From assembly GCF_002112505.1 (NCBI RefSeq), contig NZ_NEHW01000003.1, positions 372,001 to 436,000 on the forward strand: a stretch of 64,000 nt of DNA, written 5' to 3'. The stretch comes from Pseudomonas sp. R28(2017) (GTDB taxonomy: Bacteria; Pseudomonadota; Gammaproteobacteria; Pseudomonadales; Pseudomonadaceae). The notes under the pieces are model-generated. The model was not told where the DNA came from. It made no database searches and was given only the letters and a program-made list of their open reading frames with translations. The stretch's first letter is position 1, and each line of letters opens with the position of its first letter. Both the position numbers and the translations under genes were made by a program. Shown here piece by piece: positions 1-64,000 of this stretch.

Positions 1-9
1 CAAGCGTGA
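1..9 (+). CDS. possible last two codons and stop of an upstream gene
   Basis: The first nine bases read as two codons followed by TGA, ten bases before the metX start. In pseudomonads a YggT-family membrane protein gene normally precedes metX, so this may be its tail. Nothing in nine bases can prove it. Confidence 0.25.
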   Translation, partial: QA

Positions 10-18
10 GCAGGGTCG

Positions 19-1158
19 ATGTCCACTGTCCTTCCCGAAGATTCCGTCGGTCTGGTTACACCGCAAATTGCCAGGTTCGATGAACCGCTGGCCCTGGCCT
101 GTGGCCGTTCGCTGAACAGCTACGAGCTGGTCTATGAGACCTATGGCACCCTGAACGCCAGCGCGAGCAATGCCGTGCTGATCTGCCATGCCCTGTCCGG
201 CCATCACCATGCCGCTGGCTACCATGCCACCACCGACCGCAAGCCGGGCTGGTGGGACAGTTGCATCGGCCCCGGCAAGCCGATCGATACCAACCGTTTC
301 TTCGTGGTCAGCCTGAACAACCTCGGCGGCTGCAATGGCAGCACCGGCCCGAGCAGCATCAACCCGGCCACCGGCAAGCCTTATGGTGCCGAGTTCCCGG
401 TACTGACCGTGGAAGACTGGGTGCACAGCCAGGCACGCCTGGCCGACCGCCTGGGCATTGCGCAGTGGGCGGCCATCGTCGGTGGCAGCCTGGGCGGCAT
501 GCAGGCCCTGCAGTGGACCATGACCTACCCCGATCGTGTGCGCCACTGCGTGGACATCGCTTCGGCACCCAAGCTGTCGGCACAGAACATCGCCTTCAAC
601 GAAGTGGCACGCCAGGCCATCCTCACCGACCCCGAATTCCACGGTGGCTCGTTCCAGGACCAGGGCGTGATTCCCAAACGCGGCCTGATGCTGGCGCGCA
701 TGGTCGGCCACATCACTTACCTGTCCGACGACTCGATGGGTGAGAAATTCGGCCGCGAGCTGAAAAGCGACAAGCTCAACTACGACTTCCACAGCGTCGA
801 ATTCCAGGTCGAGAGCTACCTGCGCTACCAGGGCGAGGAGTTTTCCGGCCGTTTCGACGCCAACACCTACCTGCTGATGACCAAGGCCCTGGACTATTTC
901 GACCCGGCCGCGGCCAATGGCGGCGACCTGGCGGCCACCCTGGCCGACGTCAAGGCGGATTACTGCATCATGTCGTTCACCACCGACTGGCGCTTCTCGC
1001 CGGCCCGCTCGCGGGAGATCGTCGATGCCTTGATGGCAGCGCGCAAGAACGTCTGTTATCTGGAGATCGACTCACCTTATGGGCACGATGCCTTCCTGAT
1101 CCCCACGCCTCGCTACATGCAGGGTTTCGCGAACTACATGAACCGCATCGCCATCTGA
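19..1158 (+). CDS. metX: homoserine O-acyltransferase MetX
   Basis: Acylates the hydroxyl of L-homoserine, the first committed step of methionine synthesis, in the cytoplasm. The 379-residue protein is an alpha/beta hydrolase-fold enzyme of usual MetX length. The nucleophile serine sits in GGSLGGMQ (about S157), and the Asp and His of the triad lie in the C-terminal third (TTDWRFSP and YGHDAF). Although the family is often named acetyltransferase, published work on the MetX family showed that many pseudomonad MetX enzymes use succinyl-CoA, so the acyl donor should not be assumed. It is followed after 7 bases by metW, as usual in Pseudomonas, where the pair acts together. Confidence 0.96.
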
Positions 1159-1165
1159 GGACAGC

Positions 1166-1786
1166 ATGAGAGCCGATCTGGAAATCATCCACGAGTGGAT
1201 TCCCGCCGGCAGCCGGGTACTCGACCTGGGCTGCGGCAATGGCGAGTTGCTGGCTTCGCTGCGTGACCGCAAGCAGGTCACCGGCTATGGCCTGGAGATC
1301 GACGCCGACAACATCGCCGCCTGCGTGGCCAAGGGCGTCAACGTCATCGAGCAGGACCTCGACAAGGGCCTGGGCAACTTTGCCAGCAACAGCTTCGACG
1401 TGGTGATCATGACCCAGGCCCTGCAGGCCGTGGAATACCCTGACCGCATCCTCGACGAGATGCTGCGGGTGGGGCGCCAGTGCATCATCACCTTCCCCAA
1501 CTTCGGCCATTGGCGCTGCCGCTGGTACCTGGCCACCAAGGGCCGCATGCCGGTGTCGGACTTCATGCCGTACACCTGGTACAACACGCCGAACATCCAC
1601 TTCTGCACCTTCGCCGACTTCGAAGAGCTGTGCCATGAGCGCCGTGCCAAGGTCCTTGACCGCCTGGCCGTCGACCACTTGCACCGTAACGGGTGGGGTG
1701 GGCGGCTTTGGCCTAATCTTCTAGGTGAAATCGGCATCTATCGCGTCAGCAGCCCGGGCCTGCAGGAGCACCAACTGGCGGTCTGA
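1166..1786 (+). CDS. metW: methionine biosynthesis protein MetW
   Basis: Small class I SAM-dependent methyltransferase-fold protein (206 residues) that is the usual operon partner of metX and is thought to support homoserine acylation or its control. The SAM-binding motif VLDLGCGNGELL is near residue 18, and the acidic strand end YGLEIDADN follows at about residue 45. It starts 7 bases after the metX stop, so the two are probably co-transcribed. The substrate of any methyl transfer is not established. The identification rests on motif, length and the strict metX neighbourhood. Confidence 0.93.
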   Translation: MRADLEIIHEWIPAGSRVLDLGCGNGELLASLRDRKQVTGYGLEIDADNIAACVAKGVNVIEQDLDKGLGNFASNSFDVVIMTQALQAVEYPDRILDEMLRVGRQCIITFPNFGHWRCRWYLATKGRMPVSDFMPYTWYNTPNIHFCTFADFEELCHERRAKVLDRLAVDHLHRNGWGGRLWPNLLGEIGIYRVSSPGLQEHQLAV

Positions 1787-1808
1787 CGCCCACCGGAGGA
1801 TTCGCACC

Positions 1809-2243
1809 ATGCGTCGCCTAGCCCTGTTCCTGATCAGCCTGTGCCTGGCCCTGCCAGTGATGGCGGCCGATGCCGCCCGCCCCGAGCGCAAGGAGGTCTT
1901 CGGCGACGTGACGGTGCACTACAGCGCCTTCACCTCGAGCATGCTGCAACCGGACATCGCCGCTGCCACCGGGCTCACCCGCAGCAAGAACCAAGGCGTG
2001 CTCAACATCGCCGTGCTCAAGGCCGACAAGCCGGCCATGGCGGTGGTCAGCGGTACCGTGAAAGACCTGACCGGACGTACCAGCCCGCTGTCGTTCAAGC
2101 AGATAACCGACCAGGGCGCGGTGTACTACATCGCCCAGTTCAAGATCGAGCAGGCCGAGACCCTGACCTTCGACCTCAATGTCGAGACCGGCGGAGTCAG
2201 CCACCCACTCAGTTTCAACCAGGACGTATTCCCAGGCGAATGA
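1809..2243 (+). CDS. DUF4426 exported protein
   Basis: A 144-residue protein of unknown function. The start at 1809 is chosen over the upstream in-frame start because it gives a clear Sec signal peptide ([20 protein letters not shown], cleavage probably after AMA/AA around residue 20) and has a GGAGG-like ribosome site 8-12 bases before it. The mature part is beta-rich and matches the DUF4426 family, which is regularly found between metW and rdgB in pseudomonads. It is presumably periplasmic. Its stop overlaps the rdgB start, which points to translational coupling. No catalytic motif is visible. Confidence 0.85.
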
Positions 2244-2836
2244 TGAATTTCCAGCAACTCGTATTGGCCAGCCACAACGCCGGCAAACTCAAGGAACTGC
2301 AGGCCATGCTCGGCCAGTCCGTGCAACTGCGCTCGATCGGTGAATTCAGCCAGGTAGAGCCCGAGGAAACCGGCCTGTCGTTCGTCGAGAACGCCATCCT
2401 CAAGGCCCGCAATGCCGCGCGCATCTCCGGCTTGCCGGCGCTGGCCGACGACTCCGGCCTGGCCGTGGACTTCCTCGGCGGCGCGCCGGGCATCTACTCG
2501 GCGCGCTATGCCGACGGCAAGGGTGACGCGGCAAACAACGCCAAGCTGCTCGAAGCCCTGAAAGATGTGCCGCAAGAACAACGCGGCGCGCAGTTCGTCT
2601 GTGTGCTGGCCCTGGTACGCCACGCCGATGACCCGCTGCCGATCCTTTGCGAAGGCCTGTGGCACGGCAGCATCCTGTTCGAGGCCAGCGGCGAGCATGG
2701 CTTTGGCTACGACCCGTTGTTCTGGGTACCAGAGCGCAAGTGCTCGAGCGCCGACCTCGCCCCTGTGGATAAGAACCAGCTCAGCCACCGCGCCCGCGCC
2801 ATGGCCCTGCTGCGTCAACGTCTGGGCCTGGCATGA
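2240..2836 (+). CDS. rdgB: XTP/dITP pyrophosphatase RdgB (HAM1 family)
   Basis: Hydrolyses non-canonical purine triphosphates (dITP, XTP, dXTP) to monophosphates and so keeps them out of DNA and RNA. The protein is about 198 residues and carries the family signature [10 protein letters not shown] near the N terminus, the LADDSGL motif in the middle, and [12 protein letters not shown] and SHRARA at the C-terminal part. Two adjacent ATGs (2240 and 2243) are possible; the first overlaps the stop of the DUF4426 gene. Its own stop overlaps the hemW start (ATGA), so four to five genes here form one operon. Confidence 0.95.
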
Positions 2837-4008
2837 TCGCAACGCTGTCCGAAGCCGGCGCGGTGGCGCTCACCAGCCTGCCGCCGCTGGCGCTGTACAT
2901 CCACATCCCGTGGTGTGTGCGCAAATGCCCTTACTGCGATTTCAACTCCCACGCCGCCGGGCCTGAGCTGCCTGAAGAGGCCTACGTCGACGCCCTGTTG
3001 ACCGACCTCGACCTGGAACTGGCCGCCGTGCAGGGCCGCACCCTGTCGTCGATCTTCTTCGGCGGTGGTACGCCGAGCCTGTTCAGCGCCAATGCCCTGG
3101 GGCGCCTGCTGCGCGGCGTGGAGCAGCGCATCCCGTTCGCGTCGGACATCGAGATCACGCTCGAGGCCAACCCGGGTACCTTCGAGCAGGAGAAATTCAA
3201 GGCCTACCGGCAGACTGGCATCAACCGCCTGTCGATTGGCGTGCAGAGCTTCCAGCCAGCCAAACTGGAGGCGCTGGGGCGCATCCACAACGGCGACGAA
3301 GCGATCCGTGCCGCCGGCATGGCACGCGCTGCGGGCTTCGACAACTTCAACATGGACCTGATGCATGGCCTGCCCGAGCAGTCGCTGGACGACGCCCTGG
3401 GCGACCTGCGCCAGGCCATCGACCTGGGACCGACGCACCTGTCGTGGTACCAGCTGACCGTCGAGCCGAACACGGTGTTCTGGAACCAGCCACCGGAACT
3501 GCCCGAGGACGATATCCTCTGGGATATCCAGGAAGCGGGCCAGGCGCTGATGGCGGCCAATGGCTTCAAGCAGTATGAAGTTTCGGCCTACGCCCAGCCT
3601 GACCGTGCCGCCCGACACAACCTCAACTACTGGCGCTTCGGTGACTTCATCGGTATCGGTGCCGGCGCCCACGGCAAGCTGACGTTTGCCGATGGCCGCA
3701 TCCTGCGCACGTGGAAGACCCGCCTGCCCAAGGATTACCTGAACCTGGCCAAGCCGTTCAAGGCTGGCGAGAAGCTGCTGCCGGTGGACGAGCTGCCGTT
3801 CGAGTTCCTGATGAACGCCCTGCGCCTCACCGATGGCGTGGAAGCCGAACTGTTCACGCAGCGCACCGGGCTGCCCCTGCCACAACTGGCCGAAGCCCGC
3901 CGCGCAGCCGAACAAAAGGGCCTTTTGCAGGTCGAACCGGATCGACTGGTGGCCACGCCACGCGGCCAGCTGTTCCTCAATGACCTGCTGCAGTACTTCT
4001 TGACCTAA
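2833..4008 (+). CDS. hemW: radical SAM heme chaperone HemW
   Basis: HemW binds heme and a [4Fe-4S] cluster and delivers heme to membrane targets; it was formerly annotated as oxygen-independent coproporphyrinogen oxidase. The 391-residue protein has the radical SAM cluster motif CxxxCxxC ([11 protein letters not shown], about residues 32-40), the FFGGGTPS motif that follows in the family, and the C-terminal HemN-like wing. It starts in an ATGA overlap with rdgB. Length and motif favour HemW over true HemN, which is longer. Confidence 0.94.
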
Positions 4009-4017
4009 GGATGACCC

Positions 4018-4344
4018 ATGGATCTGGTACTTGATCTGCTCGCCACGGTTTCACGCTGGAGCCGCAGCAATCTGTCGGAGATTTCCCTGGCCCTGGTAGG
4101 CTGCCTGCTGGTGCTGTTCGGCACCGATATCAAAGGCTGGGTGGACCAGCGTCTGGGTGCCCTGGCGGGCGCGCTGCGGGTGCCGGTGATGGCTGCCCTG
4201 GTGATGATCGGCAGTGGTGCGGCGCTGATCTATGCCACGCCTTGGGTGGTGAAGGGGTTGGGGCAATTCAACAACTACGCGCTGGCGCCAGTGTTGTTGG
4301 TGGTGCTGGTGTTGATTGGCGTGGTCGCTGATCGTCGCGGGTGA
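4018..4344 (+). CDS. DUF3392 small inner-membrane protein
   Basis: A 108-residue protein with three likely membrane helices (about residues 21-40, 56-76 and 86-104) and little else. It matches the DUF3392 family of uncharacterised gammaproteobacterial membrane proteins. It lies 9 bases after hemW with a GGAT-type ribosome site and is probably the last gene of the metX operon. No enzymatic or transport motif is visible. Confidence 0.8.
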   Translation: MDLVLDLLATVSRWSRSNLSEISLALVGCLLVLFGTDIKGWVDQRLGALAGALRVPVMAALVMIGSGAALIYATPWVVKGLGQFNNYALAPVLLVVLVLIGVVADRRG

Positions 4345-4354
4345 GCCTGCTAAA

Positions 4355-4378
4355 AGCTGCCCCGGAGAACCAGGGCAG
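4355..4378 (-). terminator. rho-independent terminator, minus strand
   Basis: On the minus strand GCTGCCC pairs with GGGCAGC around a 9-10 base loop and is followed by TTTT. It lies just beyond the stop of the putative 36-residue minus-strand ORF. On the plus strand there is no T-run, so it is not a convincing terminator for the metX operon. Confidence 0.5.
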
Positions 4379-4398
4379 CCCTACCACCTGACTAGCCC

Positions 4399-4509
4399 TT
4401 ATTGGGCATCATCGAAGTGATCGCGCATGAAGTCTCGAACGGTCTTGAGCACAGTCAAGATCCGGATGAGCTTCCAGACGCGGCTCAGCGCATCAAGCAA
4501 ACGCTTCAT
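4399..4509 (-). CDS. putative 36-residue basic peptide
   Basis: Tiny minus-strand ORF beginning MKRLLDALSRVWKLIRIL and ending in FDDAQ. An excellent GGAGG lies 9 bases before the ATG, and a terminator-like hairpin follows the stop. The peptide is an amphipathic basic helix with an acidic tail. It fills part of a 626-base gap between convergent operons. I do not recognise it and assign no function. The ribosome site plus terminator are the only arguments that it is real. Confidence 0.4.
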   Translation of the reverse strand: MKRLLDALSRVWKLIRILTVLKTVRDFMRDHFDDAQ

Positions 4510-4887
4510 ATGCCTTGGCCTCCGTGTTGGCGGGCCAATCCTCCAGCATCTAACCGGCGCTTCGATGCCTTCGAAAACCGTGTGACAGCTTTCGGTGAAG
4601 TGGCCAGGTCAATGGCCCTTCGAAAAATTCACCGGCACGGTTCTCAGGCCGCGTCGAAGGGGCCGGAAAAGCAGAATTCTTCGCCTACCCGGCCCATCAC
4701 CGAAATTATCCACACTGGAGCAGCGCGATGATACTTGGAATACGCGGTCGAAACTGTTAACCACTCCGACACACTTGATGCTGAATATGTCTCATCATTG
4801 ACCCATCGTCTCAGGCTGCCTATGATCCTCTGACCGTGTGGCGGCTTTCGGCCCCGGAGCGGAGGATACTCAGTCCTGTCGCTCCCA

Positions 4888-4921
4888 TAAAAAAACCGCT
4901 CTTCTCAGAGCGGTTTTTTTT
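4888..4921. terminator. bidirectional rho-independent terminator
   Basis: ACCGCTCT-TCTC-AGAGCGGT forms a perfect stem flanked by an A-run on the left and a T-run on the right. It can therefore stop transcription on both strands. It serves trmB (minus) on one side and anything reading through from the metX operon on the other. Confidence 0.85.
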
Positions 4922-4970
4922 CGCCTGCATTTCTACAGGCCTCAGTATATCGAAAGGCTCAATCCGCCAA

Positions 4971-5693
4971 TCAATCCACCTTCTCGAACTTCAAGTCCCA
5001 CACCCCATGCCCCAGCCGCTCGCCGCGGCGCTCGAACTTGGTGATCGGGCGCTCTTCCGGGCGCGGCACGTAGGTACCGTCTTCAGCGCGGTTGCGATAG
5101 CCCGGGGCGGCGCTCATCACTTCCAGCATGTACTCGGCGTACGGCTCCCAGTCGGTTGCCATGTGGAACACGCCACCGGGCTTGAGCTTGCGACGCACCA
5201 GCTCGGCGAATTCCAGCTGGACGATGCGGCGCTTGTGGTGACGCGCCTTGTGCCAAGGGTCAGGGAAGAACAGCATCAGGCGATCGAGGCTGTTGTCGGC
5301 CACGCAGCGGTTGAGCACTTCAATCGCATCGCAGTCATACACCCGCAGGTTCTTCAGTCCCTGGGTCAGTACGCCGTTGAGCAGCGCACCAACACCCGGA
5401 CGGTGCACTTCGACACCAATGAAGTCCTGTTCAGGCGCGGCAGCGGCCATTTCCAGCAGGGAATGGCCCATGCCGAAGCCGATCTCCAGCGTACGCGGCG
5501 CCGAACGGCCGAACACCTGGTCGTAGTCCACCGGGCTGTCGGCCAGCGGCAGGATGAACTGCGGGCCGCCCTGGTCAAGGCCGCGTTGCTGGCCTTCGGT
5601 CATGCGCCCGGCGCGCATCACGAAGCTCTTAATGCGGCGGTGTGGGCGCTGGTCGCCGTCGGCGGTGATCGGCGTATCTTGCGAGTCAGTCAT
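4971..5693 (-). CDS. trmB: tRNA (guanine-N7-)-methyltransferase TrmB
   Basis: Methylates N7 of G46 in the variable loop of many tRNAs using SAM. The 240-residue protein has the SAM site [12 protein letters not shown] (about residue 70) and the family motif [18 protein letters not shown] at about residue 140. The C-terminal [12 protein letters not shown] motif, which binds tRNA and SAM, is also present. It lies 9 bases after thiG and is read in the same direction, as in other pseudomonads. Confidence 0.96.
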
Positions 5694-5702
5694 CAGGGGC
5701 TC

Positions 5703-6515
5703 TTACTTGATCAGACCATCCAGCGGCGAAGAGGCGCTGGCGTAAAGTTTTTTCGGCATGCGGCCGGCCAGGTAGGCCATGCGGCCGGCGAGGATAGCGT
5801 GCTTCATGGCTTCGGCCATCAGCACCGGCTGCTGGGCATGGGCGATGGCCGAGTTCATCAGCACGGCTTCACAGCCCATTTCCATGGCGATGGTGGCATC
5901 GGAGGCGGTACCCACACCGGCATCGACCAGTACCGGCACCTTCGACTCTTCGAGGATGATCTGCAGGTTGTACGGGTTGCAGATGCCCAGGCCAGTGCCG
6001 ATCAGGCCAGCCAACGGCATCACCGCGATGCAGCCGGCTTCGGCCAGCTGGCGGGCGATGATCGGGTCGTCGCTGGTGTAGACCATCACGTCGAAACCGT
6101 CCTTGACCAGCACTTCGGCGGCCTTGAGGGTTTCGATCACGTTGGGGAACAGGGTTTTCTGGTCGGCCAGCACTTCCAGCTTCACCAGCGTGCGCGACTC
6201 GTGGGACTTGTGGCCATCGAGCAGCTCACGGGCCAGGCGGCAGGTACGAACCGCCTCGACAGCGTCAAAGCAACCTGCCGTGTTTGGCAGGATGGTGTAC
6301 TTGTCGGGCGACAGCACGTCGAGCAGGTTCGGCTCGCCCGCATTCTGGCCCAGGTTGGTCCGGCGCACGGCCACGGTGACGATCTCGGCACCCGAGGCTT
6401 CGGTTGCCAGGCGGGTTTCGTCCATGTCACGGTATTTGCCGGTGCCGACCAGCAGGCGCGACTGGAACGTGCGCCCGGCCAGGATGAAGGGCTTGTCGCT
6501 GCGAACGTTGCTCAT
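5703..6515 (-). CDS. thiG: thiazole synthase ThiG
   Basis: Makes the thiazole phosphate of thiamine from 1-deoxyxylulose 5-phosphate, dehydroglycine and sulfur carried by ThiS thiocarboxylate. The 270-residue TIM-barrel protein has the Schiff-base lysine in [10 protein letters not shown] (about K112). Phosphate-binding glycines lie in [11 protein letters not shown] and VLVDAGVG. It is downstream of thiS with a 53-base gap, so carrier protein and synthase are made together. Length is typical. Confidence 0.96.
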
Positions 6516-6568
6516 CGATGTTCCTCTGAAAAGGTTACAGGGCTATCAGGTGAATCGCCGGAGAATGC

Positions 6569-6769
6569 TCAACCGCCACCGATGGCGTGGACCACTTCGA
6601 CCTGGTCGCCTTCGTTAAGCTGGGTGCTGTCGTGCTGGCTGCGCGGCACGATATCCAGGTTGAGTTCCACCGCCACCCGGCGCCCGGTCAGTTCCAGGCG
6701 GGCCAGCAGGGCCGCGACGCTTTCGCCAGCGGGCAATTCGTAAGGTTCACCGTTCAGTTGAATGCGCAT
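6569..6769 (-). CDS. thiS: sulfur carrier protein ThiS
   Basis: Ubiquitin-fold sulfur carrier for thiazole synthesis. The C-terminal Gly-Gly, which is adenylated and then thiocarboxylated, ends the sequence (VVHAIGGG). The start at 6769 gives the normal 66 residues (MRIQLNGEPYELPAGESVAA); the longer frame upstream would add 26 unrelated residues. It precedes thiG on the minus strand. Confidence 0.93.
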   Translation of the reverse strand: MRIQLNGEPYELPAGESVAALLARLELTGRRVAVELNLDIVPRSQHDSTQLNEGDQVEVVHAIGGG

Positions 6770-6871
6770 GCGCACGGCCACCATTGTTCTTTGGGGCCCG
6801 CATTCTAGCGCCGATCCACGCACGAACCCAAGGGCGCTGCACGCCATTAGTCGCGATAGTGGACAGTTTGG

Positions 6872-7243
6872 TCAGCCCAGCCGCCAGGCAGCCAGGCCCA
6901 GGCACAGCCAACCGGCGAGGAAGCACAGGCCGCCGATGGGGGTGATCATGCCCAGCTTGCCCAGGCCGCTGAGGGTCAGCAGGTACAGGCTACCGGAGAA
7001 CAGCACGATCCCCAGGGCGAACAGACCGCCGGCCCAGCCCACCAGGCGCCCCGGCAGGTGCGCCGAAAGCACGGCGACACCGAAGATCGCCAGGGCATGC
7101 ACCAGCTGATAGGTCACCCCGGTATGGAAAATGGCCAGGTAATCGGCCGTCAGGCGGTTCTTCAGCCCATGTGCGGCGAACGCGCCCAAGGCGACGCCGG
7201 TAAAGCCGAAAAAGGCGGCGAGCATGAGGAAGCTGCGAAGCAT
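6872..7243 (-). CDS. DUF423 inner-membrane protein (YgdD-like)
   Basis: A 123-residue protein with four predicted membrane helices, belonging to the widespread DUF423 family (E. coli YgdD). The conserved N-terminal segment GALGAFAAHGLK-like is present as GVALGAFAAHGLKNRL. The start at 7243 is chosen because an AAGGAG lies 7 bases upstream and the first helix then begins at once; longer upstream frames overlap the divergent mtgA promoter region. Function is unknown. Confidence 0.86.
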   Translation of the reverse strand: MLRSFLMLAAFFGFTGVALGAFAAHGLKNRLTADYLAIFHTGVTYQLVHALAIFGVAVLSAHLPGRLVGWAGGLFALGIVLFSGSLYLLTLSGLGKLGMITPIGGLCFLAGWLCLGLAAWRLG

Positions 7244-7307
7244 GGGACGACTCCTTGTATCGGGTCTGTATAATGGCCCGTTCCACCGGTCCGGCCAAGC
7301 CATCGTC

Positions 7308-8018
7308 ATGCTGTCATCCATTCTCCGCCGCCTCGCCCGCGCCCTGCTCTGGTTCGCTGCCGGCAGCATTGTGCTGGTACTGGTGTTTCGCTGGGTGCCA
7401 CCGCCGGGCACGGCCTTGATGCTCGAACGCAAGGTGCAATCGTGGGTGAGTGGCGAACCGATCGACCTGCAACGCGACTGGGAACCGTGGGAAAACATCT
7501 CCGACGAGCTCAAGGTGGCGGTCATCGCCGGTGAAGACCAGAAGTTCGCCAGCCATTGGGGCTTCGACATTCCGGCCATCCAGGCGGCACTGGCGTACAA
7601 CGAGCGCGGTGGCAGCATTCGTGGCGCCAGCACCCTCACCCAGCAGGTGGCCAAGAACCTGTTCCTGTGGTCGGGCCGCAGTTGGTTCCGCAAGGGGCTG
7701 GAAGCCTGGTTCACCGCACTGATCGAGCTGTTCTGGTCGAAGGAGCGGATTCTCGAGGTCTACCTGAACAGTGCCGAATGGGGCAAAGGCGTGTTCGGTG
7801 CCCAGGCTGCGGCGCGTTATCACTTCGGCGTCGATGCCAGCCGACTGACCCGCCAGCAGGCCGCACAACTGGCGGCGGTGCTGCCGAGCCCGATCAAGTG
7901 GAGTGCCAGCCGGCCAAGTGCCTATGTGGCGAGCCGGGCGGGCTGGATTCGCCGGCAGATGAGCCAGTTGGGCGGGCCGAGCTACCTGATGCAGCTGGAT
8001 GCTTCGCGTCGGCCATGA
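7308..8018 (+). CDS. mtgA: monofunctional biosynthetic peptidoglycan transglycosylase MtgA
   Basis: Polymerises lipid II into glycan strands at the outer face of the inner membrane (GT51 family, no transpeptidase domain). The 236-residue protein has one N-terminal membrane helix (about residues 13-31). The GT51 motifs EDQKFASHWGFD with the catalytic Glu, GASTLTQQVAKNLFLW, and ERILEVYLNSAEWGKG are all present. The start at 7308 removes 28 residues of an upstream in-frame extension. It is divergent from the DUF423 gene and ends at a strong terminator. Confidence 0.95.
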   Translation: MLSSILRRLARALLWFAAGSIVLVLVFRWVPPPGTALMLERKVQSWVSGEPIDLQRDWEPWENISDELKVAVIAGEDQKFASHWGFDIPAIQAALAYNERGGSIRGASTLTQQVAKNLFLWSGRSWFRKGLEAWFTALIELFWSKERILEVYLNSAEWGKGVFGAQAAARYHFGVDASRLTRQQAAQLAAVLPSPIKWSASRPSAYVASRAGWIRRQMSQLGGPSYLMQLDASRRP

Positions 8019-8046
8019 GCGGGTTGGCCAGTAGAGCCAACGCAAA

Positions 8047-8086
8047 TAAAAAAGCCGCTGCCCCTTAAAGGGCAGCGGCTTTTTAG
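8047..8086. terminator. bidirectional terminator between mtgA and rpoH
   Basis: AAAAAGCCGCTGCCC-TTAAA-GGGCAGCGGCTTTTT is a perfect stem with an A-run before it and a T-run after it. It separates the convergent mtgA and rpoH genes and can work for both. Confidence 0.92.
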
Positions 8087-8101
8087 TGCAGCCAGGCTCG
8101 A

Positions 8102-8956
8102 TCAGATGGTGATCAGCGCCTTGACCTTGTTCATCGCATTCTTCTCCAGCTGGCGAATCCGCTCAGCCGACACGCTGTACTTGTCAGCCAGCTCATGCAA
8201 CGTGGCCTTTTCTTCCGCCAACCAGCGCTGGTAGAGAATGTCGCGACTACGGTCATCCAGGCCTTGCAGCGCTTCGTGCAGGTTGCTGGTGGAGTTGTCG
8301 CTCCAGTCGGCATCCTCCAGCTGCACCGCCGGGTCGTAGCGGTGGTCTTCCAGATAATGCGCAGGCGACTGGAAGGCGCTGTCGTCATCGGCTTCGGCTG
8401 CCGGGTCGAAGGCCATGTCCTGGCCACTCAGGCGGCTTTCCATCTCGCGCACTTCACGTGGCTCGACGCCCAGGCTTTCTGCCACGCGATGCACTTCGTC
8501 GTTGTTCAGCCAGGCCAGACGCTTCTTCTGGCTGCGCAGGTTGAAGAACAGCTTGCGCTGGGCCTTGGTGGTCGCCACCTTGACGATGCGCCAGTTGCGC
8601 AGGATGAATTCGTGGATCTCTGCCTTGATCCAGTGCACGGCGAAGGACACCAGGCGCACGCCCATTTCCGGGTTGAAGCGCTTGACTGCCTTCATCAGGC
8701 CGACGTTGCCTTCCTGGATCAGGTCAGCCTGGGCCAGCCCGTAGCCTGCATAGCTACGCGCGATATGCACAACGAAACGCAGGTGGGCCATCACCATTTG
8801 CCGAGCGGCCTCGAGATCCTGCTCGTAGTAGAGACGCTCGGCCAGATCACGCTCCTGCTCGACAGACAACAGCGGGATGCTGTTGACCGTGTGCACGTAG
8901 GCTTCCAGGTTTGCACCAGGAACCAGGGCATAGGCAGGTTGCAACGATGTGGTCAT
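8102..8956 (-). CDS. rpoH: RNA polymerase heat-shock sigma factor RpoH (sigma-32)
   Basis: Directs RNA polymerase to heat-shock promoters. The 284-residue protein has the sigma-70 family region 2 with [18 protein letters not shown] near residue 77. The RpoH box [15 protein letters not shown] follows at about residue 132, and region 4.2 ends the protein ([20 protein letters not shown]). A GGAGG ribosome site lies 8 bases before the ATG. It follows ftsX on the same strand with a 111-base gap that may hold its own promoters. Confidence 0.97.
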
Positions 8957-9067
8957 TCAAGAACCTCCGACTTACAAAACTCGCGCCTTGTGAGCGCTGT
9001 CAACATTGACCCGGAACGACCGTACAAGTTCCATCGTGAAGAAAATGTCAATGCTGGCACGTAAAAA

Positions 9068-10096
9068 CTATCGCGGCGCCAGCTCGTTCAAATGGCGGGC
9101 GACGGCGATCCATGCACCGATATACCCCAACAGCACCGCTCCGATCAAGAGCGACAGACCATCGGAAGCGGGTACCCCGCCCAGGGCGAAGTCACTGCCA
9201 TACAGCCCGGACAGCCCTACCACGGCCTCGTTCAGCCAGTTCAGGCCGAACGCCAGGATGGCCCAGGCCAGCACGCCCGCACCCAGGCCGTACAAGGCGC
9301 CCATGTACAGGAAAGGCCGGCGTACGTAGCTGTCGGTGCCGCCAACCAGCTTGATCACTTCGATCTCGATGCGGCGGTTTTCAATATGTAGACGAATTGT
9401 GTTACCGATTACTAACAGCAGCGCAGAAATCAGCATCACTGCCAAGCCGAAGACAAACCGGTCGCCCAGTTTGAGGATCGCCGCCAGGCGCTCCACCCAT
9501 ACCAGGTCCAACTGCGCGTTTTCCACCCTTGGCAGTTCCGCCAGGCGCTGACGCAGGGCTTCCAGAGCCGGCTTGTCGACTTCGGTCGGGGTCACCACCA
9601 CGACACCGGGCAACGGGTTGTCGGGCAGTTCGCGCAGGGCTTCGCCCAGCCCGGACTGCTGCTGGAATTCTTCCAGGGCCTGCCCGGGGCTTACGTACTG
9701 GGCGTCGGCGACGCCCGGCATGCGCCTGATGTCGTCGCGCAGGGCTTCACCCTGCTGGCTACCCGCATCGAGCTTGAGGTACAGCGAAATCTGCGCAGCG
9801 CGCTGCCAGGAGCCACCCAGCACCTCGATGTTCTTCAACAGCAGCGACAGGCCCATCGGCATGCTCAAGGCCACGGCCATCACCAGGCAGGTGAAGAAGC
9901 TGCCGATCGGCTGCTTGCCCAGGCGCCGCAGGCTGTCGGCCAGGCTGGCACGATGGCTTTCCAGCCAGGCGTGCAGCAGAGTGCGAAAATCCGGGCCGTC
10001 GTCGTCATGATCGCCGCCCTTCTTCTTGGCCGGCTGCGGGTCGGCGGCCTTGGGCGCAACGCGCTCGGATACCTTGGGTGTACGTGTAGTGCTCAT
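9068..10096 (-). CDS. ftsX: cell-division permease-like protein FtsX
   Basis: Membrane partner of FtsE; the FtsEX complex couples ATP hydrolysis at the divisome to activation of periplasmic peptidoglycan hydrolases. The 342-residue protein has a charged cytoplasmic N-terminal extension of about 70 residues, a first helix near residue 75, a periplasmic loop, and three further helices in the C-terminal half. The extension contains Lys/Asp-rich sequence typical of pseudomonads. Its start overlaps the ftsE stop (ATGA). Confidence 0.95.
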   Translation of the reverse strand: MSTTRTPKVSERVAPKAADPQPAKKKGGDHDDDGPDFRTLLHAWLESHRASLADSLRRLGKQPIGSFFTCLVMAVALSMPMGLSLLLKNIEVLGGSWQRAAQISLYLKLDAGSQQGEALRDDIRRMPGVADAQYVSPGQALEEFQQQSGLGEALRELPDNPLPGVVVVTPTEVDKPALEALRQRLAELPRVENAQLDLVWVERLAAILKLGDRFVFGLAVMLISALLLVIGNTIRLHIENRRIEIEVIKLVGGTDSYVRRPFLYMGALYGLGAGVLAWAILAFGLNWLNEAVVGLSGLYGSDFALGGVPASDGLSLLIGAVLLGYIGAWIAVARHLNELAPR

Positions 10097-10764
10097 TGCC
10101 CGGCCTCCCCATCGCCGATCAGACGGCCGCGCTGCAGGGTCAGCATGCGGTGGCGCATGCGCGCAATCAGTGCCAGGTCGTGACTGGCGATCAGAACCGT
10201 GGTGCCCAGGCGGTTGATGTCCTCGAACACGCCCATGATCTCTGCAGCCAGGCGCGGGTCAAGGTTACCGGTGGGTTCGTCCGCCAGCAGCAAGGCCGGC
10301 TGGTGGACGATGGCGCGGGCGATACCGACCCGCTGCTGCTGGCCCGTGGACAGGTCGGCCGGGAACAGCTCGCCCTTGTCGGACAGCGAAACGCGCTCAA
10401 GCGCCGAATCCACACGCTTGGCGATCTCGGCCTTGGACAAGCCGAGAATCTGCAGCGGCAGCGCGATGTTGTTGAACACCGTGCGGTCGAACAGCAGCTG
10501 GTGGTTCTGGAACACCACGCCGATCTGCCGACGCAGGAACGGGATCTGCGCATTGCTGATCTGGCCCAGGTCCTGCCCGGCCAGCATCAGCTTGCCGCTG
10601 GTCGGGCGTTCCATGGCCAGCAGCAGGCGCAGCAAGGTGCTCTTGCCGGCGCCCGAGTGGCCGGTGACGAACAGGAACTCGCCCCGGCGCGCCCGGAAAC
10701 TCAGCTCATGCAAGCCGACATGGCCATTAGGGTAGCGCTTGGCAACCTGTTCGAATCGGATCAT
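10093..10764 (-). CDS. ftsE: cell-division ATP-binding protein FtsE
   Basis: ABC ATPase of the FtsEX divisome complex, 223 residues. Visible motifs are Walker A GHSGAGKST (about residue 36), the signature LSTGQQQRVGIARA, Walker B ALLLADEPTGNLD and the H-loop IASHD. It sits between ftsY and ftsX on the minus strand with a 2-base gap from ftsY and an overlap with ftsX, the classic ftsYEX arrangement followed by rpoH. Confidence 0.97.
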   Translation of the reverse strand: MIRFEQVAKRYPNGHVGLHELSFRARRGEFLFVTGHSGAGKSTLLRLLLAMERPTSGKLMLAGQDLGQISNAQIPFLRRQIGVVFQNHQLLFDRTVFNNIALPLQILGLSKAEIAKRVDSALERVSLSDKGELFPADLSTGQQQRVGIARAIVHQPALLLADEPTGNLDPRLAAEIMGVFEDINRLGTTVLIASHDLALIARMRHRMLTLQRGRLIGDGEAGQ

Positions 10765-10766
10765 GG

Positions 10767-12290
10767 TCAGTCTCGCTCGGCGAACAGAGCCTTGACGAAC
10801 GGCTCGGCTTCGAAGGTGCGCAGGTCGTCGATGCCTTCACCGACACCGATGAAGCGGATCGGGATGTTGAACTGCTTGGCCAGGGCGAAGATCACCCCGC
10901 CCTTGGCGGTGCCGTCCAGCTTGGTCAGGGCCAGGCCGGTCAGTTCGACGCTCTGGTTGAAGTACTTGGCCTGGCTGATGGCGTTCTGCCCGGTACCGGC
11001 GTCGAGCACCAGCAGCACCTCGTGCGGCGCTTCGGCGTCGAGCTTGCCGATCACCCGGCGGACCTTTTTCAGCTCTTCCATCAGGTTGTCTTTGGTGTGC
11101 AGGCGGCCGGCGGTGTCGGCGATCAGCACATCCACACCGCGGGCCTTGGCAGCCTGCACGGCGTCGAAGATCACCGAGGCGGAATCGGCGCCGGTGTGCT
11201 GGGCGATCACCGGGATCTGGTTACGCTCGCCCCACACCTGCAACTGCTCGACGGCGGCGGCGCGGAAGGTATCACCGGCAGCCAGCATGACTTTCTTGCC
11301 TTCCAGCTGCAGTTTCTTGGCCAGTTTGCCGATGGTGGTGGTCTTGCCGGCACCGTTCACGCCGACCACCAGAATCACGTAGGGCTTGTTCTGCGCCTCG
11401 ACCTTGAGCGGCTGCTCGACCGGGCGCAGGAGTGCGGCCAGCTCTTCCTGCAGCGACTTGTACAGCGCGTCGGCGTCCGCCAGCTGCTTGCGGGCGACCT
11501 TCTGGGTCAGGTTCTGGACGATGGCCGAGGTGGCTTCGACGCCGACGTCGGCGGTCAGCAGGCGGGTTTCGATCTCGTCGAGCAGGTCGTCATCGATGAC
11601 CTTCTTGCCCAGGAACAGGCTGGCCATGCCTTCGCCGATGCTGGCACTGGTCTTCGACAGGCCCTGCTTGAGGCGGGCGAAGAAACCCGGCTTGGACTGC
11701 TCGGTGGCCACCGGCGCAGCAACCACGGGGGCTGGTTCAGTGGTTACAGGGGCAGGGGCCACGACGGGGGCCACTACCACCGGCTCCGGCGCGGGACGTT
11801 CCGGAATCACCGGCGGCGCCTTGGGCTCCAGGTCCGGCACCAGTGCCACAGGCTCTTCAGCGACCGGAAGCACCAGGTTGCTGACAGGGGCAGGCTCGAC
11901 CACCGGGGCAGCCGCTACCGGCGCTGCTTGCAGCGGCATGGAGGCGACGGGTTCAGGCGCCGGTGCGACCAACGGCTCAGAGGCAATCGGCTCAGGCTCG
12001 GGCGCTTGCAATGGCTGGGAAGCGACCGGTTCTGGCACAGGTGCTTCGAGCACCGGGGCCACCGGCTCGACTGGCTCGACCGGCGCAGGCTGCTGCGCAT
12101 CGACAAGCGGCTGCGGGGCAGCAGACTGCGGCGCTACCGGCTCGGCTGGCTGCACCTCGGGCGCTTGTGGCTCAGGCGTTTGAGGCTGTTCGGCGACAGG
12201 TTGCTGCGGCTTCTTGCGAAACCAGCTGAACAGGCCTTTTTTCTCGCCAGCCTCAGCCGGCGCTTTTTTGTCGTCGTTGGAACCAAACAT
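10767..12290 (-). CDS. ftsY: signal recognition particle receptor FtsY
   Basis: GTPase that docks SRP-ribosome complexes at the inner membrane. The 507-residue protein has a long Pro/Glu/Ala/Val-rich N-terminal A region (about residues 20-200) built of repeated PEP/APEP units. The NG domain follows with GVNGAGKTTT (G1), DTFRAAAVEQL, DTAGRLHT (G3) and TKLDGTAKGG (G4). The N-terminal region is acidic and low in complexity, longer than the core family but common in pseudomonads. It is the first gene of ftsYEX. Confidence 0.97.
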   Translation of the reverse strand: MFGSNDDKKAPAEAGEKKGLFSWFRKKPQQPVAEQPQTPEPQAPEVQPAEPVAPQSAAPQPLVDAQQPAPVEPVEPVAPVLEAPVPEPVASQPLQAPEPEPIASEPLVAPAPEPVASMPLQAAPVAAAPVVEPAPVSNLVLPVAEEPVALVPDLEPKAPPVIPERPAPEPVVVAPVVAPAPVTTEPAPVVAAPVATEQSKPGFFARLKQGLSKTSASIGEGMASLFLGKKVIDDDLLDEIETRLLTADVGVEATSAIVQNLTQKVARKQLADADALYKSLQEELAALLRPVEQPLKVEAQNKPYVILVVGVNGAGKTTTIGKLAKKLQLEGKKVMLAAGDTFRAAAVEQLQVWGERNQIPVIAQHTGADSASVIFDAVQAAKARGVDVLIADTAGRLHTKDNLMEELKKVRRVIGKLDAEAPHEVLLVLDAGTGQNAISQAKYFNQSVELTGLALTKLDGTAKGGVIFALAKQFNIPIRFIGVGEGIDDLRTFEAEPFVKALFAERD

Positions 12291-12522
12291 GGAAGACGGC
12301 TATCTCAGGGTAGCGATGGGCCAGCAGCTGGCGCATCGGGAATTCTCTAAACGCAGAACAGACTATTTTGAATCCGACTGGTTCATGCGCAATGTTTTGT
12401 CTTAATGAGCCTGCGGGCCAGAACGGCGACAGGCATGGTCGCCAGGCAACCGGATCAGTATCCTAGCACCTCCTGGCCCGCCGACGCTAAACCAGCGGGC
12501 CGCCGAACAGGTTAATCACCGT

Positions 12523-13878
12523 ATGAATGCTCTAGCCCGCCGCGCCGCTGGCCTGCTGCTCAGCACGCTCTGCCTGCCGCTCGCGGCTTTCGCCGCCGAC
12601 GTGCAACCCACCCACGAATTCATCCTCGACAACGGCCTGAAAGTCGTCGTGCGCGAAGACCATCGCGCCCCGGTGGTGGTGTCGCAGATCTGGTACAAGG
12701 TCGGCTCCAGCTACGAGACCCCGGGCCAGACCGGCTTGTCCCATGCCCTGGAGCACATGATGTTCAAGGGCAGCGCCAAGATCGGCCCCGGCGAGGCCTC
12801 GCGCATCCTGCGTGACCTCGGCGCGGAAGAAAACGCCTTCACCAGCGACGACTACACCGCCTATTACCAGGTGCTGGCCCGCGACCGCCTGCCGGTGGCC
12901 CTCGAACTGGAAGCCGACCGCCTGGCCAGCCTGCGCCTGCCTGCCGACGAGTTCGCCCGCGAAATCGAGGTGATCAAGGAAGAACGCCGCCTGCGTACCG
13001 ATGACCAGCCAAGCTCCAAGGCCTTCGAGCTGTTCCGCGCCATGGCCTTCCCGGCCAGCGGCTACCACACCCCGACCATCGGCTGGATGGCCGACCTCGA
13101 GCGCATGAAGGTCGAGGAACTGCGCCACTGGTACGAATCCTGGTACGCACCGAACAACGCCACCCTGGTGGTGGTTGGCGATGTCACCGCCGATGAAGTG
13201 AAAGGTCTGGCGCAGAAGTACTTCGGCAGCATTCCCAAGCGCGCCGTGCCGCCGGCCAAGCTGCCGCTGGAGCTCGCCGAGCCTGGCCAGCGCCTGCTGA
13301 CGCTGCACGTGCGCACCCAGTTGCCAAGCCTGATCTATGGCTTCAACGTCCCGAGCCTGGCAACCGCCAAGGATCCGCGCAACGTGCACGCCCTGCGGCT
13401 GATCTCGGCCTTGCTCGACGGCGGCTACAGCGCACGCATGCCGGCACGCCTGGAGCGTGGCCAGGAGCTGGTGGCCGGCGCCTCGTCCAGCTACAACGCC
13501 TTTACCCGTGGCGACAGCCTGTTCCTGATCTCGGCCACGCCGAACGTGCAGAAGCAGAAAACCCTGGCCGACGTCGAGAAAGGCGTCTGGCAGCTGCTCG
13601 ATGAACTCAAGACCACTCCGCCCAGCGCCGAAGAACTGGAGCGCGTGCGTGCCCAGGTGATCGCCGGCCTGGTCTACGACCGCGACTCCATCAGCAGCCA
13701 GGCCACCACCATTGGCCAGCTGGAGACGGTCGGCCTGTCCTGGAAGCTGATCGACAGCGAGCTGGACGAACTCAAGCGCGTTACCCCGCAAGACGTGCAG
13801 AACGCTGCGCGCACCTATTTCACCCGCGAACGCCTGAGCGTTGCCCACGTACTGCCCGAGGAGTCCGCTCATGAGTGA
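12523..13878 (+). CDS. zinc-dependent M16 peptidase, catalytic subunit
   Basis: A 451-residue secreted or periplasmic metallopeptidase of family M16 (pitrilysin/MPP-like). A signal peptide covers about residues 1-24 (ending AAFAAD). The inverted zinc motif HxxEH is in GLSHALEHMMFKG (about residues 74-86) with the downstream Glu in the E-A-D-R region at about 127-130. One M16 half-domain pair is present, so it needs the following gene to make a dimer like the mitochondrial processing peptidase. The stop overlaps the next gene by 8 bases. Confidence 0.92.
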   Translation: MNALARRAAGLLLSTLCLPLAAFAADVQPTHEFILDNGLKVVVREDHRAPVVVSQIWYKVGSSYETPGQTGLSHALEHMMFKGSAKIGPGEASRILRDLGAEENAFTSDDYTAYYQVLARDRLPVALELEADRLASLRLPADEFAREIEVIKEERRLRTDDQPSSKAFELFRAMAFPASGYHTPTIGWMADLERMKVEELRHWYESWYAPNNATLVVVGDVTADEVKGLAQKYFGSIPKRAVPPAKLPLELAEPGQRLLTLHVRTQLPSLIYGFNVPSLATAKDPRNVHALRLISALLDGGYSARMPARLERGQELVAGASSSYNAFTRGDSLFLISATPNVQKQKTLADVEKGVWQLLDELKTTPPSAEELERVRAQVIAGLVYDRDSISSQATTIGQLETVGLSWKLIDSELDELKRVTPQDVQNAARTYFTRERLSVAHVLPEESAHE

Positions 13879-15355
13879 TCGCAGCGCACCGCGCTATACC
13901 CTGATCGGCACAGGCATCATCGCGCTGGTGGTGGCCGTGGCCGCCGTGCTCGCCCGCCCTGCCCACTCCGAAGCCGAAAGCAGCGCCGCACGCCCGGCCA
14001 ACACCCTGCAGTCGCTGGCCGAGCTGGACGGCAAGGCACCCAGCCGGCGCCAGCTGAACATCCAGCACTGGACCACCGCCGAAGGCGCCCGAGTGCTGTT
14101 CGTCGAAGCCCGCGAACTGCCGATGTTCGACCTGCGCGTGACCTTCGCTGCGGGCAGCAGCCAGGACGGCAACACGCCCGGCCTGGCTACCCTGACCAAC
14201 GCCATGCTCAACGAGGGCGTGGCTGGCAAGGATGTGACCGCCATCGCCGAAGGCTTCGAAGGCCTTGGCGCCGATTTCGGCAATGGGTCCTACCGCGACA
14301 TGGCCGTGGCCTCGCTGCGCAGCCTGAGCGCCAAGGACAAGCGCGAGCCGGCGCTCAAGCTGTTCGCCGAAGTGGCCGGCAAGCCGACCTTCCCCGAAGA
14401 TGCCCTGAAACGCATCAAGAACCAGCTGCTGGCCGGCTTCGAATATGAGAAGCAGAACCCTGGCAAGATCGCCGGCAAGGCCCTGTTCAGCAAGCTCTAC
14501 GGCGACCACCCCTACGCCCAGCCAAGCGATGGCAGTGCCGAGAGCGTGCCGGGCATCACCCTTGAGCAACTGCGTGCGTTCCACAGCAAGGCCTATGCCG
14601 CTGGCAACGCGGTGATCGCCCTGGTGGGCGACCTCAGCCGCGAGGAAGCCGAGGCCGTTGCCGCCCAGGTGTCCGCCGCCCTGCCCAAAGGCCCGGCGCT
14701 GGCCAAACCGGCCCAGCCGGTCGAGCCCAAGGCCGGCGTCACCCATATCGACTTCCCGAGCAAGCAGACTCACCTGATGCTGGCCGAGCTCGGTATCGAC
14801 CGCCAGGACCCGGACTGGCCGGCCCTGTCGCTGGGCAACCAGATCCTCGGCGGTGGCGCATTCGGCACCCGCCTGATGAGCGAAGTCCGCGAGAAGCGCG
14901 GCCTGACCTACGGCGTGTACTCGGTGTTCAGCCCGATGCAGGTGCGTGGCCCGTTCATGATCAACCTGCAGACCCGTGCCGAACTCAGCGAAGGGACCCT
15001 CAAGCTGGTACAGGACATCCTCGCCGACTACCTCAAGATCGGCCCGACCCAGCAAGAGCTGGACGATGCCAAGCGCGAACTGGCCGGCAGCTTCCCGCTG
15101 TCCAATGCCAGCAACGCCAGCATCGTCGGCCAACTCGGCGCCATTGGTTTCTACAACCTGCCCCTGACCTGGCTGGAAGACTTCATGCAGCAGTCCCAGG
15201 CGCTGACCGTCGAACAGGTCAAGGCAGCGATGAACAAGCACCTGGCAGCCGATAAACTTGTGGTCGTCACCGTTGGCCCGAAAGTGCCACAGCAGCCACT
15301 GCCGGCCCCCACTGACAAACCGTCCGAGCAACCGCTCGGCGTACCGGAGCACTAA
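13871..15355 (+). CDS. M16 family protein, non-catalytic partner
   Basis: A 494-residue M16-fold protein with an N-terminal membrane anchor or signal (about residues 11-28). Where the zinc motif should be, the sequence reads GLATLTNAMLNEG and has no HxxEH, so it cannot bind the catalytic zinc. It retains the C-terminal substrate-binding RGLTYGVYS segment. It is therefore the regulatory or substrate-binding half of a two-subunit peptidase with the gene upstream. The ATG at 13871 overlaps that gene's end; its own stop overlaps the rsmD start. Confidence 0.9.
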   Translation: MSDRSAPRYTLIGTGIIALVVAVAAVLARPAHSEAESSAARPANTLQSLAELDGKAPSRRQLNIQHWTTAEGARVLFVEARELPMFDLRVTFAAGSSQDGNTPGLATLTNAMLNEGVAGKDVTAIAEGFEGLGADFGNGSYRDMAVASLRSLSAKDKREPALKLFAEVAGKPTFPEDALKRIKNQLLAGFEYEKQNPGKIAGKALFSKLYGDHPYAQPSDGSAESVPGITLEQLRAFHSKAYAAGNAVIALVGDLSREEAEAVAAQVSAALPKGPALAKPAQPVEPKAGVTHIDFPSKQTHLMLAELGIDRQDPDWPALSLGNQILGGGAFGTRLMSEVREKRGLTYGVYSVFSPMQVRGPFMINLQTRAELSEGTLKLVQDILADYLKIGPTQQELDDAKRELAGSFPLSNASNASIVGQLGAIGFYNLPLTWLEDFMQQSQALTVEQVKAAMNKHLAADKLVVVTVGPKVPQQPLPAPTDKPSEQPLGVPEH

Positions 15356-15957
15356 TGCCTAGATCCACCCCTCCCGCCCGCCCGCAGCAGGGCCAAAGCA
15401 AGGGCCAGGGTCACCTGCGCATCATCGCCGGCGAGTGGCGCAGCCGCCGCCTGGCGGTACCGGAAGGCGAAGGCCTGCGCCCAACCCCTGACCGCGTGCG
15501 CGAAACCGTGTTCAACTGGCTGGCGCCCTACATCGAAGGTGCCCAGGTGCTCGATGCCTTTACCGGCAGCGGCGCCCTGGTGCTGGAGGCACTGTCCCGT
15601 GGCGCCGAGAATGCCGTGGCGCTGGACAGCAACCCGGCGGCCATCGCCAACCTGAAGAACAACCTCGAGATCCTGCGCTGCCCGCGCGGGCAAATCTTGC
15701 AGACCGACGCCCTGCGCTACCTGCAGAACCCGGCCAAGCAGCAGTTCGACGTGGTGTTCCTCGACCCGCCGTTCCATCAGGACTTGCTGGCCAACACCTG
15801 CAACCTGCTGGAACAGAACCAGTGGCTGCGCGAACAGGCGTGGATCTACACCGAAAGCGAGGCCGCCCCCTCGACGCTGCCGATGCCCGGCAACTGGCGC
15901 CTGCACCGCGAGAAGAAGACCGGCCAGGTGCACTATGCGCTCTGGCAACGGGGCTGA
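15355..15957 (+). CDS. rsmD: 16S rRNA (guanine(966)-N(2))-methyltransferase RsmD
   Basis: Methylates G966 of 16S rRNA in the assembled small subunit. The 200-residue protein shows the N-terminal motif IIAGEWRSRRL, then RPTPDRVRETVFNWL, the SAM motif VLDAFTGSGALVLEALSRGA, and the N6/N2-methylase catalytic motif FLDPPF. The start codon shares a base with the stop of the M16 partner gene, so translation is coupled. Confidence 0.95.
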   Translation: MPRSTPPARPQQGQSKGQGHLRIIAGEWRSRRLAVPEGEGLRPTPDRVRETVFNWLAPYIEGAQVLDAFTGSGALVLEALSRGAENAVALDSNPAAIANLKNNLEILRCPRGQILQTDALRYLQNPAKQQFDVVFLDPPFHQDLLANTCNLLEQNQWLREQAWIYTESEAAPSTLPMPGNWRLHREKKTGQVHYALWQRG

Positions 15958-16181
15958 TCCCGCAAGCCGTATCACGATACAGCTAACCCGCTGCCAGCAG
16001 GGTTGAAGATGCTCCCACGATCTTGCTGGAGCACTTCAACCATCTCGACCTAAGCTACAACGTAGAGGTCAGTCTCGGCCCAAGCGTCGAACAGCAACCT
16101 CTGCCAGCCCCCGACCAATAGCGCAGGTACAGCGGCGGGGTTGCGTGGCACTCTACGCAGGCACATCACGAGTCGCCCAGC

Positions 16182-17174
16182 ATGCCCAGTCTCACCGCCA
16201 CGTTCCGCCCGGCCATCGGCCTGTCCAACCCCCACCTGCAAACCCTGTGGGGGCCACTGTGGCGCAAGCTGCCGGAGCTGGAACGAAACCGCGAACGCCT
16301 GTGGCTGGCCGATGGCGATTTTCTCGACCTCGACTGGCATGGTCCGCACAGCCCGGAGGCGCCACTGGTGCTGGTGCTGCATGGCCTGACCGGCTCGTCC
16401 CATTCACCCTACGTCAAAGGCTTGCAACAGTCGCTGCAGGCCCGCGGCTGGGCCAGCGTGGCGGTGAACTGGCGCGGCTGTTCCGGCGAGCCGAACCTGC
16501 TGCCGCGCAGTTACCACTCCGGCGCCAGCGAAGACCTCGCCGAGGTGGTCGCCCACCTGCACGCCCAGCGCCCGTTGGCTCCGTTGTATGCCGTCGGCTA
16601 CTCGCTGGGCGGCAATGTGCTGCTCAAGTACCTGGGGGAAAGGGGCTCTGCCAGCCAGCTGCAAGCCGCCGTGGCTGTTTCGGTACCGTTTCGCCTGGAT
16701 CAGTGCGCCGACCGCATCGGCCAGGGCTTTTCCAAGGTGTATCAGGCGCATTTCATGCGCGAGATGATGGCCTATGTGCAGGTGAAACAACGGCACTTCC
16801 GCGACCGCGGGCACCACGAGGGCCTGGCCGCGCTCGACCGGCTGGGGCCTTTGGGAAGGTTGAAGACGTTCTGGGATTTCGACGGCAAGGTCACCGCGCC
16901 GCTCAACGGTTTCAACGATGCCCACGATTACTATCGCCGCTCATCGAGCCGGTTTTATCTGGGGGAGAACCGCACGCCGACGCTGATCATCCATGCCACC
17001 GATGACCCGTTCGTGTTCGGCCACAGCCTGCCCACGGCCAGTGAACTGGCGCCGCAAACACAGTTCGAGCTGCATGAGCGGGGTGGGCATGTCGGGTTTG
17101 TCGACGGCAGCCTGAGGAATCCGGGCTATTACCTGGAGCGGCGGATTCCGCAGTGGCTTGTCGACGGTCAGTGA
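16182..17174 (+). CDS. alpha/beta hydrolase of the YheT family
   Basis: A 330-residue serine hydrolase-fold protein. The family opener NPHLQTLWG is at about residue 17, and the oxyanion-side LHGLTGSSHSPYVKG at about 67. The nucleophile elbow GYSLGGN places Ser at about 141. The acid DDPFVF and the base GGHVGF are in the C-terminal quarter. Related to E. coli YheT, whose substrate is not known; some relatives are esterases. It is monocistronic and convergent with the sulfurtransferase gene, whose stop abuts it. Confidence 0.9.
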   Translation: MPSLTATFRPAIGLSNPHLQTLWGPLWRKLPELERNRERLWLADGDFLDLDWHGPHSPEAPLVLVLHGLTGSSHSPYVKGLQQSLQARGWASVAVNWRGCSGEPNLLPRSYHSGASEDLAEVVAHLHAQRPLAPLYAVGYSLGGNVLLKYLGERGSASQLQAAVAVSVPFRLDQCADRIGQGFSKVYQAHFMREMMAYVQVKQRHFRDRGHHEGLAALDRLGPLGRLKTFWDFDGKVTAPLNGFNDAHDYYRRSSSRFYLGENRTPTLIIHATDDPFVFGHSLPTASELAPQTQFELHERGGHVGFVDGSLRNPGYYLERRIPQWLVDGQ

Positions 17175-18029
17175 TTACTCGCCAGTCGCCACGCCATGCT
17201 TGGGATCATTGATCCATTCACTCCACGACCCGGCGTACAACTTGCCCAACGGATACCCCGCCAGCGCCAGGGCAAACAGGTTGTGGCAGGCCGTCACCCC
17301 TGACCCGCAGTAGGCCACCAGTTGCTCTGGCGAGCGCCCTGCCAGCTTCTCGGCGAAACGCTGCTTGAGCTGCTCCGGCGCCAGGAAGCGCCCATCGGCA
17401 CCGAGGTTTTCGTTGAAGGCCGCGCACTGGGCGCCCGGAATGTGCCCGGCGACAGGGTCGATCGGCTCCACCTCACCCCGAAAGCGCGGCAACGCACGGG
17501 CATCGATCAGGGTCAGGTCGGGGCTGCCAAGGCGCTTGGCCAGGTGCTCGGCGTCGATCAGCAGTTTGGCATCTGGCTCACCGCTGAACGTCCCCTCGCG
17601 CTTGGTTGGCGCATCCAGGCTCAGCGGCAGATGCGCCGCATGCCAGGCCTTGAGGCCACCATCGAGGATCGCCACGTCGCTGCGCTTGCCCAGCCAGGCC
17701 AGCAACCACCAGGCCCGGGCGGCAAAAGCGCCGGGGCCATCGTCGTACAGCACCACTTCGCTGTCGTCGTCCAGGCCCCACTCGCGCAGGCGCTCGACCA
17801 GCCGGTGCGGGTCCGGCAACGGGTGTCGGCCGGTGCGGCCCTTGCTGACCGGCCCGCTCAAGTCACGCTCCAGGTCGGCAAAGTGCGCGCCGGCGATATG
17901 CCCCTCGGCATAGCTGCGTTGGCCGTAATCCACATCCTCCAGGGCAAAACGACAATCCAGGATCACCAGTTTGGGCGAGTCCAGGCGCTCGGCCAGCTGT
18001 TGCGGGGTGATCAATTGCGCAAGGGGCAT
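17175..18029 (-). CDS. sseA: sulfurtransferase (rhodanese / 3-mercaptopyruvate type)
   Basis: Two-domain rhodanese of 284 residues. The first domain lacks a catalytic Cys, and the second holds Cys241 in the loop CGSGVT. That loop is characteristic of 3-mercaptopyruvate sulfurtransferases rather than thiosulfate rhodaneses (CRKGVT). The start at 18029 is supported by an AGGAG 7 bases upstream. The gene follows the TetR regulator on the minus strand with a 34-base gap, so the two could share a transcript. Confidence 0.88.
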   Translation of the reverse strand: MPLAQLITPQQLAERLDSPKLVILDCRFALEDVDYGQRSYAEGHIAGAHFADLERDLSGPVSKGRTGRHPLPDPHRLVERLREWGLDDDSEVVLYDDGPGAFAARAWWLLAWLGKRSDVAILDGGLKAWHAAHLPLSLDAPTKREGTFSGEPDAKLLIDAEHLAKRLGSPDLTLIDARALPRFRGEVEPIDPVAGHIPGAQCAAFNENLGADGRFLAPEQLKQRFAEKLAGRSPEQLVAYCGSGVTACHNLFALALAGYPLGKLYAGSWSEWINDPKHGVATGE

Positions 18030-18063
18030 GACAATCTCCTGATCGATGGCACGAAGGCCCTGG

Positions 18064-18729
18064 CTACTGTTCCAGGGCCTGATTGAACGGAACGTGGAAT
18101 TCCTGGCACAGGGCGTCCACGGCGCTGCGCGCGTCAAGGGTGACGAAACCGAGTTCCAGCACCAGCACCTGATAGACGCCACGCTTGAAGGCTTCTTCAC
18201 CCAGGTGCGCAGAATGTTCCCGCGTTGTACTGAGAAAGCGTACCCACGAGGTCAGCACGATCCAGGCATTGATGGTCAGCGATTCGATCTGCGCAGCTTC
18301 CATGGCCAGGATCCCGGCATCGACGAAGCCACGGTAGATCGCCTGGCCCTGGCGCAGGCAGCGCTCGGAAAAGCGCCGGTAGCGGGCGGCCAGCTCGGGG
18401 TCGCTTTCCAGCAGGTGTTCCAGGTCACGGTGCAGGAAGCGGTAGTTCCACATCGCCGCGAGCAGCGCCTTGAGGTAGAAACGCTTGTCTTCGACCGTGG
18501 CCCTGCGGCCCTGCGGCGGGCGCAGGAAGCTGTCCACCAGCTCTTCGTACTGGCTGAACAACAGGGCGATGATCGCCTGCTTGTTGGGGAAGTGGTAGTA
18601 CAGGTTGCCGGGCGAGATTTCCATGTGCGCGGCAATGTGGTTGGTACTGACGCTGCGTTCGCCCTGCTGGTTGAACAGCTCCAGGCTGTTCTGCACGATG
18701 CGCTCTCGGGTCTTCATGCGCGGGGCCAT
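18064..18729 (-). CDS. TetR family transcriptional regulator
   Basis: DNA-binding repressor with an N-terminal TetR helix-turn-helix (TRERIVQNSLELFNQQGE followed by VSTNHIAAHMEISPGNLYYHF) and a helical C-terminal ligand domain. The start at 18729 gives 221 residues; an in-frame start at 18783 would add 18. It is divergent from the coniferyl-aldehyde dehydrogenase gene, with only about 150 bases between them, so control of that operon is a reasonable inference. Confidence 0.87.
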   Translation of the reverse strand: MAPRMKTRERIVQNSLELFNQQGERSVSTNHIAAHMEISPGNLYYHFPNKQAIIALLFSQYEELVDSFLRPPQGRRATVEDKRFYLKALLAAMWNYRFLHRDLEHLLESDPELAARYRRFSERCLRQGQAIYRGFVDAGILAMEAAQIESLTINAWIVLTSWVRFLSTTREHSAHLGEEAFKRGVYQVLVLELGFVTLDARSAVDALCQEFHVPFNQALEQ

Positions 18730-18880
18730 GCTCAGCTCCCAGTCTGCGGGCTTTCGGTAATGGGCCATCATACGGTCATTCATGCCGCTGATGCACCGTT
18801 TGCGCCGGTGAAAAAAGTCGCACCATGGTACGAATTAGAGTATAGGCTCTAGAGACTTCGAGCCCCGACGGGAGACCACC

Positions 18881-20311
18881 GTGACCTCGCCCATCGCCTT
18901 GCCTCCTGTGCATTCCGACACCGACCTGGAAGCGACGTTCGCCGCCCAGCGCCTGGCCTTTGCCGGCAACCCCATGCCGCCAGCGGCACAGCGCCGGCAG
19001 TGGCTGAAAAGCCTGCGCGAGGCCCTGCTGGGCGACCAGCAGGCACTGATCGAAGCCATCGATGCCGACTTCAGTGGCCGCAGTACCGACGAAACGCTGT
19101 TGGCCGAGCTGCTGCCTACGGTGCAAGGCATTCGCCATGCCGAGCGCCACCTGCAGCGCTGGATGCGCCCGGCCCGACGCGCCGTGGGCCTGGCCTTCCA
19201 GCCGGCCAGCGCCCGCGTGCTGTACCAGCCGCTGGGCGTGGTGGGCATCATCGTGCCGTGGAACTACCCGCTGTTTCTCGCCATCGGCCCGCTGACCGGT
19301 GCCCTGGCCGCCGGCAACCGGGTCATGCTCAAGCTGAGCGAAGCCACACCAGCCAGCGGTGCAGCCCTCAAGGCACTCCTCGAGCGCGTGTTCCCCGAGG
19401 ACCTGGTCAGCGTGGTACTGGGCGAGGTCGATGTCGGCCAGGCGTTCGCCCGCCTGCCCTTCGACCACCTGCTGTTCACCGGCGCTACCAGCATCGGCCG
19501 CGAGGTCATGCTGGCCGCCGCACAAAACCTCACCCCGGTGACCCTGGAACTGGGCGGCAAGTCGCCCGCCATCGTCTCGGCCAGCGTACCGCTGGACACC
19601 GCCGCCGAGCGCATCGCCTTCGGCAAGACCCTCAACGCCGGCCAGACCTGCGTCGCCCCCGACTACGTGCTGGTGCCACGTGAGCGCCTGAACGACTTCG
19701 CCGAGGCCTACCGCAGCGTCGTCAGGCGCATGTACCCCCGCATCGCCGACAACCCCGACTACAGCGCCATCATCAACCCACGGCAGTTGCAGCGCCTGCA
19801 GCACCTGCTGGACGACGCCCGCGGCAAGGGCGCCCAGGTGCTCGACCTGTACGCCGACGAGCCGCGCCAGGGCCGACGCCTGCCGCCGCACCTGCTGACC
19901 CGGGTCAACGACAGCATGCGGGTGATGCAGGACGAGATCTTCGGCCCGCTACTGCCGCTGGTGCCATACGACCACCTCGACGATGCCCTGGCCTACATCA
20001 ACCAGCGCCCTCGCCCACTGGCGCTGTACTACTTTGGCTACGACCGTGGCGAGCAGCAGCACGTGCTGCAGCACAGCCACTCCGGTGGCGTGTGCCTGAA
20101 CGACACCCTGCTGCACGTGGCCCAGGACGACTTGCCGTTCGGCGGCGTCGGCCCCTCCGGCATGGGCCACTATCATGGCCGCGAAGGCTTCCAGACCTTC
20201 AGCAAGGCCAAGGCGGTGCTGGCCAAGCAGCGCCTGAACGCCGCGCGGCTGATCTACCCGCCCTATGGCAAGGCCTTGCAGCGGCTGGTCTACAAGCTGT
20301 TCATCCGCTGA
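18881..20311 (+). CDS. calB: coniferyl-aldehyde dehydrogenase
   Basis: NAD(P)-dependent aldehyde dehydrogenase of 476 residues. The catalytic Cys is at about 257 (NAGQTCVAPDYV) and the general-base Glu at about 223 (VTLELGGKSP). VPWNYP binds cofactor and the C-terminal PFGGVGPSGMG motif is present. The short length and GQTCVAPDY motif match CalB, which oxidises coniferyl aldehyde to ferulate. Its stop overlaps the start of the next gene, linking it to a Tat-type small protein and a GMC oxidoreductase, which suggests an alcohol-to-aldehyde-to-acid route. Confidence 0.9.
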   Translation: MTSPIALPPVHSDTDLEATFAAQRLAFAGNPMPPAAQRRQWLKSLREALLGDQQALIEAIDADFSGRSTDETLLAELLPTVQGIRHAERHLQRWMRPARRAVGLAFQPASARVLYQPLGVVGIIVPWNYPLFLAIGPLTGALAAGNRVMLKLSEATPASGAALKALLERVFPEDLVSVVLGEVDVGQAFARLPFDHLLFTGATSIGREVMLAAAQNLTPVTLELGGKSPAIVSASVPLDTAAERIAFGKTLNAGQTCVAPDYVLVPRERLNDFAEAYRSVVRRMYPRIADNPDYSAIINPRQLQRLQHLLDDARGKGAQVLDLYADEPRQGRRLPPHLLTRVNDSMRVMQDEIFGPLLPLVPYDHLDDALAYINQRPRPLALYYFGYDRGEQQHVLQHSHSGGVCLNDTLLHVAQDDLPFGGVGPSGMGHYHGREGFQTFSKAKAVLAKQRLNAARLIYPPYGKALQRLVYKLFIR

Positions 20312-20796
20312 TGCAGCGCCGTGACCTGTTGCGCTTCAGCCTGGGCGCCAGCCTTTTCCTGAGCACCGCCAGCCTGGTCGGCTGCAACGCGCAAACGCCT
20401 GCTGCCGGTTACCAGATGCTGCGCGACGATGACCTGCCCGCCCTGCTTGCGCTGATTCCGGTGGTGCTCGCGGGCACCGCAGCGAGTGACGAACGGGTGC
20501 TGCAAAGCCTCGACCAAACGCTGGCAGCGCTATCGCCAGAAATGCTCAAGCTCACCCGGCAGTTGTTCGATGTACTCAACCTGCCGCTGACTCGCGGCCC
20601 GCTCACCGGAATCTGGGGCGCCTGGGAGCAGGCCAGCGGCGCCCAGGTCACGGCATTTCTACAACGCTGGCAGGACAGCTCGCTGAATTTGCTGCGCATG
20701 GGCCATGCCTCGCTGTTGCAACTGCTGCAAATGGCCTGGTACGAGTGCCCGGAAGCCTGGGCCGCCTGCGGCTACCCCGGCCCACCCAAGATCTGA
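20311..20796 (+). CDS. Tat-signal protein, probable small subunit of the GMC dehydrogenase
   Basis: A 161-residue protein starting MQRRDLLRFSLGASLF, a twin-arginine signal, followed by a possible lipobox SLVGC at about residues 22-26. The rest is helical with no cofactor motif. Such small proteins often accompany FAD-dependent GMC dehydrogenases that lack their own signal and are carried through the Tat system by the partner. It lies between calB (1-base overlap) and the GMC gene (17-base gap). The partner role is inference from context. Confidence 0.75.
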   Translation: MQRRDLLRFSLGASLFLSTASLVGCNAQTPAAGYQMLRDDDLPALLALIPVVLAGTAASDERVLQSLDQTLAALSPEMLKLTRQLFDVLNLPLTRGPLTGIWGAWEQASGAQVTAFLQRWQDSSLNLLRMGHASLLQLLQMAWYECPEAWAACGYPGPPKI

Positions 20797-20813
20797 CAAC
20801 AAGAGCATCCTCA

Positions 20814-22412
20814 ATGCCTGTAACCGACCCGTTTCGCCAAGGCCTCGAACGTGGCTGGATCACTTATGACGGCTCACGCCTGCAGCAGGACCTGACGCTG
20901 GAAGCCGACATCGCCGTGATCGGCAGTGGTGCCGGCGGCGCCACCAGCGCACAGATGCTCAGCGCGGCCGGCCACAAGGTGCTGCTGATCGAGGAAGGCC
21001 CGTTGAAGACGAGCAGCGACTTCCATCTGCTGGAAAACGAGGCCTACGCGAGCCTCTATCAGGAAGGCCTGGGGCGCATGAGCAAGGATGGCGCCATCAC
21101 CATTCTGCAAGGCCGCGCCGTGGGTGGAACCACCCTGATCAACTGGACTTCGAGCTTTCGCACACCGCCGCAGACCCTGGCGCACTGGGCCACGGTGCAT
21201 GGCGTCAGCGGGCTGGGGGAAGCACAGTTGCAGCCCTGGTTCGAGCGTATCGAGCAGGATCTGGGTATCACGCCCTGGGCAATGCCTGCGAACGCCAACA
21301 ACGACGTACTGCGGCGCGGCTGCGAACAACTCGGCTACCGCTGGGCAGTGATCCCGCGCAATGTGCGCGGTTGCTGGAACCTCGGCTACTGCGGCATGGG
21401 CTGCCCGGTCAATGCCAAGCAGTCGATGCTGGTCACGCGCATACCGGCGACCCTGGAAAAAGGCGGTGAGCTGCTCTATCTCGCGCGCGCCGAACGCTTC
21501 GAGCACAACGGCGAGCGGATTTCCCGGCTGCAGTGCCAGGCCCTGGACGCGCAGGGGATCCACCCCACTGGCCGGCAGATCAGTGTGCGCGCCCGCCATT
21601 ACATCGTGGCTGGCGGCGGTATCAACAGCCCGGCCCTGCTGCTGCGCTCCAAGGCCCCCGACCCGCACGGACGGCTGGGCAAACGGACCTTCCTGCACCT
21701 GGTCAACTTCAGCGCTGCGCGCTTCGACGAACGTATCGACCCGTTCTACGGTGCTCCGCAATCGATCTACAGCGACCACTTCCAGTGGCAGGACGGCGTC
21801 GATGGGCCGGTGGGCTACAAGCTGGAGGTGCCGCCCTTGCACCCGGCCCTGGCCAGTACCCTGCTAGGTGGCCAGGGCAGCGAAAACGCCAAGCGCATGG
21901 CCGAGCTCCCTCACACCCACGTGATGCTGGCGTTGCTGCGCGACGGTTTTCACCCCGAAAGCACGGGGGGCACGGTAGAGTTGCGCGGGGACGGTTCGCC
22001 AGTGCTGGATTATCCGGTCACCGACTACCTGAGGGACGGCCTGCGCCGCGCCTTCCACAGCATGGCGCAGATCCAGTTCGCGGCGGGCGCCGCGCAGGTC
22101 ACTCCGGTGCACAGTGACGCCAGCGCCACAGCCAGCCTGGGCGAGGCCCGGCGCATGATCGACGCCTTGCGCCTGGAGCCGTTTCGCACCCGGCTGGGGA
22201 GCGCCCATGTCATGGGGGGCTGCGCAATGGGTGACGACCCGCGCCAGGCGGTATGCGACAGCCTCGGTCGTCACCATCAACTGGCAAACCTGTCGGTACA
22301 TGACGGTTCGCTGTTCCCCACCAGCATCGGCGCCAACCCACAGCTGTCGGTCTATGCCATCAGCGCCATGCTCACCGACGCCTTGGCCGCCCGCCTGGCA
22401 CAGAGTGCATGA
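20814..22412 (+). CDS. GMC family FAD-dependent oxidoreductase
   Basis: A 532-residue flavoprotein with the FAD-binding Rossmann motif AVIGSGAGGATSAQML near residue 32 and the GMC signature GRAVGGTTLINW. The C-terminal HVMGGCAMGDDP and the second signature SIGANPQLSVYA are present. It has no signal peptide of its own. The start at 20814 follows a CAAGAGC leader. Alcohol or sugar-type substrates are typical; here the upstream aldehyde dehydrogenase argues for an alcohol whose aldehyde CalB then oxidises. Confidence 0.9.
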   Translation: MPVTDPFRQGLERGWITYDGSRLQQDLTLEADIAVIGSGAGGATSAQMLSAAGHKVLLIEEGPLKTSSDFHLLENEAYASLYQEGLGRMSKDGAITILQGRAVGGTTLINWTSSFRTPPQTLAHWATVHGVSGLGEAQLQPWFERIEQDLGITPWAMPANANNDVLRRGCEQLGYRWAVIPRNVRGCWNLGYCGMGCPVNAKQSMLVTRIPATLEKGGELLYLARAERFEHNGERISRLQCQALDAQGIHPTGRQISVRARHYIVAGGGINSPALLLRSKAPDPHGRLGKRTFLHLVNFSAARFDERIDPFYGAPQSIYSDHFQWQDGVDGPVGYKLEVPPLHPALASTLLGGQGSENAKRMAELPHTHVMLALLRDGFHPESTGGTVELRGDGSPVLDYPVTDYLRDGLRRAFHSMAQIQFAAGAAQVTPVHSDASATASLGEARRMIDALRLEPFRTRLGSAHVMGGCAMGDDPRQAVCDSLGRHHQLANLSVHDGSLFPTSIGANPQLSVYAISAMLTDALAARLAQSA

Positions 22413-23363
<951 letters not shown>

Positions 23364-23373
23364 TCGCAGAAGG

Positions 23374-24186
23374 CTAGCGCTGGCAGCGCGGGCAGTACAC
23401 GCTCGCCCGCTGCCCCAGCTTCACTTCGCGCAAGGTCGTGCCGCACAGCTTGCACGGCTGGCCACCCCGCCCGTAGACGAACAATTCCTGCTGGAAGTAG
23501 CCCGGCTGCCCGTCGCCGCCGATGAAATCGCGCAAGGTCGTGCCGCCCTGCTCGATGGCCGCCGCCAGTACCCGCTTGATCTCGATCGACAGCTTCAGGT
23601 ACCGCGCCCTGGAAATCCCGCCCGCCTCCCGGCGCGGGTCGATGCCGGCGGCAAAAAGCGCCTCGGTCGCATAGATGTTGCCCACACCCACGACCACCGC
23701 GTTGTCCATGATGAAGGGCTTGACCGCCATGGAACGCCCGCGCGACAGCTGGAACAGGCGCTCGCCGTCGAACAGGTCGGTCAACGGCTCCGGCCCCAGG
23801 CGCAGTAGCAACTCGTGGTTGAGCGGGTCGAGGCTCCAGAGCATGGCACCGAACCGTCGCGGGTCGGTGTAACGCAGCATCAGCCCCGACTCCAGCTCGA
23901 TATCGACATGTTCGTGCTTGGCCGCTGGCAAGCCCAGTTCCACCAGGCGCAGGTTGCCCGACATACCCAGGTGGCTGATCAAGGTACCCACCTCGGCGTT
24001 GATCAGCAGGTACTTGGCCCGCCGCTCGACGCTGACGATACGCTGCCCGGACAGGCGCACGTCGAGGTCCTCGGGGATCGGCCAACGCAGGCGCCGGTCG
24101 CGCACCACCACGCGGCTGACGCGCTGGCCTACCAGGTGGGGGGCAATCCCGCGCCGGGTGGTTTCGACTTCAGGTAATTCCGGCAT
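23374..24186 (-). CDS. mutM: formamidopyrimidine-DNA glycosylase MutM (Fpg)
   Basis: Removes 8-oxoguanine and formamidopyrimidines and nicks the DNA by beta/delta elimination. The 270-residue protein begins [13 protein letters not shown], whose Pro2 is the catalytic nucleophile. The helix-two-turn-helix [16 protein letters not shown] follows in the second half, and the zinc finger CKLC...CPRC closes the protein. It is convergent with the ferredoxin gene and 4 bases downstream of the HDOD gene. Confidence 0.97.
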
Positions 24187-24190
24187 CGAT

Positions 24191-25063
24191 TCAGTGCCCG
24201 CCCAGTTCGCGAATGTTCTGTTTCAGGGTCTCGAAGTCGTACTCCGACAGACCGATATAGTCCAGCACCAGCGGGCCGACCACATTCCATTCATGGTCGA
24301 CGTTCTGGTTGCCCAGCACACGGTACGAGGCGCAGATGTGCTCGGCCATTTTCAGCACGGCCAGCAGGTTCTTCAGCTGGCTCTGGGTATTGCGCGAGGA
24401 GTCTTCGCGGAAGATCGCCAGGGCATTGTGGTGGTTGGCGATGGCCGCGCTGATGTGCTCCGGCAGGCGCCAGGACTTGGCGGTGAAGTAACCCACCACG
24501 GAATGGTTGGTGTTGAATGCGCGGTTCTCGGTATCGACCACGCGCGTTTCCTCGCTGGCCTTGGCGTAGGCGTCTTCCAGCACCTGCATGTACTCGGGGA
24601 AGCGCTTGAGCATCAGCGGGACGCCGCAGTCGTGGAACAGGCCGAGGGTATAGGCTTCGTCGGCAGCCTGGATGCCGGTGCGCTTGGCCAGGGTCAGGCA
24701 GGTCATGGCCACGTCCTGGGCGGTGTCCCAGAAGCGGTTGAGGGTGACGATGGTCTCGTCGCTCATCTCGCCCTTGATCGACTGCGCGTTGATCAGGTTG
24801 ATGATCGAACGGCTGCCCAGCAGGTTCACCGCACGCTGGATCGAGCCGATCTTGTTCGAAAGGCCGAAGTGCGGCGAGTTGACCAGCTTGAGCAAGGCAC
24901 CGGCCAGGCCAGGGTCCTGGGAAATCAGCTTGGCGATGGTTTCCAGGTCCGGGTCGGGCATGTACTGCTCGAACTGCAGGTCGACCATGATCTGCGGTTG
25001 CGGCGGAATGGTGATGCCTTGCAAGGCTTGCTGGATCTGTTCGGCGCTGAGTTCTTGGGACAT
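24191..25063 (-). CDS. HDOD domain protein
   Basis: A 290-residue protein whose central region (about residues 20-215) is an HDOD domain, an HD-related fold without full catalytic metal ligands. It carries the LVNSPHFGL and HDCGVPLML segments. HDOD proteins act in signalling and stress responses, often alongside two-component or cyclic-nucleotide networks. No output domain is attached. It is directly upstream of mutM on the minus strand. Confidence 0.85.
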
Positions 25064-25233
25064 GCGTGCACACTCGTGAAGGACCCGCGATTTTAACCCT
25101 CTAAGTGCTCACCGTGACAAATGCAGCGCCCGGGAGATCGAGCGCCGCACAGCGGCCACTTTCAGCAACGCTTGGGTTTCCCGGGCAACTGCGCTTCAAT
25201 ACGCGCACTTTTCAGCCCCCCCAGGATGAGCCC

Positions 25234-25677
25234 ATGGCCACCCCAACCAAGCAACAGAAACGCGCCAAGCGCGCCGCCAGCAAGGCCAAGCAGAACCGCA
25301 TGGTACGCAGCGGCCAGGCGGTCAAGGCCAGTGCCGGTGACAGCACCAGCATCGAGCAAGTGTTCAACAAGGCCATGGAGACCGACAGCTACAAAGAGCT
25401 GTTCGCGAAGATGAAAACCGCCCAGGAAACCAGCCTGGTGGCGATGATCTCGGTGTTCCTGGTCGACCCGCTGCTGGCCTTGGTACTCAAGGGCCACAAG
25501 GAAGAGCACGCCACCGACTACATCGTGCTGGTGTTCAACGCCTACCGCACCTGGCTCGACGGCGCCGACGAAGACACCACCATGGCCTGGCTGGAAAGCG
25601 ATGAGTTCCAGGAAGCCTATATCGCGGCTTCCGAGCTGGTGGCCAAGCAGCAACAACAGCAGAAGCAGTTTGGCTGA
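25234..25677 (+). CDS. conserved hypothetical protein with basic N terminus
   Basis: A 147-residue protein beginning with a Lys/Ala-rich tract (TKQQKRAKRAASKAKQNR) that looks nucleic-acid binding, followed by a helical domain and a poly-Gln tail near the end. I do not recognise a named domain. The start at 25234 is chosen because it lies after a CCAGGATG leader and the upstream in-frame residues have no protein-like character. It ends before a REP pair and a terminator. Confidence 0.65.
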   Translation: MATPTKQQKRAKRAASKAKQNRMVRSGQAVKASAGDSTSIEQVFNKAMETDSYKELFAKMKTAQETSLVAMISVFLVDPLLALVLKGHKEEHATDYIVLVFNAYRTWLDGADEDTTMAWLESDEFQEAYIAASELVAKQQQQQKQFG

Positions 25678-25701
25678 ACCGGCTGCATTACTTGCTCCGG
25701 C

Positions 25702-25792
25702 CCTCTCGCGGGCACGCCCGCTCCCACAGAGATCGCGCCGCCCTCAGGCCTGTGGTTAACCTGTGGGAGCGGGCTAGCCCGCGAAAGGGCCG
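25702..25792. repeat. REP pair in inverted orientation (BIME)
   Basis: Two Pseudomonas REP palindromes face each other (CGCGGGCACGCCCGCTCCCAC and GTGGGAGCGGGCTAGCCCGCG) with about 45 bases between. They are intergenic, just after the stop of the hypothetical gene. Confidence 0.85.
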
Positions 25793-25802
25793 GAACAGGC
25801 AA

Positions 25803-25845
25803 TAAAAAAGGCCGCGCCCTGCACAGGACGCGGCCTTTTCATTTC
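25803..25845. terminator. bidirectional terminator before gabP
   Basis: AAAAAAGGCCGCG-CCCTGCACAGGA-CGCGGCCTTTT is a GC-rich stem with A-run and T-run on either side. It lies just beyond the gabP stop on the minus strand and downstream of the plus-strand hypothetical gene. Confidence 0.88.
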
Positions 25846-25857
25846 AAACAGCGCGGA

Positions 25858-27243
25858 TCAGTTATCCAGCGCCACTCGCCCGGCAGCTTCACGCTTGCGG
25901 TGCACCAGCAAGCCGGCCGCCACCACGCCAATGCTCAGCAGCGCAGTCGCGATGATTTCGGCACGGTGGTCTTCACGCAGCGCCATCACCACCAGCACGG
26001 CAACGATGAAGGCGATGGTCGCCCAGGTCAGGCCCGGGAACAGCCACATCTTGAAGGCGATCTTCTCGCCACGAGCTTCACGCTGGCTGCGCATGCGCAG
26101 TTGCGAGATGGCAATCACCAGGTACACCAGCAGCGCGATGGCGCCAGAGCTGGCCAGCAGGAACTCGAACACCTGGGCCGGGGCCACGTAGTTGGCGAAC
26201 ACGCAGAGGAACGCGGCAGCGGTCGACAGCAGCACGGCCACATGCGGCGTCGCCGCCTTGGTGGTGCGCTGGGCGATGGCCGGGGCGTCGCCACGCTTGC
26301 TCAGCGAGAACAGCATGCGCGAGGAGGTGTACAGCGCCGAGTTCAGGCAGCTGGTCACAGCGACCAGGACGACGATGTCGACGATCAGCTTGGCGTTCGG
26401 CACGCCGATGCGGCTGAGCACGGTCTGGTAGGAACCGACTTCGGCCAGCGCCGGGTCGTTCCACGGCACCAGGGCCACGACCAGGAAGATCGACACCAGG
26501 TAGAACAGGCAGATACGCCAGATCACCGAGTTGGTGGCACGGCTGATCTGCTTGCCTGGGTCTTTCGATTCGGCAGCCGCGATGGTGACGATTTCGGTAC
26601 CCATGAACGAGAACATGGTGGTCAGCATGGCCGCCAGCACTGCGCCCAGGCCATTGGGCATGAAGCCCTGGGTGTCGAACAGGTGCGCAGCACCGCTCAC
26701 CTGGCTGCTGGGCACGAAGCCGAACATGGCGATGCAGCCGACAACGATGAAGCCGATGATCGCCAGCACCTTGAGCAGGGCGAACCAGAACTCGAACTCA
26801 CCGTAGTTCTTGACGCTGCACAGGTTGGTCAGGGTCAGCGCCAGGGTAATAAGGAGAGAGAAGGCCCACAGGTCCACGGACGGGAACCAGGCGTGGAGGA
26901 TGGCCGCAGCGGCGTTGGCCTCCAACGGGATGACCAGCACCCAGAACCACCAGTACAACCAGCCAATGGTGAAACCGGCCCAGCGGCCAATGGCGCGGTC
27001 GGCATAAGTGGAGAACGAACCCGTATCCGGCGAGGCGATCGCCATTTCGCCGAGCATGCGCATCACCAGTACCACAAGGGTACCGGCGGCGGCGTAGGCC
27101 AGCAGCACGGCCGGGCCGGCCGCTGCGATGGCATGGCCGGAACCCACGAACAGACCGGCGCCGATAACGCCAGCAATGGACAGCATGGTGACATGCCGTT
27201 GTTTGAGCCCCTGAGCGAGGTCATTGGAATTGTTACCGCTCAT
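25858..27243 (-). CDS. gabP: APC family amino-acid permease, probable GABA permease GabP
   Basis: A 461-residue inner-membrane proton symporter with about 12 helices. The first helix motif is SIAGVIGAGLFVGSGHAI, and the amino-acid-permease signature region GSFSTYADRAIGRWAGFTIGW follows. Overall similarity is to GabP, which imports 4-aminobutyrate. The start at 27243 gives MSGNNSNDLAQGLKQRHV, and an AAGGAG lies about 9 bases upstream (minus strand). Exact substrate cannot be read from sequence alone. Confidence 0.85.
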   Translation of the reverse strand: MSGNNSNDLAQGLKQRHVTMLSIAGVIGAGLFVGSGHAIAAAGPAVLLAYAAAGTLVVLVMRMLGEMAIASPDTGSFSTYADRAIGRWAGFTIGWLYWWFWVLVIPLEANAAAAILHAWFPSVDLWAFSLLITLALTLTNLCSVKNYGEFEFWFALLKVLAIIGFIVVGCIAMFGFVPSSQVSGAAHLFDTQGFMPNGLGAVLAAMLTTMFSFMGTEIVTIAAAESKDPGKQISRATNSVIWRICLFYLVSIFLVVALVPWNDPALAEVGSYQTVLSRIGVPNAKLIVDIVVLVAVTSCLNSALYTSSRMLFSLSKRGDAPAIAQRTTKAATPHVAVLLSTAAAFLCVFANYVAPAQVFEFLLASSGAIALLVYLVIAISQLRMRSQREARGEKIAFKMWLFPGLTWATIAFIVAVLVVMALREDHRAEIIATALLSIGVVAAGLLVHRKREAAGRVALDN

Positions 27244-27876
27244 TAAAACTACCTTTGTAAGGAGTGGACCACTCCGACTGCGGGAACAGAGCGCACCTGG
27301 GGTTGACCTAGGCGTCGCTGCAATCGGCGGTTTCCTACTGGCAATAAGCGCGCCATGTGCTGAATGCATTCGTCAGATTGATACTTCGACCTTTAAACGG
27401 CGCGGGTTGCAGGGCATTCGGCCAACCCGTGACCGAAAGGTCGCCAAAACCCCATGCCAGGTCCGGATTACGGAAATACCCACTTACAAACGCACCAAAG
27501 GTGCTCCCCGGTAACACCTTTGCACCAGCGCAAAGCACAAAAGTGCAACCCGAAGGTACAACCGTCCCTCCCCAGTTCAACAGGCTGAAGTCGCACCCGC
27601 AGCTGCGAGCCAGACCCGCGAATGGTCTAAAACCGCTTCCCAGTGCCGGCCAAAACTGGCACCATCGCGCCTTTTTTCATCAAGGCTATGGCGCTGGGCG
27701 CGATCCTTTGCGGACATCTGCGCGACGTTGCACTGCAACGATGCGACAAACTGCCCCGGCAATGCCTTGAGCCCCCTGCGACCCTGTTGGCCGTCATATT
27801 GCCGCTATGCTAGCGTGGCGCTCGCCAGGAAGGCCGCCAACAGCTGGGAACGCACCCGATCACATGAGGACCGCAC
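27244..27876. other. regulatory gap between gabP and the ABC transporter operon
   Basis: About 630 bases between divergent transcription units. No protein-like frame is visible. Promoters for both sides must lie here. I found no convincing sigma-54 site or palindromic operator. Confidence 0.5.
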
Positions 27877-28650
27877 ATGGCCCAGGCCACGCCCGCGCTG
27901 GAAATCCGCAATCTGCACAAACGCTACGGCGAGCAGGAAATTCTCAAGGGCATTTCGCTGACCGCGCGCGACGGTGACGTGATCTCCATCCTGGGGTCGT
28001 CCGGCTCCGGCAAGTCCACCCTGCTGCGCTGCATCAACCTGCTGGAAAACCCGCACCAGGGCGAAATCCTGGTTGCCGGCGAAAGCCTCAAGCTCAAGGC
28101 CGCCAAGAACGGCGACCTGATCGCCGCCGACAACCGCCAGATCAACCGCCTGCGCAGCGAAATCGGCTTCGTCTTCCAGAACTTCAACCTGTGGCCGCAC
28201 ATGTCGATCCTCGACAACATCATCGAGGCGCCACGCCGCGTGCTTGGCCAGAGCAAGGCCGAGGCCATCGAAGCCGCCGAAGCGCTGCTGAACAAGGTCG
28301 GCATCTACGACAAGCGCCACAGCTACCCCGCCCAGCTTTCCGGTGGCCAGCAGCAACGTGCTGCCATCGCCCGCACCCTGGCCATGAAGCCCAAGGTCAT
28401 CCTGTTCGACGAGCCGACCTCGGCGCTCGATCCGGAAATGGTCCAGGAAGTGCTTAACGTTATCCGCGCACTGGCCGAAGAAGGCCGTACCATGCTGCTG
28501 GTGACGCACGAGATGAACTTTGCCCGCCAGGTGTCCAGTGAAGTGGTCTTCCTGCACCAGGGCCTGGTTGAAGAGCAAGGATCGCCGCAGCAGGTCTTCG
28601 AGAACCCGACCTCGGCGCGTTGCAAGCAATTCATGTCCAGCCACCGCTAA
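27877..28650 (+). CDS. polar amino-acid ABC transporter ATP-binding protein
   Basis: A 257-residue ATPase of the HisP/GlnQ group. Walker A is GSSGSGKST (about residue 45), the signature [14 protein letters not shown] and Walker [16 protein letters not shown] follow, and the H-loop is VTHEM. It is the first gene of a four-gene importer operon (ATPase, binding protein, two permeases). The group handles basic amino acids, histidine or glutamine. Confidence 0.92.
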
Positions 28651-28661
28651 CGGAGCAATAC

Positions 28662-29411
28662 ATGCACACTTACAAGAAGTTCCTCCTGGCAGCCGCTGCC
28701 ACGCTGGTGATGTCGGCAAACGCCATGGCCGCGGAAAAACTGCGCATGGGTATCGAAGCCGCCTACCCACCGTTCAACAACAAGGATGCCAGCGGTAACG
28801 TCGTCGGCTTCGACAAGGACATCGGCGACGCCCTGTGCGCCAAGATGAAGGTCGAGTGCTCGGTGGTGACCTCCGACTGGGACGGCATCATCCCGGCCCT
28901 GAACGCCAAGAAGTTCGACTTCCTGGTCTCATCGCTGTCGATCACCGACGAGCGCAAGCAGGCTGTCGACTTCACCGACGCCTACTACTCCAACAAGCTG
29001 CAGTTCATCGCGCCGAAGAATGTCGACTTCAAGACCGACAAAGAGTCGCTCAAGGGCAAGACCATCGGCACCCAGCGTGCGACCCTGGCCGGTACCTACC
29101 TCGAAGACAACTTCCCGGGCGTCGACGTCAAGCTCTACGACACCCAGGAAAACGCCTACCTTGATCTGGTTGCCGGGCGCATCGACGGCATCCTCGCCGA
29201 CAAGTACGTGCAGTACGAGTGGCTCAAGAGCAAGGACGGCTCGAACTTCGAGTTCAAGGGCGAGCCAGTGATGGACAGCGACAAGATCGGCATCGCCGTG
29301 CGCAAAGGTGACCCGCTGCGCGAGAAGCTGAACGCCGCACTGGCGGAAATCAAGGCTGACGGTACGTACAAGAAGATCAACGACAAGTACTTCCCATTCA
29401 GCATCGAATGA
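28662..29411 (+). CDS. periplasmic amino-acid-binding protein
   Basis: A 249-residue solute-binding protein of family 3. A Sec signal peptide covers residues 1-23 (ending ANAMAAE). The mature part begins KLRMGIEAAYPPFN and contains the family segment GFDKDIGDALCAKM and the cysteine pair near it seen in Lys/Arg/Orn- and His-binding proteins. The start at 28662 follows a CGGAGC ribosome site. It lies 11 bases after the ATPase gene. Confidence 0.92.
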   Translation: MHTYKKFLLAAAATLVMSANAMAAEKLRMGIEAAYPPFNNKDASGNVVGFDKDIGDALCAKMKVECSVVTSDWDGIIPALNAKKFDFLVSSLSITDERKQAVDFTDAYYSNKLQFIAPKNVDFKTDKESLKGKTIGTQRATLAGTYLEDNFPGVDVKLYDTQENAYLDLVAGRIDGILADKYVQYEWLKSKDGSNFEFKGEPVMDSDKIGIAVRKGDPLREKLNAALAEIKADGTYKKINDKYFPFSIE

Positions 29412-29464
29412 TCCGCTTGACCTGCGCGCCCCTGCGGCGCGCAAGTCCCTAGAATGACCTGCCC

Positions 29465-30157
29465 ATGAATATCGACCTGCACGGATTCGGTCCGGCCATG
29501 ATGGCCGGCACCCTGATGACCGTAAAACTGGCGCTCTGCGCCTTGCTGCTGGGGCTGGTCCTGGGCCTGCTCGGCGCCCTGGCCAAGACTTCCTCGATCA
29601 AGCCGTTGCAATGGCTTGGCGGCTTCTACTCGACCCTGGTGCGCGGCGTGCCCGAACTGCTCTGGGTCCTGCTGATCTACTTCGGCACCGTCGGCCTGAT
29701 GAACAGCCTCGGCGAAGCCTTGAACATGCCGGGCCTTGAGCTCAGCGCCTTCGCTGCCGGCGTCATTGCCCTGGGCCTGTGCTTCGGCGCCTACGCCACT
29801 GAAGTGTTCCGCGGTGCGATCCTGGCGATCCCCAAGGGCCACCGTGAGGCCGGCCTGGCGCTGGGCCTGTCCAAGGGCCGCATCCTGTCGCGGATCATCC
29901 TGCCGCAGATGTGGCGCATCGCCCTGCCGGGCCTGGGCAACCTGTTCATGATCCTGATGAAGGACACCGCGCTGGTATCGGTGATCGGCCTGGAAGAAAT
30001 CATGCGCCACGCACAGATCGGCGTGACCGTGACCAAGGAGCCGTTCACCTTCTACATGGTCGCCGCCTGCATCTACCTGAGCCTGACCATCATCGCCATG
30101 ACCGGCATGCACTTCATGGAAAAACGCGCCGCTCGCGGCTTTGCGAGGGCCGAATAA
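29465..30157 (+). CDS. amino-acid ABC transporter permease (HisQ-type)
   Basis: A 230-residue inner-membrane permease with about five helices. The EAA loop is present as GHREAGLALGLSKGRILSRI, and the N-terminal TLMTVKLALCALLLGLVLG is typical of HisQ. It is followed with no gap by the second permease (stop directly before ATG), forming the membrane heterodimer. Confidence 0.92.
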   Translation: MNIDLHGFGPAMMAGTLMTVKLALCALLLGLVLGLLGALAKTSSIKPLQWLGGFYSTLVRGVPELLWVLLIYFGTVGLMNSLGEALNMPGLELSAFAAGVIALGLCFGAYATEVFRGAILAIPKGHREAGLALGLSKGRILSRIILPQMWRIALPGLGNLFMILMKDTALVSVIGLEEIMRHAQIGVTVTKEPFTFYMVAACIYLSLTIIAMTGMHFMEKRAARGFARAE

Positions 30158-30847
30158 ATGAATTGGGAAGTCATCATCAAGTGGCTGCCGCGCCTGGCCC
30201 AGGGTGCGACCCTGACCCTGGAGCTGGTAGCCATCGCCGTGGTCGCCGGGTTGATCCTGGCCATCCCGCTGGGCATCGCCCGCTCCTCGCGCCACTGGTA
30301 CGTGCGCGCCGTGCCGTTCAGTTACATCTTCTTCTTCCGTGGCACGCCACTGCTGGTGCAGCTGTTCCTGGTCTACTACGGCCTGGCACAGTTCGACGCC
30401 GTGCGTTCCAGCTCGTTGTGGCCGTACCTGCGCGATCCATTCTGGTGCACGGTGCTGACCATGACCTTGCACACCGCTGCCTACATCGCCGAGATCCTGC
30501 GCGGTGCGCTGCAGTCGATCCCCAAGGGTGAGATCGAAGCCGCACGGGCGCTGGGCATGTCGCGCGGCAAGGCGCTGTTCTACATCATGCTGCCACGTGC
30601 CGCGCGTATTGGCCTGCCGGCCTACAGCAACGAAGTGATCCTGATGCTCAAGGCCAGTGCCCTGGCCAGTACCGTGACCCTGCTGGAACTGACCGGCATG
30701 GCCCGTACCATCATTGCCCGGACCTACCTGCCGGTGGAGATCTTCTTCGCTGCCGGGGTGTTCTACCTGGTGATCTCGTTCGTGCTGGTGCAAGGCTTCA
30801 AGCTGCTGGAGCGCTGGTTGCGCGTGGACGCCTGCCAGGGCCGCTAA
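30158..30847 (+). CDS. amino-acid ABC transporter permease (HisM-type)
   Basis: A 229-residue permease with five to six helices and the EAA loop GEIEAARALGMSRGKALFYI. It also has the FFFRGTPLLVQLFL segment of the HisM group. It is the last gene of the importer operon. A REP palindrome 14 bases beyond the stop probably protects or ends the transcript. Confidence 0.92.
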   Translation: MNWEVIIKWLPRLAQGATLTLELVAIAVVAGLILAIPLGIARSSRHWYVRAVPFSYIFFFRGTPLLVQLFLVYYGLAQFDAVRSSSLWPYLRDPFWCTVLTMTLHTAAYIAEILRGALQSIPKGEIEAARALGMSRGKALFYIMLPRAARIGLPAYSNEVILMLKASALASTVTLLELTGMARTIIARTYLPVEIFFAAGVFYLVISFVLVQGFKLLERWLRVDACQGR

Positions 30848-30860
30848 ACACCCACTGCCG

Positions 30861-30888
30861 TCTTCGCGGGCTTGCCCGCGAAGAGGCC
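30861..30888. repeat. single REP palindrome after the ABC operon
   Basis: CTTCGCGGGCTTGCCCGCGAAG is a perfect REP hairpin in the short gap between the HisM-type permease and the methyltransferase gene. Confidence 0.75.
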
Positions 30889-30919
30889 TCAAAAACCCTT
30901 CACACACCAAGCCACACCC

Positions 30920-32125
30920 ATGTCCCACTACCTCCACAGCCATCAGCTTCATGACCGCTTCCAGGCCCTCGACCAGTTCCTGACCGAGCACCAGCCGCTG
31001 TGGAAACCCCGGCCCTTCACTGCCCTGCACCTGGACTGGGAGGCCGAGCATCCCGAACTCGCCGCCCACCTGCGCCAATGCACCCTGGCCGATGCCGAAG
31101 CCGACATCGACCCGCAAGGCCTGCCCGCCCCGTTCCCGCAACTGGCCGCGCAAGCCGCGCAGCTGTCGGCCCTGGGCGAGCTCCCCGACACTGGCCTGCC
31201 CGGCGCCGGCCACCGCCTCGACGTCAACGTCCCAGGCCGCAAATGGCAGCAGATAGAAGCCTTCAGCCGCCGCCTGGGCTTCCGCGAAACGACCCGTCAC
31301 TGGCTCGACTGGTGCTCCGGCAAAGGCCACCTCGGCCGCCGCCTGCTGCAGCCAGGCCAGCAGCTGACTTGCCTTGAGTACAACCCCGAGCTGGTCGCCG
31401 CCGGCCAGGCCCTGAGCGACCACCACCACCTGCCCGCGGCCCACATTCACCAGGATGTGATGGCCGCCAGCAGTACCCAGCACCTGAACCACGAGAAAAG
31501 CGTGGTCGCCCTGCACGCCTGCGGCGAACTGCACGTGCACCTGCTGCGCCAGGCCAGCCAGCAAGGCTGCCGCCATCTGGCTGTGGCCCCTTGCTGCTAC
31601 AACCGCATCCCCGGCGAGCACTACCAAGCGTTATCCACAGCCGCGCAGCGCTCGCCGCTGCATCTGAGCATGACCGACCTGGGCCTGCCGCTGAACGAAG
31701 CCGTTACCGCCAGCGCGCGCGTGCGCCATCAGCGCGACTGCTCCATGGCGCGGCGCCTGGGCTTCGACCTGCTGCAGCGTGAGCAGCGCCGGAGCAATGA
31801 ATACCTGTCCACCCCTTCGCTGCCGATCGCCTGGCTGGACAAGCCTTTCGAGCAGTACTGCCGTGAGCTAGCCGACCTGCGCCAGGTCGACTTGAGTGGC
31901 AACCCGGACTGGGCCGCGCTGGAGGCCGCCGGCTGGCGGCGCCTGGCCGAAGTGCGCAACCTCGAACGCCTGCGCAACCTGTTCCGCCGCCCGCTGGAGC
32001 TGTGGCTGGTGCTCGACCGCGCCCTGTTCCTCGAAGAACAAGGCTACGACGTGCGCCTGGGCACTTTTTGCGATTACCCGCTCACCCCTCGCAACCTGCT
32101 GCTGCTCGCGGAACGCACTGATTAG
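30920..32125 (+). CDS. SAM-dependent methyltransferase-like protein
   Basis: A 401-residue protein with a methyltransferase fold. The SAM-binding loop is WCSGKGHLGRRLL (about residue 131), the acidic strand end is TCLEYNPELV, and a conserved APCCYNRIPGEHY segment lies near residue 225. It resembles the Methyltransf_32 group (relatives of eukaryotic METTL25/RRNAD1). The substrate is unknown, possibly RNA. The start at 30920 is chosen for the clean N terminus MSHYLHSHQLHDRF; the ribosome site is weak. Confidence 0.75.
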   Translation: MSHYLHSHQLHDRFQALDQFLTEHQPLWKPRPFTALHLDWEAEHPELAAHLRQCTLADAEADIDPQGLPAPFPQLAAQAAQLSALGELPDTGLPGAGHRLDVNVPGRKWQQIEAFSRRLGFRETTRHWLDWCSGKGHLGRRLLQPGQQLTCLEYNPELVAAGQALSDHHHLPAAHIHQDVMAASSTQHLNHEKSVVALHACGELHVHLLRQASQQGCRHLAVAPCCYNRIPGEHYQALSTAAQRSPLHLSMTDLGLPLNEAVTASARVRHQRDCSMARRLGFDLLQREQRRSNEYLSTPSLPIAWLDKPFEQYCRELADLRQVDLSGNPDWAALEAAGWRRLAEVRNLERLRNLFRRPLELWLVLDRALFLEEQGYDVRLGTFCDYPLTPRNLLLLAERTD

Positions 32126-32417
32126 CCACCCCAAAACCTGTGGATAACTCTGTGAACAAGCTTGTGATGACCTGTTGGATTCAAGCGCTATTTCAACCGT
32201 TCGGCTTATTCCCACCCGCGCCTCAAGCCCAGTAAAAACAGGCCTTTGCGCAAAGACCGGCGGTATGGAGAAGCGGCATGCCTTTCGCGCAAGGCGACAA
32301 TGCCTCTTGTGCATAAACAAAATTTCGATTAGGCAATCGCTCCCACAGAAGTACCCGCAATGGCGACTTCGATAGCCTCCTCTGTGGGAGCGGGCTTGCC
32401 CGCGAATGGCCCTCGAA
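32126..32417. other. intergenic stretch between the methyltransferase and DUF3077 genes
   Basis: No gene is visible. It contains a degenerate REP unit in its last 80 bases. Confidence 0.5.
32338..32413. repeat. REP palindrome with a degenerate inverted partner
   Basis: A full REP (CTGTGGGAGCGGGCTTGCCCGCG, about 32382-32404) faces a half unit CGCTCCCACAGAAG at about 32338. It directly follows the expected stop of the minus-strand DUF3077 gene. Confidence 0.7.
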
Positions 32418-32689
32418 TCAGTGCACCTTATTCTTGCCCAGCTCAATGTCATCATCAGCGCCTTGGCCAGGATCAGTAAATAGTCGGCGGCGCCTAAAAG
32501 CTTGTGGTCGTCCTCCGCGTCCCCCTCACGCACAAGGTGCTTGATATAGCCGAGCAACACCGACACATGCTCATAGGCATGGTCGATCGGGATGCCCGGC
32601 TGCACGCGCAGCAGATCGACCGTTGGGTTACCCGCTTCCAGGAAGGTCTTCGCCCCTGCGGTGACGGTGGTTTCAGCGGCATCACTCAT
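32418..32689 (-). pseudogene. DUF3077-type protein, apparently frameshifted near its end
   Basis: The frame from 32689 (MSDAAETTVTAGAKTFLEAG) reads as a normal DUF3077 relative (PIDHAYEHVSVLLGYIKHLV...AADYLLILAKALM). It then runs past the REP into unrelated sequence instead of stopping. In the adjacent frame the same stretch gives DDIELGKNKVH and a stop at 32418-32420, just before the REP. A single missing base in ATGATGAC at about 32448-32455 explains this. It may be a real mutation or an assembly error. It starts inside the last 8 bases of the upstream DUF3077 gene, so the two are translationally coupled. Confidence 0.65.
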
Positions 32690-32954
32690 GTGCAGGCCCC
32701 TTTTCATCGCTCAAGCTCGCCAGTGCATGCTGGAACAGGATCAATGCCGAATCGGCCGCATAGGCGGCATTGGCCAGCGTATTCAAACCGGGCTCGCCGG
32801 CGTGGAGACGGCAATGTTCGTCAATGGTTTCGGCGACGCCGCGGATAAGCTCGGCGCCGTGGGTGATGGCATCTTCAGGGGAGATGTCGCTGTGGACGGA
32901 GAAGTACGGGGTTTGGATTAGAAGATGGGGTGGATCAGGAACGATCTTTTTCAT
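32682..32954 (-). CDS. DUF3077 domain protein
   Basis: A 90-residue helical protein beginning MKKIVPDPPHLLIQTPYFSV, with the DUF3077 core SPEDAITHGAELIRGVAETI and an AAYAADSALILFQHAL tail. The family is common in multiple copies in pseudomonads and has no known function. AAGGAG lies 9 bases before the ATG. The ATG also overlaps the stop of a 61-codon upstream frame, and the leader is strongly structured. Confidence 0.75.
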   Translation of the reverse strand: MKKIVPDPPHLLIQTPYFSVHSDISPEDAITHGAELIRGVAETIDEHCRLHAGEPGLNTLANAAYAADSALILFQHALASLSDEKGPAHE

Positions 32955-33136
32955 GACAGCAGCTCCTTCAATGGAACCACCACATGGACCTTTCTCACGG
33001 ATTCAGGTGGCAGTCGTACACGGGGTGAGAAAACCGAGGGAGCTACAAAGCTCGGCCAGGCCGAAGCCTGCCCGCGTACGACCGCCATAACGGACCAGCC
33101 GAATAACTCCTTGTCGGGTTTCTCACACCCGGTCAC
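32951..33136 (-). CDS. possible 61-residue leader ORF upstream of DUF3077
   Basis: The minus-strand frame beginning MTGCEKPDKELFGWSV ends in KELLS, and its stop overlaps the DUF3077 ATG as ATGA. Its last codons contain the DUF3077 ribosome site. If translated, it would couple translation to the gene behind it. The same DNA is dense in inverted repeats, so the frame may be a by-product of a conserved RNA rather than a protein. I cannot decide between the two. Confidence 0.35.
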   Translation of the reverse strand: MTGCEKPDKELFGWSVMAVVRGQASAWPSFVAPSVFSPRVRLPPESVRKVHVVVPLKELLS

Positions 33137-33190
33137 CAGGAATTGGCAACCCAGGAACGTTATCCCTGGGCCACTTCCCCGCCAACAGAG
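32988..33190 (-). promoter_or_regulatory. structured leader RNA upstream of the DUF3077 operon
   Basis: Several stems are visible. A long imperfect stem pairs 33009-33024 with 33070-33085 (GTCGTAC/GTACGAC core). Inside it lie GAGCT-ACAA-AGCTC and CAGGC-CGAA-GCCTG. A second domain is closed by ATAACG/CGTTAT (33087-33092 with about 33158-33163) and contains CGGGT/ACCCG. GTGAGAAA at 33025-33032 is complementary to TTTCTCAC both at 32991-32998 and at 33119-33126, so two alternative pairings are possible, one of them close to the ribosome site. Confidence 0.5.
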
Positions 33191-33285
33191 AAGGGTCGAC
33201 TAGCCGCGTAGGATAATTCCCAAATACCTCAATCCTGAAGTATTTGGTTTCAAGTTCAGAAATCCCTCACAAAATCACCACGGTC

Positions 33286-33317
33286 TCTGTGGGAGCGGGT
33301 CCACCCGCGAAGAGGCC
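33286..33317. repeat. single REP-like palindrome
   Basis: CTGTGGGAGCGGGTCCACCCGCG is a REP variant with a TCCA centre, upstream of the small lipoprotein gene. Confidence 0.7.
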
Positions 33318-33435
33318 CGACGGTGTATCATCCGCCCTCCAAATCAGTAAAAAGCTACGTCGCACGCTGCCCGCCAGCCCTGCGACCGTCTGGCGTTGCG
33401 CCAGATTCGACAATGGACTAACGGACTACAGCATC

Positions 33436-33684
33436 GTGACCTACACCAAACCCCTTGCCCTGCTGGCCTTCACCCTGACCCTGGGCGCCTGCACCAACAG
33501 CCCTGCCCCGCACCCTGCCAGCAACCTGGACTGGAACACCCCGGGCATGCAACTGGGCGGCGACAACGGCCTGCCCCTGCGCGTCGAAAGCCCCTGCCGC
33601 AAGCGCGGCTGCGACAACGACAAGCTGTTTTTCAACCCCGGGAAGACCGAGCCAAACGTCAATACCATCCACCGCGGCTGGTAG
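33436..33684 (+). CDS. small lipoprotein
   Basis: An 82-residue exported protein starting at GTG 33436. The signal peptide MTYTKPLALLAFTLTLGAC ends in the lipobox LGAC, giving a lipid-modified Cys at about residue 19. The mature part is short and contains CRKRGCDNDKLFF with two more cysteines. No ATG start fits the signal peptide. It lies about 100 bases upstream of tRNA-Thr. Function is unknown. Confidence 0.7.
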   Translation: MTYTKPLALLAFTLTLGACTNSPAPHPASNLDWNTPGMQLGGDNGLPLRVESPCRKRGCDNDKLFFNPGKTEPNVNTIHRGW

Positions 33685-33782
33685 GAAAATTCTCCTTTCA
33701 GGCCGGTGACTTAGGTCATTTGCGCACAATCGCAAGGAAGTGGTTTACAGGCGCCAACCGATCGTTATAATGACGCCCCATT

Positions 33783-33858
<76 letters not shown>

Positions 33859-33896
33859 TTCAAGGTTCCATAGAAAGCTTTCAAAATCTCTGGAAC

Positions 33897-33928
33897 CCCC
33901 GAAAAACCCGCCTTCTGGCGGGTTTTTT
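33897..33928 (+). terminator. terminator after tRNA-Thr
   Basis: AAAAACCCGCC-TTCT-GGCGGGTTTTTT is a perfect stem with a T-run 40 bases beyond the tRNA. It lies inside the integrated element and replaces the tRNA's original terminator. Confidence 0.9.
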
Positions 33929-33969
33929 CGTTTTGGCGTTCCGTCGGATTCCGAGGGTAGCCAGCGCTA

Positions 33970-34022
33970 ATAAGGGTACTTTTAAGGATACCTACCAATT
34001 CGACATTGGAAAGTACCCTTAT
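33970..34022. promoter_or_regulatory. 13-bp inverted repeat overlapping the integrase start
   Basis: ATAAGGGTACTTT (33970-33982) and AAAGTACCCTTAT (34010-34022) are perfect inverted copies 27 bases apart. The right copy includes the first two bases of the integrase ATG. This could be an operator, an integrase arm site or a leader hairpin that hides the start codon. Confidence 0.55.
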
Positions 34023-35340
34023 GGCTCGCACAACGGCTCCCCTTACCGACAACGCCTGCCGCACTGCAAAGGCTCGCGAACGTGAGTACAAGCTTTTTGA
34101 CGGGGATGGCCTTTACCTGCTCGTGAAGCCCAACGGTCGCAAAGGCTGGCGGCTCAGGTACGTGAAGCCCGATGGTCGCGAGGGCCTGACCTCACTCGGC
34201 AATTACCCGGTGGTCGGGCTGGCTGACGCTCGCCACAAGCGCTTCGAGCTCAAACAGCAGCTCGCCAACGGCATTGACCCCATCCAATCCAAGCAGCAGG
34301 CCAAGGTGCAAGCCGTAATCAATGGCCGTACCTTCGAAAGCGTCGCGCTCGATTGGTATGCCGGGATGGTGCCCAAGTGGGCGCCGGGCCACGCCAAGAC
34401 TGTGCTCAGCCGGTTGAAGACTCACGTATTCCCTTTGCTCGGTGCCAGGGCAATCGTCGAGCTCGATACCCACGACCTCATGCAGCCTCTAGAAGCCGTG
34501 ACGAAACGCGGCACCATCGACGTGGCGCTTAGGATCAAGAACTACCTTCAAAGCATCATGCGCGAAGCCAAACGGCTGCGGCTGATCACCTCGAACCCGG
34601 CTCACGACCTCGACGGCTCGATCAGAGCACCACGGGTTACACATCGACCCGCACTACCCTTATCGCGGCTGCCAGAGCTGCAAGCACGCATCGACGACTA
34701 CAAAGGTCGTCCACTCACACGCCTTACCGTGATGCTGTCGCTGCACGTGTTCGTACGCTCCAGTGAGCTGCGCTTCGCCCGCTGGAACGAGTTCGACCTC
34801 AATCGCGGTATCTGGGAGATCCCCGACACTCGCCCGGCGCTCGACGGCGTACCGTTTTCCACAAGGGGTACGAAAATGGCCGGAGACATTCACGTTGTAC
34901 CCTTATCGCCGCAAGCAGTGGCCTTGCTTGAGCAGATCCACGCGATCACCGGCAAGTTTGACCTGGTGTTCGCGGGAGATGCCAAACCGTGGAAACCGAT
35001 GTCCGAGAACACGGTGAATGCCGCGCTCAGGACGATGGGCTACGACACCAAGGTGGATATCTGCGGCCACGGGTTCCGAGCCATGGCGTGCAGTGCGCTG
35101 GTCGAATCCGGACTTTGGTCAGAGACGGCCATCGAACGGCAGATGAGCCACAAAGAACGCAACAACGTGCGCGCCGCTTATACCCACAAGGCCGAGTTCC
35201 TCGAAGAGCGCCGGATGATCATGACCTGGTGGAGCCGGTTTCTGGAGGCGAACCGCGAGGACCATGTGACGCCACATGAGTTTGCCAAGCAGACGGGCGA
35301 GAACGTCACGCGGCTTCGCAGTGCCAAGAGGACCGAGTAA
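34021..35340 (+). CDS. P4-type tyrosine integrase
   Basis: Site-specific recombinase that inserts the element into tRNA-Thr. The 439-residue protein has the N-terminal DUF4102 arm-binding domain (about 1-90), a SAM-like core-binding domain (about 105-195) and the catalytic domain with R246, H350-x-x-R353, H377 and Tyr387 (AAYTH). All catalytic residues are present. The start at 34021 fits the family opening MARTTAPLTDNACRTAK; five upstream codons are possible. It is read away from the tRNA, as usual for such islands. Confidence 0.95.
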   Translation: MARTTAPLTDNACRTAKAREREYKLFDGDGLYLLVKPNGRKGWRLRYVKPDGREGLTSLGNYPVVGLADARHKRFELKQQLANGIDPIQSKQQAKVQAVINGRTFESVALDWYAGMVPKWAPGHAKTVLSRLKTHVFPLLGARAIVELDTHDLMQPLEAVTKRGTIDVALRIKNYLQSIMREAKRLRLITSNPAHDLDGSIRAPRVTHRPALPLSRLPELQARIDDYKGRPLTRLTVMLSLHVFVRSSELRFARWNEFDLNRGIWEIPDTRPALDGVPFSTRGTKMAGDIHVVPLSPQAVALLEQIHAITGKFDLVFAGDAKPWKPMSENTVNAALRTMGYDTKVDICGHGFRAMACSALVESGLWSETAIERQMSHKERNNVRAAYTHKAEFLEERRMIMTWWSRFLEANREDHVTPHEFAKQTGENVTRLRSAKRTE

Positions 35341-36265
35341 CCCGCCGCACCACCACCTCAACTCGCTGTGAAGTTACCCACAGCACCGCATGAAGCTCCT
35401 CCGCGCGGGTCCTTTCAAACGGGGCTGCAAAGCCGCCCCGTTTGAAAGGACCATACCTAAGAAAAAAACTGCTGGCACAGCTTACGACTGTGGAAAACCA
35501 CTGATGTCCACCGGGGGATATTTTTATCCACAGGCGCTAAATCCCTGATATCGCGCTGCTTGACGAATATTGTCCACAAGCGTAGACCGGGAGTCGCAAG
35601 AGCTGTCGATGACAGCACCCAGGTGACCTGAACCTTAAAGGTCACGCCGCTCTGCGGTGGTTCACCCGCAAGTACGATTCGCGTCCGGCAGCTCGTACGG
35701 TCACTACCCATGTGATGGATGCCAACTCAATATCGTTGCCCCTGCGGCAACCACCCTACCTATCTGCTCAGCAGCAACCTATCCGCTTGGCCATTTCGCG
35801 TGCGCCAACCTGCGCCCGTCTCTTTCACTGGAAAGAGACGGGCGATCCTGACACTGCTGCAGCCCTGATCGCACATGGCTCAGCGGCACTTCCCCTCGTG
35901 ACAATTGGCGTGACAAACGCCGATGTCACCAGCAACAGCCATGCAGATGATGGTGCCGCAGACCAAGGAATGGACTGCACCTGACTGACAGTCAGGCATG
36001 CCCCGGTCATCGCATTGCTGCGTTCACCCGACTCAGGATCTTCAGGCGCTGGTCTCGTCAGCCAGTGCAGCCTCCACCCGCCCACCGGTAACGGTGCTCA
36101 GGAGGCCAGATCATGAGATGCCCTTGCTCCCGGATGTAAGGAGCCGCCAGTCCCGCGTTAGAGGACATCCCCACAGGTCGCAGGGGCCTTGATCCCTGAT
36201 AACACTCAGCATTCTTGGCGGGATGACGTGGGAAGGACGGGAGAGCATAAGAAGAGGTGACCAAT
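35341..36265. other. 925-base non-coding stretch rich in perfect palindromes
   Basis: Holds the 18-bp repeat above, a 14-bp perfect hairpin (35813-35826 with 35831-35844, loop ACTG) and an 8-1-8 palindrome at 35980-35996 (CCTGACTG-A-CAGTCAGG). A 90-codon plus frame from GTG 35712 exists but has no ribosome site I trust and runs through the 14-bp hairpin, so I do not call it a gene. Confidence 0.6.
35408..35452. repeat. perfect 18-bp inverted repeat after the integrase
   Basis: GGTCCTTTCAAACGGGGC and its exact complement flank a 9-base loop (TGCAAAGCC). There is no T-run, so it is not a standard terminator. It starts 67 bases after the integrase stop. Confidence 0.8.
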
Positions 36266-37246
36266 ATGGCATTGGTGGGTAGACGCGATGGCCGCAATTT
36301 CGGCTACGGCAGACAATTGAGCTACGCAGGGCCGCAGGCGCTGAAAGACATGTTTGGCGGTGGCCATTACGGCACGGTCAAAGCGCACGGTGATCGCTGG
36401 CAAGCATTCGTCAAATGGTGTCGCTCCGAACAGGGGCCCGGCATCAATGATGCGCGACAGATTGATCGTAAGGTGTTGGCTAACTACGCGGCGTATCTGC
36501 GCAACATGGTTGGGAGCGGTGACCTCGCCGTCAGTACCGCACAAAACCGGCTATCCAGCGTTAACAGGACCATGGCGGCGCTTCGCGGTGATCAGTACGT
36601 GAAATTGCCCAGTCCGAGCAAGGCGCTGGGTATGCAGCGCACAGGAGTTCGACATTCAGTGCCGCAGGGCCGGGACCGCGAACAGGTTAAGCAGATCGTC
36701 GATGCGCTTTGCAACCAACATGAACTACGGGCCGCCGCGATTGTTTTGTTGGCGCGAGCCACCGGTATGCGCTTGCGTGAGGCCATCTTGGCTGACCTGC
36801 CACGGCTAAGCCGCGAGGCTAACGACCTAGGCAAGATCAACATTCAGGATGGCACCAAAGGTGGCCGCGCTGGCGCCTCGGCGCCACGTTGGATTGCGAT
36901 GGATGACCGTATACGAGAGGCGCTTGATTTGGCACGGCAGGTGTCGCCTGAGGGTAGCCGCAACCTGATTGCGGCACACGAAAGCTACGTGGATCTGCTG
37001 CAAAAAATCATCCGACCGGCACGGGACATCCTGCATATACACAACCTCAAAGGGTTCCATGAGCTACGGGCGGCGTACGCATGTGACCGCTACGAGCAAA
37101 TCACCCAACACCGCGCACCTATCAACGGCGGTAAATGCTACCGGACAGATCAGCACCTTGATCGTGAGGCCCGAAGGCTAATCAGCTATGAGCTAGGGCA
37201 CGGTCGGGTCGATGTAATCGCAGCCTACATCGGTGGGCGGGTATGA
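36266..37246 (+). CDS. second tyrosine recombinase (Integrase_1 type)
   Basis: A 326-residue protein with an N-terminal SAM-like DNA-binding domain and a C-terminal tyrosine recombinase domain. Candidate catalytic residues are Arg169 in GMRLREA, His265-x-x-Arg268 in FHELRAAY, His312 in ELGHGRVD and Tyr321 in AAYIGG near the C terminus. It resembles the integrase-domain proteins found in Pseudomonas islands. The ATG at 36266 is preferred because AAGAGG lies 8 bases before it; GTG 36257 is in frame. Its stop overlaps the next gene (ATGA). Confidence 0.85.
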   Translation: MALVGRRDGRNFGYGRQLSYAGPQALKDMFGGGHYGTVKAHGDRWQAFVKWCRSEQGPGINDARQIDRKVLANYAAYLRNMVGSGDLAVSTAQNRLSSVNRTMAALRGDQYVKLPSPSKALGMQRTGVRHSVPQGRDREQVKQIVDALCNQHELRAAAIVLLARATGMRLREAILADLPRLSREANDLGKINIQDGTKGGRAGASAPRWIAMDDRIREALDLARQVSPEGSRNLIAAHESYVDLLQKIIRPARDILHIHNLKGFHELRAAYACDRYEQITQHRAPINGGKCYRTDQHLDREARRLISYELGHGRVDVIAAYIGGRV

Positions 37247-37518
37247 GTAAGTCATTCGACATGGAGCTGTTCCTGTCTGGAGTACTGACCGGCTCGCACG
37301 CAACTCGGCAACGCCACATACGGCAGGCGAAAATCATCCAGGCTGAGATTGCCGTGCGCTGGCAGCGAGAAACGCCTTGGGTTTGGCAGAGAAAGCATGT
37401 CGCGTGGTTTCTCGGTCATCGGATGAGCCAGCGCAGTGAAGCGACGCGGTATTACTACGTGCTGACGGTTCGGCTACTCGCCCGTCGCCTAGAAAAGTCA
37501 TGGGTTTTTAATCTCTGA
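37243..37518 (+). CDS. small basic protein coupled to the second recombinase
   Basis: A 91-residue, strongly basic and Trp-rich protein (MSKSFDMELFLSGVLTGSHA...). It overlaps the recombinase gene by 4 bases, so its production is coupled. The pattern of short helices with Arg/Gln-rich faces resembles the SAM-like core-binding domain of tyrosine recombinases. It may be a DNA-binding accessory or directionality factor; this is inference. The same small gene accompanies this recombinase type in other Pseudomonas islands as far as I recall. Confidence 0.65.
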   Translation: MSKSFDMELFLSGVLTGSHATRQRHIRQAKIIQAEIAVRWQRETPWVWQRKHVAWFLGHRMSQRSEATRYYYVLTVRLLARRLEKSWVFNL

Positions 37519-37740
37519 TTCGGACCTGATGCTGGTAATAATGAACGGCACCAATCGGTTATCACAGGCCGCTCATAGGCAACCGTCTCCGGCCTGGCGG
37601 CCGGAGACGTACCAAGGCACTACAGGATCGGCATGAACGTGTTTTTTCTCTAAATCAGGAACGCGCTATAGAGCTCGCCAGTGTGCCTCGAACCGCGCCA
37701 CGGCTGCTTGAACAGACCCTAGGTTCAGCCGAAAGTAGAC
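37519..37740. other. non-coding stretch upstream of the retron
   Basis: Contains a perfect 11-bp hairpin at 37584-37609 (CGTCTCCGGCC-TGGC-GGCCGGAGACG). A T-run lies only 30 bases later, so it is at best a weak terminator for the recombinase operon. No gene is visible. Confidence 0.5.
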
Positions 37741-37768
37741 TTGACAAAAGCTCGCATACCAATAATAT
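37741..37768 (+). promoter_or_regulatory. sigma-70 promoter of the retron RNA
   Basis: TTGACA at 37741-37746 is a perfect -35 box. With a 16-base spacer, TAATAT at 37763-37768 serves as -10. Transcription would begin near 37775, just before the first strand of the a1/a2 stem of the retron RNA. Confidence 0.7.
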
Positions 37769-37769
37769 T

Positions 37770-37960
37770 GGTGCCCTCTTTACGCGCTTTAGGAGCTTTC
37801 GAGCTCTAGTCTGGTGTATAGCCGGACTCTAATTTATTGAACGGTATTAGTTGCGACGAAGGCTCGCGTGGGCTTCACTCGTCGCACTCGTGCCTTAGCA
37901 CTCGCACTCCTCGCAAATCCCACGCGAGCCTTCGCCGCTATATCTTTGGTAAAGAGAACC
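37770..37960 (+). ncRNA. retron msr-msd RNA (template and primer for msDNA)
   Basis: Non-coding RNA on which the reverse transcriptase makes msDNA. Region a1 (CTCTTTAC, 37776-37783) pairs with a2 (GTAAAGAG, 37949-37956), extended by GGT/ACC. The msr part shows GAGCT-TTCG-AGCTC (37793-37806), AGTCTGG/CCGGACT (37808-37828) and CTAAT/ATTAG (37829-37850). The candidate branching G lies in TTTAGG at about 37792. The msd part is a 20-bp stem with one mismatch (37853-37872 with 37919-37938) closed by a 46-base loop. Order and architecture match the Ec86/Eco1 class. Exact ends are estimates. Confidence 0.82.
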
Positions 37961-38003
37961 TCCTGGAGACGCAATCAAGTGCCATGGACTAGGGTCGACT
38001 AAC

Positions 38004-38966
38004 GTGACGTTGAAGTACGATGACAAAAGACTCGAGTCACTAGCTCATATTTCTCTTGAAAACTCCCGTGTCGTTCTGACTCATCCAATCCTTTTTCTCT
38101 GCGGTGGCCAAGTAGACGTTAAGTCGGCTGTTCCGACTTCTGTTAGAGGGGCACTTGTTGAGTATTTGCACAAAGCCCGTTGTCATCTTGCAGACAGCAT
38201 TACTCTGGCTGAAGACTTTAAAGACTGGATTCATGATGCTGTTTACAAAGATCTCTTGGCCTTTGAGAGCGACATTGCACACATATCATCCTTGATTGTT
38301 ATAATCCTCGAAAGTCCGGGCGCACTAGCTGAGCTCGGGCTATTTGTTAAAAACAAAGCTCTCAAGAATAAAATACTGGTCTTTGTCAGGCAAGATCATT
38401 ACGAAGAAAGTTCCTTCATTAAGCTCGGGCCATTAAGATACTTGCAAGGCGTAAAGGAAAGCAGCGTCTGCTCCTATCCTTGGGATAACAATGACCTAGC
38501 AGGAAGTCTATCTTCTTCATTAAAAGAGATGAGAGAAGATATCTTAGGCGCCATATCTAATCGAGACGACTCAGAGGCGTTCAACATAGATAATGAAGGG
38601 CACATCGCCTTCGTAATTTATGAAATCATTAAAGTTTTCAGAGCTTTGAAGCTTATGGAGATTGAAGGCTACCTTCGAGCCCTCGACATTAACATTTCAA
38701 GAGACAAACTAAAAAGACTTATATTTCTGCTCGGAAAATTCAACCTGATTAAGAGCTCGAAGCGAGGCCATATCGACTATTACTATGTCGCCCTCGATGT
38801 AGTTATGGTGGAGTTTGCAGGGAAATTTGAACCGACCAAGGTTAAACTTGCGGCACAGCAATATTATGCGACCAATGATAGCGAATCGAGAAGAATGCAT
38901 GTGATTCAGTCTGCCTACGCTATGGCTACTCCCGAGCCGGTCGTCTTGCCAGTGGGGGCGGAGTGA
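38004..38966 (+). CDS. retron effector: nucleoside deoxyribosyltransferase-like protein with C-terminal DNA-binding domain
   Basis: Toxic effector of a type II-A retron. The 320-residue protein starts at GTG 38004 with a weak AGGG site 9 bases upstream. The N-terminal half is a nucleoside-2-deoxyribosyltransferase-like fold with FLCGG (about 31-35) and ESPGALAELGLF (about 103-114), closely parallel to the Ec86 effector (LCGG and ESPGSFTELG). FIKLGPLRYL also has a counterpart there. Residues of about 200-290 look like a winged helix. In Ec86 the msDNA and reverse transcriptase hold the effector inactive until phage attack, after which it destroys a nucleotide pool; the same is inferred here. 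Confidence 0.85.
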   Translation: MTLKYDDKRLESLAHISLENSRVVLTHPILFLCGGQVDVKSAVPTSVRGALVEYLHKARCHLADSITLAEDFKDWIHDAVYKDLLAFESDIAHISSLIVIILESPGALAELGLFVKNKALKNKILVFVRQDHYEESSFIKLGPLRYLQGVKESSVCSYPWDNNDLAGSLSSSLKEMREDILGAISNRDDSEAFNIDNEGHIAFVIYEIIKVFRALKLMEIEGYLRALDINISRDKLKRLIFLLGKFNLIKSSKRGHIDYYYVALDVVMVEFAGKFEPTKVKLAAQQYYATNDSESRRMHVIQSAYAMATPEPVVLPVGAE

Positions 38967-39904
38967 TGCTGATTTTAGAAGAACTGGCAAGCAAGCTATT
39001 AATCAGTACCGCAGAATTAGTAAAGTTTGTTAACACTGCACCCTACCGATATAAGGTGTATTCAATTCCAAAACGGAGTGGTCGAGGACTAAGAGTCATT
39101 GCACAGCCTACTGAAGTGCTAAAAGTAATACAGCGCATGGTTCTCGATAGTTACTTGAAGGACCTTCCGATCCATGATTGCGCTACAGCTTATAGAGATG
39201 GCTTAAGCATCAAGGAAAACGCCGCAGTACATCTGGGTAGCAAATATCTGCTAAAGATGGATTTTTCGGACTTCTTTCCGTCCATAGGACCGAGCGATCT
39301 TATTTCGCACATAAAGAAACATAGAAAAGATATCGCTAGAGAAGATGCTTACGCCGTAAGGAAAGTATTTTTCTGGGCTACAAAGAAAGACCCTGTGCAT
39401 AGACTTAGCATCGGCGCACCATCATCACCTTTCATATCTAACACCTTGATGTACGATTTTGACTGCAAGATTTTCGAAGAGTGTGCTCGTTTAGGTGTCA
39501 AGTACACACGTTATGCGGACGATCTCACATTTACAACTAATGTACGAGGCGTTCTGTTTGAGCTTCCCGATATAGTAACCAAGACTTGTGCCGAGATTGA
39601 ATATCCGACCTTAAGAGTAAACCAGGAAAAAACTGTTTTTTCGTCAAAAGGAAACAACCGCCACGTCACAGGGCTAGTACTAACAAATGACAACAAAATA
39701 TCACTAGGCCGAGAGAAAAAAAGATACTTTAGATCATTGATTCATAGATACTCACTTGGTGGCATGTCTAGTAAAGACATCTATGCACTCAAGGGAAGGC
39801 TGGCATTCGCTAAGCACGTGGAGCCGACATTCTATAATGCTATTGTTCAAAAGTACGGTGCGGAACTAATTAAATCAATCATGGAATACCAGATTTTAAA
39901 ATAG
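38966..39904 (+). CDS. retron reverse transcriptase
   Basis: Synthesises msDNA from the msr-msd RNA. The 312-residue protein has the palm motifs SIPKRSGRGLRVIAQP and KMDFSDFF (first catalytic Asp about 99), SIGAPSSPFISN, and the catalytic YADD (about 183-186). Two retron hallmarks are present: NAxxH as NAAVH (about 85-89), and VTG in RHVTGLVL (about 234-236), which contacts the msr. The ATG at 38966 shares a base with the effector's TGA; a GTG one codon earlier is possible. AT-rich codon use differs from the chromosome. Confidence 0.95.
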   Translation: MLILEELASKLLISTAELVKFVNTAPYRYKVYSIPKRSGRGLRVIAQPTEVLKVIQRMVLDSYLKDLPIHDCATAYRDGLSIKENAAVHLGSKYLLKMDFSDFFPSIGPSDLISHIKKHRKDIAREDAYAVRKVFFWATKKDPVHRLSIGAPSSPFISNTLMYDFDCKIFEECARLGVKYTRYADDLTFTTNVRGVLFELPDIVTKTCAEIEYPTLRVNQEKTVFSSKGNNRHVTGLVLTNDNKISLGREKKRYFRSLIHRYSLGGMSSKDIYALKGRLAFAKHVEPTFYNAIVQKYGAELIKSIMEYQILK

Positions 39905-40311
39905 CTGTTTGCTCTCAGGTCTCGACTCACCTGCATACAGCTCTTAGCCACGACACCAAAGCGCTAGGCCTCACAAGAACAAGCGTCAGTAAATCTGTAT
40001 TGATCTAGGACACGCATCCTTTCTTTTATTCATTACATCCACAACGTATCGATCACTTTAATTTTGGCACTTCCCATAACCTTGCGCCGCAGAAAAGGAG
40101 ACAAATTTATTTTTCGGCGATGATTGACGTGCCATTAAATAAATTTGTCCCCTTTTTCCTTCAGAGCGGATAGCTAACGCCCGAGACTGAATACTCAGCA
40201 CACTAACATTTACGCTTAAAAAGTCAGGACCTTACTGTAGATAGTGATCTAGGTTGTGCTCGCGCACGGAACTAGCTCACTCAACTATTCTCCGCTGCAT
40301 GTAATCCCTGA
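39905..40311. other. intergenic stretch between the retron and the OLD-like gene
   Basis: Lies between convergent genes. The main feature is the long AT-rich inverted repeat at 40093-40156. No gene is visible. Confidence 0.55.
40093..40156. repeat. 20-bp inverted repeat, MITE- or REP-like
   Basis: AAAAGGAGACAAATTTATTT (40093-40112) and AAATAAATTTGTCCCCTTTT (40137-40156) are inverted copies with one mismatch. GGGGACAAATTTATTT-type ends are common near short repeat families in gammaproteobacteria. The T-run after it could also let it act as a terminator for the reverse transcriptase gene. Confidence 0.65.
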
Positions 40312-42006
40312 TCAGTCGTGCCAAATTTCACCCGCAATCTCAGATAAAGTCGGATCAGCAATACCTCTAGTTACCCTACAAAGGTCGATATTCTGTCCAA
40401 CTTGAGCCTGTAGCTTTCCTCTGAGAGAACGCTCTACAATTTTCCCGTGCATGAAGCCGCGCATATTGCCATCAAAGTTTTGCGTGCACTGCCGAGCAAT
40501 AACACCAGCATTTGGCTTGGCGCCACCTCTGTAGGAATCTTGAAGCTGTCGATTGTATATTGTGTTTATGTACTTCTCCAGTATCGCATCTCGTCGTTCA
40601 TTGAGACACTCCTCTATCAACACTGAAACTTGCTGCTGTGTTAGCCGCGGGTATAACTCGGAAATATGCTCCTCATCTACAAAATGACTTTCAGCATCAT
40701 TCCCGACCGAAATAAAAACTTTTATACCTACAGCTTCTAAACCTTCCTTATACTCCAAAACTTCTGCGTCCGTCATATAATCCCGATCGCGATGAACAAC
40801 TACAGTTGTACCTGGAGCATGTTCAACTATAAATGAATTCAACGCCTGCGCGATCTGTATATTCGAGCAACCATTATATGACCAGACTTGATACTCCCCA
40901 GGCAAGAAACCAGAAGCCTCAGCAATAAGATTTATGTAACTTACATCTGCATCTTCAGTAAGCAATATGCAAGGTATCTCGCCATTTCTCAGTTGATCCC
41001 CCTTATCAAGAGCCCCGATTTCTAGCAAAATGCTTCGCTCAAGGTCTTCCGAATCCTCAACCAAAGAACAATTATTTATCCAGTGAATAGTCGCATCATC
41101 TTTAAGCGCATCGAAAAAATGTCGAGAATGCGTAGATATTATAAGTTGACAGCCGGTTTCTTGATGTAGCTCTTTGAGCAAGATCGCTAAAATTCTTTGG
41201 TTATTTGGGTGCAAGTGCGAATCAGGCTCATCCAATATAAGCAGCTTAGGCTTGTACAAATAGTAATAAGCCAGTATTTGAATGGCTTGTAGAATTCCTG
41301 TCCCACACGAATCAATTGGCAGCGACACTTCATTACTAGTAACTCTCGCATTGATATGCTCATCAATATTGGAGTCAAACCTCACGCTTATCTCATAATC
41401 TGGAAATACAGTCTTAAACTTATCCTTAAACGATTGCCATGACTGATTATCCTTAGATAGCAGCAGCAAAATATTTCTAAAGACACTATTCGAGTCTCCT
41501 TTTGCAGCAGCTTTGCGGACAACTGATGGCGGTCTATATTCTTCAAAGGAAGGTATTCCTGCTAGACCAGGAACAATCATTGAATAAGGGCTTTCAATAT
41601 TTTGGAGATGCTCTCCCAACGCTCGACCTTCTAGCGAGGTAGTAATATTTCTATTCCTACCTTTTCGTATAGTAACAGTTGAATTTGTGTTCTCAACAAA
41701 AGTTACTTTAATCGCATGCTCCAATGAAGTCTGAAGCCTTCCGTACGGTGCTAACGCTTCAACGTCCCTCAAAGGTGAGTAAATCAACGATTCACTAGAA
41801 AGTGATGAGGGGCATCTATCTTGAGACCACCGCGCGCCTTGTTGTGCAGTAGTCTGTGCAATAGACACAGAAAATTGGATTGCTTGCTGAATACTGCTCT
41901 TACCCGCATTATTAGATCCAATAAGGAGATTTATACCTCCTAGAGGAATTTCAATATCCGTAATGTTCTTAAATCGCTCAATTTTCACAGAACTAAGCAA
42001 ACCCAT
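40312..42006 (-). CDS. OLD-like AAA ATPase with C-terminal TOPRIM-like domain
   Basis: A 564-residue protein. The ATPase half has Walker A GSNNAGKSS (about 30-38), Walker B KLLILDEPDSHLHP (D259, E260) and the H-loop LIISTHSRHF. The second half has TOPRIM-like acidic motifs, LLTEDADVSYI (E351) and VVHRDRDY (D407, D409), as in overcoming-lysogenisation-defect nucleases. Many such proteins are anti-phage nucleases (for example GajA-type). AAGGAG abuts the ATG at 42006 with no spacing; TTG codon 3 (42000), MLSSVKIERF, would have ideal 6-base spacing. No partner gene is adjacent. AT-rich. Confidence 0.8.
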   Translation of the reverse strand: MGLLSSVKIERFKNITDIEIPLGGINLLIGSNNAGKSSIQQAIQFSVSIAQTTAQQGARWSQDRCPSSLSSESLIYSPLRDVEALAPYGRLQTSLEHAIKVTFVENTNSTVTIRKGRNRNITTSLEGRALGEHLQNIESPYSMIVPGLAGIPSFEEYRPPSVVRKAAAKGDSNSVFRNILLLLSKDNQSWQSFKDKFKTVFPDYEISVRFDSNIDEHINARVTSNEVSLPIDSCGTGILQAIQILAYYYLYKPKLLILDEPDSHLHPNNQRILAILLKELHQETGCQLIISTHSRHFFDALKDDATIHWINNCSLVEDSEDLERSILLEIGALDKGDQLRNGEIPCILLTEDADVSYINLIAEASGFLPGEYQVWSYNGCSNIQIAQALNSFIVEHAPGTTVVVHRDRDYMTDAEVLEYKEGLEAVGIKVFISVGNDAESHFVDEEHISELYPRLTQQQVSVLIEECLNERRDAILEKYINTIYNRQLQDSYRGGAKPNAGVIARQCTQNFDGNMRGFMHGKIVERSLRGKLQAQVGQNIDLCRVTRGIADPTLSEIAGEIWHD

Positions 42007-42563
42007 CTCCTTATTAACATAAAAACATTAGAGATCAAAACTATAAAAGTCATTACCCGAACGATCAAAATCCGTTATGCAACAGAGCAACAATTCATCA
42101 AGCAATGCTTTAGCGCACAATCAATGCCTCCCGACAATGACAATCATGGCCACTGACCGTCCCAGCCAAATTTAACCGGGAACGCCCCTTCAGAAATGAC
42201 AGGCCATGGATAATTATTATTTCTTAACGCAGCCAAAAAACTACCGCAGCCTCAAATATCGTAAGTTACATCGCGACGGTTATGCTCACCACTTGTAACA
42301 GGAAGCTATCATTTTGCCAGCAACACGTCCATCGGTGAGTAGCTACAGCGGGCCGATTGTCACTGCTTAACAGCTCTAGAGGGACTCCCCTATTCGTGAA
42401 ACCACGCGAGATTAGCCATAGCCCAGAACGTTAGAGTGCTTCCCATCTTGCTAAAGTTAGTTATGCATCTTGGACTATCAGACAGAGCCTTAGGGTAGTT
42501 TTAGAGATACTGGCTCATGCGCATTGACTAAAAATCGCTACATATCAAAAACTTACTGAGTTT
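42007..42563. other. distal non-coding end of the integrative element
   Basis: About 560 AT-rich bases between the OLD-like gene and the right attachment site. I see no gene, only short frames. It must contain the promoter of the OLD-like gene; no clear box stands out. Confidence 0.5.
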
Positions 42564-42584
42564 TTCGACTCCTGGTGCCACCAT
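42564..42584 (+). other. attR, degenerate copy of the tRNA-Thr 3' end
   Basis: TTCGACTCCTGGTGCCACCAT matches the tRNA-Thr T-loop, 3' T-stem and acceptor end except for one base change and the loss of GGC before ACCA. It is followed within 15 bases by a terminator, as expected for the original 3' flank of the tRNA gene before integration. Confidence 0.75.
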
Positions 42585-42593
42585 ACGCAGTAC

Positions 42594-42624
42594 TAAAAAG
42601 GCTCACCGAAAGGTGGGCCTTTTT
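42594..42624 (+). terminator. terminator behind attR (original tRNA terminator)
   Basis: AAAAAGGCTCACC-GAAA-GGTGGGCCTTTTTT is a strong stem with a T-run. In the uninserted chromosome it would end the tRNA-Thr transcript. Confidence 0.85.
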
Positions 42625-42871
42625 TGTTTTCAGTGTCGTTTGCACGAGCAAATGCAACACGACAACCATTGACCACGTACACGCAGCGAAATGCAGGCCT
42701 GCTGAGGCCATTCTGGGATGCCAACGACTCCCGTTACTTTGGCTTGCGCATGGAAGACCCATGCGGCGCACATGTGTGAGTCATGGTTACCGATGAAATG
42801 CCAGGTGAAGAGGCTGTGCTGTAGCTGCCATAGCTTGTTCATAGCCTGACGCTGGACGCCTCCCTGCCCTA

Positions 42872-42899
42872 ACAAAAGGGGCCGCGTTGCGGCCCCGAT
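42872..42899 (-). terminator. terminator of the TonB receptor gene
   Basis: On the minus strand GGGGCCGC-AAC-GCGGCCCC is followed by TTTTGTT, directly after the receptor stop codon. Confidence 0.85.
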
Positions 42900-42902
42900 T
42901 GA

Positions 42903-45200
42903 TCAGAACGCAGTACTGACCGTCAGCGACATGTTCCGCGGATCGCCGTAGATCGCCCCGGCATAGAACCCGTACTGGGTGTAGTAGTGCTTGTCGAACA
43001 GGTTGTCGACATTGAGGCTCACCGAGGTGTCGTCGGTCAGCTGGTACTTGGCCATGGCGTTCCAGATCGCATAACCGGACCAGTTCACGTCGGTCGCCCC
43101 TGCACTCACGCCGTTCACCGGCTGCCCCGCGGGGCTGGAGATGGCGCGGATGTTGGTTTGTGCCTTCACCCCGGCGCCGAGGGTCAGGCGGTCCAGCGGG
43201 CCGGACAGGCGATAGGTGGTCGAGGCCTTGAACAGGTGCGACGGGTCGCTGCGCCCATCGCTGTCGACGCGACGGAAGTGCAGGTAGGTATAACCGGCAT
43301 AGAGGTTCCAGTTTGGCGTCAGGGCGCCGGCGATTTCCAGGTCGATACCGTCGGTTTCCTGGCCGGTGCCGGCCTTGTAGGCATCACCGCCAGTCGGCGT
43401 GGTCAGGCCGTTATCAAGCACTGCCTTGTTCTGCTGCTTGGTGCGGAAGTACGCCGCCGAGGCGTTCAGGCGCCCGTCCAGCCACTCGCCCTTGATACCG
43501 GTCTCGTAGCTCTGGCCACGAATCGGCTCGACCTTGGTACCGCTTTCGGTCTCGGCCGTCTGCGGGTTGAAGATGTCGGTGTAGCTGGCGTACAGCGAGT
43601 AGGTGTCGTTGAGGTCGTATACCGCACCCAGGTACGGGGTGACGATGCCGTTGTTCTGCTGGTTGCTGCGCACACCGGCCACGCTGTTGGTGGTTGCCGA
43701 ATAATCGGTGGTGCGCACGCCGACGATCACCGACAGCGGGTCGGTGATGCTCAGCCGGGTGGCGGCATACATGCCCTGCAAGCGAGTGGTGGTCTTGCTG
43801 TGGCGGCCGGTGCGCGTGGCGATCATGTCGTAGTCGCTGTCCACGCCGTTGTGCCAGTCGGTGAGCGGGAAGCCGTTGTTGGCGCGGAACTGGCAGCCCA
43901 CCGAGGGTGCGCTGACGCGGTCGTCGCTGACCATGGTGCAGCTGTATTCCGGCGACCAGGCCACGGTACGGCTGTCGTTGTAGCCGACCATCGCCTGGTG
44001 GGTGCGGCCGAACAGCTGGAACGGGCCAGACAGGTCGATCTGCGCAGACTGCTGGGTGGTGTCGCTGGAACTGTGCAGGCCGTTGAGCACCGCGCCGCTG
44101 CCATCCTGGTCCCAGTAGCCGCCATAGCTGCCACGGCCAGCCGAGTTGACCTTGGCCAGGCCACGGTGGTTGAGCACTTCGGCAGTGCTCTGGGCAGCCT
44201 TCAGGTCCAGGGTCCAGTCGTTGTCGAAGCGGTGCTCCAGCGAGCCGAAGGTGGTGCGGGTGGTGTATTCGCCGAAGCTCCAGCTCGGCACCACGTTGGT
44301 GCTGCGCGGCAGGTCGGTCTTGCTGCCGTCCTTGTACCAGATCGGGATGTTGGCGCCCCAACCGCCACCGACCACCTTGTTGTATTCGTACTGGTAGCCG
44401 GCGCCAATCGTGGTGGCATCGTCGATGTCGAACGCGAAGTTGGCCAAGGCTGCGCGTGAGCGTTCGGACTGGTTGTCGCGGAACGAGTTGGCGTCGCCCT
44501 GGGTCATCACGAAGCGCGAACGCAGGCGGCCGTCTTCGGACAGCGGCAGGTTGAGGTCGGCGCCCAGGCGGCGTTTGTCCCAGCTGCCATAGGTGGCGTA
44601 GGCGCTGCCGCCGAAGGTTCTGGTCGGTGCCTTGCGGATCAGGTTGACGGTGGCCGATGGGTCTCCGGTGCCCCCCAGCAGGCCGTTGGCGCCGCGGACG
44701 ATGTCGATGCGCTCGTACAGGTCCATGTTCAGCGCGTTGCCGCCACCGCTGAAGTCGGAACCGCCCTGGAATTGCAGGCCGTCGACCTTCCAGTTGCTGA
44801 TCGAGTAGCCGCGGGCACGGAAGTCGGTGCGCCCTCCCACTTCGGACTTGGTGGCGCTCACGCCTGGCGTGGTGTCCAGCGCCTGCTCGATGGAGTGCAC
44901 ATCGCGGTCATCCATCTGCTGGCGGGTGATGGTGGTCACCGACTGCGGCGTCTGCCGCGGGGTCAGCTTCAGGCCGGTGGAACTGCGGGTGCTCTCCACC
45001 GTGTAGCCAAGCTGGCCGGTTTCATCTGCGGACACTAGCGCACTGTCCTCGATCTGCGTGGCATCCAGCTCCAGGGGCTGGCGTTCGGCAGCCAAGGCGC
45101 TGCCACTGATGGCGACGGCAATGAACAAGGCAAGCGGGTGCAGGCGGCTGCCGCCCCGGACAACTGGAGTGAAGTCGGTCATGGCGCTCTTGTGATTCAT
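42903..45200 (-). CDS. TonB-dependent ferric-siderophore receptor (FhuE/FpvA-like, no STN domain)
   Basis: Outer-membrane gated channel for a ferric siderophore, 765 residues. A signal peptide ends at about residue 38 (SGSALAAE). There follow a TonB-box-like LGYTVESTRSSTGL region, a plug domain (TPRQTPQSVTTITRQQM at about 80-96, then GVSATKSEVGGRTDFRARGY), and a 22-strand barrel ending in Phe (LTVSTAF). The N-terminal signalling domain found in FpvA/FecA is absent, so it should not signal to an anti-sigma factor. It is divergent from a two-component pair that may control it. Confidence 0.9.
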   Translation of the reverse strand: MNHKSAMTDFTPVVRGGSRLHPLALFIAVAISGSALAAERQPLELDATQIEDSALVSADETGQLGYTVESTRSSTGLKLTPRQTPQSVTTITRQQMDDRDVHSIEQALDTTPGVSATKSEVGGRTDFRARGYSISNWKVDGLQFQGGSDFSGGGNALNMDLYERIDIVRGANGLLGGTGDPSATVNLIRKAPTRTFGGSAYATYGSWDKRRLGADLNLPLSEDGRLRSRFVMTQGDANSFRDNQSERSRAALANFAFDIDDATTIGAGYQYEYNKVVGGGWGANIPIWYKDGSKTDLPRSTNVVPSWSFGEYTTRTTFGSLEHRFDNDWTLDLKAAQSTAEVLNHRGLAKVNSAGRGSYGGYWDQDGSGAVLNGLHSSSDTTQQSAQIDLSGPFQLFGRTHQAMVGYNDSRTVAWSPEYSCTMVSDDRVSAPSVGCQFRANNGFPLTDWHNGVDSDYDMIATRTGRHSKTTTRLQGMYAATRLSITDPLSVIVGVRTTDYSATTNSVAGVRSNQQNNGIVTPYLGAVYDLNDTYSLYASYTDIFNPQTAETESGTKVEPIRGQSYETGIKGEWLDGRLNASAAYFRTKQQNKAVLDNGLTTPTGGDAYKAGTGQETDGIDLEIAGALTPNWNLYAGYTYLHFRRVDSDGRSDPSHLFKASTTYRLSGPLDRLTLGAGVKAQTNIRAISSPAGQPVNGVSAGATDVNWSGYAIWNAMAKYQLTDDTSVSLNVDNLFDKHYYTQYGFYAGAIYGDPRNMSLTVSTAF

Positions 45201-45339
45201 TTGGGAAGGCTTCGTATTCGCAGATGATTTTTTGTTACGATTCTAGGGATCCGCCCCCTGGGCTCCATACCCGGCTTGTACGGGGATGTAATTGAACGTA
45301 ACGAGCGCTGCCGGCCCTCGCCCAACAGGTGTTTTCCCG

Positions 45340-46059
45340 ATGAGCACGACCTTGCTGGTTGTCGATGATGACGACGAGATCCGCGAACTTCTTTGCGATT
45401 ACCTCACCGATGCCGGCTATACCGTGCTGGCGGCAGCAGACGGTGAAGGCATGCGCGAACAGCTGGCCGCGAGCAAGGTCGACCTGGTGGTGCTCGACCT
45501 CATGCTGCCCGGCGAGGATGGCTTGAGCCTGTGCCGCCAGTTGCAGGCCACACCTGGCCTGGCGGTGATCATGCTGTCGGCCAAGGGCAGCACGCTGGAC
45601 CGCATCATCGGCCTGGAAGTGGGCGCGGATGACTACCTGGCCAAGCCGTTCGAACCCCGTGAGCTGATCGCCCGCATCAAGGCGGTGCTGCGCCGCCCGC
45701 AGCGCCTGGACAGCCCGGCGCAAGAGCCAGCCGCCGAAGCCCAGCGTTTTGCCGGCTTCAGCCTCGACCACGTCAAACGCCTGCTGACTCGCCCGGACGG
45801 CGAAACCCTCACCCTGCCGCGCTCCGATTACCGGGTGCTGCGTGAACTGCTGGAGGCCAACAACCGCGTGGTCTCCCGCGATCAGCTGACACGCAGTGCG
45901 TTTGGCCGCGATCACCACCCCGACGATCGCTCGGTGGACATGTGCATCAGCCGCCTGCGCCAGCAACTGCGCCGCGCGCCGGCCAGCGGCATACAGATCC
46001 TGACCATCCGCAACGAAGGCTACCTGCTGAGCATTGCCCGCGCCGAGGCAGACAGCTGA
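45340..46059 (+). CDS. OmpR-family response regulator
   Basis: A 239-residue regulator. The receiver has the acidic pair at D9-D12, phospho-acceptor Asp53 (VVLDLMLPGED) and the conserved Lys in LAKPFEPREL. The C-terminal winged helix spans about 140-235 (RSVDMCISRLRQQLR). The start at 45340 (MSTTLLVVDDDDE) is chosen over an extended frame. It is divergent from the siderophore receptor and followed after one base by its sensor kinase gene, so control of the receptor is plausible. Confidence 0.93.
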   Translation: MSTTLLVVDDDDEIRELLCDYLTDAGYTVLAAADGEGMREQLAASKVDLVVLDLMLPGEDGLSLCRQLQATPGLAVIMLSAKGSTLDRIIGLEVGADDYLAKPFEPRELIARIKAVLRRPQRLDSPAQEPAAEAQRFAGFSLDHVKRLLTRPDGETLTLPRSDYRVLRELLEANNRVVSRDQLTRSAFGRDHHPDDRSVDMCISRLRQQLRRAPASGIQILTIRNEGYLLSIARAEADS

Positions 46060-46060
46060 G

Positions 46061-47428
46061 ATGCGTTGGCTCCGTCGCCTGTGGCCACGCACGCTGTTTG
46101 GCCAGCTGCTGCTGATCATGGTCAGCGGCACGCTGGTGATCCAGTTGATGTCGAGCAGCATCTGGTTCGATGTGCGTTTCGCCCAGGTGCTCGAGGCACC
46201 GGTCCGGCTCATGGCCGCACGCAGCGCCCCGCTGATTGCCCAGGCCGATTGCCACACCGAGAACCTGCAGGTACCGGCGCACTATCAGCTGCGTTGTGCC
46301 GAGAGCGAACCTGCACAACCGGAGGACCAGCGGCGCGGGCGCCGGCGCGTCGAGCTGCTACTGCAACAGGCGCTCAAGTACGAACTGGGCCATGCGCAGG
46401 CGGTGCGCCTGCTGAAGGTGCAACTGACCGATGAACGGGGCCAGCCGATCGTCTGGCGCAGCCTGTTCGGCCTGCGCACTGCCCAGGCGCATATCCAGTT
46501 CGCCGTGCCGTTGCCCGATGGCCATTGGCTGAGCATCGACGGCCAGGAGCTGCAGGGCTGGAGCGGCGAATCGGCGTGGGTGCTGATCAGCGATTACCTG
46601 CTGCGGGTGTACGCGCTGCGCATCGTTGCCGTGCTGCTGGTCTGCCTGATCGCGGTGCGCCTGTGCCTGCGCCCGTTGCGGCGCCTGGCCGATGCGGCGC
46701 GCGGGCTGGGCAGCAACCTCGCGCAGCCACCGCTGGCCCTGGACGGCCCGGAGGAAGTCAGGCAGGCCGCACTCGCCTTCAATGCCATGCAGCAGCGCCT
46801 GATCGCCATGGTCAACGACAAGGCCTACTTCCTGGCCGCCGTGTCCCACGACCTGCGCACCCCGCTGACACGCATGCGCCTGCGCCTGGAGCGGCTGCCG
46901 GACGACGAGCAGCGCGAACGCCTGCGGCAGAACATCACCCAGATGGACAACATGGTTGGCCAGGTGCTCGACTACCTGCGTGCCGGCGAGCAGCAGAACC
47001 TTCAGCTGGTCGACCTCGACCGCCTGGTAGCGCGGCTGTGCGCCGACCTTGCCAGCAGCGCGGAGCCTTTGCCCGTACAGGGCAAGGGCGGCAGCCTGCG
47101 GGTCGATGCCTTGTTGCTGCAACGCTGCCTGCAGAACCTGGTGGTCAATGCCCTGCGTTATGCCAGGCAGGTGTCGGTGACACTGGAAACCGCCATCACT
47201 GGCGTGTACATCCACATCGACGACCGCGGCCCCGGTATCGCGCCTGGCCTGCTGGCCACCATCACCGACCCGTTCGTGCGTGGCGAAGGGTCACGCAACC
47301 AGGCGTCCGGGGGCTACGGCCTGGGGCTGAGCATTGCCCAGCGCATCGCCAGCAGCCATGGCGGCGAACTGCTGCTGCACAATCGCGAGGGCGGTGGTTT
47401 GCGCGTCAGTGTGTTGCTGCCCCGGTGA
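46061..47428 (+). CDS. sensor histidine kinase
   Basis: A 455-residue membrane kinase. It has two helices (about 12-34 and 183-203) enclosing a periplasmic domain of some 145 residues with two cysteines, a HAMP linker, phospho-acceptor His263 in AAVSHDLRTPLTRMR, and a HATPase_c domain (DDRGPGIAP, GGYGLGLSIAQRI). It begins one base after the response regulator stop. The signal sensed is unknown; the neighbouring TonB receptor suggests iron or siderophore stress. Confidence 0.93.
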   Translation: MRWLRRLWPRTLFGQLLLIMVSGTLVIQLMSSSIWFDVRFAQVLEAPVRLMAARSAPLIAQADCHTENLQVPAHYQLRCAESEPAQPEDQRRGRRRVELLLQQALKYELGHAQAVRLLKVQLTDERGQPIVWRSLFGLRTAQAHIQFAVPLPDGHWLSIDGQELQGWSGESAWVLISDYLLRVYALRIVAVLLVCLIAVRLCLRPLRRLADAARGLGSNLAQPPLALDGPEEVRQAALAFNAMQQRLIAMVNDKAYFLAAVSHDLRTPLTRMRLRLERLPDDEQRERLRQNITQMDNMVGQVLDYLRAGEQQNLQLVDLDRLVARLCADLASSAEPLPVQGKGGSLRVDALLLQRCLQNLVVNALRYARQVSVTLETAITGVYIHIDDRGPGIAPGLLATITDPFVRGEGSRNQASGGYGLGLSIAQRIASSHGGELLLHNREGGGLRVSVLLPR

Positions 47429-47532
47429 GCCAGCCCCCCTCGTTCGGGTAATAGTCTTTTACCAAAACCCCAGGTTTTCCCGCCCCGGGGTTTGCCTATC
47501 CTAGGCCGCGTCATCCAACCTGCGATGGACCC

Positions 47533-49203
47533 ATGAAAGATTCGCTTCCCAGCCGTTATGCCTGCCTGGCCCTGTGCCTGCTGTTCACCTTCGCCAGCAT
47601 CCCGTTCCTTGCCCAGCACAGTTGGCTCTGGCCGCTGACGGTGGTTGCCGCCCTGCTCAGCCTGGTCGGCCTCAACGACCTGCGCCAGAGCCACCACGCG
47701 GTGCGGCGCAACTACCCGATCCTGGGCAATATCCGCTACCTGATCGAAACCATCCGCCCTGAGATCCGCCAGTACCTGATCGAAGGTGACGACGACAAGC
47801 TGCCGTTCTCCCGTTCGCAGCGCTCGCTGGTGTATGCCCGGGCCAAGAACGAGAGCGCCGAGAAAGCCTTCGGCACGCTCAACGATGCCTACAAGCCGGG
47901 CTTCGAATTCATCAGCCACTCGATGTTGCCTGTCGCCACACCCGACCCGGCGTCGTTTCGCATTGCCATTGGCGGGCCGCAATGCCGCCTGCCCTACTCT
48001 GCGTCGATCTTCAACATCTCGGCCATGAGCTTTGGCGCGCTCAGCGCCAATGCGATTGCCGCGCTCAACCAGGGCGCACGCCTTGGCCGTTTCGCCCACG
48101 ACACGGGCGAAGGCAGCATCAGCCCTTACCACCGCGAGCATGGCGGCGACCTGATCTGGGAAATCGGCAGCGGCTACTTCGGTTGCCGCACCGAAGACGG
48201 CCGCTTCGACGCGCAACGCTTCGCCGAGCAGGCGCGCAGCCCGCAAGTGAAGATGATCGAACTCAAGCTCAGCCAGGGTGCCAAGCCCGGCCATGGCGGG
48301 ATTCTGCCGGCACACAAGGTCAGCCCTGAGATCGCCGCCACCCGCGGTGTGCGCGTGGGCGAGGACTGTATCTCGCCCGCCGCGCACAGCGCATTCCGCA
48401 CCCCGGTGGAGCTGCTGCACTTCATTGCCAGCCTGCGAGAGATGTCGGGCGGCAAGCCGGTGGGCTTCAAGTTCTGCCTGGGCCACCCGTGGGAATTCAT
48501 GGGCATCGCCAAGGCCATGCTGGTCACCGGCATCACCCCGGATTTCATCGTCGTCGACGGCAAGGAAGGCGGCACCGGCGCGGCACCTCGGGAGTTCAGC
48601 GACAACATGGGCGTGCCGATGCGCGAAGGCCTGATGTTCGTGCACAACACCCTGGTCGGCCTGAACCTGCGCTCGAGCATCCGCATCGGCGCGGCGGGCA
48701 AGATCGTCAGTGCCTTCGATATCGCCAGCGTGCTGGCCATCGGCGCCGACTGGGTCAACTCGGCACGCGGCTTCATGTTCGCCATCGGCTGCATCCAGTC
48801 GCAGAGCTGCCACACCAACAAGTGCCCGACCGGCGTCGCCACGCAAGACCCGTTGCGCCAGCGCGCCTTGGTCGTGCCCGACAAAGCCGAACGGGTGGCC
48901 AGCTTCCATCGCAACACGCTGCATGCCCTGGCCGAGATGCTCGCTGCCGCAGGCCTGGAACACCCCTCGGAGCTCAAGCCCAAGCACCTGGCGCGGCGTA
49001 TCAGCACCAGCCAGATCAGCCTGTTTTCCGACTTGCACCAGTTCCTCAAGCCTGGCGAATTGCTCAGTGGCTCGATTGAAAGCGAGTTCTATGCGCGGAT
49101 GTGGCGGATGGCGCGCAGTGACAGCTTTGCGCCGGAGACAGGGGAGGTACCGGCCACGCCGGCAGCGGCCAGCGTGCGCCGCAAACAAACAGCCCCGGCA
49201 TAG
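47533..49203 (+). CDS. FMN-binding glutamate synthase family protein
   Basis: A 556-residue protein with two N-terminal membrane helices (about 8-26 and 33-47), then a TIM-barrel domain like the central/FMN region of glutamate synthase. Motifs include GAKPGHGGILPAHKV, DGKEGGTGAAP and the Fe-S cysteine cluster CIQSQSCHTNKCPTGVATQ. It lacks the glutaminase domain of real GltB, so ammonia assimilation is not its likely job. The reaction is unknown; relatives are common membrane-tethered oxidoreductases. Confidence 0.88.
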   Translation: MKDSLPSRYACLALCLLFTFASIPFLAQHSWLWPLTVVAALLSLVGLNDLRQSHHAVRRNYPILGNIRYLIETIRPEIRQYLIEGDDDKLPFSRSQRSLVYARAKNESAEKAFGTLNDAYKPGFEFISHSMLPVATPDPASFRIAIGGPQCRLPYSASIFNISAMSFGALSANAIAALNQGARLGRFAHDTGEGSISPYHREHGGDLIWEIGSGYFGCRTEDGRFDAQRFAEQARSPQVKMIELKLSQGAKPGHGGILPAHKVSPEIAATRGVRVGEDCISPAAHSAFRTPVELLHFIASLREMSGGKPVGFKFCLGHPWEFMGIAKAMLVTGITPDFIVVDGKEGGTGAAPREFSDNMGVPMREGLMFVHNTLVGLNLRSSIRIGAAGKIVSAFDIASVLAIGADWVNSARGFMFAIGCIQSQSCHTNKCPTGVATQDPLRQRALVVPDKAERVASFHRNTLHALAEMLAAAGLEHPSELKPKHLARRISTSQISLFSDLHQFLKPGELLSGSIESEFYARMWRMARSDSFAPETGEVPATPAAASVRRKQTAPA

Positions 49204-49233
49204 GCCGGGGCTGCTCGCGACGCTCGGTCAGGA

Positions 49234-50553
49234 TCAGAAGATGCTGATCGGGTACTCGACGAATACGCGGACTTCGTTGCCGTCGTCGTTGTAGCCGTTC
49301 TGCTGTACAGCGTTGTTGGTGCGAACGAACGAGCTGCGCAGCTTGATCGACAGGTCCTTGGCCGGGCCGTCCTGAACGACGTAGCGGATCTGGTTGAAGA
49401 TCTCGCGTTCTTTACCTTCACCGAAGCCCTGCGGGTTATCGACGTTGCGGGTGTTGATGTTGTCACCCACCACGTAGGCCAGCTTGTAGGTCAGGCCCGG
49501 GATGCCGTAGGCGCCGAAGTCCAGGCCGTAGCCCAGCTGCCAGGAGCGCTCGTCTTCGGCGTTGAAGTCGGACCAGTAGGAGTTGGCCAGGTAGATGGTC
49601 GAGCCACCGTCACCCACGCCGCCTTCATTCTGGTACCAGCCGTAGTTGTAGCCGGTGCTGCCGGTGCTGCGCTGGTGCGCGATGGTGAACGAGTGCGCGC
49701 CGTAGGCGTAGGTCGCAGCGAGGCTCCAGATGGTGTTGGAATCGCCGTTGAGTTTGGCAGCCTGGACGAACTTGTTGTCGATGTCCGACTTGTAACCGTT
49801 GAAGTCCAGGGTCAGGGACTGGTCACTGGCGATCGGGAAGACGTAGTTCAGGCCCAGGTAGTGCTTCTTCATCACGTCTTCGTTGTCTGCGGTGTACAGC
49901 GAAGCGGTGAAGTTGTCGGTGAACTTGTAGCTGCCGCCGAGGACGTTGATCGACTTCAGGCCGCCACCGTCACGACGCTCGGCGCTCTTGCGCGCTTCCT
50001 GGGTGAAGCGGCCGGCGTTCAGCTCCAGGCCTGCGATCTCCTTGGAGGTGATCAGGGTGCCGGTGAAGCTTTCTGGCAGCAGGCGGGCGTCGTCGTATTG
50101 CAGCACTGGCAGGGCTGGCATCTGGTCACCGTACTTGAGCACGGTGTTGGAGATGCGGAACTTCACGGCTGCGCCGGCACGGGCGAGGTCGTGCGGGCCG
50201 CTGGCGTTGCCATCGGCATTCACGCTGTTGTGCGGCTTGAAGAAGTCGACACCGGCGCCACCGTTGTGGCCTTTGCCGCCGTCCAGACGCACGGCGTACA
50301 GGCCGAAGGCGTCGACACCGACACCGACGGTGCCCTGGGTGAAGCCAGAGGAGAAGTTGGCAATGGCTGCCTGACCCCATTCGATCTGGTCATCGGTACC
50401 GTGCTTCTTGTCACGGTTGATGTAGGCGTTGCGCAGAAGAACGTTGGCGTGGCTGTCCTCGAGGAAGCCCTTGCTGTCGGCCTGATCGTTGGCCTGGGCC
50501 TGGGTCGCGGCGATCATCGCCAGGGCGACCAGGCTGATCCTGGTTTTCAACAT
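49234..50553 (-). CDS. oprQ: OprD-family outer-membrane porin, probably OprQ
   Basis: A 439-residue channel for small substrates such as amino acids or organic acids. The signal peptide is residues 1-21 (ending ATQAQA). The OprD-family hallmarks are visible: an N-terminal GFLEDSHANVLLRNAY segment, repeated barrel strands, the LQYDDARLLPESFTGTLITS segment and a C-terminal aromatic end (EYPISIF). The sub-family name OprQ rests on my recollection of P. putida gene order (next to a glutamate-synthase-like gene and a siderophore receptor) and is less certain than the family. Confidence 0.85.
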   Translation of the reverse strand: MLKTRISLVALAMIAATQAQANDQADSKGFLEDSHANVLLRNAYINRDKKHGTDDQIEWGQAAIANFSSGFTQGTVGVGVDAFGLYAVRLDGGKGHNGGAGVDFFKPHNSVNADGNASGPHDLARAGAAVKFRISNTVLKYGDQMPALPVLQYDDARLLPESFTGTLITSKEIAGLELNAGRFTQEARKSAERRDGGGLKSINVLGGSYKFTDNFTASLYTADNEDVMKKHYLGLNYVFPIASDQSLTLDFNGYKSDIDNKFVQAAKLNGDSNTIWSLAATYAYGAHSFTIAHQRSTGSTGYNYGWYQNEGGVGDGGSTIYLANSYWSDFNAEDERSWQLGYGLDFGAYGIPGLTYKLAYVVGDNINTRNVDNPQGFGEGKEREIFNQIRYVVQDGPAKDLSIKLRSSFVRTNNAVQQNGYNDDGNEVRVFVEYPISIF

Positions 50554-50648
50554 GTTGTTTTCCTTATTTCTAAATCAAAAACGCTTTGCACAATTACGCC
50601 AGGAACCAACGCCCCTTCGTAGGTTCGACGCTATGCGGATCCGAACTG

Positions 50649-50681
50649 AAAGGCCCGCCAATCGTTGTGTGGCGGGCCTTT
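50649..50681. terminator. terminator-like hairpin in the porin leader region
   Basis: AAAGGCCCGCCA and TGGCGGGCCTTT pair perfectly around a 9-base loop. It lies about 95 bases upstream of the porin start with no gene ending nearby. Confidence 0.5.
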
Positions 50682-50903
50682 CGCAGCAGCATGGCCAGGG
50701 GTGGCCAGCAAGCGTTGGCCGAATCCTAGCCCTGCGCGATTACAAATGTCAAAAAATCGTGAATTGCAGGTCGATATAACCAATTTCGCAGTAATGGCTG
50801 GTGCATTTTCATATGACTTGAGGCAATCGGCAGGCATTTTGTCTTTTGTGGGATTGTTCGGCAGCAACCCGTGGCAAAAGCCTAATTTACAAACTGACAC
50901 ATA

Positions 50904-50923
50904 TGTAAAGACAAGTCTTTACA
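50904..50923. promoter_or_regulatory. palindromic operator upstream of the TonB receptor
   Basis: TGTAAAGAC-AA-GTCTTTACA has 9-bp perfect arms around two bases, 76 bases before the receptor ATG. The symmetry and AT-rich arms suggest a dimeric regulator site. Confidence 0.5.
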
Positions 50924-50998
50924 AACACCCAAGCGACAGCAAATAACAAGCATTACCATTCGCGCCTGTTTTTCATTTACCTCAGTCCGGATGTTCTG

Positions 50999-53101
50999 AT
51001 GCTTGCCCCCAACCGCCTGCCCTCATTTGGCCTTGGCCTGTCACTGTTGATCAGCGCCAGCCTGGCCAGCGCCTCCAGCACCACCCTGCCCGAACTCTCG
51101 GTAACTGCCGAGAGTGAACGCGAAGAAGACAACCCCCAGGTCAAGGAGGTCAGCACCGCGACCCGTACGTCGACGCCGGTGCGCTATGTGCCGCAAGCCA
51201 TCGACTCGGTAAAGACCTCCAACGTACTGGACTACGGCAGCAATACCCTGGGCGAGGCGCTGGAAGGCATTCCCAACGTCAGCAGCGGTGCCGATACGCG
51301 CTTCGACAGCGTACGTATTCGCGGCTTCGAGGCGAGCAACGACTTTTACCTGGACGGCATCCGCGACGACAGCCAGTACATTCGCGACCTGCATAACATC
51401 GAGCGGGTCGAAGTGCTCAAAGGCCCGGCAGCCGTGCTTTATGGCCGTGGCAGCCAAGGTGGCATCGTCAACCGGGTAAGCAAGGCGCCAGAGCGTGGCC
51501 GGCGCTCGTCGATCGAGGCCCAGGGCGGCAGTGAAGACCTGCGCAGCCTGTATGCCGACCTCAGTGCCGACCCCAGCGACAGCCTCAGCCTGCGCCTGAA
51601 CATGGGCAACCAGGACAACAACAGTTTCCGCGACGGCATCGACGGTAGCCGGCAACTGTTCGCGCCGTCCATGAGCTGGCAGCTTTCACCCGACCTCAAC
51701 TGGCTGGTGCAGTACGAGTACAGCCGCTACAACCGCACGCCTGACCGGGGCATTCCCGGTGTCGACGGGCGCCCGGCGGATGTCGGCCGCAGCACCACCT
51801 TCGGCGACACCCAGCGCGACTACATCGACGACCGTGCGCAATCGTTGCGCTCTCGCCTGAACTACCAGCTCGACGAAACCTGGCAATTGCGCCACACCCT
51901 CGGCCTGTTCACGCTCGACAGCCAGTTCGACAACACCTACGTCACGGGCTACAACGCCCGCAACAAGACGGTTACCCGCCAGCGTTGGCAGCAAGACCTG
52001 ACCACCCGCAACCTGTTCAACAACCTGGAAGCCGAAGGTGATTTCGCCACCCTTGGCCTGGAACACAAGCTGTTGATCGGGCTGGAGTTCGGCAATCAGC
52101 GCCGTGACCCGACGCTGTATACCGCCGCGCCGGTCGCGGCCGGTGGCAGCCCGGTACCCAGCCTGGATGTCTACCACCCCGACCGCAGCCTGCAGCACAA
52201 CGGCCGCATGCTGGTGTCCAGCGACAACCACACCGTGGTCGACAGCCGCGGGCTGTACCTGCAAGACCAGATCCGCCTGAACGACCAATGGCAATTGCTG
52301 GCCGGGGTGCGTTTCGACCAGTTCGAGGTAGAGACCACGAACAAGGTCCGCAACCTTTCCGAGAAACAGGACAGCAACACCACCAGCCCGCGCCTTGGCG
52401 TGATCTACACCCCCTGGCGCGACCATTCCTTCTATGCGTCGTGGAGCAAGACATTCTCGCCGGTCGGCGGTGGCCTGATCGGCATCACCCCAGGCGCGCC
52501 GGGCAACACCAACGACACCAGCCCGGAGCTGACCCGGCAGAAGGAGATCGGGGTGAAAAGCGACTGGCTGGACGAACGCCTGAGCACCACCCTCGCCATT
52601 TATGAACTGGAGCTCTACAACCGCCGCACGCGCGACCCGAACAACCCGGAGATCACCCTGCTCAGCGGCCTGCAACGCTCACGCGGCATCGAACTGACGG
52701 CCACCGGCAACATTGTCGGCAACTGGTACGTCCGTGGCGGCATCGGTTTGCAGGACGCCACCATCGTCAAAGACAACAATGGCCTGGAAGGCAATCGCAT
52801 CAACGATGTGGCAAAACGCAACGCCAGCCTGTTCGTGACCTGGAAACCAGAACTGGGCTGGTACGCCGAGTCCGGCCTGACGCTGGTCGGAGAACGCTAC
52901 GCCGATAACCAGAACACCACGGTTTTGCCAGGCTATGGCCGTTGGGACGCGCTGGCAGGGTTCCGCACCCATGACTGGGATATGCGGGCAGCGCTGAGCA
53001 ACATCACCGACAAGACCTACTACAGCTCGGCGACCAGTGCCGCGCAGATCCAGGTCGGTGACCCGCGCAGCCTGGTGGTGACCGGTACTTACCGTTTCTG
53101 A
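50999..53101 (+). CDS. TonB-dependent siderophore receptor (Fiu/FhuA-like)
   Basis: A 700-residue outer-membrane receptor. The signal peptide ends near residue 25 (ASLASASS) and the TonB box is LPELSVTAE. The plug domain contains YVPQAIDSVKTSNVLDYG and FDSVRIRGFEASNDFYLDGIRD, and the barrel ends in Phe (LVVTGTYRF). No STN domain is present. The pattern fits receptors for catecholate siderophores or monomeric degradation products, but the substrate cannot be read from sequence. A palindrome and a weak Fur-like site lie upstream. Confidence 0.92.
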   Translation: MLAPNRLPSFGLGLSLLISASLASASSTTLPELSVTAESEREEDNPQVKEVSTATRTSTPVRYVPQAIDSVKTSNVLDYGSNTLGEALEGIPNVSSGADTRFDSVRIRGFEASNDFYLDGIRDDSQYIRDLHNIERVEVLKGPAAVLYGRGSQGGIVNRVSKAPERGRRSSIEAQGGSEDLRSLYADLSADPSDSLSLRLNMGNQDNNSFRDGIDGSRQLFAPSMSWQLSPDLNWLVQYEYSRYNRTPDRGIPGVDGRPADVGRSTTFGDTQRDYIDDRAQSLRSRLNYQLDETWQLRHTLGLFTLDSQFDNTYVTGYNARNKTVTRQRWQQDLTTRNLFNNLEAEGDFATLGLEHKLLIGLEFGNQRRDPTLYTAAPVAAGGSPVPSLDVYHPDRSLQHNGRMLVSSDNHTVVDSRGLYLQDQIRLNDQWQLLAGVRFDQFEVETTNKVRNLSEKQDSNTTSPRLGVIYTPWRDHSFYASWSKTFSPVGGGLIGITPGAPGNTNDTSPELTRQKEIGVKSDWLDERLSTTLAIYELELYNRRTRDPNNPEITLLSGLQRSRGIELTATGNIVGNWYVRGGIGLQDATIVKDNNGLEGNRINDVAKRNASLFVTWKPELGWYAESGLTLVGERYADNQNTTVLPGYGRWDALAGFRTHDWDMRAALSNITDKTYYSSATSAAQIQVGDPRSLVVTGTYRF

Positions 53102-53125
53102 CCCGCTTTTGCACCTTGCTCAAAC

Positions 53126-53157
53126 GAAAACGCCACCGCAAGTGCGGTGGCGTTCTT
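53126..53157. terminator. terminator after the TonB receptor
   Basis: AACGCCACCGC-AAGT-GCGGTGGCGTT is a strong stem with an A-run before it and T-rich sequence after it, 25 bases beyond the receptor stop. Confidence 0.85.
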
Positions 53158-53180
53158 CATGGGGCGGGCTCCTGCCCTGG

Positions 53181-53378
53181 TCAGTGCCAGACCCCCAGCA
53201 GCGCATCCAGCTCAGCATCGCTGATCAGCCCTTGAGGATAGCGGCCGTCAAGCAGACGTCGTGGGTCGGTCGTCCTGACCCGATTGCCTCCATGGTGTTT
53301 CAACCACTGCGCCAGAATCTTGAGCGAATGATGATTGACTGCCGATGGGCGCAAAGCCGTCTCACTTGCTGCGTTCAT
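53181..53378 (-). CDS. small hypothetical protein
   Basis: A 65-residue basic protein (MNAASETALRPSAVNHHSLK...) ending ELDALLGVWH. GGGAG lies 11 bases before ATG 53378; GTG 53384 is an alternative start with 5-base spacing. The sequence is soluble, with a His/Arg-rich middle (HHGGNRVRTTDPRRLLDGR). I do not recognise it. It sits between two terminators, which supports a separate transcript. Confidence 0.5.
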   Translation of the reverse strand: MNAASETALRPSAVNHHSLKILAQWLKHHGGNRVRTTDPRRLLDGRYPQGLISDAELDALLGVWH

Positions 53379-53517
53379 GTCCACACGTACTCCCTGGGCC
53401 CGTGAGCGGCTAATTTACGTTGTGATTGTTACAGTACCGAGAGCCCGGCCTGCCTGGTTAACTCCCTGAAAACAATACAAAACGTATGCCATCGGGCCTT
53501 CCGGATATCGCCGGAGC

Positions 53518-53552
53518 AAAAAAAAGCCCGTCATCTGACGGGCTTCTTCGTG
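53518..53552. terminator. terminator of the agmatine deiminase gene
   Basis: AAGCCCGTCA-TC-TGACGGGCTT has a long A-run on its left, which is the T-run for the minus-strand gene. It lies 10 bases beyond the aguA stop. Confidence 0.85.
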
Positions 53553-53561
53553 GGGCAGTGA

Positions 53562-54668
53562 TCAGCGCTTGACCGGTGCCGGCTGCTGCTGGGTCAGGCA
53601 GTGGATGTTGCCACCGCCGAGCAGCAGTTCACGCCCCGGGATCATCACCACTTCGTGGTCCGGGAAGACTTTGGCAAGAATCGCTCTGGCCTGCGCATCT
53701 GCCGGGTCGTCGAAGCTCGGCGCGATGATGCCGCCATTGACGATCAGGAAGTTCACGTACGAACCGGCCAGGCGCACCGACGGGTCGCGCTCCTGGCTGC
53801 CGGCCACCTGGTCGACACCGGCGCATTCTGCTTCAGTGGCGAACAGCGGGCCGGGGATCGGCATCTTGTGCACCACAAACTCGCGGCCTTTGGCGTCACG
53901 GGTGTTTTTCAGCACCTCGTAGGCCGCATGGCAACGGGCATAGTTGGGGTCGTTGGAATCATCGGTCCAGGCCAGTAACACTTCGCCCGGGCTGACGTAA
54001 CAGCAGAAGTTGTCGACGTGGCCGTCGGTTTCGTCGTTGTACAGGCCTTCGGGCAACCAGACGATGGTTTCCACCGCCAGCTGCTCGCGCAGGATCTCTT
54101 CGATCTGCTCGCGGTTCAGGTGCGGGTTGCGGTTGCGGTTGAGCAGGCACTCTTCGGTGGTGATCAGGGTGCCTTCGCCATCGACATGGATCGAACCGCC
54201 CTCGAGCACGAAGCCTTCGGTGTGGTAGCGCTGGCAGCGCTCCATTTCCAGTACCTTGGCCGCCAGTTCTTCATCCCGGTTCCACGGCGCATACAGGCCA
54301 CCGTCGAAGCCGCCCCAGGCATTGAAGCCCCAGTCCACGCCACGTACCTCGCCGTGGTCGTTGATCACGAAGGTCGGGCCGGTGTCCCGCACCCAGGCGT
54401 CGTCGTTGCTGATTTCCACCACCCGAATGTTCGGCAGGTCCAGCTGGCGACGGGCGTTTTCGTACTGGCCGGCGGAAACCGCCACGGTTACCGGCTCGAA
54501 GCGGGCGATGGCCTTGGCCAGGGTGACATGCGCCGCCTGGGCTGGTTTGCCGCCCAGGCGCCAGTTGTCCGAACGCTCCGGCCAGACCATCCAGACCTGG
54601 GTTTGCGCAGCCCATTCGGCGGGCATGTGGAAACCGTCGGCGCGGGGGGTGGAGTTGAGGGTCTTCAT
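53562..54668 (-). CDS. aguA: agmatine deiminase
   Basis: Converts agmatine to N-carbamoylputrescine and ammonia in the arginine-decarboxylase route to putrescine. The 368-residue beta/alpha propeller protein has [10 protein letters not shown], the [11 protein letters not shown] motif with the catalytic His and Asp, and the nucleophile Cys in [13 protein letters not shown] near residue 357. The start at 54668 gives [20 protein letters not shown]-carbamoylputrescine amidase (aguB) is not adjacent. A paired palindromic site lies 100-180 bases upstream. Confidence 0.95.
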
Positions 54669-55121
54669 GGGTAACCTCTGCAAAGGCACTGGGCCGATGG
54701 TCGATGGATAGCAAGTGAATGTGACATTCCCGACGGTGTGTGATGCCCGCCGAGATTGGCTAATTTATAACCGATACATATCGACTTTAGAAGCCTTATA
54801 TATGATCAGTATCTGACAAATTTCTATTTTTTACCGATATAGATCGATAAACGGTCAGCCAAAGACAATCCAGACCCGACGTTCGATATAATCGCTTCGC
54901 GCAGGCTGCGTCACCGTGCCAAAAAGCCTCAAGATGAAACCTGTTTCATTTTTCTGCTGGGGAACCCGGCCCTGTGGCCGATAACCCGGTGCAAAGATGA
55001 AATCAGCAGGTGGGCGCGTGCTGGCTCACCGCCAGCCGATCTAGGCTCAGTTTGCCAAGGCGGCGGACTTAGAGCGGACCTTTCAAGGTCGGACCCTCAG
55101 CACACTGACCGAAGAATCTCC
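54669..55121. other. AT-rich divergent promoter region between aguA and rfbC
   Basis: The section 54760-54900 is much richer in AT than its surroundings and holds two similar palindromes. No gene is visible. Confidence 0.6.
54769..54848. promoter_or_regulatory. paired operator upstream of aguA
   Basis: CCGATACATATCGA (54771-54784) and CCGATATAGATCGA (54834-54847) match at 12 of 14 positions, and each is palindromic (CGATA-CA-TATCG and CGAT-ATAG-ATCG). Their equivalent bases are 63 apart, six turns of B-DNA, so both lie on the same face. The regulator is unknown. Confidence 0.6.
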
Positions 55122-55664
55122 ATGAACATCATAGCGACCGAGATACCCGACGTAGTCATCATCGAACCCAAGGTCTTCGGCGACAGCCGTGGCTTCTTCT
55201 TCGAAAGCTTCAATGCCCGCGAATTCAAGAAGCAGACCGGGTTCGACGGCCACTTTGTCCAAGACAACCATTCGCGCTCCCAACGGGGTGTGCTGCGCGG
55301 TCTGCATTACCAGATCGACAACCCTCAGGGGAAACTGGTGCGCGTGGTGCAGGGCGAAGTGCTGGACGTGGCCGTGGACATACGCCGCAGTTCGCCGTAC
55401 TTCGGCCGCTGGGTGGCCCGGCGCCTGACCGCCACCGACCACCTGCAGTTCTGGATCCCACCCGGGTTCGCCCACGGTTTCCTGGTGCTGAGCGAAACGG
55501 CCGACTTCCTGTACAAGACCACCGACTACTACAACCCCGCCGCCGAGCGCTCGATCCGCTGGGACGACCCTGACCTGGCCATCGACTGGGGCGTCGAGAA
55601 CCCGACCCTGTCGGCCAAGGACCAGGCTGCCGTGCTGTTGAAAGACGCGGACCTGTTCCCATGA
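55122..55664 (+). CDS. rfbC: dTDP-4-dehydrorhamnose 3,5-epimerase
   Basis: Epimerises dTDP-4-keto-6-deoxyglucose at C3 and C5 in dTDP-L-rhamnose synthesis. The 180-residue cupin protein has the catalytic-His motif RGVLRGLHYQ (about 59-68), the VDIRRSSPYFGRW segment and the FWIPPGFAHGFLVLSE strand. Its stop overlaps rfbD by 4 bases. rfbA and rfbB are not in the window, so the pathway is split or the operon is partial. Confidence 0.95.
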   Translation: MNIIATEIPDVVIIEPKVFGDSRGFFFESFNAREFKKQTGFDGHFVQDNHSRSQRGVLRGLHYQIDNPQGKLVRVVQGEVLDVAVDIRRSSPYFGRWVARRLTATDHLQFWIPPGFAHGFLVLSETADFLYKTTDYYNPAAERSIRWDDPDLAIDWGVENPTLSAKDQAAVLLKDADLFP

Positions 55665-56521
55665 AGATTCTCGTCTGTGGCCACAATGGCCAAGTCGCTC
55701 AGGCGCTGCAGGCGCAGTTGAACGGGCTTGGCGAAGTGCATGTGCTGGGCCGCGAGCATCTGAACATGGCCCGCCCCGAGGCGCTGCGCGAGCCAGTGCG
55801 GCGCCTGGCCCCGCAGCTGATCATCAACGCCGCCGCCCATACCGCGGTGGACCAGGCCGAAAGCGAGCCAGACCTGGCCTTCGCGATCAACGCCGAAGGC
55901 CCGCGGATCCTGGCCGAAGAGGCGGTGCGCCTGGGAGCGCCGCTGATCCACTACTCCACCGACTATGTCTTCGATGGTGAAAAGGCCTTGCCCTACACCG
56001 AGCTCGACCGCCCCAACCCGCTGGGTGTGTACGGCCGCAGCAAACTGGCCGGGGAGCAAGCCATCGCCGACGTGGATGGCGAGCATCTGATTCTGCGCAC
56101 CAGCTGGGTCTATTCGCTGTACGGGCGCAACTTCCTGCTGACCATGCAACGCCTGCTGCAGGAAAAACCGCAATTGCGCGTGGTCAACGACCAGATCGGT
56201 GCCCCCACCTGGGCCACCACCATCGCCGTCGCCACCCGGGCACTGATCGAGCGCTGGCAGGCCGGGCAGCGCGGTGCCTGGGGCACCTATCACCTCACCG
56301 CCCAGGGCGAAACATCCTGGTTCGGCTTCGCCCAGGCCATTGGCGAACAGCTCAAGGCACGCGGCCTGCCCTGCGCCGAGCTGCTGCCGATCCCTTCCAG
56401 CGAATACCCGACCCCAGCCCGTCGCCCAGCCAACTCTCGCCTTAACTGCTCGCGCCTGGCCCAGGAGTGGGACGTCCACCTGCCGCACTGGCACCAGGCA
56501 CTGATCGACTGCCTCAAGTAG
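55661..56521 (+). CDS. rfbD: dTDP-4-dehydrorhamnose reductase
   Basis: Last step of dTDP-L-rhamnose synthesis, reducing the 4-keto group with NAD(P)H. The 286-residue short-chain-dehydrogenase-like protein has the nucleotide motif CGHNGQVAQAL, the STDYVFDGE segment and the catalytic YxxxK in VYGRSKLAGEQ (about 125-130). Coupled to rfbC by an ATGA overlap. A sensor kinase gene follows after 38 bases. Confidence 0.94.
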   Translation: MKILVCGHNGQVAQALQAQLNGLGEVHVLGREHLNMARPEALREPVRRLAPQLIINAAAHTAVDQAESEPDLAFAINAEGPRILAEEAVRLGAPLIHYSTDYVFDGEKALPYTELDRPNPLGVYGRSKLAGEQAIADVDGEHLILRTSWVYSLYGRNFLLTMQRLLQEKPQLRVVNDQIGAPTWATTIAVATRALIERWQAGQRGAWGTYHLTAQGETSWFGFAQAIGEQLKARGLPCAELLPIPSSEYPTPARRPANSRLNCSRLAQEWDVHLPHWHQALIDCLK

Positions 56522-56559
56522 CGCATAATTGCGCCAGACCCACCTGGCGCATTTACGCG

Positions 56560-58374
56560 ATGATTGCAAAACCCACACCCCCTCGCCGTCCCCGCTGGCG
56601 CAGCCTGGCCCTGCTGGCCCTGTGCCTGGCGCCTTTGCTGTGGCCACTGCACCACCTGGCCGAGCGCTACTACCAGGACGAACTGGCCTCGCAGAACCGC
56701 CAGACCCTCGACCTGTACGTCGCCAACCTGCTCGGCACCCTGCACCGCTACGAAACCCTGCCGCAGATCCTCGGCGACCTGCCGGCGCTGCGCGGCGTGC
56801 TGGCCGACCCGTTCCGCCTCGAGGCGGTCACCAATGCCAACCGCCTGCTCAAGGACATCGTCCACCAGACCGGCGCCGAAGTGATGTACCTGATGGATGT
56901 CAGCGGCAACACCCTGGCCGCCTCCAACTGGGACAAGCAGGACAGCTTCGTCGGCCGCAATTTCTCCTTCCGCCCGTATTTCAACGAAGCGATGGCCGGC
57001 CACCTGGGCCGCTTCTTCGGCCAGGGCACCACCTCGGCCAAGCGCGGCTACTTCTTCGCTGCCGCCGTACGCGACAGGGAGCGCATCGTGGGCGTGCTGG
57101 TGGTCAAGGTCGACCTCGACCACACCGAAACCCTGTGGGGCCGTACCCCCGAGCAATTGCTGCTGACCGACCACAACGGCGTGGTGATCCTCACCTCGCG
57201 CCCCGACTGGCGTTTTCGCGCCACCCGCGTGCTGACCGAAGCCGAGCGCCAGGCGATCATCGCCATCCAGCCCTACCCGACCCAGGCGCCGCAGCCGCTG
57301 GTGCTCAACCAGGACGCCTGGCTGACGCAGACCCGCGACATCAAGGAAACCGGCTGGCAAGTGAGCATCCTCGCCCCCCGCACGCTGGTCGACCGCTCGG
57401 TGCAGACGGTGATGGCCATCGGCGCCGGCACCCTGCTGGTGCTGATGCTGTTCACCGGCCTGGTGATGCAGCGGCGCCGCCACTACATCGACCGCATCGA
57501 TTTCGAGGCCCGGGGCCGCCAGGAGCTGGAGTCACGCGTGGCCGAGCGTACCGCCGCCCTCGAAGGCCTCAACACCCGGCTCAAAAGCGCCGTGCTGGAG
57601 CGCGAGAACGCCCAGCAGGAGCTGGTGCGCGCCCAGGACGAACTGGTCCAGGCCGGCAAGCTCTCGGTGCTCGGCACCATGTCGGCCAGCATCAGCCACG
57701 AGCTCAACCAGCCGCTGGCGGCGATCCGCAGCTACGCGGAAAACGCCGAAATCCTCCTCGACCATCAACGCACCGAAGACGCCCGCGGCAACCTCAAGCT
57801 GATTGGCGAACTGACCGGGCGCATGGCCTCGATCATCGCCCACCTGCGCGCCTTCGCCCGCCGCGACCGCCACGCCCCGGAAAGCGTGGCCCTGCAACCG
57901 GCACTGGATGACGCCCTGGCCCTGCTGGCCAAGCGCCGCCGGGCAATGGCCGTGGAGCTGATCCGCGACCTGCCCGAAGCCACCCTGTGGGTGCAGGCCG
58001 GCGAAACCCGCCTGCGCCAGGTACTCGGCAACCTGCTGGCCAACGCCCTCGACGCCCTGACCGAAAAAGCCAACCCGCGGCGCCTGTGGCTGAGTGCCGA
58101 ACAGCGCGATGACTACGTCTACCTATACATTCGCGACAACGGCCCGGGCTTCAGCCGCCAGGCCATGGAGCACGCCAAGGAGCCGTTCTTCACCACCAAG
58201 ACCCGCACCCAGGGCCTGGGCCTGGGGCTGGCCATCTGCGAAAGCCTGATGCGCGCCCTGGGCGGTGAACTGCTGCTGGCCAACCACCCCGAAGGTGGCG
58301 CCCTGCTCACCCTGCAACTGCGCGTGGCCGCACCCGGCGCTACCTTGCCCACTTCGGAGGACCCCTCGGCATGA
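56560..58374 (+). CDS. DctB-like sensor histidine kinase
   Basis: A 604-residue membrane kinase of the C4-dicarboxylate sensor family. The first helix is at about 15-32. The periplasmic double-PAS sensor follows with NFSFRPYFNEAMAG and the GYFFAAAVRD region, then a second helix at about 284-303, a coiled coil, His380 in ASISHELNQPLAAIRSYAEN, and an HATPase domain (DNGPGFS, GLGLGLAICESL). It is coupled to a sigma-54 response regulator by an ATGA overlap. No dctA or dctPQM gene is nearby, so the ligand is unproven. Confidence 0.9.
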   Translation: MIAKPTPPRRPRWRSLALLALCLAPLLWPLHHLAERYYQDELASQNRQTLDLYVANLLGTLHRYETLPQILGDLPALRGVLADPFRLEAVTNANRLLKDIVHQTGAEVMYLMDVSGNTLAASNWDKQDSFVGRNFSFRPYFNEAMAGHLGRFFGQGTTSAKRGYFFAAAVRDRERIVGVLVVKVDLDHTETLWGRTPEQLLLTDHNGVVILTSRPDWRFRATRVLTEAERQAIIAIQPYPTQAPQPLVLNQDAWLTQTRDIKETGWQVSILAPRTLVDRSVQTVMAIGAGTLLVLMLFTGLVMQRRRHYIDRIDFEARGRQELESRVAERTAALEGLNTRLKSAVLERENAQQELVRAQDELVQAGKLSVLGTMSASISHELNQPLAAIRSYAENAEILLDHQRTEDARGNLKLIGELTGRMASIIAHLRAFARRDRHAPESVALQPALDDALALLAKRRRAMAVELIRDLPEATLWVQAGETRLRQVLGNLLANALDALTEKANPRRLWLSAEQRDDYVYLYIRDNGPGFSRQAMEHAKEPFFTTKTRTQGLGLGLAICESLMRALGGELLLANHPEGGALLTLQLRVAAPGATLPTSEDPSA

Positions 58375-59780
58375 CGACCGAGCCTTACATCGACAGCCAG
58401 GCCCAGGTGATCCTGGTCGACGATGACCCACACCTGCGCCAGGCCCTGAGCCAGACCCTCGACCTGGCCGGGCTCAAGGTGGTCGCCCTGGCTGACGCCC
58501 AAGGACTGGCCGAGCGCATCGAGCCCGACTGGCCGGGCGTGGTGGTCAGCGATATCCGCATGCCCGGCATCGACGGCCTGCAGCTGCTGGAGCAGTTGCA
58601 CGGCCGCGACAGTGAGCTGCCGGTGCTGCTGATCACCGGCCACGGCGATGTGCCGCTGGCGGTACAGGCCATGCGCGCGGGCGCTTACGACTTCCTCGAA
58701 AAGCCCTTCGCCAGCGACGCCCTGCTCGACAGCGTGCGCCGTGCCCTGGCCTTGCGCCGCCTGGTGCTGGACAACCGCAGCCTGCGCCTGGCCCTGAGCG
58801 ACCGCCAGCAACTGGCCACCCGGCTGGTTGGCCACTCACCGTCGATGCAGCGCTTGCGTGAGCAGATCGGCGCCCTGGCGGGTACCCGGGCCGATGTGTT
58901 GATCCTCGGTGAGACCGGTGCCGGCAAAGAGGTGGTCGCCCGTGCCCTGCACGACCTGTCCAGCCGCCGCACAGGCCCGTTCGTGGCGATCAATGCCGGC
59001 GCGCTGGCCGAATCGGTGGTCGAAAGCGAGCTGTTCGGCCACGAGCCGGGGGCCTTCACCGGTGCGCAGAAGCGCCGTATCGGCAAGTTCGAGTTCGCCA
59101 ACGGCGGCACGCTGTTCCTCGACGAGATCGAGAGCATGAGCCTGGACGTGCAGGTGAAGCTGCTTCGCCTGCTGCAAGAGCGGGTGGTCGAGCGGCTCGG
59201 CGGCAACCAGCTCATCCCGCTGGATATCCGCATCATCGCAGCCACCAAGGAAGACCTGCGCACCTCCGCCGACCAAGGCCGCTTCCGCGCCGACCTCTAC
59301 TACCGCCTGAACGTGGCGCCGCTGCGCATTCCACCCTTGCGCGAACGCGGCGACGACATCCTGGTGTTGTTCCAGCACTTCGCCGACGCCGCCAGCCAGC
59401 GCCATGGCCTGCCGCCGCACAGCCTGCAGCCCGCCCAGCGGGCCGTGCTGCTGCGCCATGACTGGCCGGGCAACGTGCGCGAACTGCAGAACGCTGCCGA
59501 ACGCTTTGCCCTGGGCCTGGAGCTGGCCCTCGATGGCCAGGCGCCGCCTGCCGCCGCCACCGCTGCGCCGATCCTGCTGGGCAACCTCAGCGAGCAGGTC
59601 GAACAGTTCGAACGTTCGTTGATCGCCGCCGAACTGGCCCAGCCCCACAGCTCCATGCGCAGCCTCGCCGAAGCCCTCGGCATCCCGCGCAAGACCCTGC
59701 ACGACAAGCTGCGCAAGCACGGCCTGCATTTTGAAGGCGGTAGCAGCACCAGTGACGACCACGAGGAAAATCGCCCATGA
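58371..59780 (+). CDS. sigma-54-dependent response regulator (DctD-like)
   Basis: A 469-residue bacterial enhancer-binding protein. The receiver has DDDP at 17-20, Asp61 (VVVSDIRMPG) and Lys in FLEKPF. The AAA+ domain has Walker A GETGAGKE (about 180-187), GAFTGA (227-232), which contacts sigma-54, and ATKEDLR. A Fis-type helix-turn-helix (LAEALGIPRKTLHDKLRKHG) is at the C terminus. Paired with the kinase upstream and overlapping a thioesterase gene downstream. Confidence 0.93.
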   Translation: MTTEPYIDSQAQVILVDDDPHLRQALSQTLDLAGLKVVALADAQGLAERIEPDWPGVVVSDIRMPGIDGLQLLEQLHGRDSELPVLLITGHGDVPLAVQAMRAGAYDFLEKPFASDALLDSVRRALALRRLVLDNRSLRLALSDRQQLATRLVGHSPSMQRLREQIGALAGTRADVLILGETGAGKEVVARALHDLSSRRTGPFVAINAGALAESVVESELFGHEPGAFTGAQKRRIGKFEFANGGTLFLDEIESMSLDVQVKLLRLLQERVVERLGGNQLIPLDIRIIAATKEDLRTSADQGRFRADLYYRLNVAPLRIPPLRERGDDILVLFQHFADAASQRHGLPPHSLQPAQRAVLLRHDWPGNVRELQNAAERFALGLELALDGQAPPAAATAAPILLGNLSEQVEQFERSLIAAELAQPHSSMRSLAEALGIPRKTLHDKLRKHGLHFEGGSSTSDDHEENRP

Positions 59781-60232
59781 GTTCCGACAGCCAATACCTG
59801 CAGTCCGTGCTGCACGGCGACATTCCACTGACCCGCGAAATGGGCCTGGAAGTCATCGATTGGCAAGCCCAGACCTTGCGCCTGCAACTGCCGCTGGCCG
59901 CCAACGTCAACCACAAGAGCACCATGTTCGGCGGCAGCCTGTATTGCGCCGCGGTGCTGGTGGGTTGGGGCTGGTTGCACCTGCGCCTGCGTGAGCTGGG
60001 CATCGATGACGGGCATATCGTCATCCAGGAGGGCCAGATCAGCTATCCACTGCCGGTGACCGGCACGGCGGTGGCACGTTGCCCGGCGCCGGACGAAAAG
60101 ACCTGGGAGCGGTTCCTGACGATGTACCAGCGCCGTGGCCGGGCCAGGCTGACCCTGGAAACCACGGTCAGCAACGTTGGCAGCGACGAACCCGCTGTCA
60201 CCTTCAGCGGGCAGTACGTCCTGCACCGCTGA
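59777..60232 (+). CDS. YiiD-type hotdog thioesterase domain protein
   Basis: A 151-residue single hotdog domain like the C-terminal half of YiiD. The conserved segment MGLEVIDWQAQTLRLQLPL is followed by NHKSTMFGGSLYCAAVL, where the hot-dog helix and active-site loop lie. It overlaps the sigma-54 regulator by 4 bases and is probably translated with it. The acyl-CoA or other substrate is unknown. Confidence 0.83.
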   Translation: MSSDSQYLQSVLHGDIPLTREMGLEVIDWQAQTLRLQLPLAANVNHKSTMFGGSLYCAAVLVGWGWLHLRLRELGIDDGHIVIQEGQISYPLPVTGTAVARCPAPDEKTWERFLTMYQRRGRARLTLETTVSNVGSDEPAVTFSGQYVLHR

Positions 60233-60248
60233 CAGCGGCTGGCGCGAC

Positions 60249-60340
60249 CTCTGTGGGAGCGGGCGTGCCCGCGAACACCGGCGAAGCCGGTGCCATGCAC
60301 CGCGTCGCATGCTTCGCGGGCACGCCCGCTCCCACAGGGT
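60249..60340. repeat. inverted REP pair (BIME)
   Basis: CTGTGGGAGCGGGCGTGCCCGCG and CGCGGGCACGCCCGCTCCCACAG are exact inverted copies. Between them is a small CACCGGC-GAA-GCCGGTG hairpin. Located between convergent genes. Confidence 0.88.
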
Positions 60341-60472
60341 AAAGCGGCGCTTGCTGAGGCTTTGTTCTCTGCGCGACAGCGCAGCCCACAGGGCTGGGTG
60401 ATCTCCCACAGGGATCGCGCCAATTTTTAAGTAATGTGCAAGACAGTTGCTTGCACAAAGGGCGACCGAACC

Positions 60473-61287
<815 letters not shown>

Positions 61288-61291
<4 letters not shown>

Positions 61292-61854
61292 GCTTCGAGC
61301 AGCCCCCGCTGGATCAGCAGGTCACGGGCCAGGTACAGCGCCGCCAACGCCCGCCCCTCGGTGAACTGCGGGTGCATGGCCAGGGCCGAAAGCTCGCGCA
61401 GGTTGACCTTGTCGACCCGCATCGGCTCCGGCTCGTCGCCCTCCAGGCGCTCCTCGTAGAGGTCGCTGGCCAGTACCACCTGGATCTTCTGGCTCATGTA
61501 GCCCGGCGACAGCGACAGCTCGGTCAGGTGCTCCAGCTGGCGAGCGCCAAAGCCGGCTTCTTCCTTGAGTTCACGGTCGGCGGCGGCCAGTACGTCCTCA
61601 CCCGGCTCGATCAGGCCTTTGGGCAACGACAGCTCGTATTCGTCGGTGCCGCCGCAGTACTCCTCGACCAGCACCGCGTGCTCGGCGTCGAGCATGGCCA
61701 CGATCATCACCGCGCCGTAGCCATTGCCTCGGCCAACCAGGCGCTCATAGGTGCGTTCGTTGCCATTGCTGAAGCGCAGTTGTACGGCCTCGACCCGGAA
61801 CAGGCGGCTGCTGGCGACGATTTCGCGGCTGAGGACGGTGGGTTTCTGGCGCAT
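61288..61854 (-). CDS. nudE: ADP compounds hydrolase NudE
   Basis: Nudix hydrolase acting on ADP-ribose, NADH and similar compounds. The full Nudix box GLIEPGEDVLAAADRELKEE continues to AGF at about residues 92-114. The start at 61854 gives 188 residues and MRQKPTVLSREIVASSRLF, typical of NudE. It is the first gene of a nudE-cysQ operon and divergent from the nucleotidase gene with a 64-base shared promoter region. Confidence 0.94.
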
Positions 61855-61918
61855 GGGGCAGCTCCTTGGCGTGAACGCGTTACTATACCGTGGCTTGCCG
61901 ACTGATCGAGAGTTTCCC

Positions 61919-62581
61919 ATGCCTGTTCTTCCCTGGTCTGCCATCGACACCGTCCTGCTGGACATGGACGGCACCCTGCTCGACCTGCACTACGACAACC
62001 GCTTCTGGCTCGACCACCTGCCCCAGCGCTACGCCGAGCTGCACGGGGTCAGCCGGGCCATGGCGGAAATGGAGCTGCAGCCGCTGTTCGAACGCAATGC
62101 CGGCACGCTCAACTGGTACTGCCTGGACTTCTGGAGCCGCGAGCTGAAGCTGCCGATTCGCGAACTCAAGCGCGAAATCGCCGACCTGATCGCCCTGCGG
62201 CCGGATGCCGATACTTTTCTGGCGGCCATCCGCAAGGCGGGCAAACGTGTGGTGATGATCACCAATGCCCACCGCGATTCGCTGTCGCTGAAACTGGAGC
62301 GGGTGGAACTGGCACCGTATTTCGAGCGGCTGATCAGCTCGCACGATTACGGCTACCCGAAGGAAAACCCGCAGTTCTGGGAGGCGTTGCAGGCGGATAT
62401 CGGCTTCGACCCGGCGCGCAGCCTGTTCATCGATGACACCCTGGCCATCCTGCGCAGTGCGCGGCGCTTTGGCGTGGGGCATCTGCTGGCGGTGCGCCAG
62501 CCGGACAGCCGGGCGCAGCCGCGTGATACCGAAGAGTTTGCAGCGGTCGAGGATTACCGGGAATTACTGACAGGCCTGTAA
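61919..62581 (+). CDS. yrfG: GMP/IMP nucleotidase YrfG
   Basis: A 220-residue HAD-superfamily phosphatase that removes phosphate from purine monophosphates. HAD motif I is LLDMDGTLLDL (about 14-24), motif II VVMITNAHRD, motif III with Lys in GYPKENPQFW, and motif IV SLFIDDT. The start at 61919 fits the family N terminus. It is divergent from nudE, an arrangement conserved in pseudomonads. Confidence 0.93.
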   Translation: MPVLPWSAIDTVLLDMDGTLLDLHYDNRFWLDHLPQRYAELHGVSRAMAEMELQPLFERNAGTLNWYCLDFWSRELKLPIRELKREIADLIALRPDADTFLAAIRKAGKRVVMITNAHRDSLSLKLERVELAPYFERLISSHDYGYPKENPQFWEALQADIGFDPARSLFIDDTLAILRSARRFGVGHLLAVRQPDSRAQPRDTEEFAAVEDYRELLTGL

Positions 62582-62583
62582 GG

Positions 62584-62676
62584 GCCCCTTCGCGGGCAAG
62601 CCTGCTCCCACAGGTACTGCACCAACCTTGAATGTGGTGCGGGGCCTGTGGGAGCGGGCTTGCCCGCGAAGAAGCC
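62584..62676. repeat. inverted REP pair (BIME)
   Basis: CTTCGCGGGCAAGCCTGCTCCCACAG faces CTGTGGGAGCGGGCTTGCCCGCGAAG, with one mismatch. It lies between the convergent yrfG and lysM genes. Confidence 0.87.
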
Positions 62677-62683
62677 ACTTAAA

Positions 62684-63124
62684 TCAGTCAGGAATACGCA
62701 GCACCTGCCCCGGGTAGATCTTGTCCGGGTGCTTGAGCATCGGCTTGTTGGCCTCGAAGATCTTGTTGTACTGGCCGGCATTGCCATACACGACCACCGA
62801 GATGGCTGACAGCGTGTCACCCTTTTTCACGGTGACGAACCTTGCCGCCGCCACGACTGGCCCGGTCACGGTGATCTGGTCATCGACGCTGGCCACCCCC
62901 TCGATGTTACCGGCGGCGAGAATGATCTTCTCTTTCTCCTCCTGGCTGGCCACCTCGCCCTTGAGAATGACCTTGTCACCCTCTACAGTGGCCGAGATGT
63001 TCGGGTTGCCCAGGCCGACACTTTCCACGTGTTTCTTCAACTGCTCCTCGGCATTGGCATTGCCGGGAGTCAGCAGGTCGATCAACTTCTCGCCGGCTTC
63101 CTTCACGAAACTGAACAGGCTCAT
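62684..63124 (-). CDS. lysM: BON-LysM domain protein (Kbp/YgaU-like)
   Basis: A 146-residue protein with a BON domain (about 25-88) and a C-terminal LysM domain (about 97-144, VKKGDTLSAISVVVYGNAGQYNKIFEANKP). It has no signal peptide. In E. coli the equivalent Kbp (YgaU) is a cytoplasmic potassium-binding protein, so the same role is likely. The start at 63124 follows AAGGAGCGCG. Confidence 0.93.
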   Translation of the reverse strand: MSLFSFVKEAGEKLIDLLTPGNANAEEQLKKHVESVGLGNPNISATVEGDKVILKGEVASQEEKEKIILAAGNIEGVASVDDQITVTGPVVAAARFVTVKKGDTLSAISVVVYGNAGQYNKIFEANKPMLKHPDKIYPGQVLRIPD

Positions 63125-63301
63125 GACGCGCTCCTTGTTGACGTTAACCTCGGAGCCAGGAGTCTAGGCCAGGATTGCCCCTCGCGCCCCACTGCGACCA
63201 ATCGACGCGGTCTATCAAGGCATAGACCCTAGCGATTAGACGCGCGCTGCCCTGCGGCCTAGGCTTGTGCTATCAAACAGCCGCCAACCGTCAGCCTTCC
63301 G

Positions 63302-64000
63302 ATGCCAAGCAAACCTCCGGTGTGCGCAGCCTCCATGCCTCTGGCCCTGCCCGCCGCCAGCAACACCTACGACTACGTCCAACTCAGCGACGGCGAACGC
63401 GCCTGCACGCCGCTGGCCGAAGAAGTCGCCCTGGCCATTGCCTATAACGGCCTCAACCAGGCGGTGATGCTGGTCAGCCCAACCGACCTGGAAGACTTCG
63501 CGGTCGGTTTCAGCGTCGGCAGCGGCATCGTCGAAGGCACGGCGGAAATCTATGACCTGAAGCTGTCCGGCAGCGGCTCGGCGATGTACGCCGACCTGGA
63601 GATCTCCAGCCGTGCGTTCTGGAACCTGAAGAACCAGCGCCGCCAACTGGCCGGCACCAGCGGTTGCGGCCTGTGCGGGGTGGAAGCCCTGGAGCAGGCG
63701 CTGCCGGACCTGAACGCACTGCCTGGCGCACCGCTGCCGCCGGCGCAATGGCTGGCGGGCCTGCGTGAACGCATCGATGCATTCACACCGCTGGGCCAGC
63801 ATTGCGGCGCCGTGCACGCCGCTCTGTTCATGAACGCCCAGGGCGAATTGCTGATGGGCCGCGAAGACATTGGCCGGCACAACGCCCTCGACAAGCTGAT
63901 CGGCGCCTTGCTGCGCCAAGGCGTCAGCACCGAGGGCGGCCTGGCCATCGTCACCAGCCGCTGCAGCCTGGAGCTGATCCAGAAAGTACTGCGCGCCGGC
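63302..64000 (+). CDS. fdhD: formate dehydrogenase accessory sulfurtransferase FdhD (partial)
   Basis: Transfers sulfur from IscS to the molybdenum cofactor of formate dehydrogenases. The start at 63302 gives MPSKPPVCAASMPL, and 233 codons are present before the window ends. The signature SGCGLCG holds the two functional cysteines (about C122 and C125), and GREDIGRHNALDKLIG is the nucleotide-binding segment. The last part (family length is about 270-280) lies beyond the right edge. The divergent lysM gene shares the 177-base promoter region. Confidence 0.94.
   Translation, partial: MPSKPPVCAASMPLALPAASNTYDYVQLSDGERACTPLAEEVALAIAYNGLNQAVMLVSPTDLEDFAVGFSVGSGIVEGTAEIYDLKLSGSGSAMYADLEISSRAFWNLKNQRRQLAGTSGCGLCGVEALEQALPDLNALPGAPLPPAQWLAGLRERIDAFTPLGQHCGAVHAALFMNAQGELLMGREDIGRHNALDKLIGALLRQGVSTEGGLAIVTSRCSLELIQKVLRAG

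Follow-up and report, generated by a model that had tools for sequence, protein, structure and literature searches.

Upstream of two retron genes in Pseudomonas sp. R28(2017) lies a long inverted repeat, and the locus raises the question of whether this repeat belongs to the msr-msd RNA of a retron, where the DNA made from it would branch off and how long it would be, and which of the known retrons it resembles most. The window analyzed here is a stretch of 64,000 nucleotides (contig NZ_NEHW01000003.1, positions 372,001 to 436,000), and all coordinates are those of the window unless stated otherwise (Table 1). Our answer, of which we are highly confident, is a type II-A (St85/RcaT-family) retron with its msr-msd RNA at 37776-37956 that would act by the mechanism proposed below. 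Gene content, RNA fold, covariation and the family membership of both proteins were determined in this analysis.

Table 1. Retron features and surrounding island in the window
Feature	Coordinates	Strand	Basis or remark
Island left end (tRNA-Thr 3' end)	33834-33858	+	tRNA at 33783-33858
Island tyrosine integrase	34006-35340	+	Pfam Arm-DNA-bind_3, Phage_int_M, Phage_integrase
Second integrase-like gene in the island	36257-37246		
Sigma-70-type promoter, TTGACA-16-TAATAT	37741-37768	+	-10 ends 7 bases 5' of a1
msr-msd RNA	37776-37956	+	Fold, covariation, retron genes just downstream
a1 arm	37776-37783	+	Pairs with a2; fold; both-sided changes in 6 of 8 pairs
Inferred branching guanosine (2'-5' link to msDNA)	37784	+	G directly after a1
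msr hairpin 1 (UUCG loop)	37792-37807	+	Stem 37792-37797/37802-37807; both-sided changes in 5 of 6 pairs
msr hairpin 2 (conserved GUC..GG..GCC.GAC core)	37808-37828	+	Stem 37808-37815/37821-37828
Possible short third stem at conserved UUAUUGA motif, doubtful	37829-37850	+	Arms 37829-37832/37847-37850
msd template (predicted)	37843-37948	+	Ends carried over from Ec86 msDNA
msd stem, 5' arm	37853-37872	+	Fold; helices 5 and 6
msd stem, 3' arm	37919-37938	+	Fold; helices 5 and 6
a2 arm	37949-37956	+	8 of 8 standard pairs with a1
Effector, NDT-like ribosyltransferase with C-terminal part (RcaT/St85 family), 320 aa	38004-38966	+	NCBIfam, PADLOC, fold
Retron reverse transcriptase, 313 aa, YADD	38963-39904	+	NCBIfam, PADLOC and PDB matches
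AAA ATPase (AAA_15/AAA_21 kind)	40312-42006	-	Convergent with the retron, same island
Island right end: tRNA-Thr 3' end repeated imperfectly (3 bases shorter), then chromosomal terminator	42564-42585	+	

Fold of the RNA and covariation of its stems

The window RNA folds with a minimum free energy of -74.5 kcal/mol (z = -4.30), a stability reached by none of 200 shuffles. The fold recovers the a1/a2 pairing exactly where a preliminary description, made by eye, had placed it, and it reproduces the 20-bp msd stem given there, in which 19 of the 20 pairs are standard and the single exception is an A-C mismatch at 37856/37935. At the position of this mismatch, a standard pair is found in 22 of 27 aligned rows and A-C in the remaining 5. 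The sigma-70 promoter that had been read just before a1 is likewise present; the promoter scan found two overlapping sites, against 0.3 expected, with 10 of 12 matches to the consensus. The -10 element of the best-scoring site (taken over ~62 bases before a1) ends 5 to 9 bases before a1 in 25 of the 27 rows, a count made without a shuffle control; the two rows lacking such a site are L008 and L009.

Relatives of the RNA were aligned with the help of a covariance model (R1) built from six close RNAs (alignment A3). Of the 28 sources to which the model was applied, 27 yielded the RNA at full length, the six training rows included; the sole miss is the Ec86 locus (L033), where nothing was found. 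When 21 RNAs were aligned by MAFFT alone (A2), the msd arms were misplaced, and the pair counts were therefore taken from an alignment fitted to the model (A5), which consequently leans towards the structure. Slid partners, shuffles and single-sequence folds served as controls for this bias, and 20 of the 27 rows of A5 are neither among the six training rows nor identical to one of them. Left out as repeats were L001 and L022 (the window's own genome), L023 (the coordinates of L002), L025 (L014), L028 (L019) and L032 (L020); L019, L026, L027 and L030, whose a1 or a2 differs from that of the other rows, are all included. Loci L034 to L045 were added later, and of these only L039 was used further.

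Over the 26 distinct sequences, 93.4% of the cells are paired, compared to 36.0 to 42.6% if the partners are slid by 1 to 3 columns. Compensatory changes on both sides occur in 32 of the 45 pairs, and the observed value was reached by none of 500 shuffles on any of five covariation measures. A lack of compensatory changes in both of these stems, msd and a1/a2, at homologous loci had been named beforehand as the outcome that would speak against the RNA; what we observed is pairing in 100% of the a1/a2 cells, with changes on both sides in 6 of 8 pairs, and such changes in 18 of 19 pairs of the msd stem (2 of 3 and 16 of 16 in its two helices). Furthermore, 18 upstream regions that were folded singly form long msd hairpins of their own.

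The msr part is less uniform. The preliminary description had counted three msr hairpins, of which hairpins 1 and 2 are seen in the fold. Hairpin 2 is largely invariant across the rows, with changes on both sides in one of its eight pairs, and its pair U37812-G37824 is formed in the window only, with standard pairing absent from this position in the other 25 of the 26 distinct rows. The third stem (helix 4) is paired in 83.2% of the cells and has changes on both sides in two of four pairs, but it is missing from the RNAalifold consensus. Chemical mapping of Eco1, as described in PMC8989520, spoke against a stem at the termination point. A third msr hairpin of the window RNA is, thus, weakly supported.

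Branch point and length of the predicted msDNA

The most likely branching nucleotide is G37784, directly 3' of a1, as judged from the aligned sequences: a G follows a1 immediately in all 27 rows. In the Ec86 RNA (L033), the G after CCCTTA, which we take to be the branch G of Ec86, occupies the same place. Originally, the motif TTTAGG had been put forward as a candidate for the branch site. The same retron branching at G37792 or G37793 within this motif would have eight single-stranded bases between the a1/a2 helix and the branch, and an argument for such an arrangement comes from Rfam. RF00170 (msr) aligns over its full model length at 37784-37845, with 40.5 bits and, therefore, below its gathering score of 52, and cmscan sets the consensus UUAGCG of the model on the TTTAGG of the window and not on the bases after a1. 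The motif is also shared by L002, L013, L006, L008 and L009. However, these five and the window are the only 6 of 27 rows that have it, as opposed to 27 of 27 with a G after a1, and in L003, L024 and L026 it is this G, adjoining a1, on which the Rfam alignment itself sets the consensus G. In L014 it falls two bases further on, still outside the TTTGGG of that RNA, and in L019 it lies elsewhere. Moreover, G37793 is paired in the covarying hairpin 1, and the pair that contains G37792 shows variation at just one of its two positions. We consider a branch within TTTAGG very unlikely.

At the gathering threshold, Rfam gives no retron match in the window, and msr appears only in E-value mode. Of 10 relatives scanned, 5 have an msr match at an E value of up to 0.01, L003 being the only one above the gathering score (73.5 bits); at the same E value, no msr match was obtained in L011, L016, L027, L030 and Ec86 (L033). 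STnc400 (RF02058) has no match in the window. In L003, at 3892-4020 of that locus, STnc400 (96.8 bits) spans a2 together with the msd half before it and the hairpin that follows, and the msr half of the same retron RNA is RF00170; the two families, it appears, each describe one half of a single retron RNA.

The msDNA is predicted to be ~106 nt long and complementary to the msd template, with its 5' end near 37948 and its 3' end near 37843. The rule behind this length is taken from what we assume to be the ends of the Ec86 msDNA, and the 85 that it returns for Ec86 is, therefore, no independent test. The same rule gives rough lengths of 76 to 99 for the other 26 rows, and the msd loop of the window is 7 bases longer than that of L002, L013 and L024. 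The 85 to 90 bases expected earlier fit the hairpin 37853-37938 alone (86 bases), whereas the template from the presumed start to the presumed stop comprises 106, though 85 to 90 would be usual for the relatives. In sum, three details of the preliminary description probably need correcting, namely, the candidate branch site, the msDNA length and the third hairpin.

Effector and reverse transcriptase

Both proteins encoded downstream of the RNA belong to the retron St85 family. The effector matches NF038232 (retron St85 family effector) with 261.1 bits (cut-off, 100) and the PADLOC model NDT_II-A with an E value of 1.2e-83. The reverse transcriptase (RT) matches NF038233 (retron St85 family RT) with 358.2 bits (cut-off, 235), and PADLOC ranks RT_II-A first (1.3e-126), followed by RT_I-A (1.3e-116). 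An St85-family effector and an RT as adjoining genes bear out the identity of the RNA as a retron msr-msd RNA. A second in-frame start of the RT gene, the ATG at 38966, overlaps the stop of the effector gene.

Pfam revealed no domain in the effector at an E value of up to 0.001, with DUF3427 weak at 0.097. The similarity to the Ec86 effector is detectable by sequence (2.5e-9) and also by structure: an AlphaFold model of moderate confidence (mean pLDDT, 73.3) matches the Ec86/Eco1 effector (8qbk) with an E value of 2.7e-10 and a TM score of ~0.5. E110 of the window effector, invariant in 8 of 8 aligned sequences, aligns with E106 of Eco1, the position that is altered in 8qbl, an entry named "inactive effector".

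When the window RT is compared with the PDB, the six best matches include the RTs of Ec78 and Ec83. In an RT tree of 28 rows, midpoint-rooted with the root on the long Ec86 branch, the window RT groups with L002 and L013 (99/98), then with L024 (97/92) and L014 (100/98). The RTs of four Septu retrons cluster as a single branch (98/94) nested within the rows that bear NDT-like effectors, which fits the statement on II-A1 and I-A in PMC12548924 that Septu replaced NDT. The window retron may, accordingly, belong to subtype II-A1, the NDT-bearing relatives of type I-A.

Could the locus be a decayed remnant, whose RNA still folds but from which msDNA is no longer made? Both genes in the window are full length and have conserved active-site residues, and the promoter and the stems are intact. 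Decay may well occur in the family, since the RT match in L013 (2348-2440 of that locus) is split over two frames and the effector match in L026 holds one TGA, but neither observation concerns the window directly. A remnant is, in our judgment, most improbable.

Occurrence of the RNA and genomic setting

A search of 398 genomes of the genus with R1 found the RNA in 11, and a retron RT adjoins it in 11 of 11; in nine of them, the RT was found by the RT search and in G560 and G669 by separate searches. Genomes of the same genus with a retron outside these 11 are G065, G430, G527, G567 and G611. The RT search (E value up to 1e-40) yielded 11 loci in the contig collection and hits in 10 of 298 genomes of the genus, and the effector search (E value up to 1e-20) hits in 11 of 398 genomes of the family. 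The NDT-bearing homologs whose loci were read have the order RNA-effector-RT. In the light of this distribution, there is next to no chance that the inverted repeat is a mere transcription terminator or an operator for the adjoining genes, as might be concluded from a terminator scan that flags hairpin 2 (1 found, 0.5 expected) and from the long GC-rich hairpin, given helices that covary and follow one another as in a retron RNA, arms that differ in sequence between lineages with the pairing kept, and the RT next to the RNA in every one of the 11 genomes.

An integrative island of 8.7 kb that occupies 33834-42585, next to tRNA-Thr(TGT), carries the retron as cargo. Taken alone, the 16-bp tRNA repeat at 42564 has an E value of 0.28; it was accepted as the island end because an empty site is seen in the relatives L048 and L049, where the left flank with tRNA-Thr is contiguous with the terminator of the right flank. 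The G+C content is 0.498 in the island and 0.436 in the retron, compared to 0.64 in both flanks within the window. A comparison of window positions 30001-48000 with 10.9 kb of L002 (Pseudomonas sp. DTU12.3) revealed that only 37699-39903 is common to both; the retron would, therefore, appear to be a mobile cassette. There was no DNA match to the retron in the phage collection, and 14 plasmid records have a relative of the RT (E value up to 1e-40), every one with less than 60% identity. A literature search, with most subscription papers outside its reach, found no paper on this locus.

The AAA ATPase that shares the island shows weak similarity to many PtuA/GajA/OLD-type defence models and is possibly a second defence gene. 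Two further RNAs were recognized by Rfam in the neighborhood: a radC RNA (RF01754, 67.6 bits) at 35589-35722, just 3' of the island integrase, and a C4 antisense RNA (RF01695, 69.4 bits) at 33003-33092 on the minus strand, just outside the island.

The msd stem

It is imaginable that the msd stem is a replaceable bait, its 20-bp sequence being swapped between lineages and its pairing kept, along with the RT, the effector and the a1-msr core. We regard this as rather unlikely. If it were true, each lineage would watch a different phage enzyme that modifies or cuts DNA, and the window retron would sense a phage function other than the Dcm-like methylase reported for Ec86. A site for a methylase sensor in the stem of the window was looked for and rejected, with neither GATC nor CCWGG present there. 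GATC occurs in the stem arms of 8 of the 27 rows, all of which belong to a second Pseudomonadaceae lineage. In L003, L006, L008 and L009, it lies slightly outside the columns that entered the count.

Each msd arm of L016 to L021, L027 and L029 to L031, which represent this second lineage, has a 7-bp inverted repeat of its own (CCGCAGA..TCTGCGG). In six distinct arms, at most 0.45% of the shuffles were as good (17 arms tested; one lineage only), and 8 of these 10 stems carry GATC. A 7-bp internal inverted repeat was also sought in the arm of the window and is absent from it; the repeat found there has 4 bp and was matched by 31% of the shuffles.

Proposed mechanism

In our model, the RNA would be transcribed from its own promoter and would fold with a1 and a2 paired. 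The RT would then prime at the 2'-OH of G37784 and copy the msd from ~37948 back to ~37843. Removal of the template by host RNase H, a role ascribed to RNase H1 in PMC8989520, would leave a branched RNA-DNA hybrid, with an msDNA of ~106 nt that contains a hairpin of 19 to 20 bp. RT and msDNA together may bind the ribosyltransferase-like effector and keep it inactive. Once the msDNA has been modified or destroyed by a phage product, the effector would be freed or activated, and it would then attack NAD and halt the cell before the phage multiplies.

The model is applied to the window retron because of its relationship to RcaT-Sen2 and Ec86. RT-msDNA neutralizes RcaT-Sen2, which is set free when phage triggers act on the msDNA (PMC11676413), and the Ec86 effector hydrolyzes NAD(P)+ once the msDNA is methylated (PMC12948488; PMC13158370). 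By analogy to these systems, we infer the priming G, the length of the DNA, the sequestration of the effector, the hydrolysis of NAD and the phage trigger, and the window retron would, as a whole, have an anti-phage role.

Comparison with known retrons

The closest likeness is to Retron-Sen2 (St85, RcaT) and type II-A, a likeness established via family models: both proteins score above the NCBIfam cut-offs, and the effector is NDT-like. The RNA has the same elements: besides a1/a2 and the hairpins of the msr, there is a long stem in the msd. The predicted DNA of ~106 nt differs from the 85 nt of St85, a length that is presumably implied by the name. The window retron adds a Pseudomonas member to the RcaT/St85 retrons, one whose RNA structure has been tested and for which a branch point is proposed and an msDNA predicted; it opens no question beyond those already posed by existing retron work.

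Eco1 (Ec86) shares with the window retron the fold of the effector, the catalytic Glu, the G directly after a1 and the overall plan of the RNA. However, its RT is 29% identical to the window RT, and the genes are arranged as effector-RNA-RT in Ec86 but the window has RNA-effector-RT. With this other gene order, and with R1 having no match in the Ec86 RNA, the locus is not an Ec86-type operon.

The type I-A retron-Septu systems (Ec78/Ec83-like; L004, L010, L012 and L039) have RTs related to that of the window, and their RNA is found by R1. In these four loci, the RNA lies directly before the RT gene and PtuA follows. Their effectors are PtuA, plus PtuB where tested (L004 and L012), whereas that of the window is NDT-like, which sets it apart from type I-A as defined by PtuA/PtuB; the strand of the RT has no open reading frame of at least 60 aa from the RT gene up to the AAA ATPase gene (40312-42006), which is convergent with it. 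One RNA plan, hence, serves two effectors, NDT-like and Septu.
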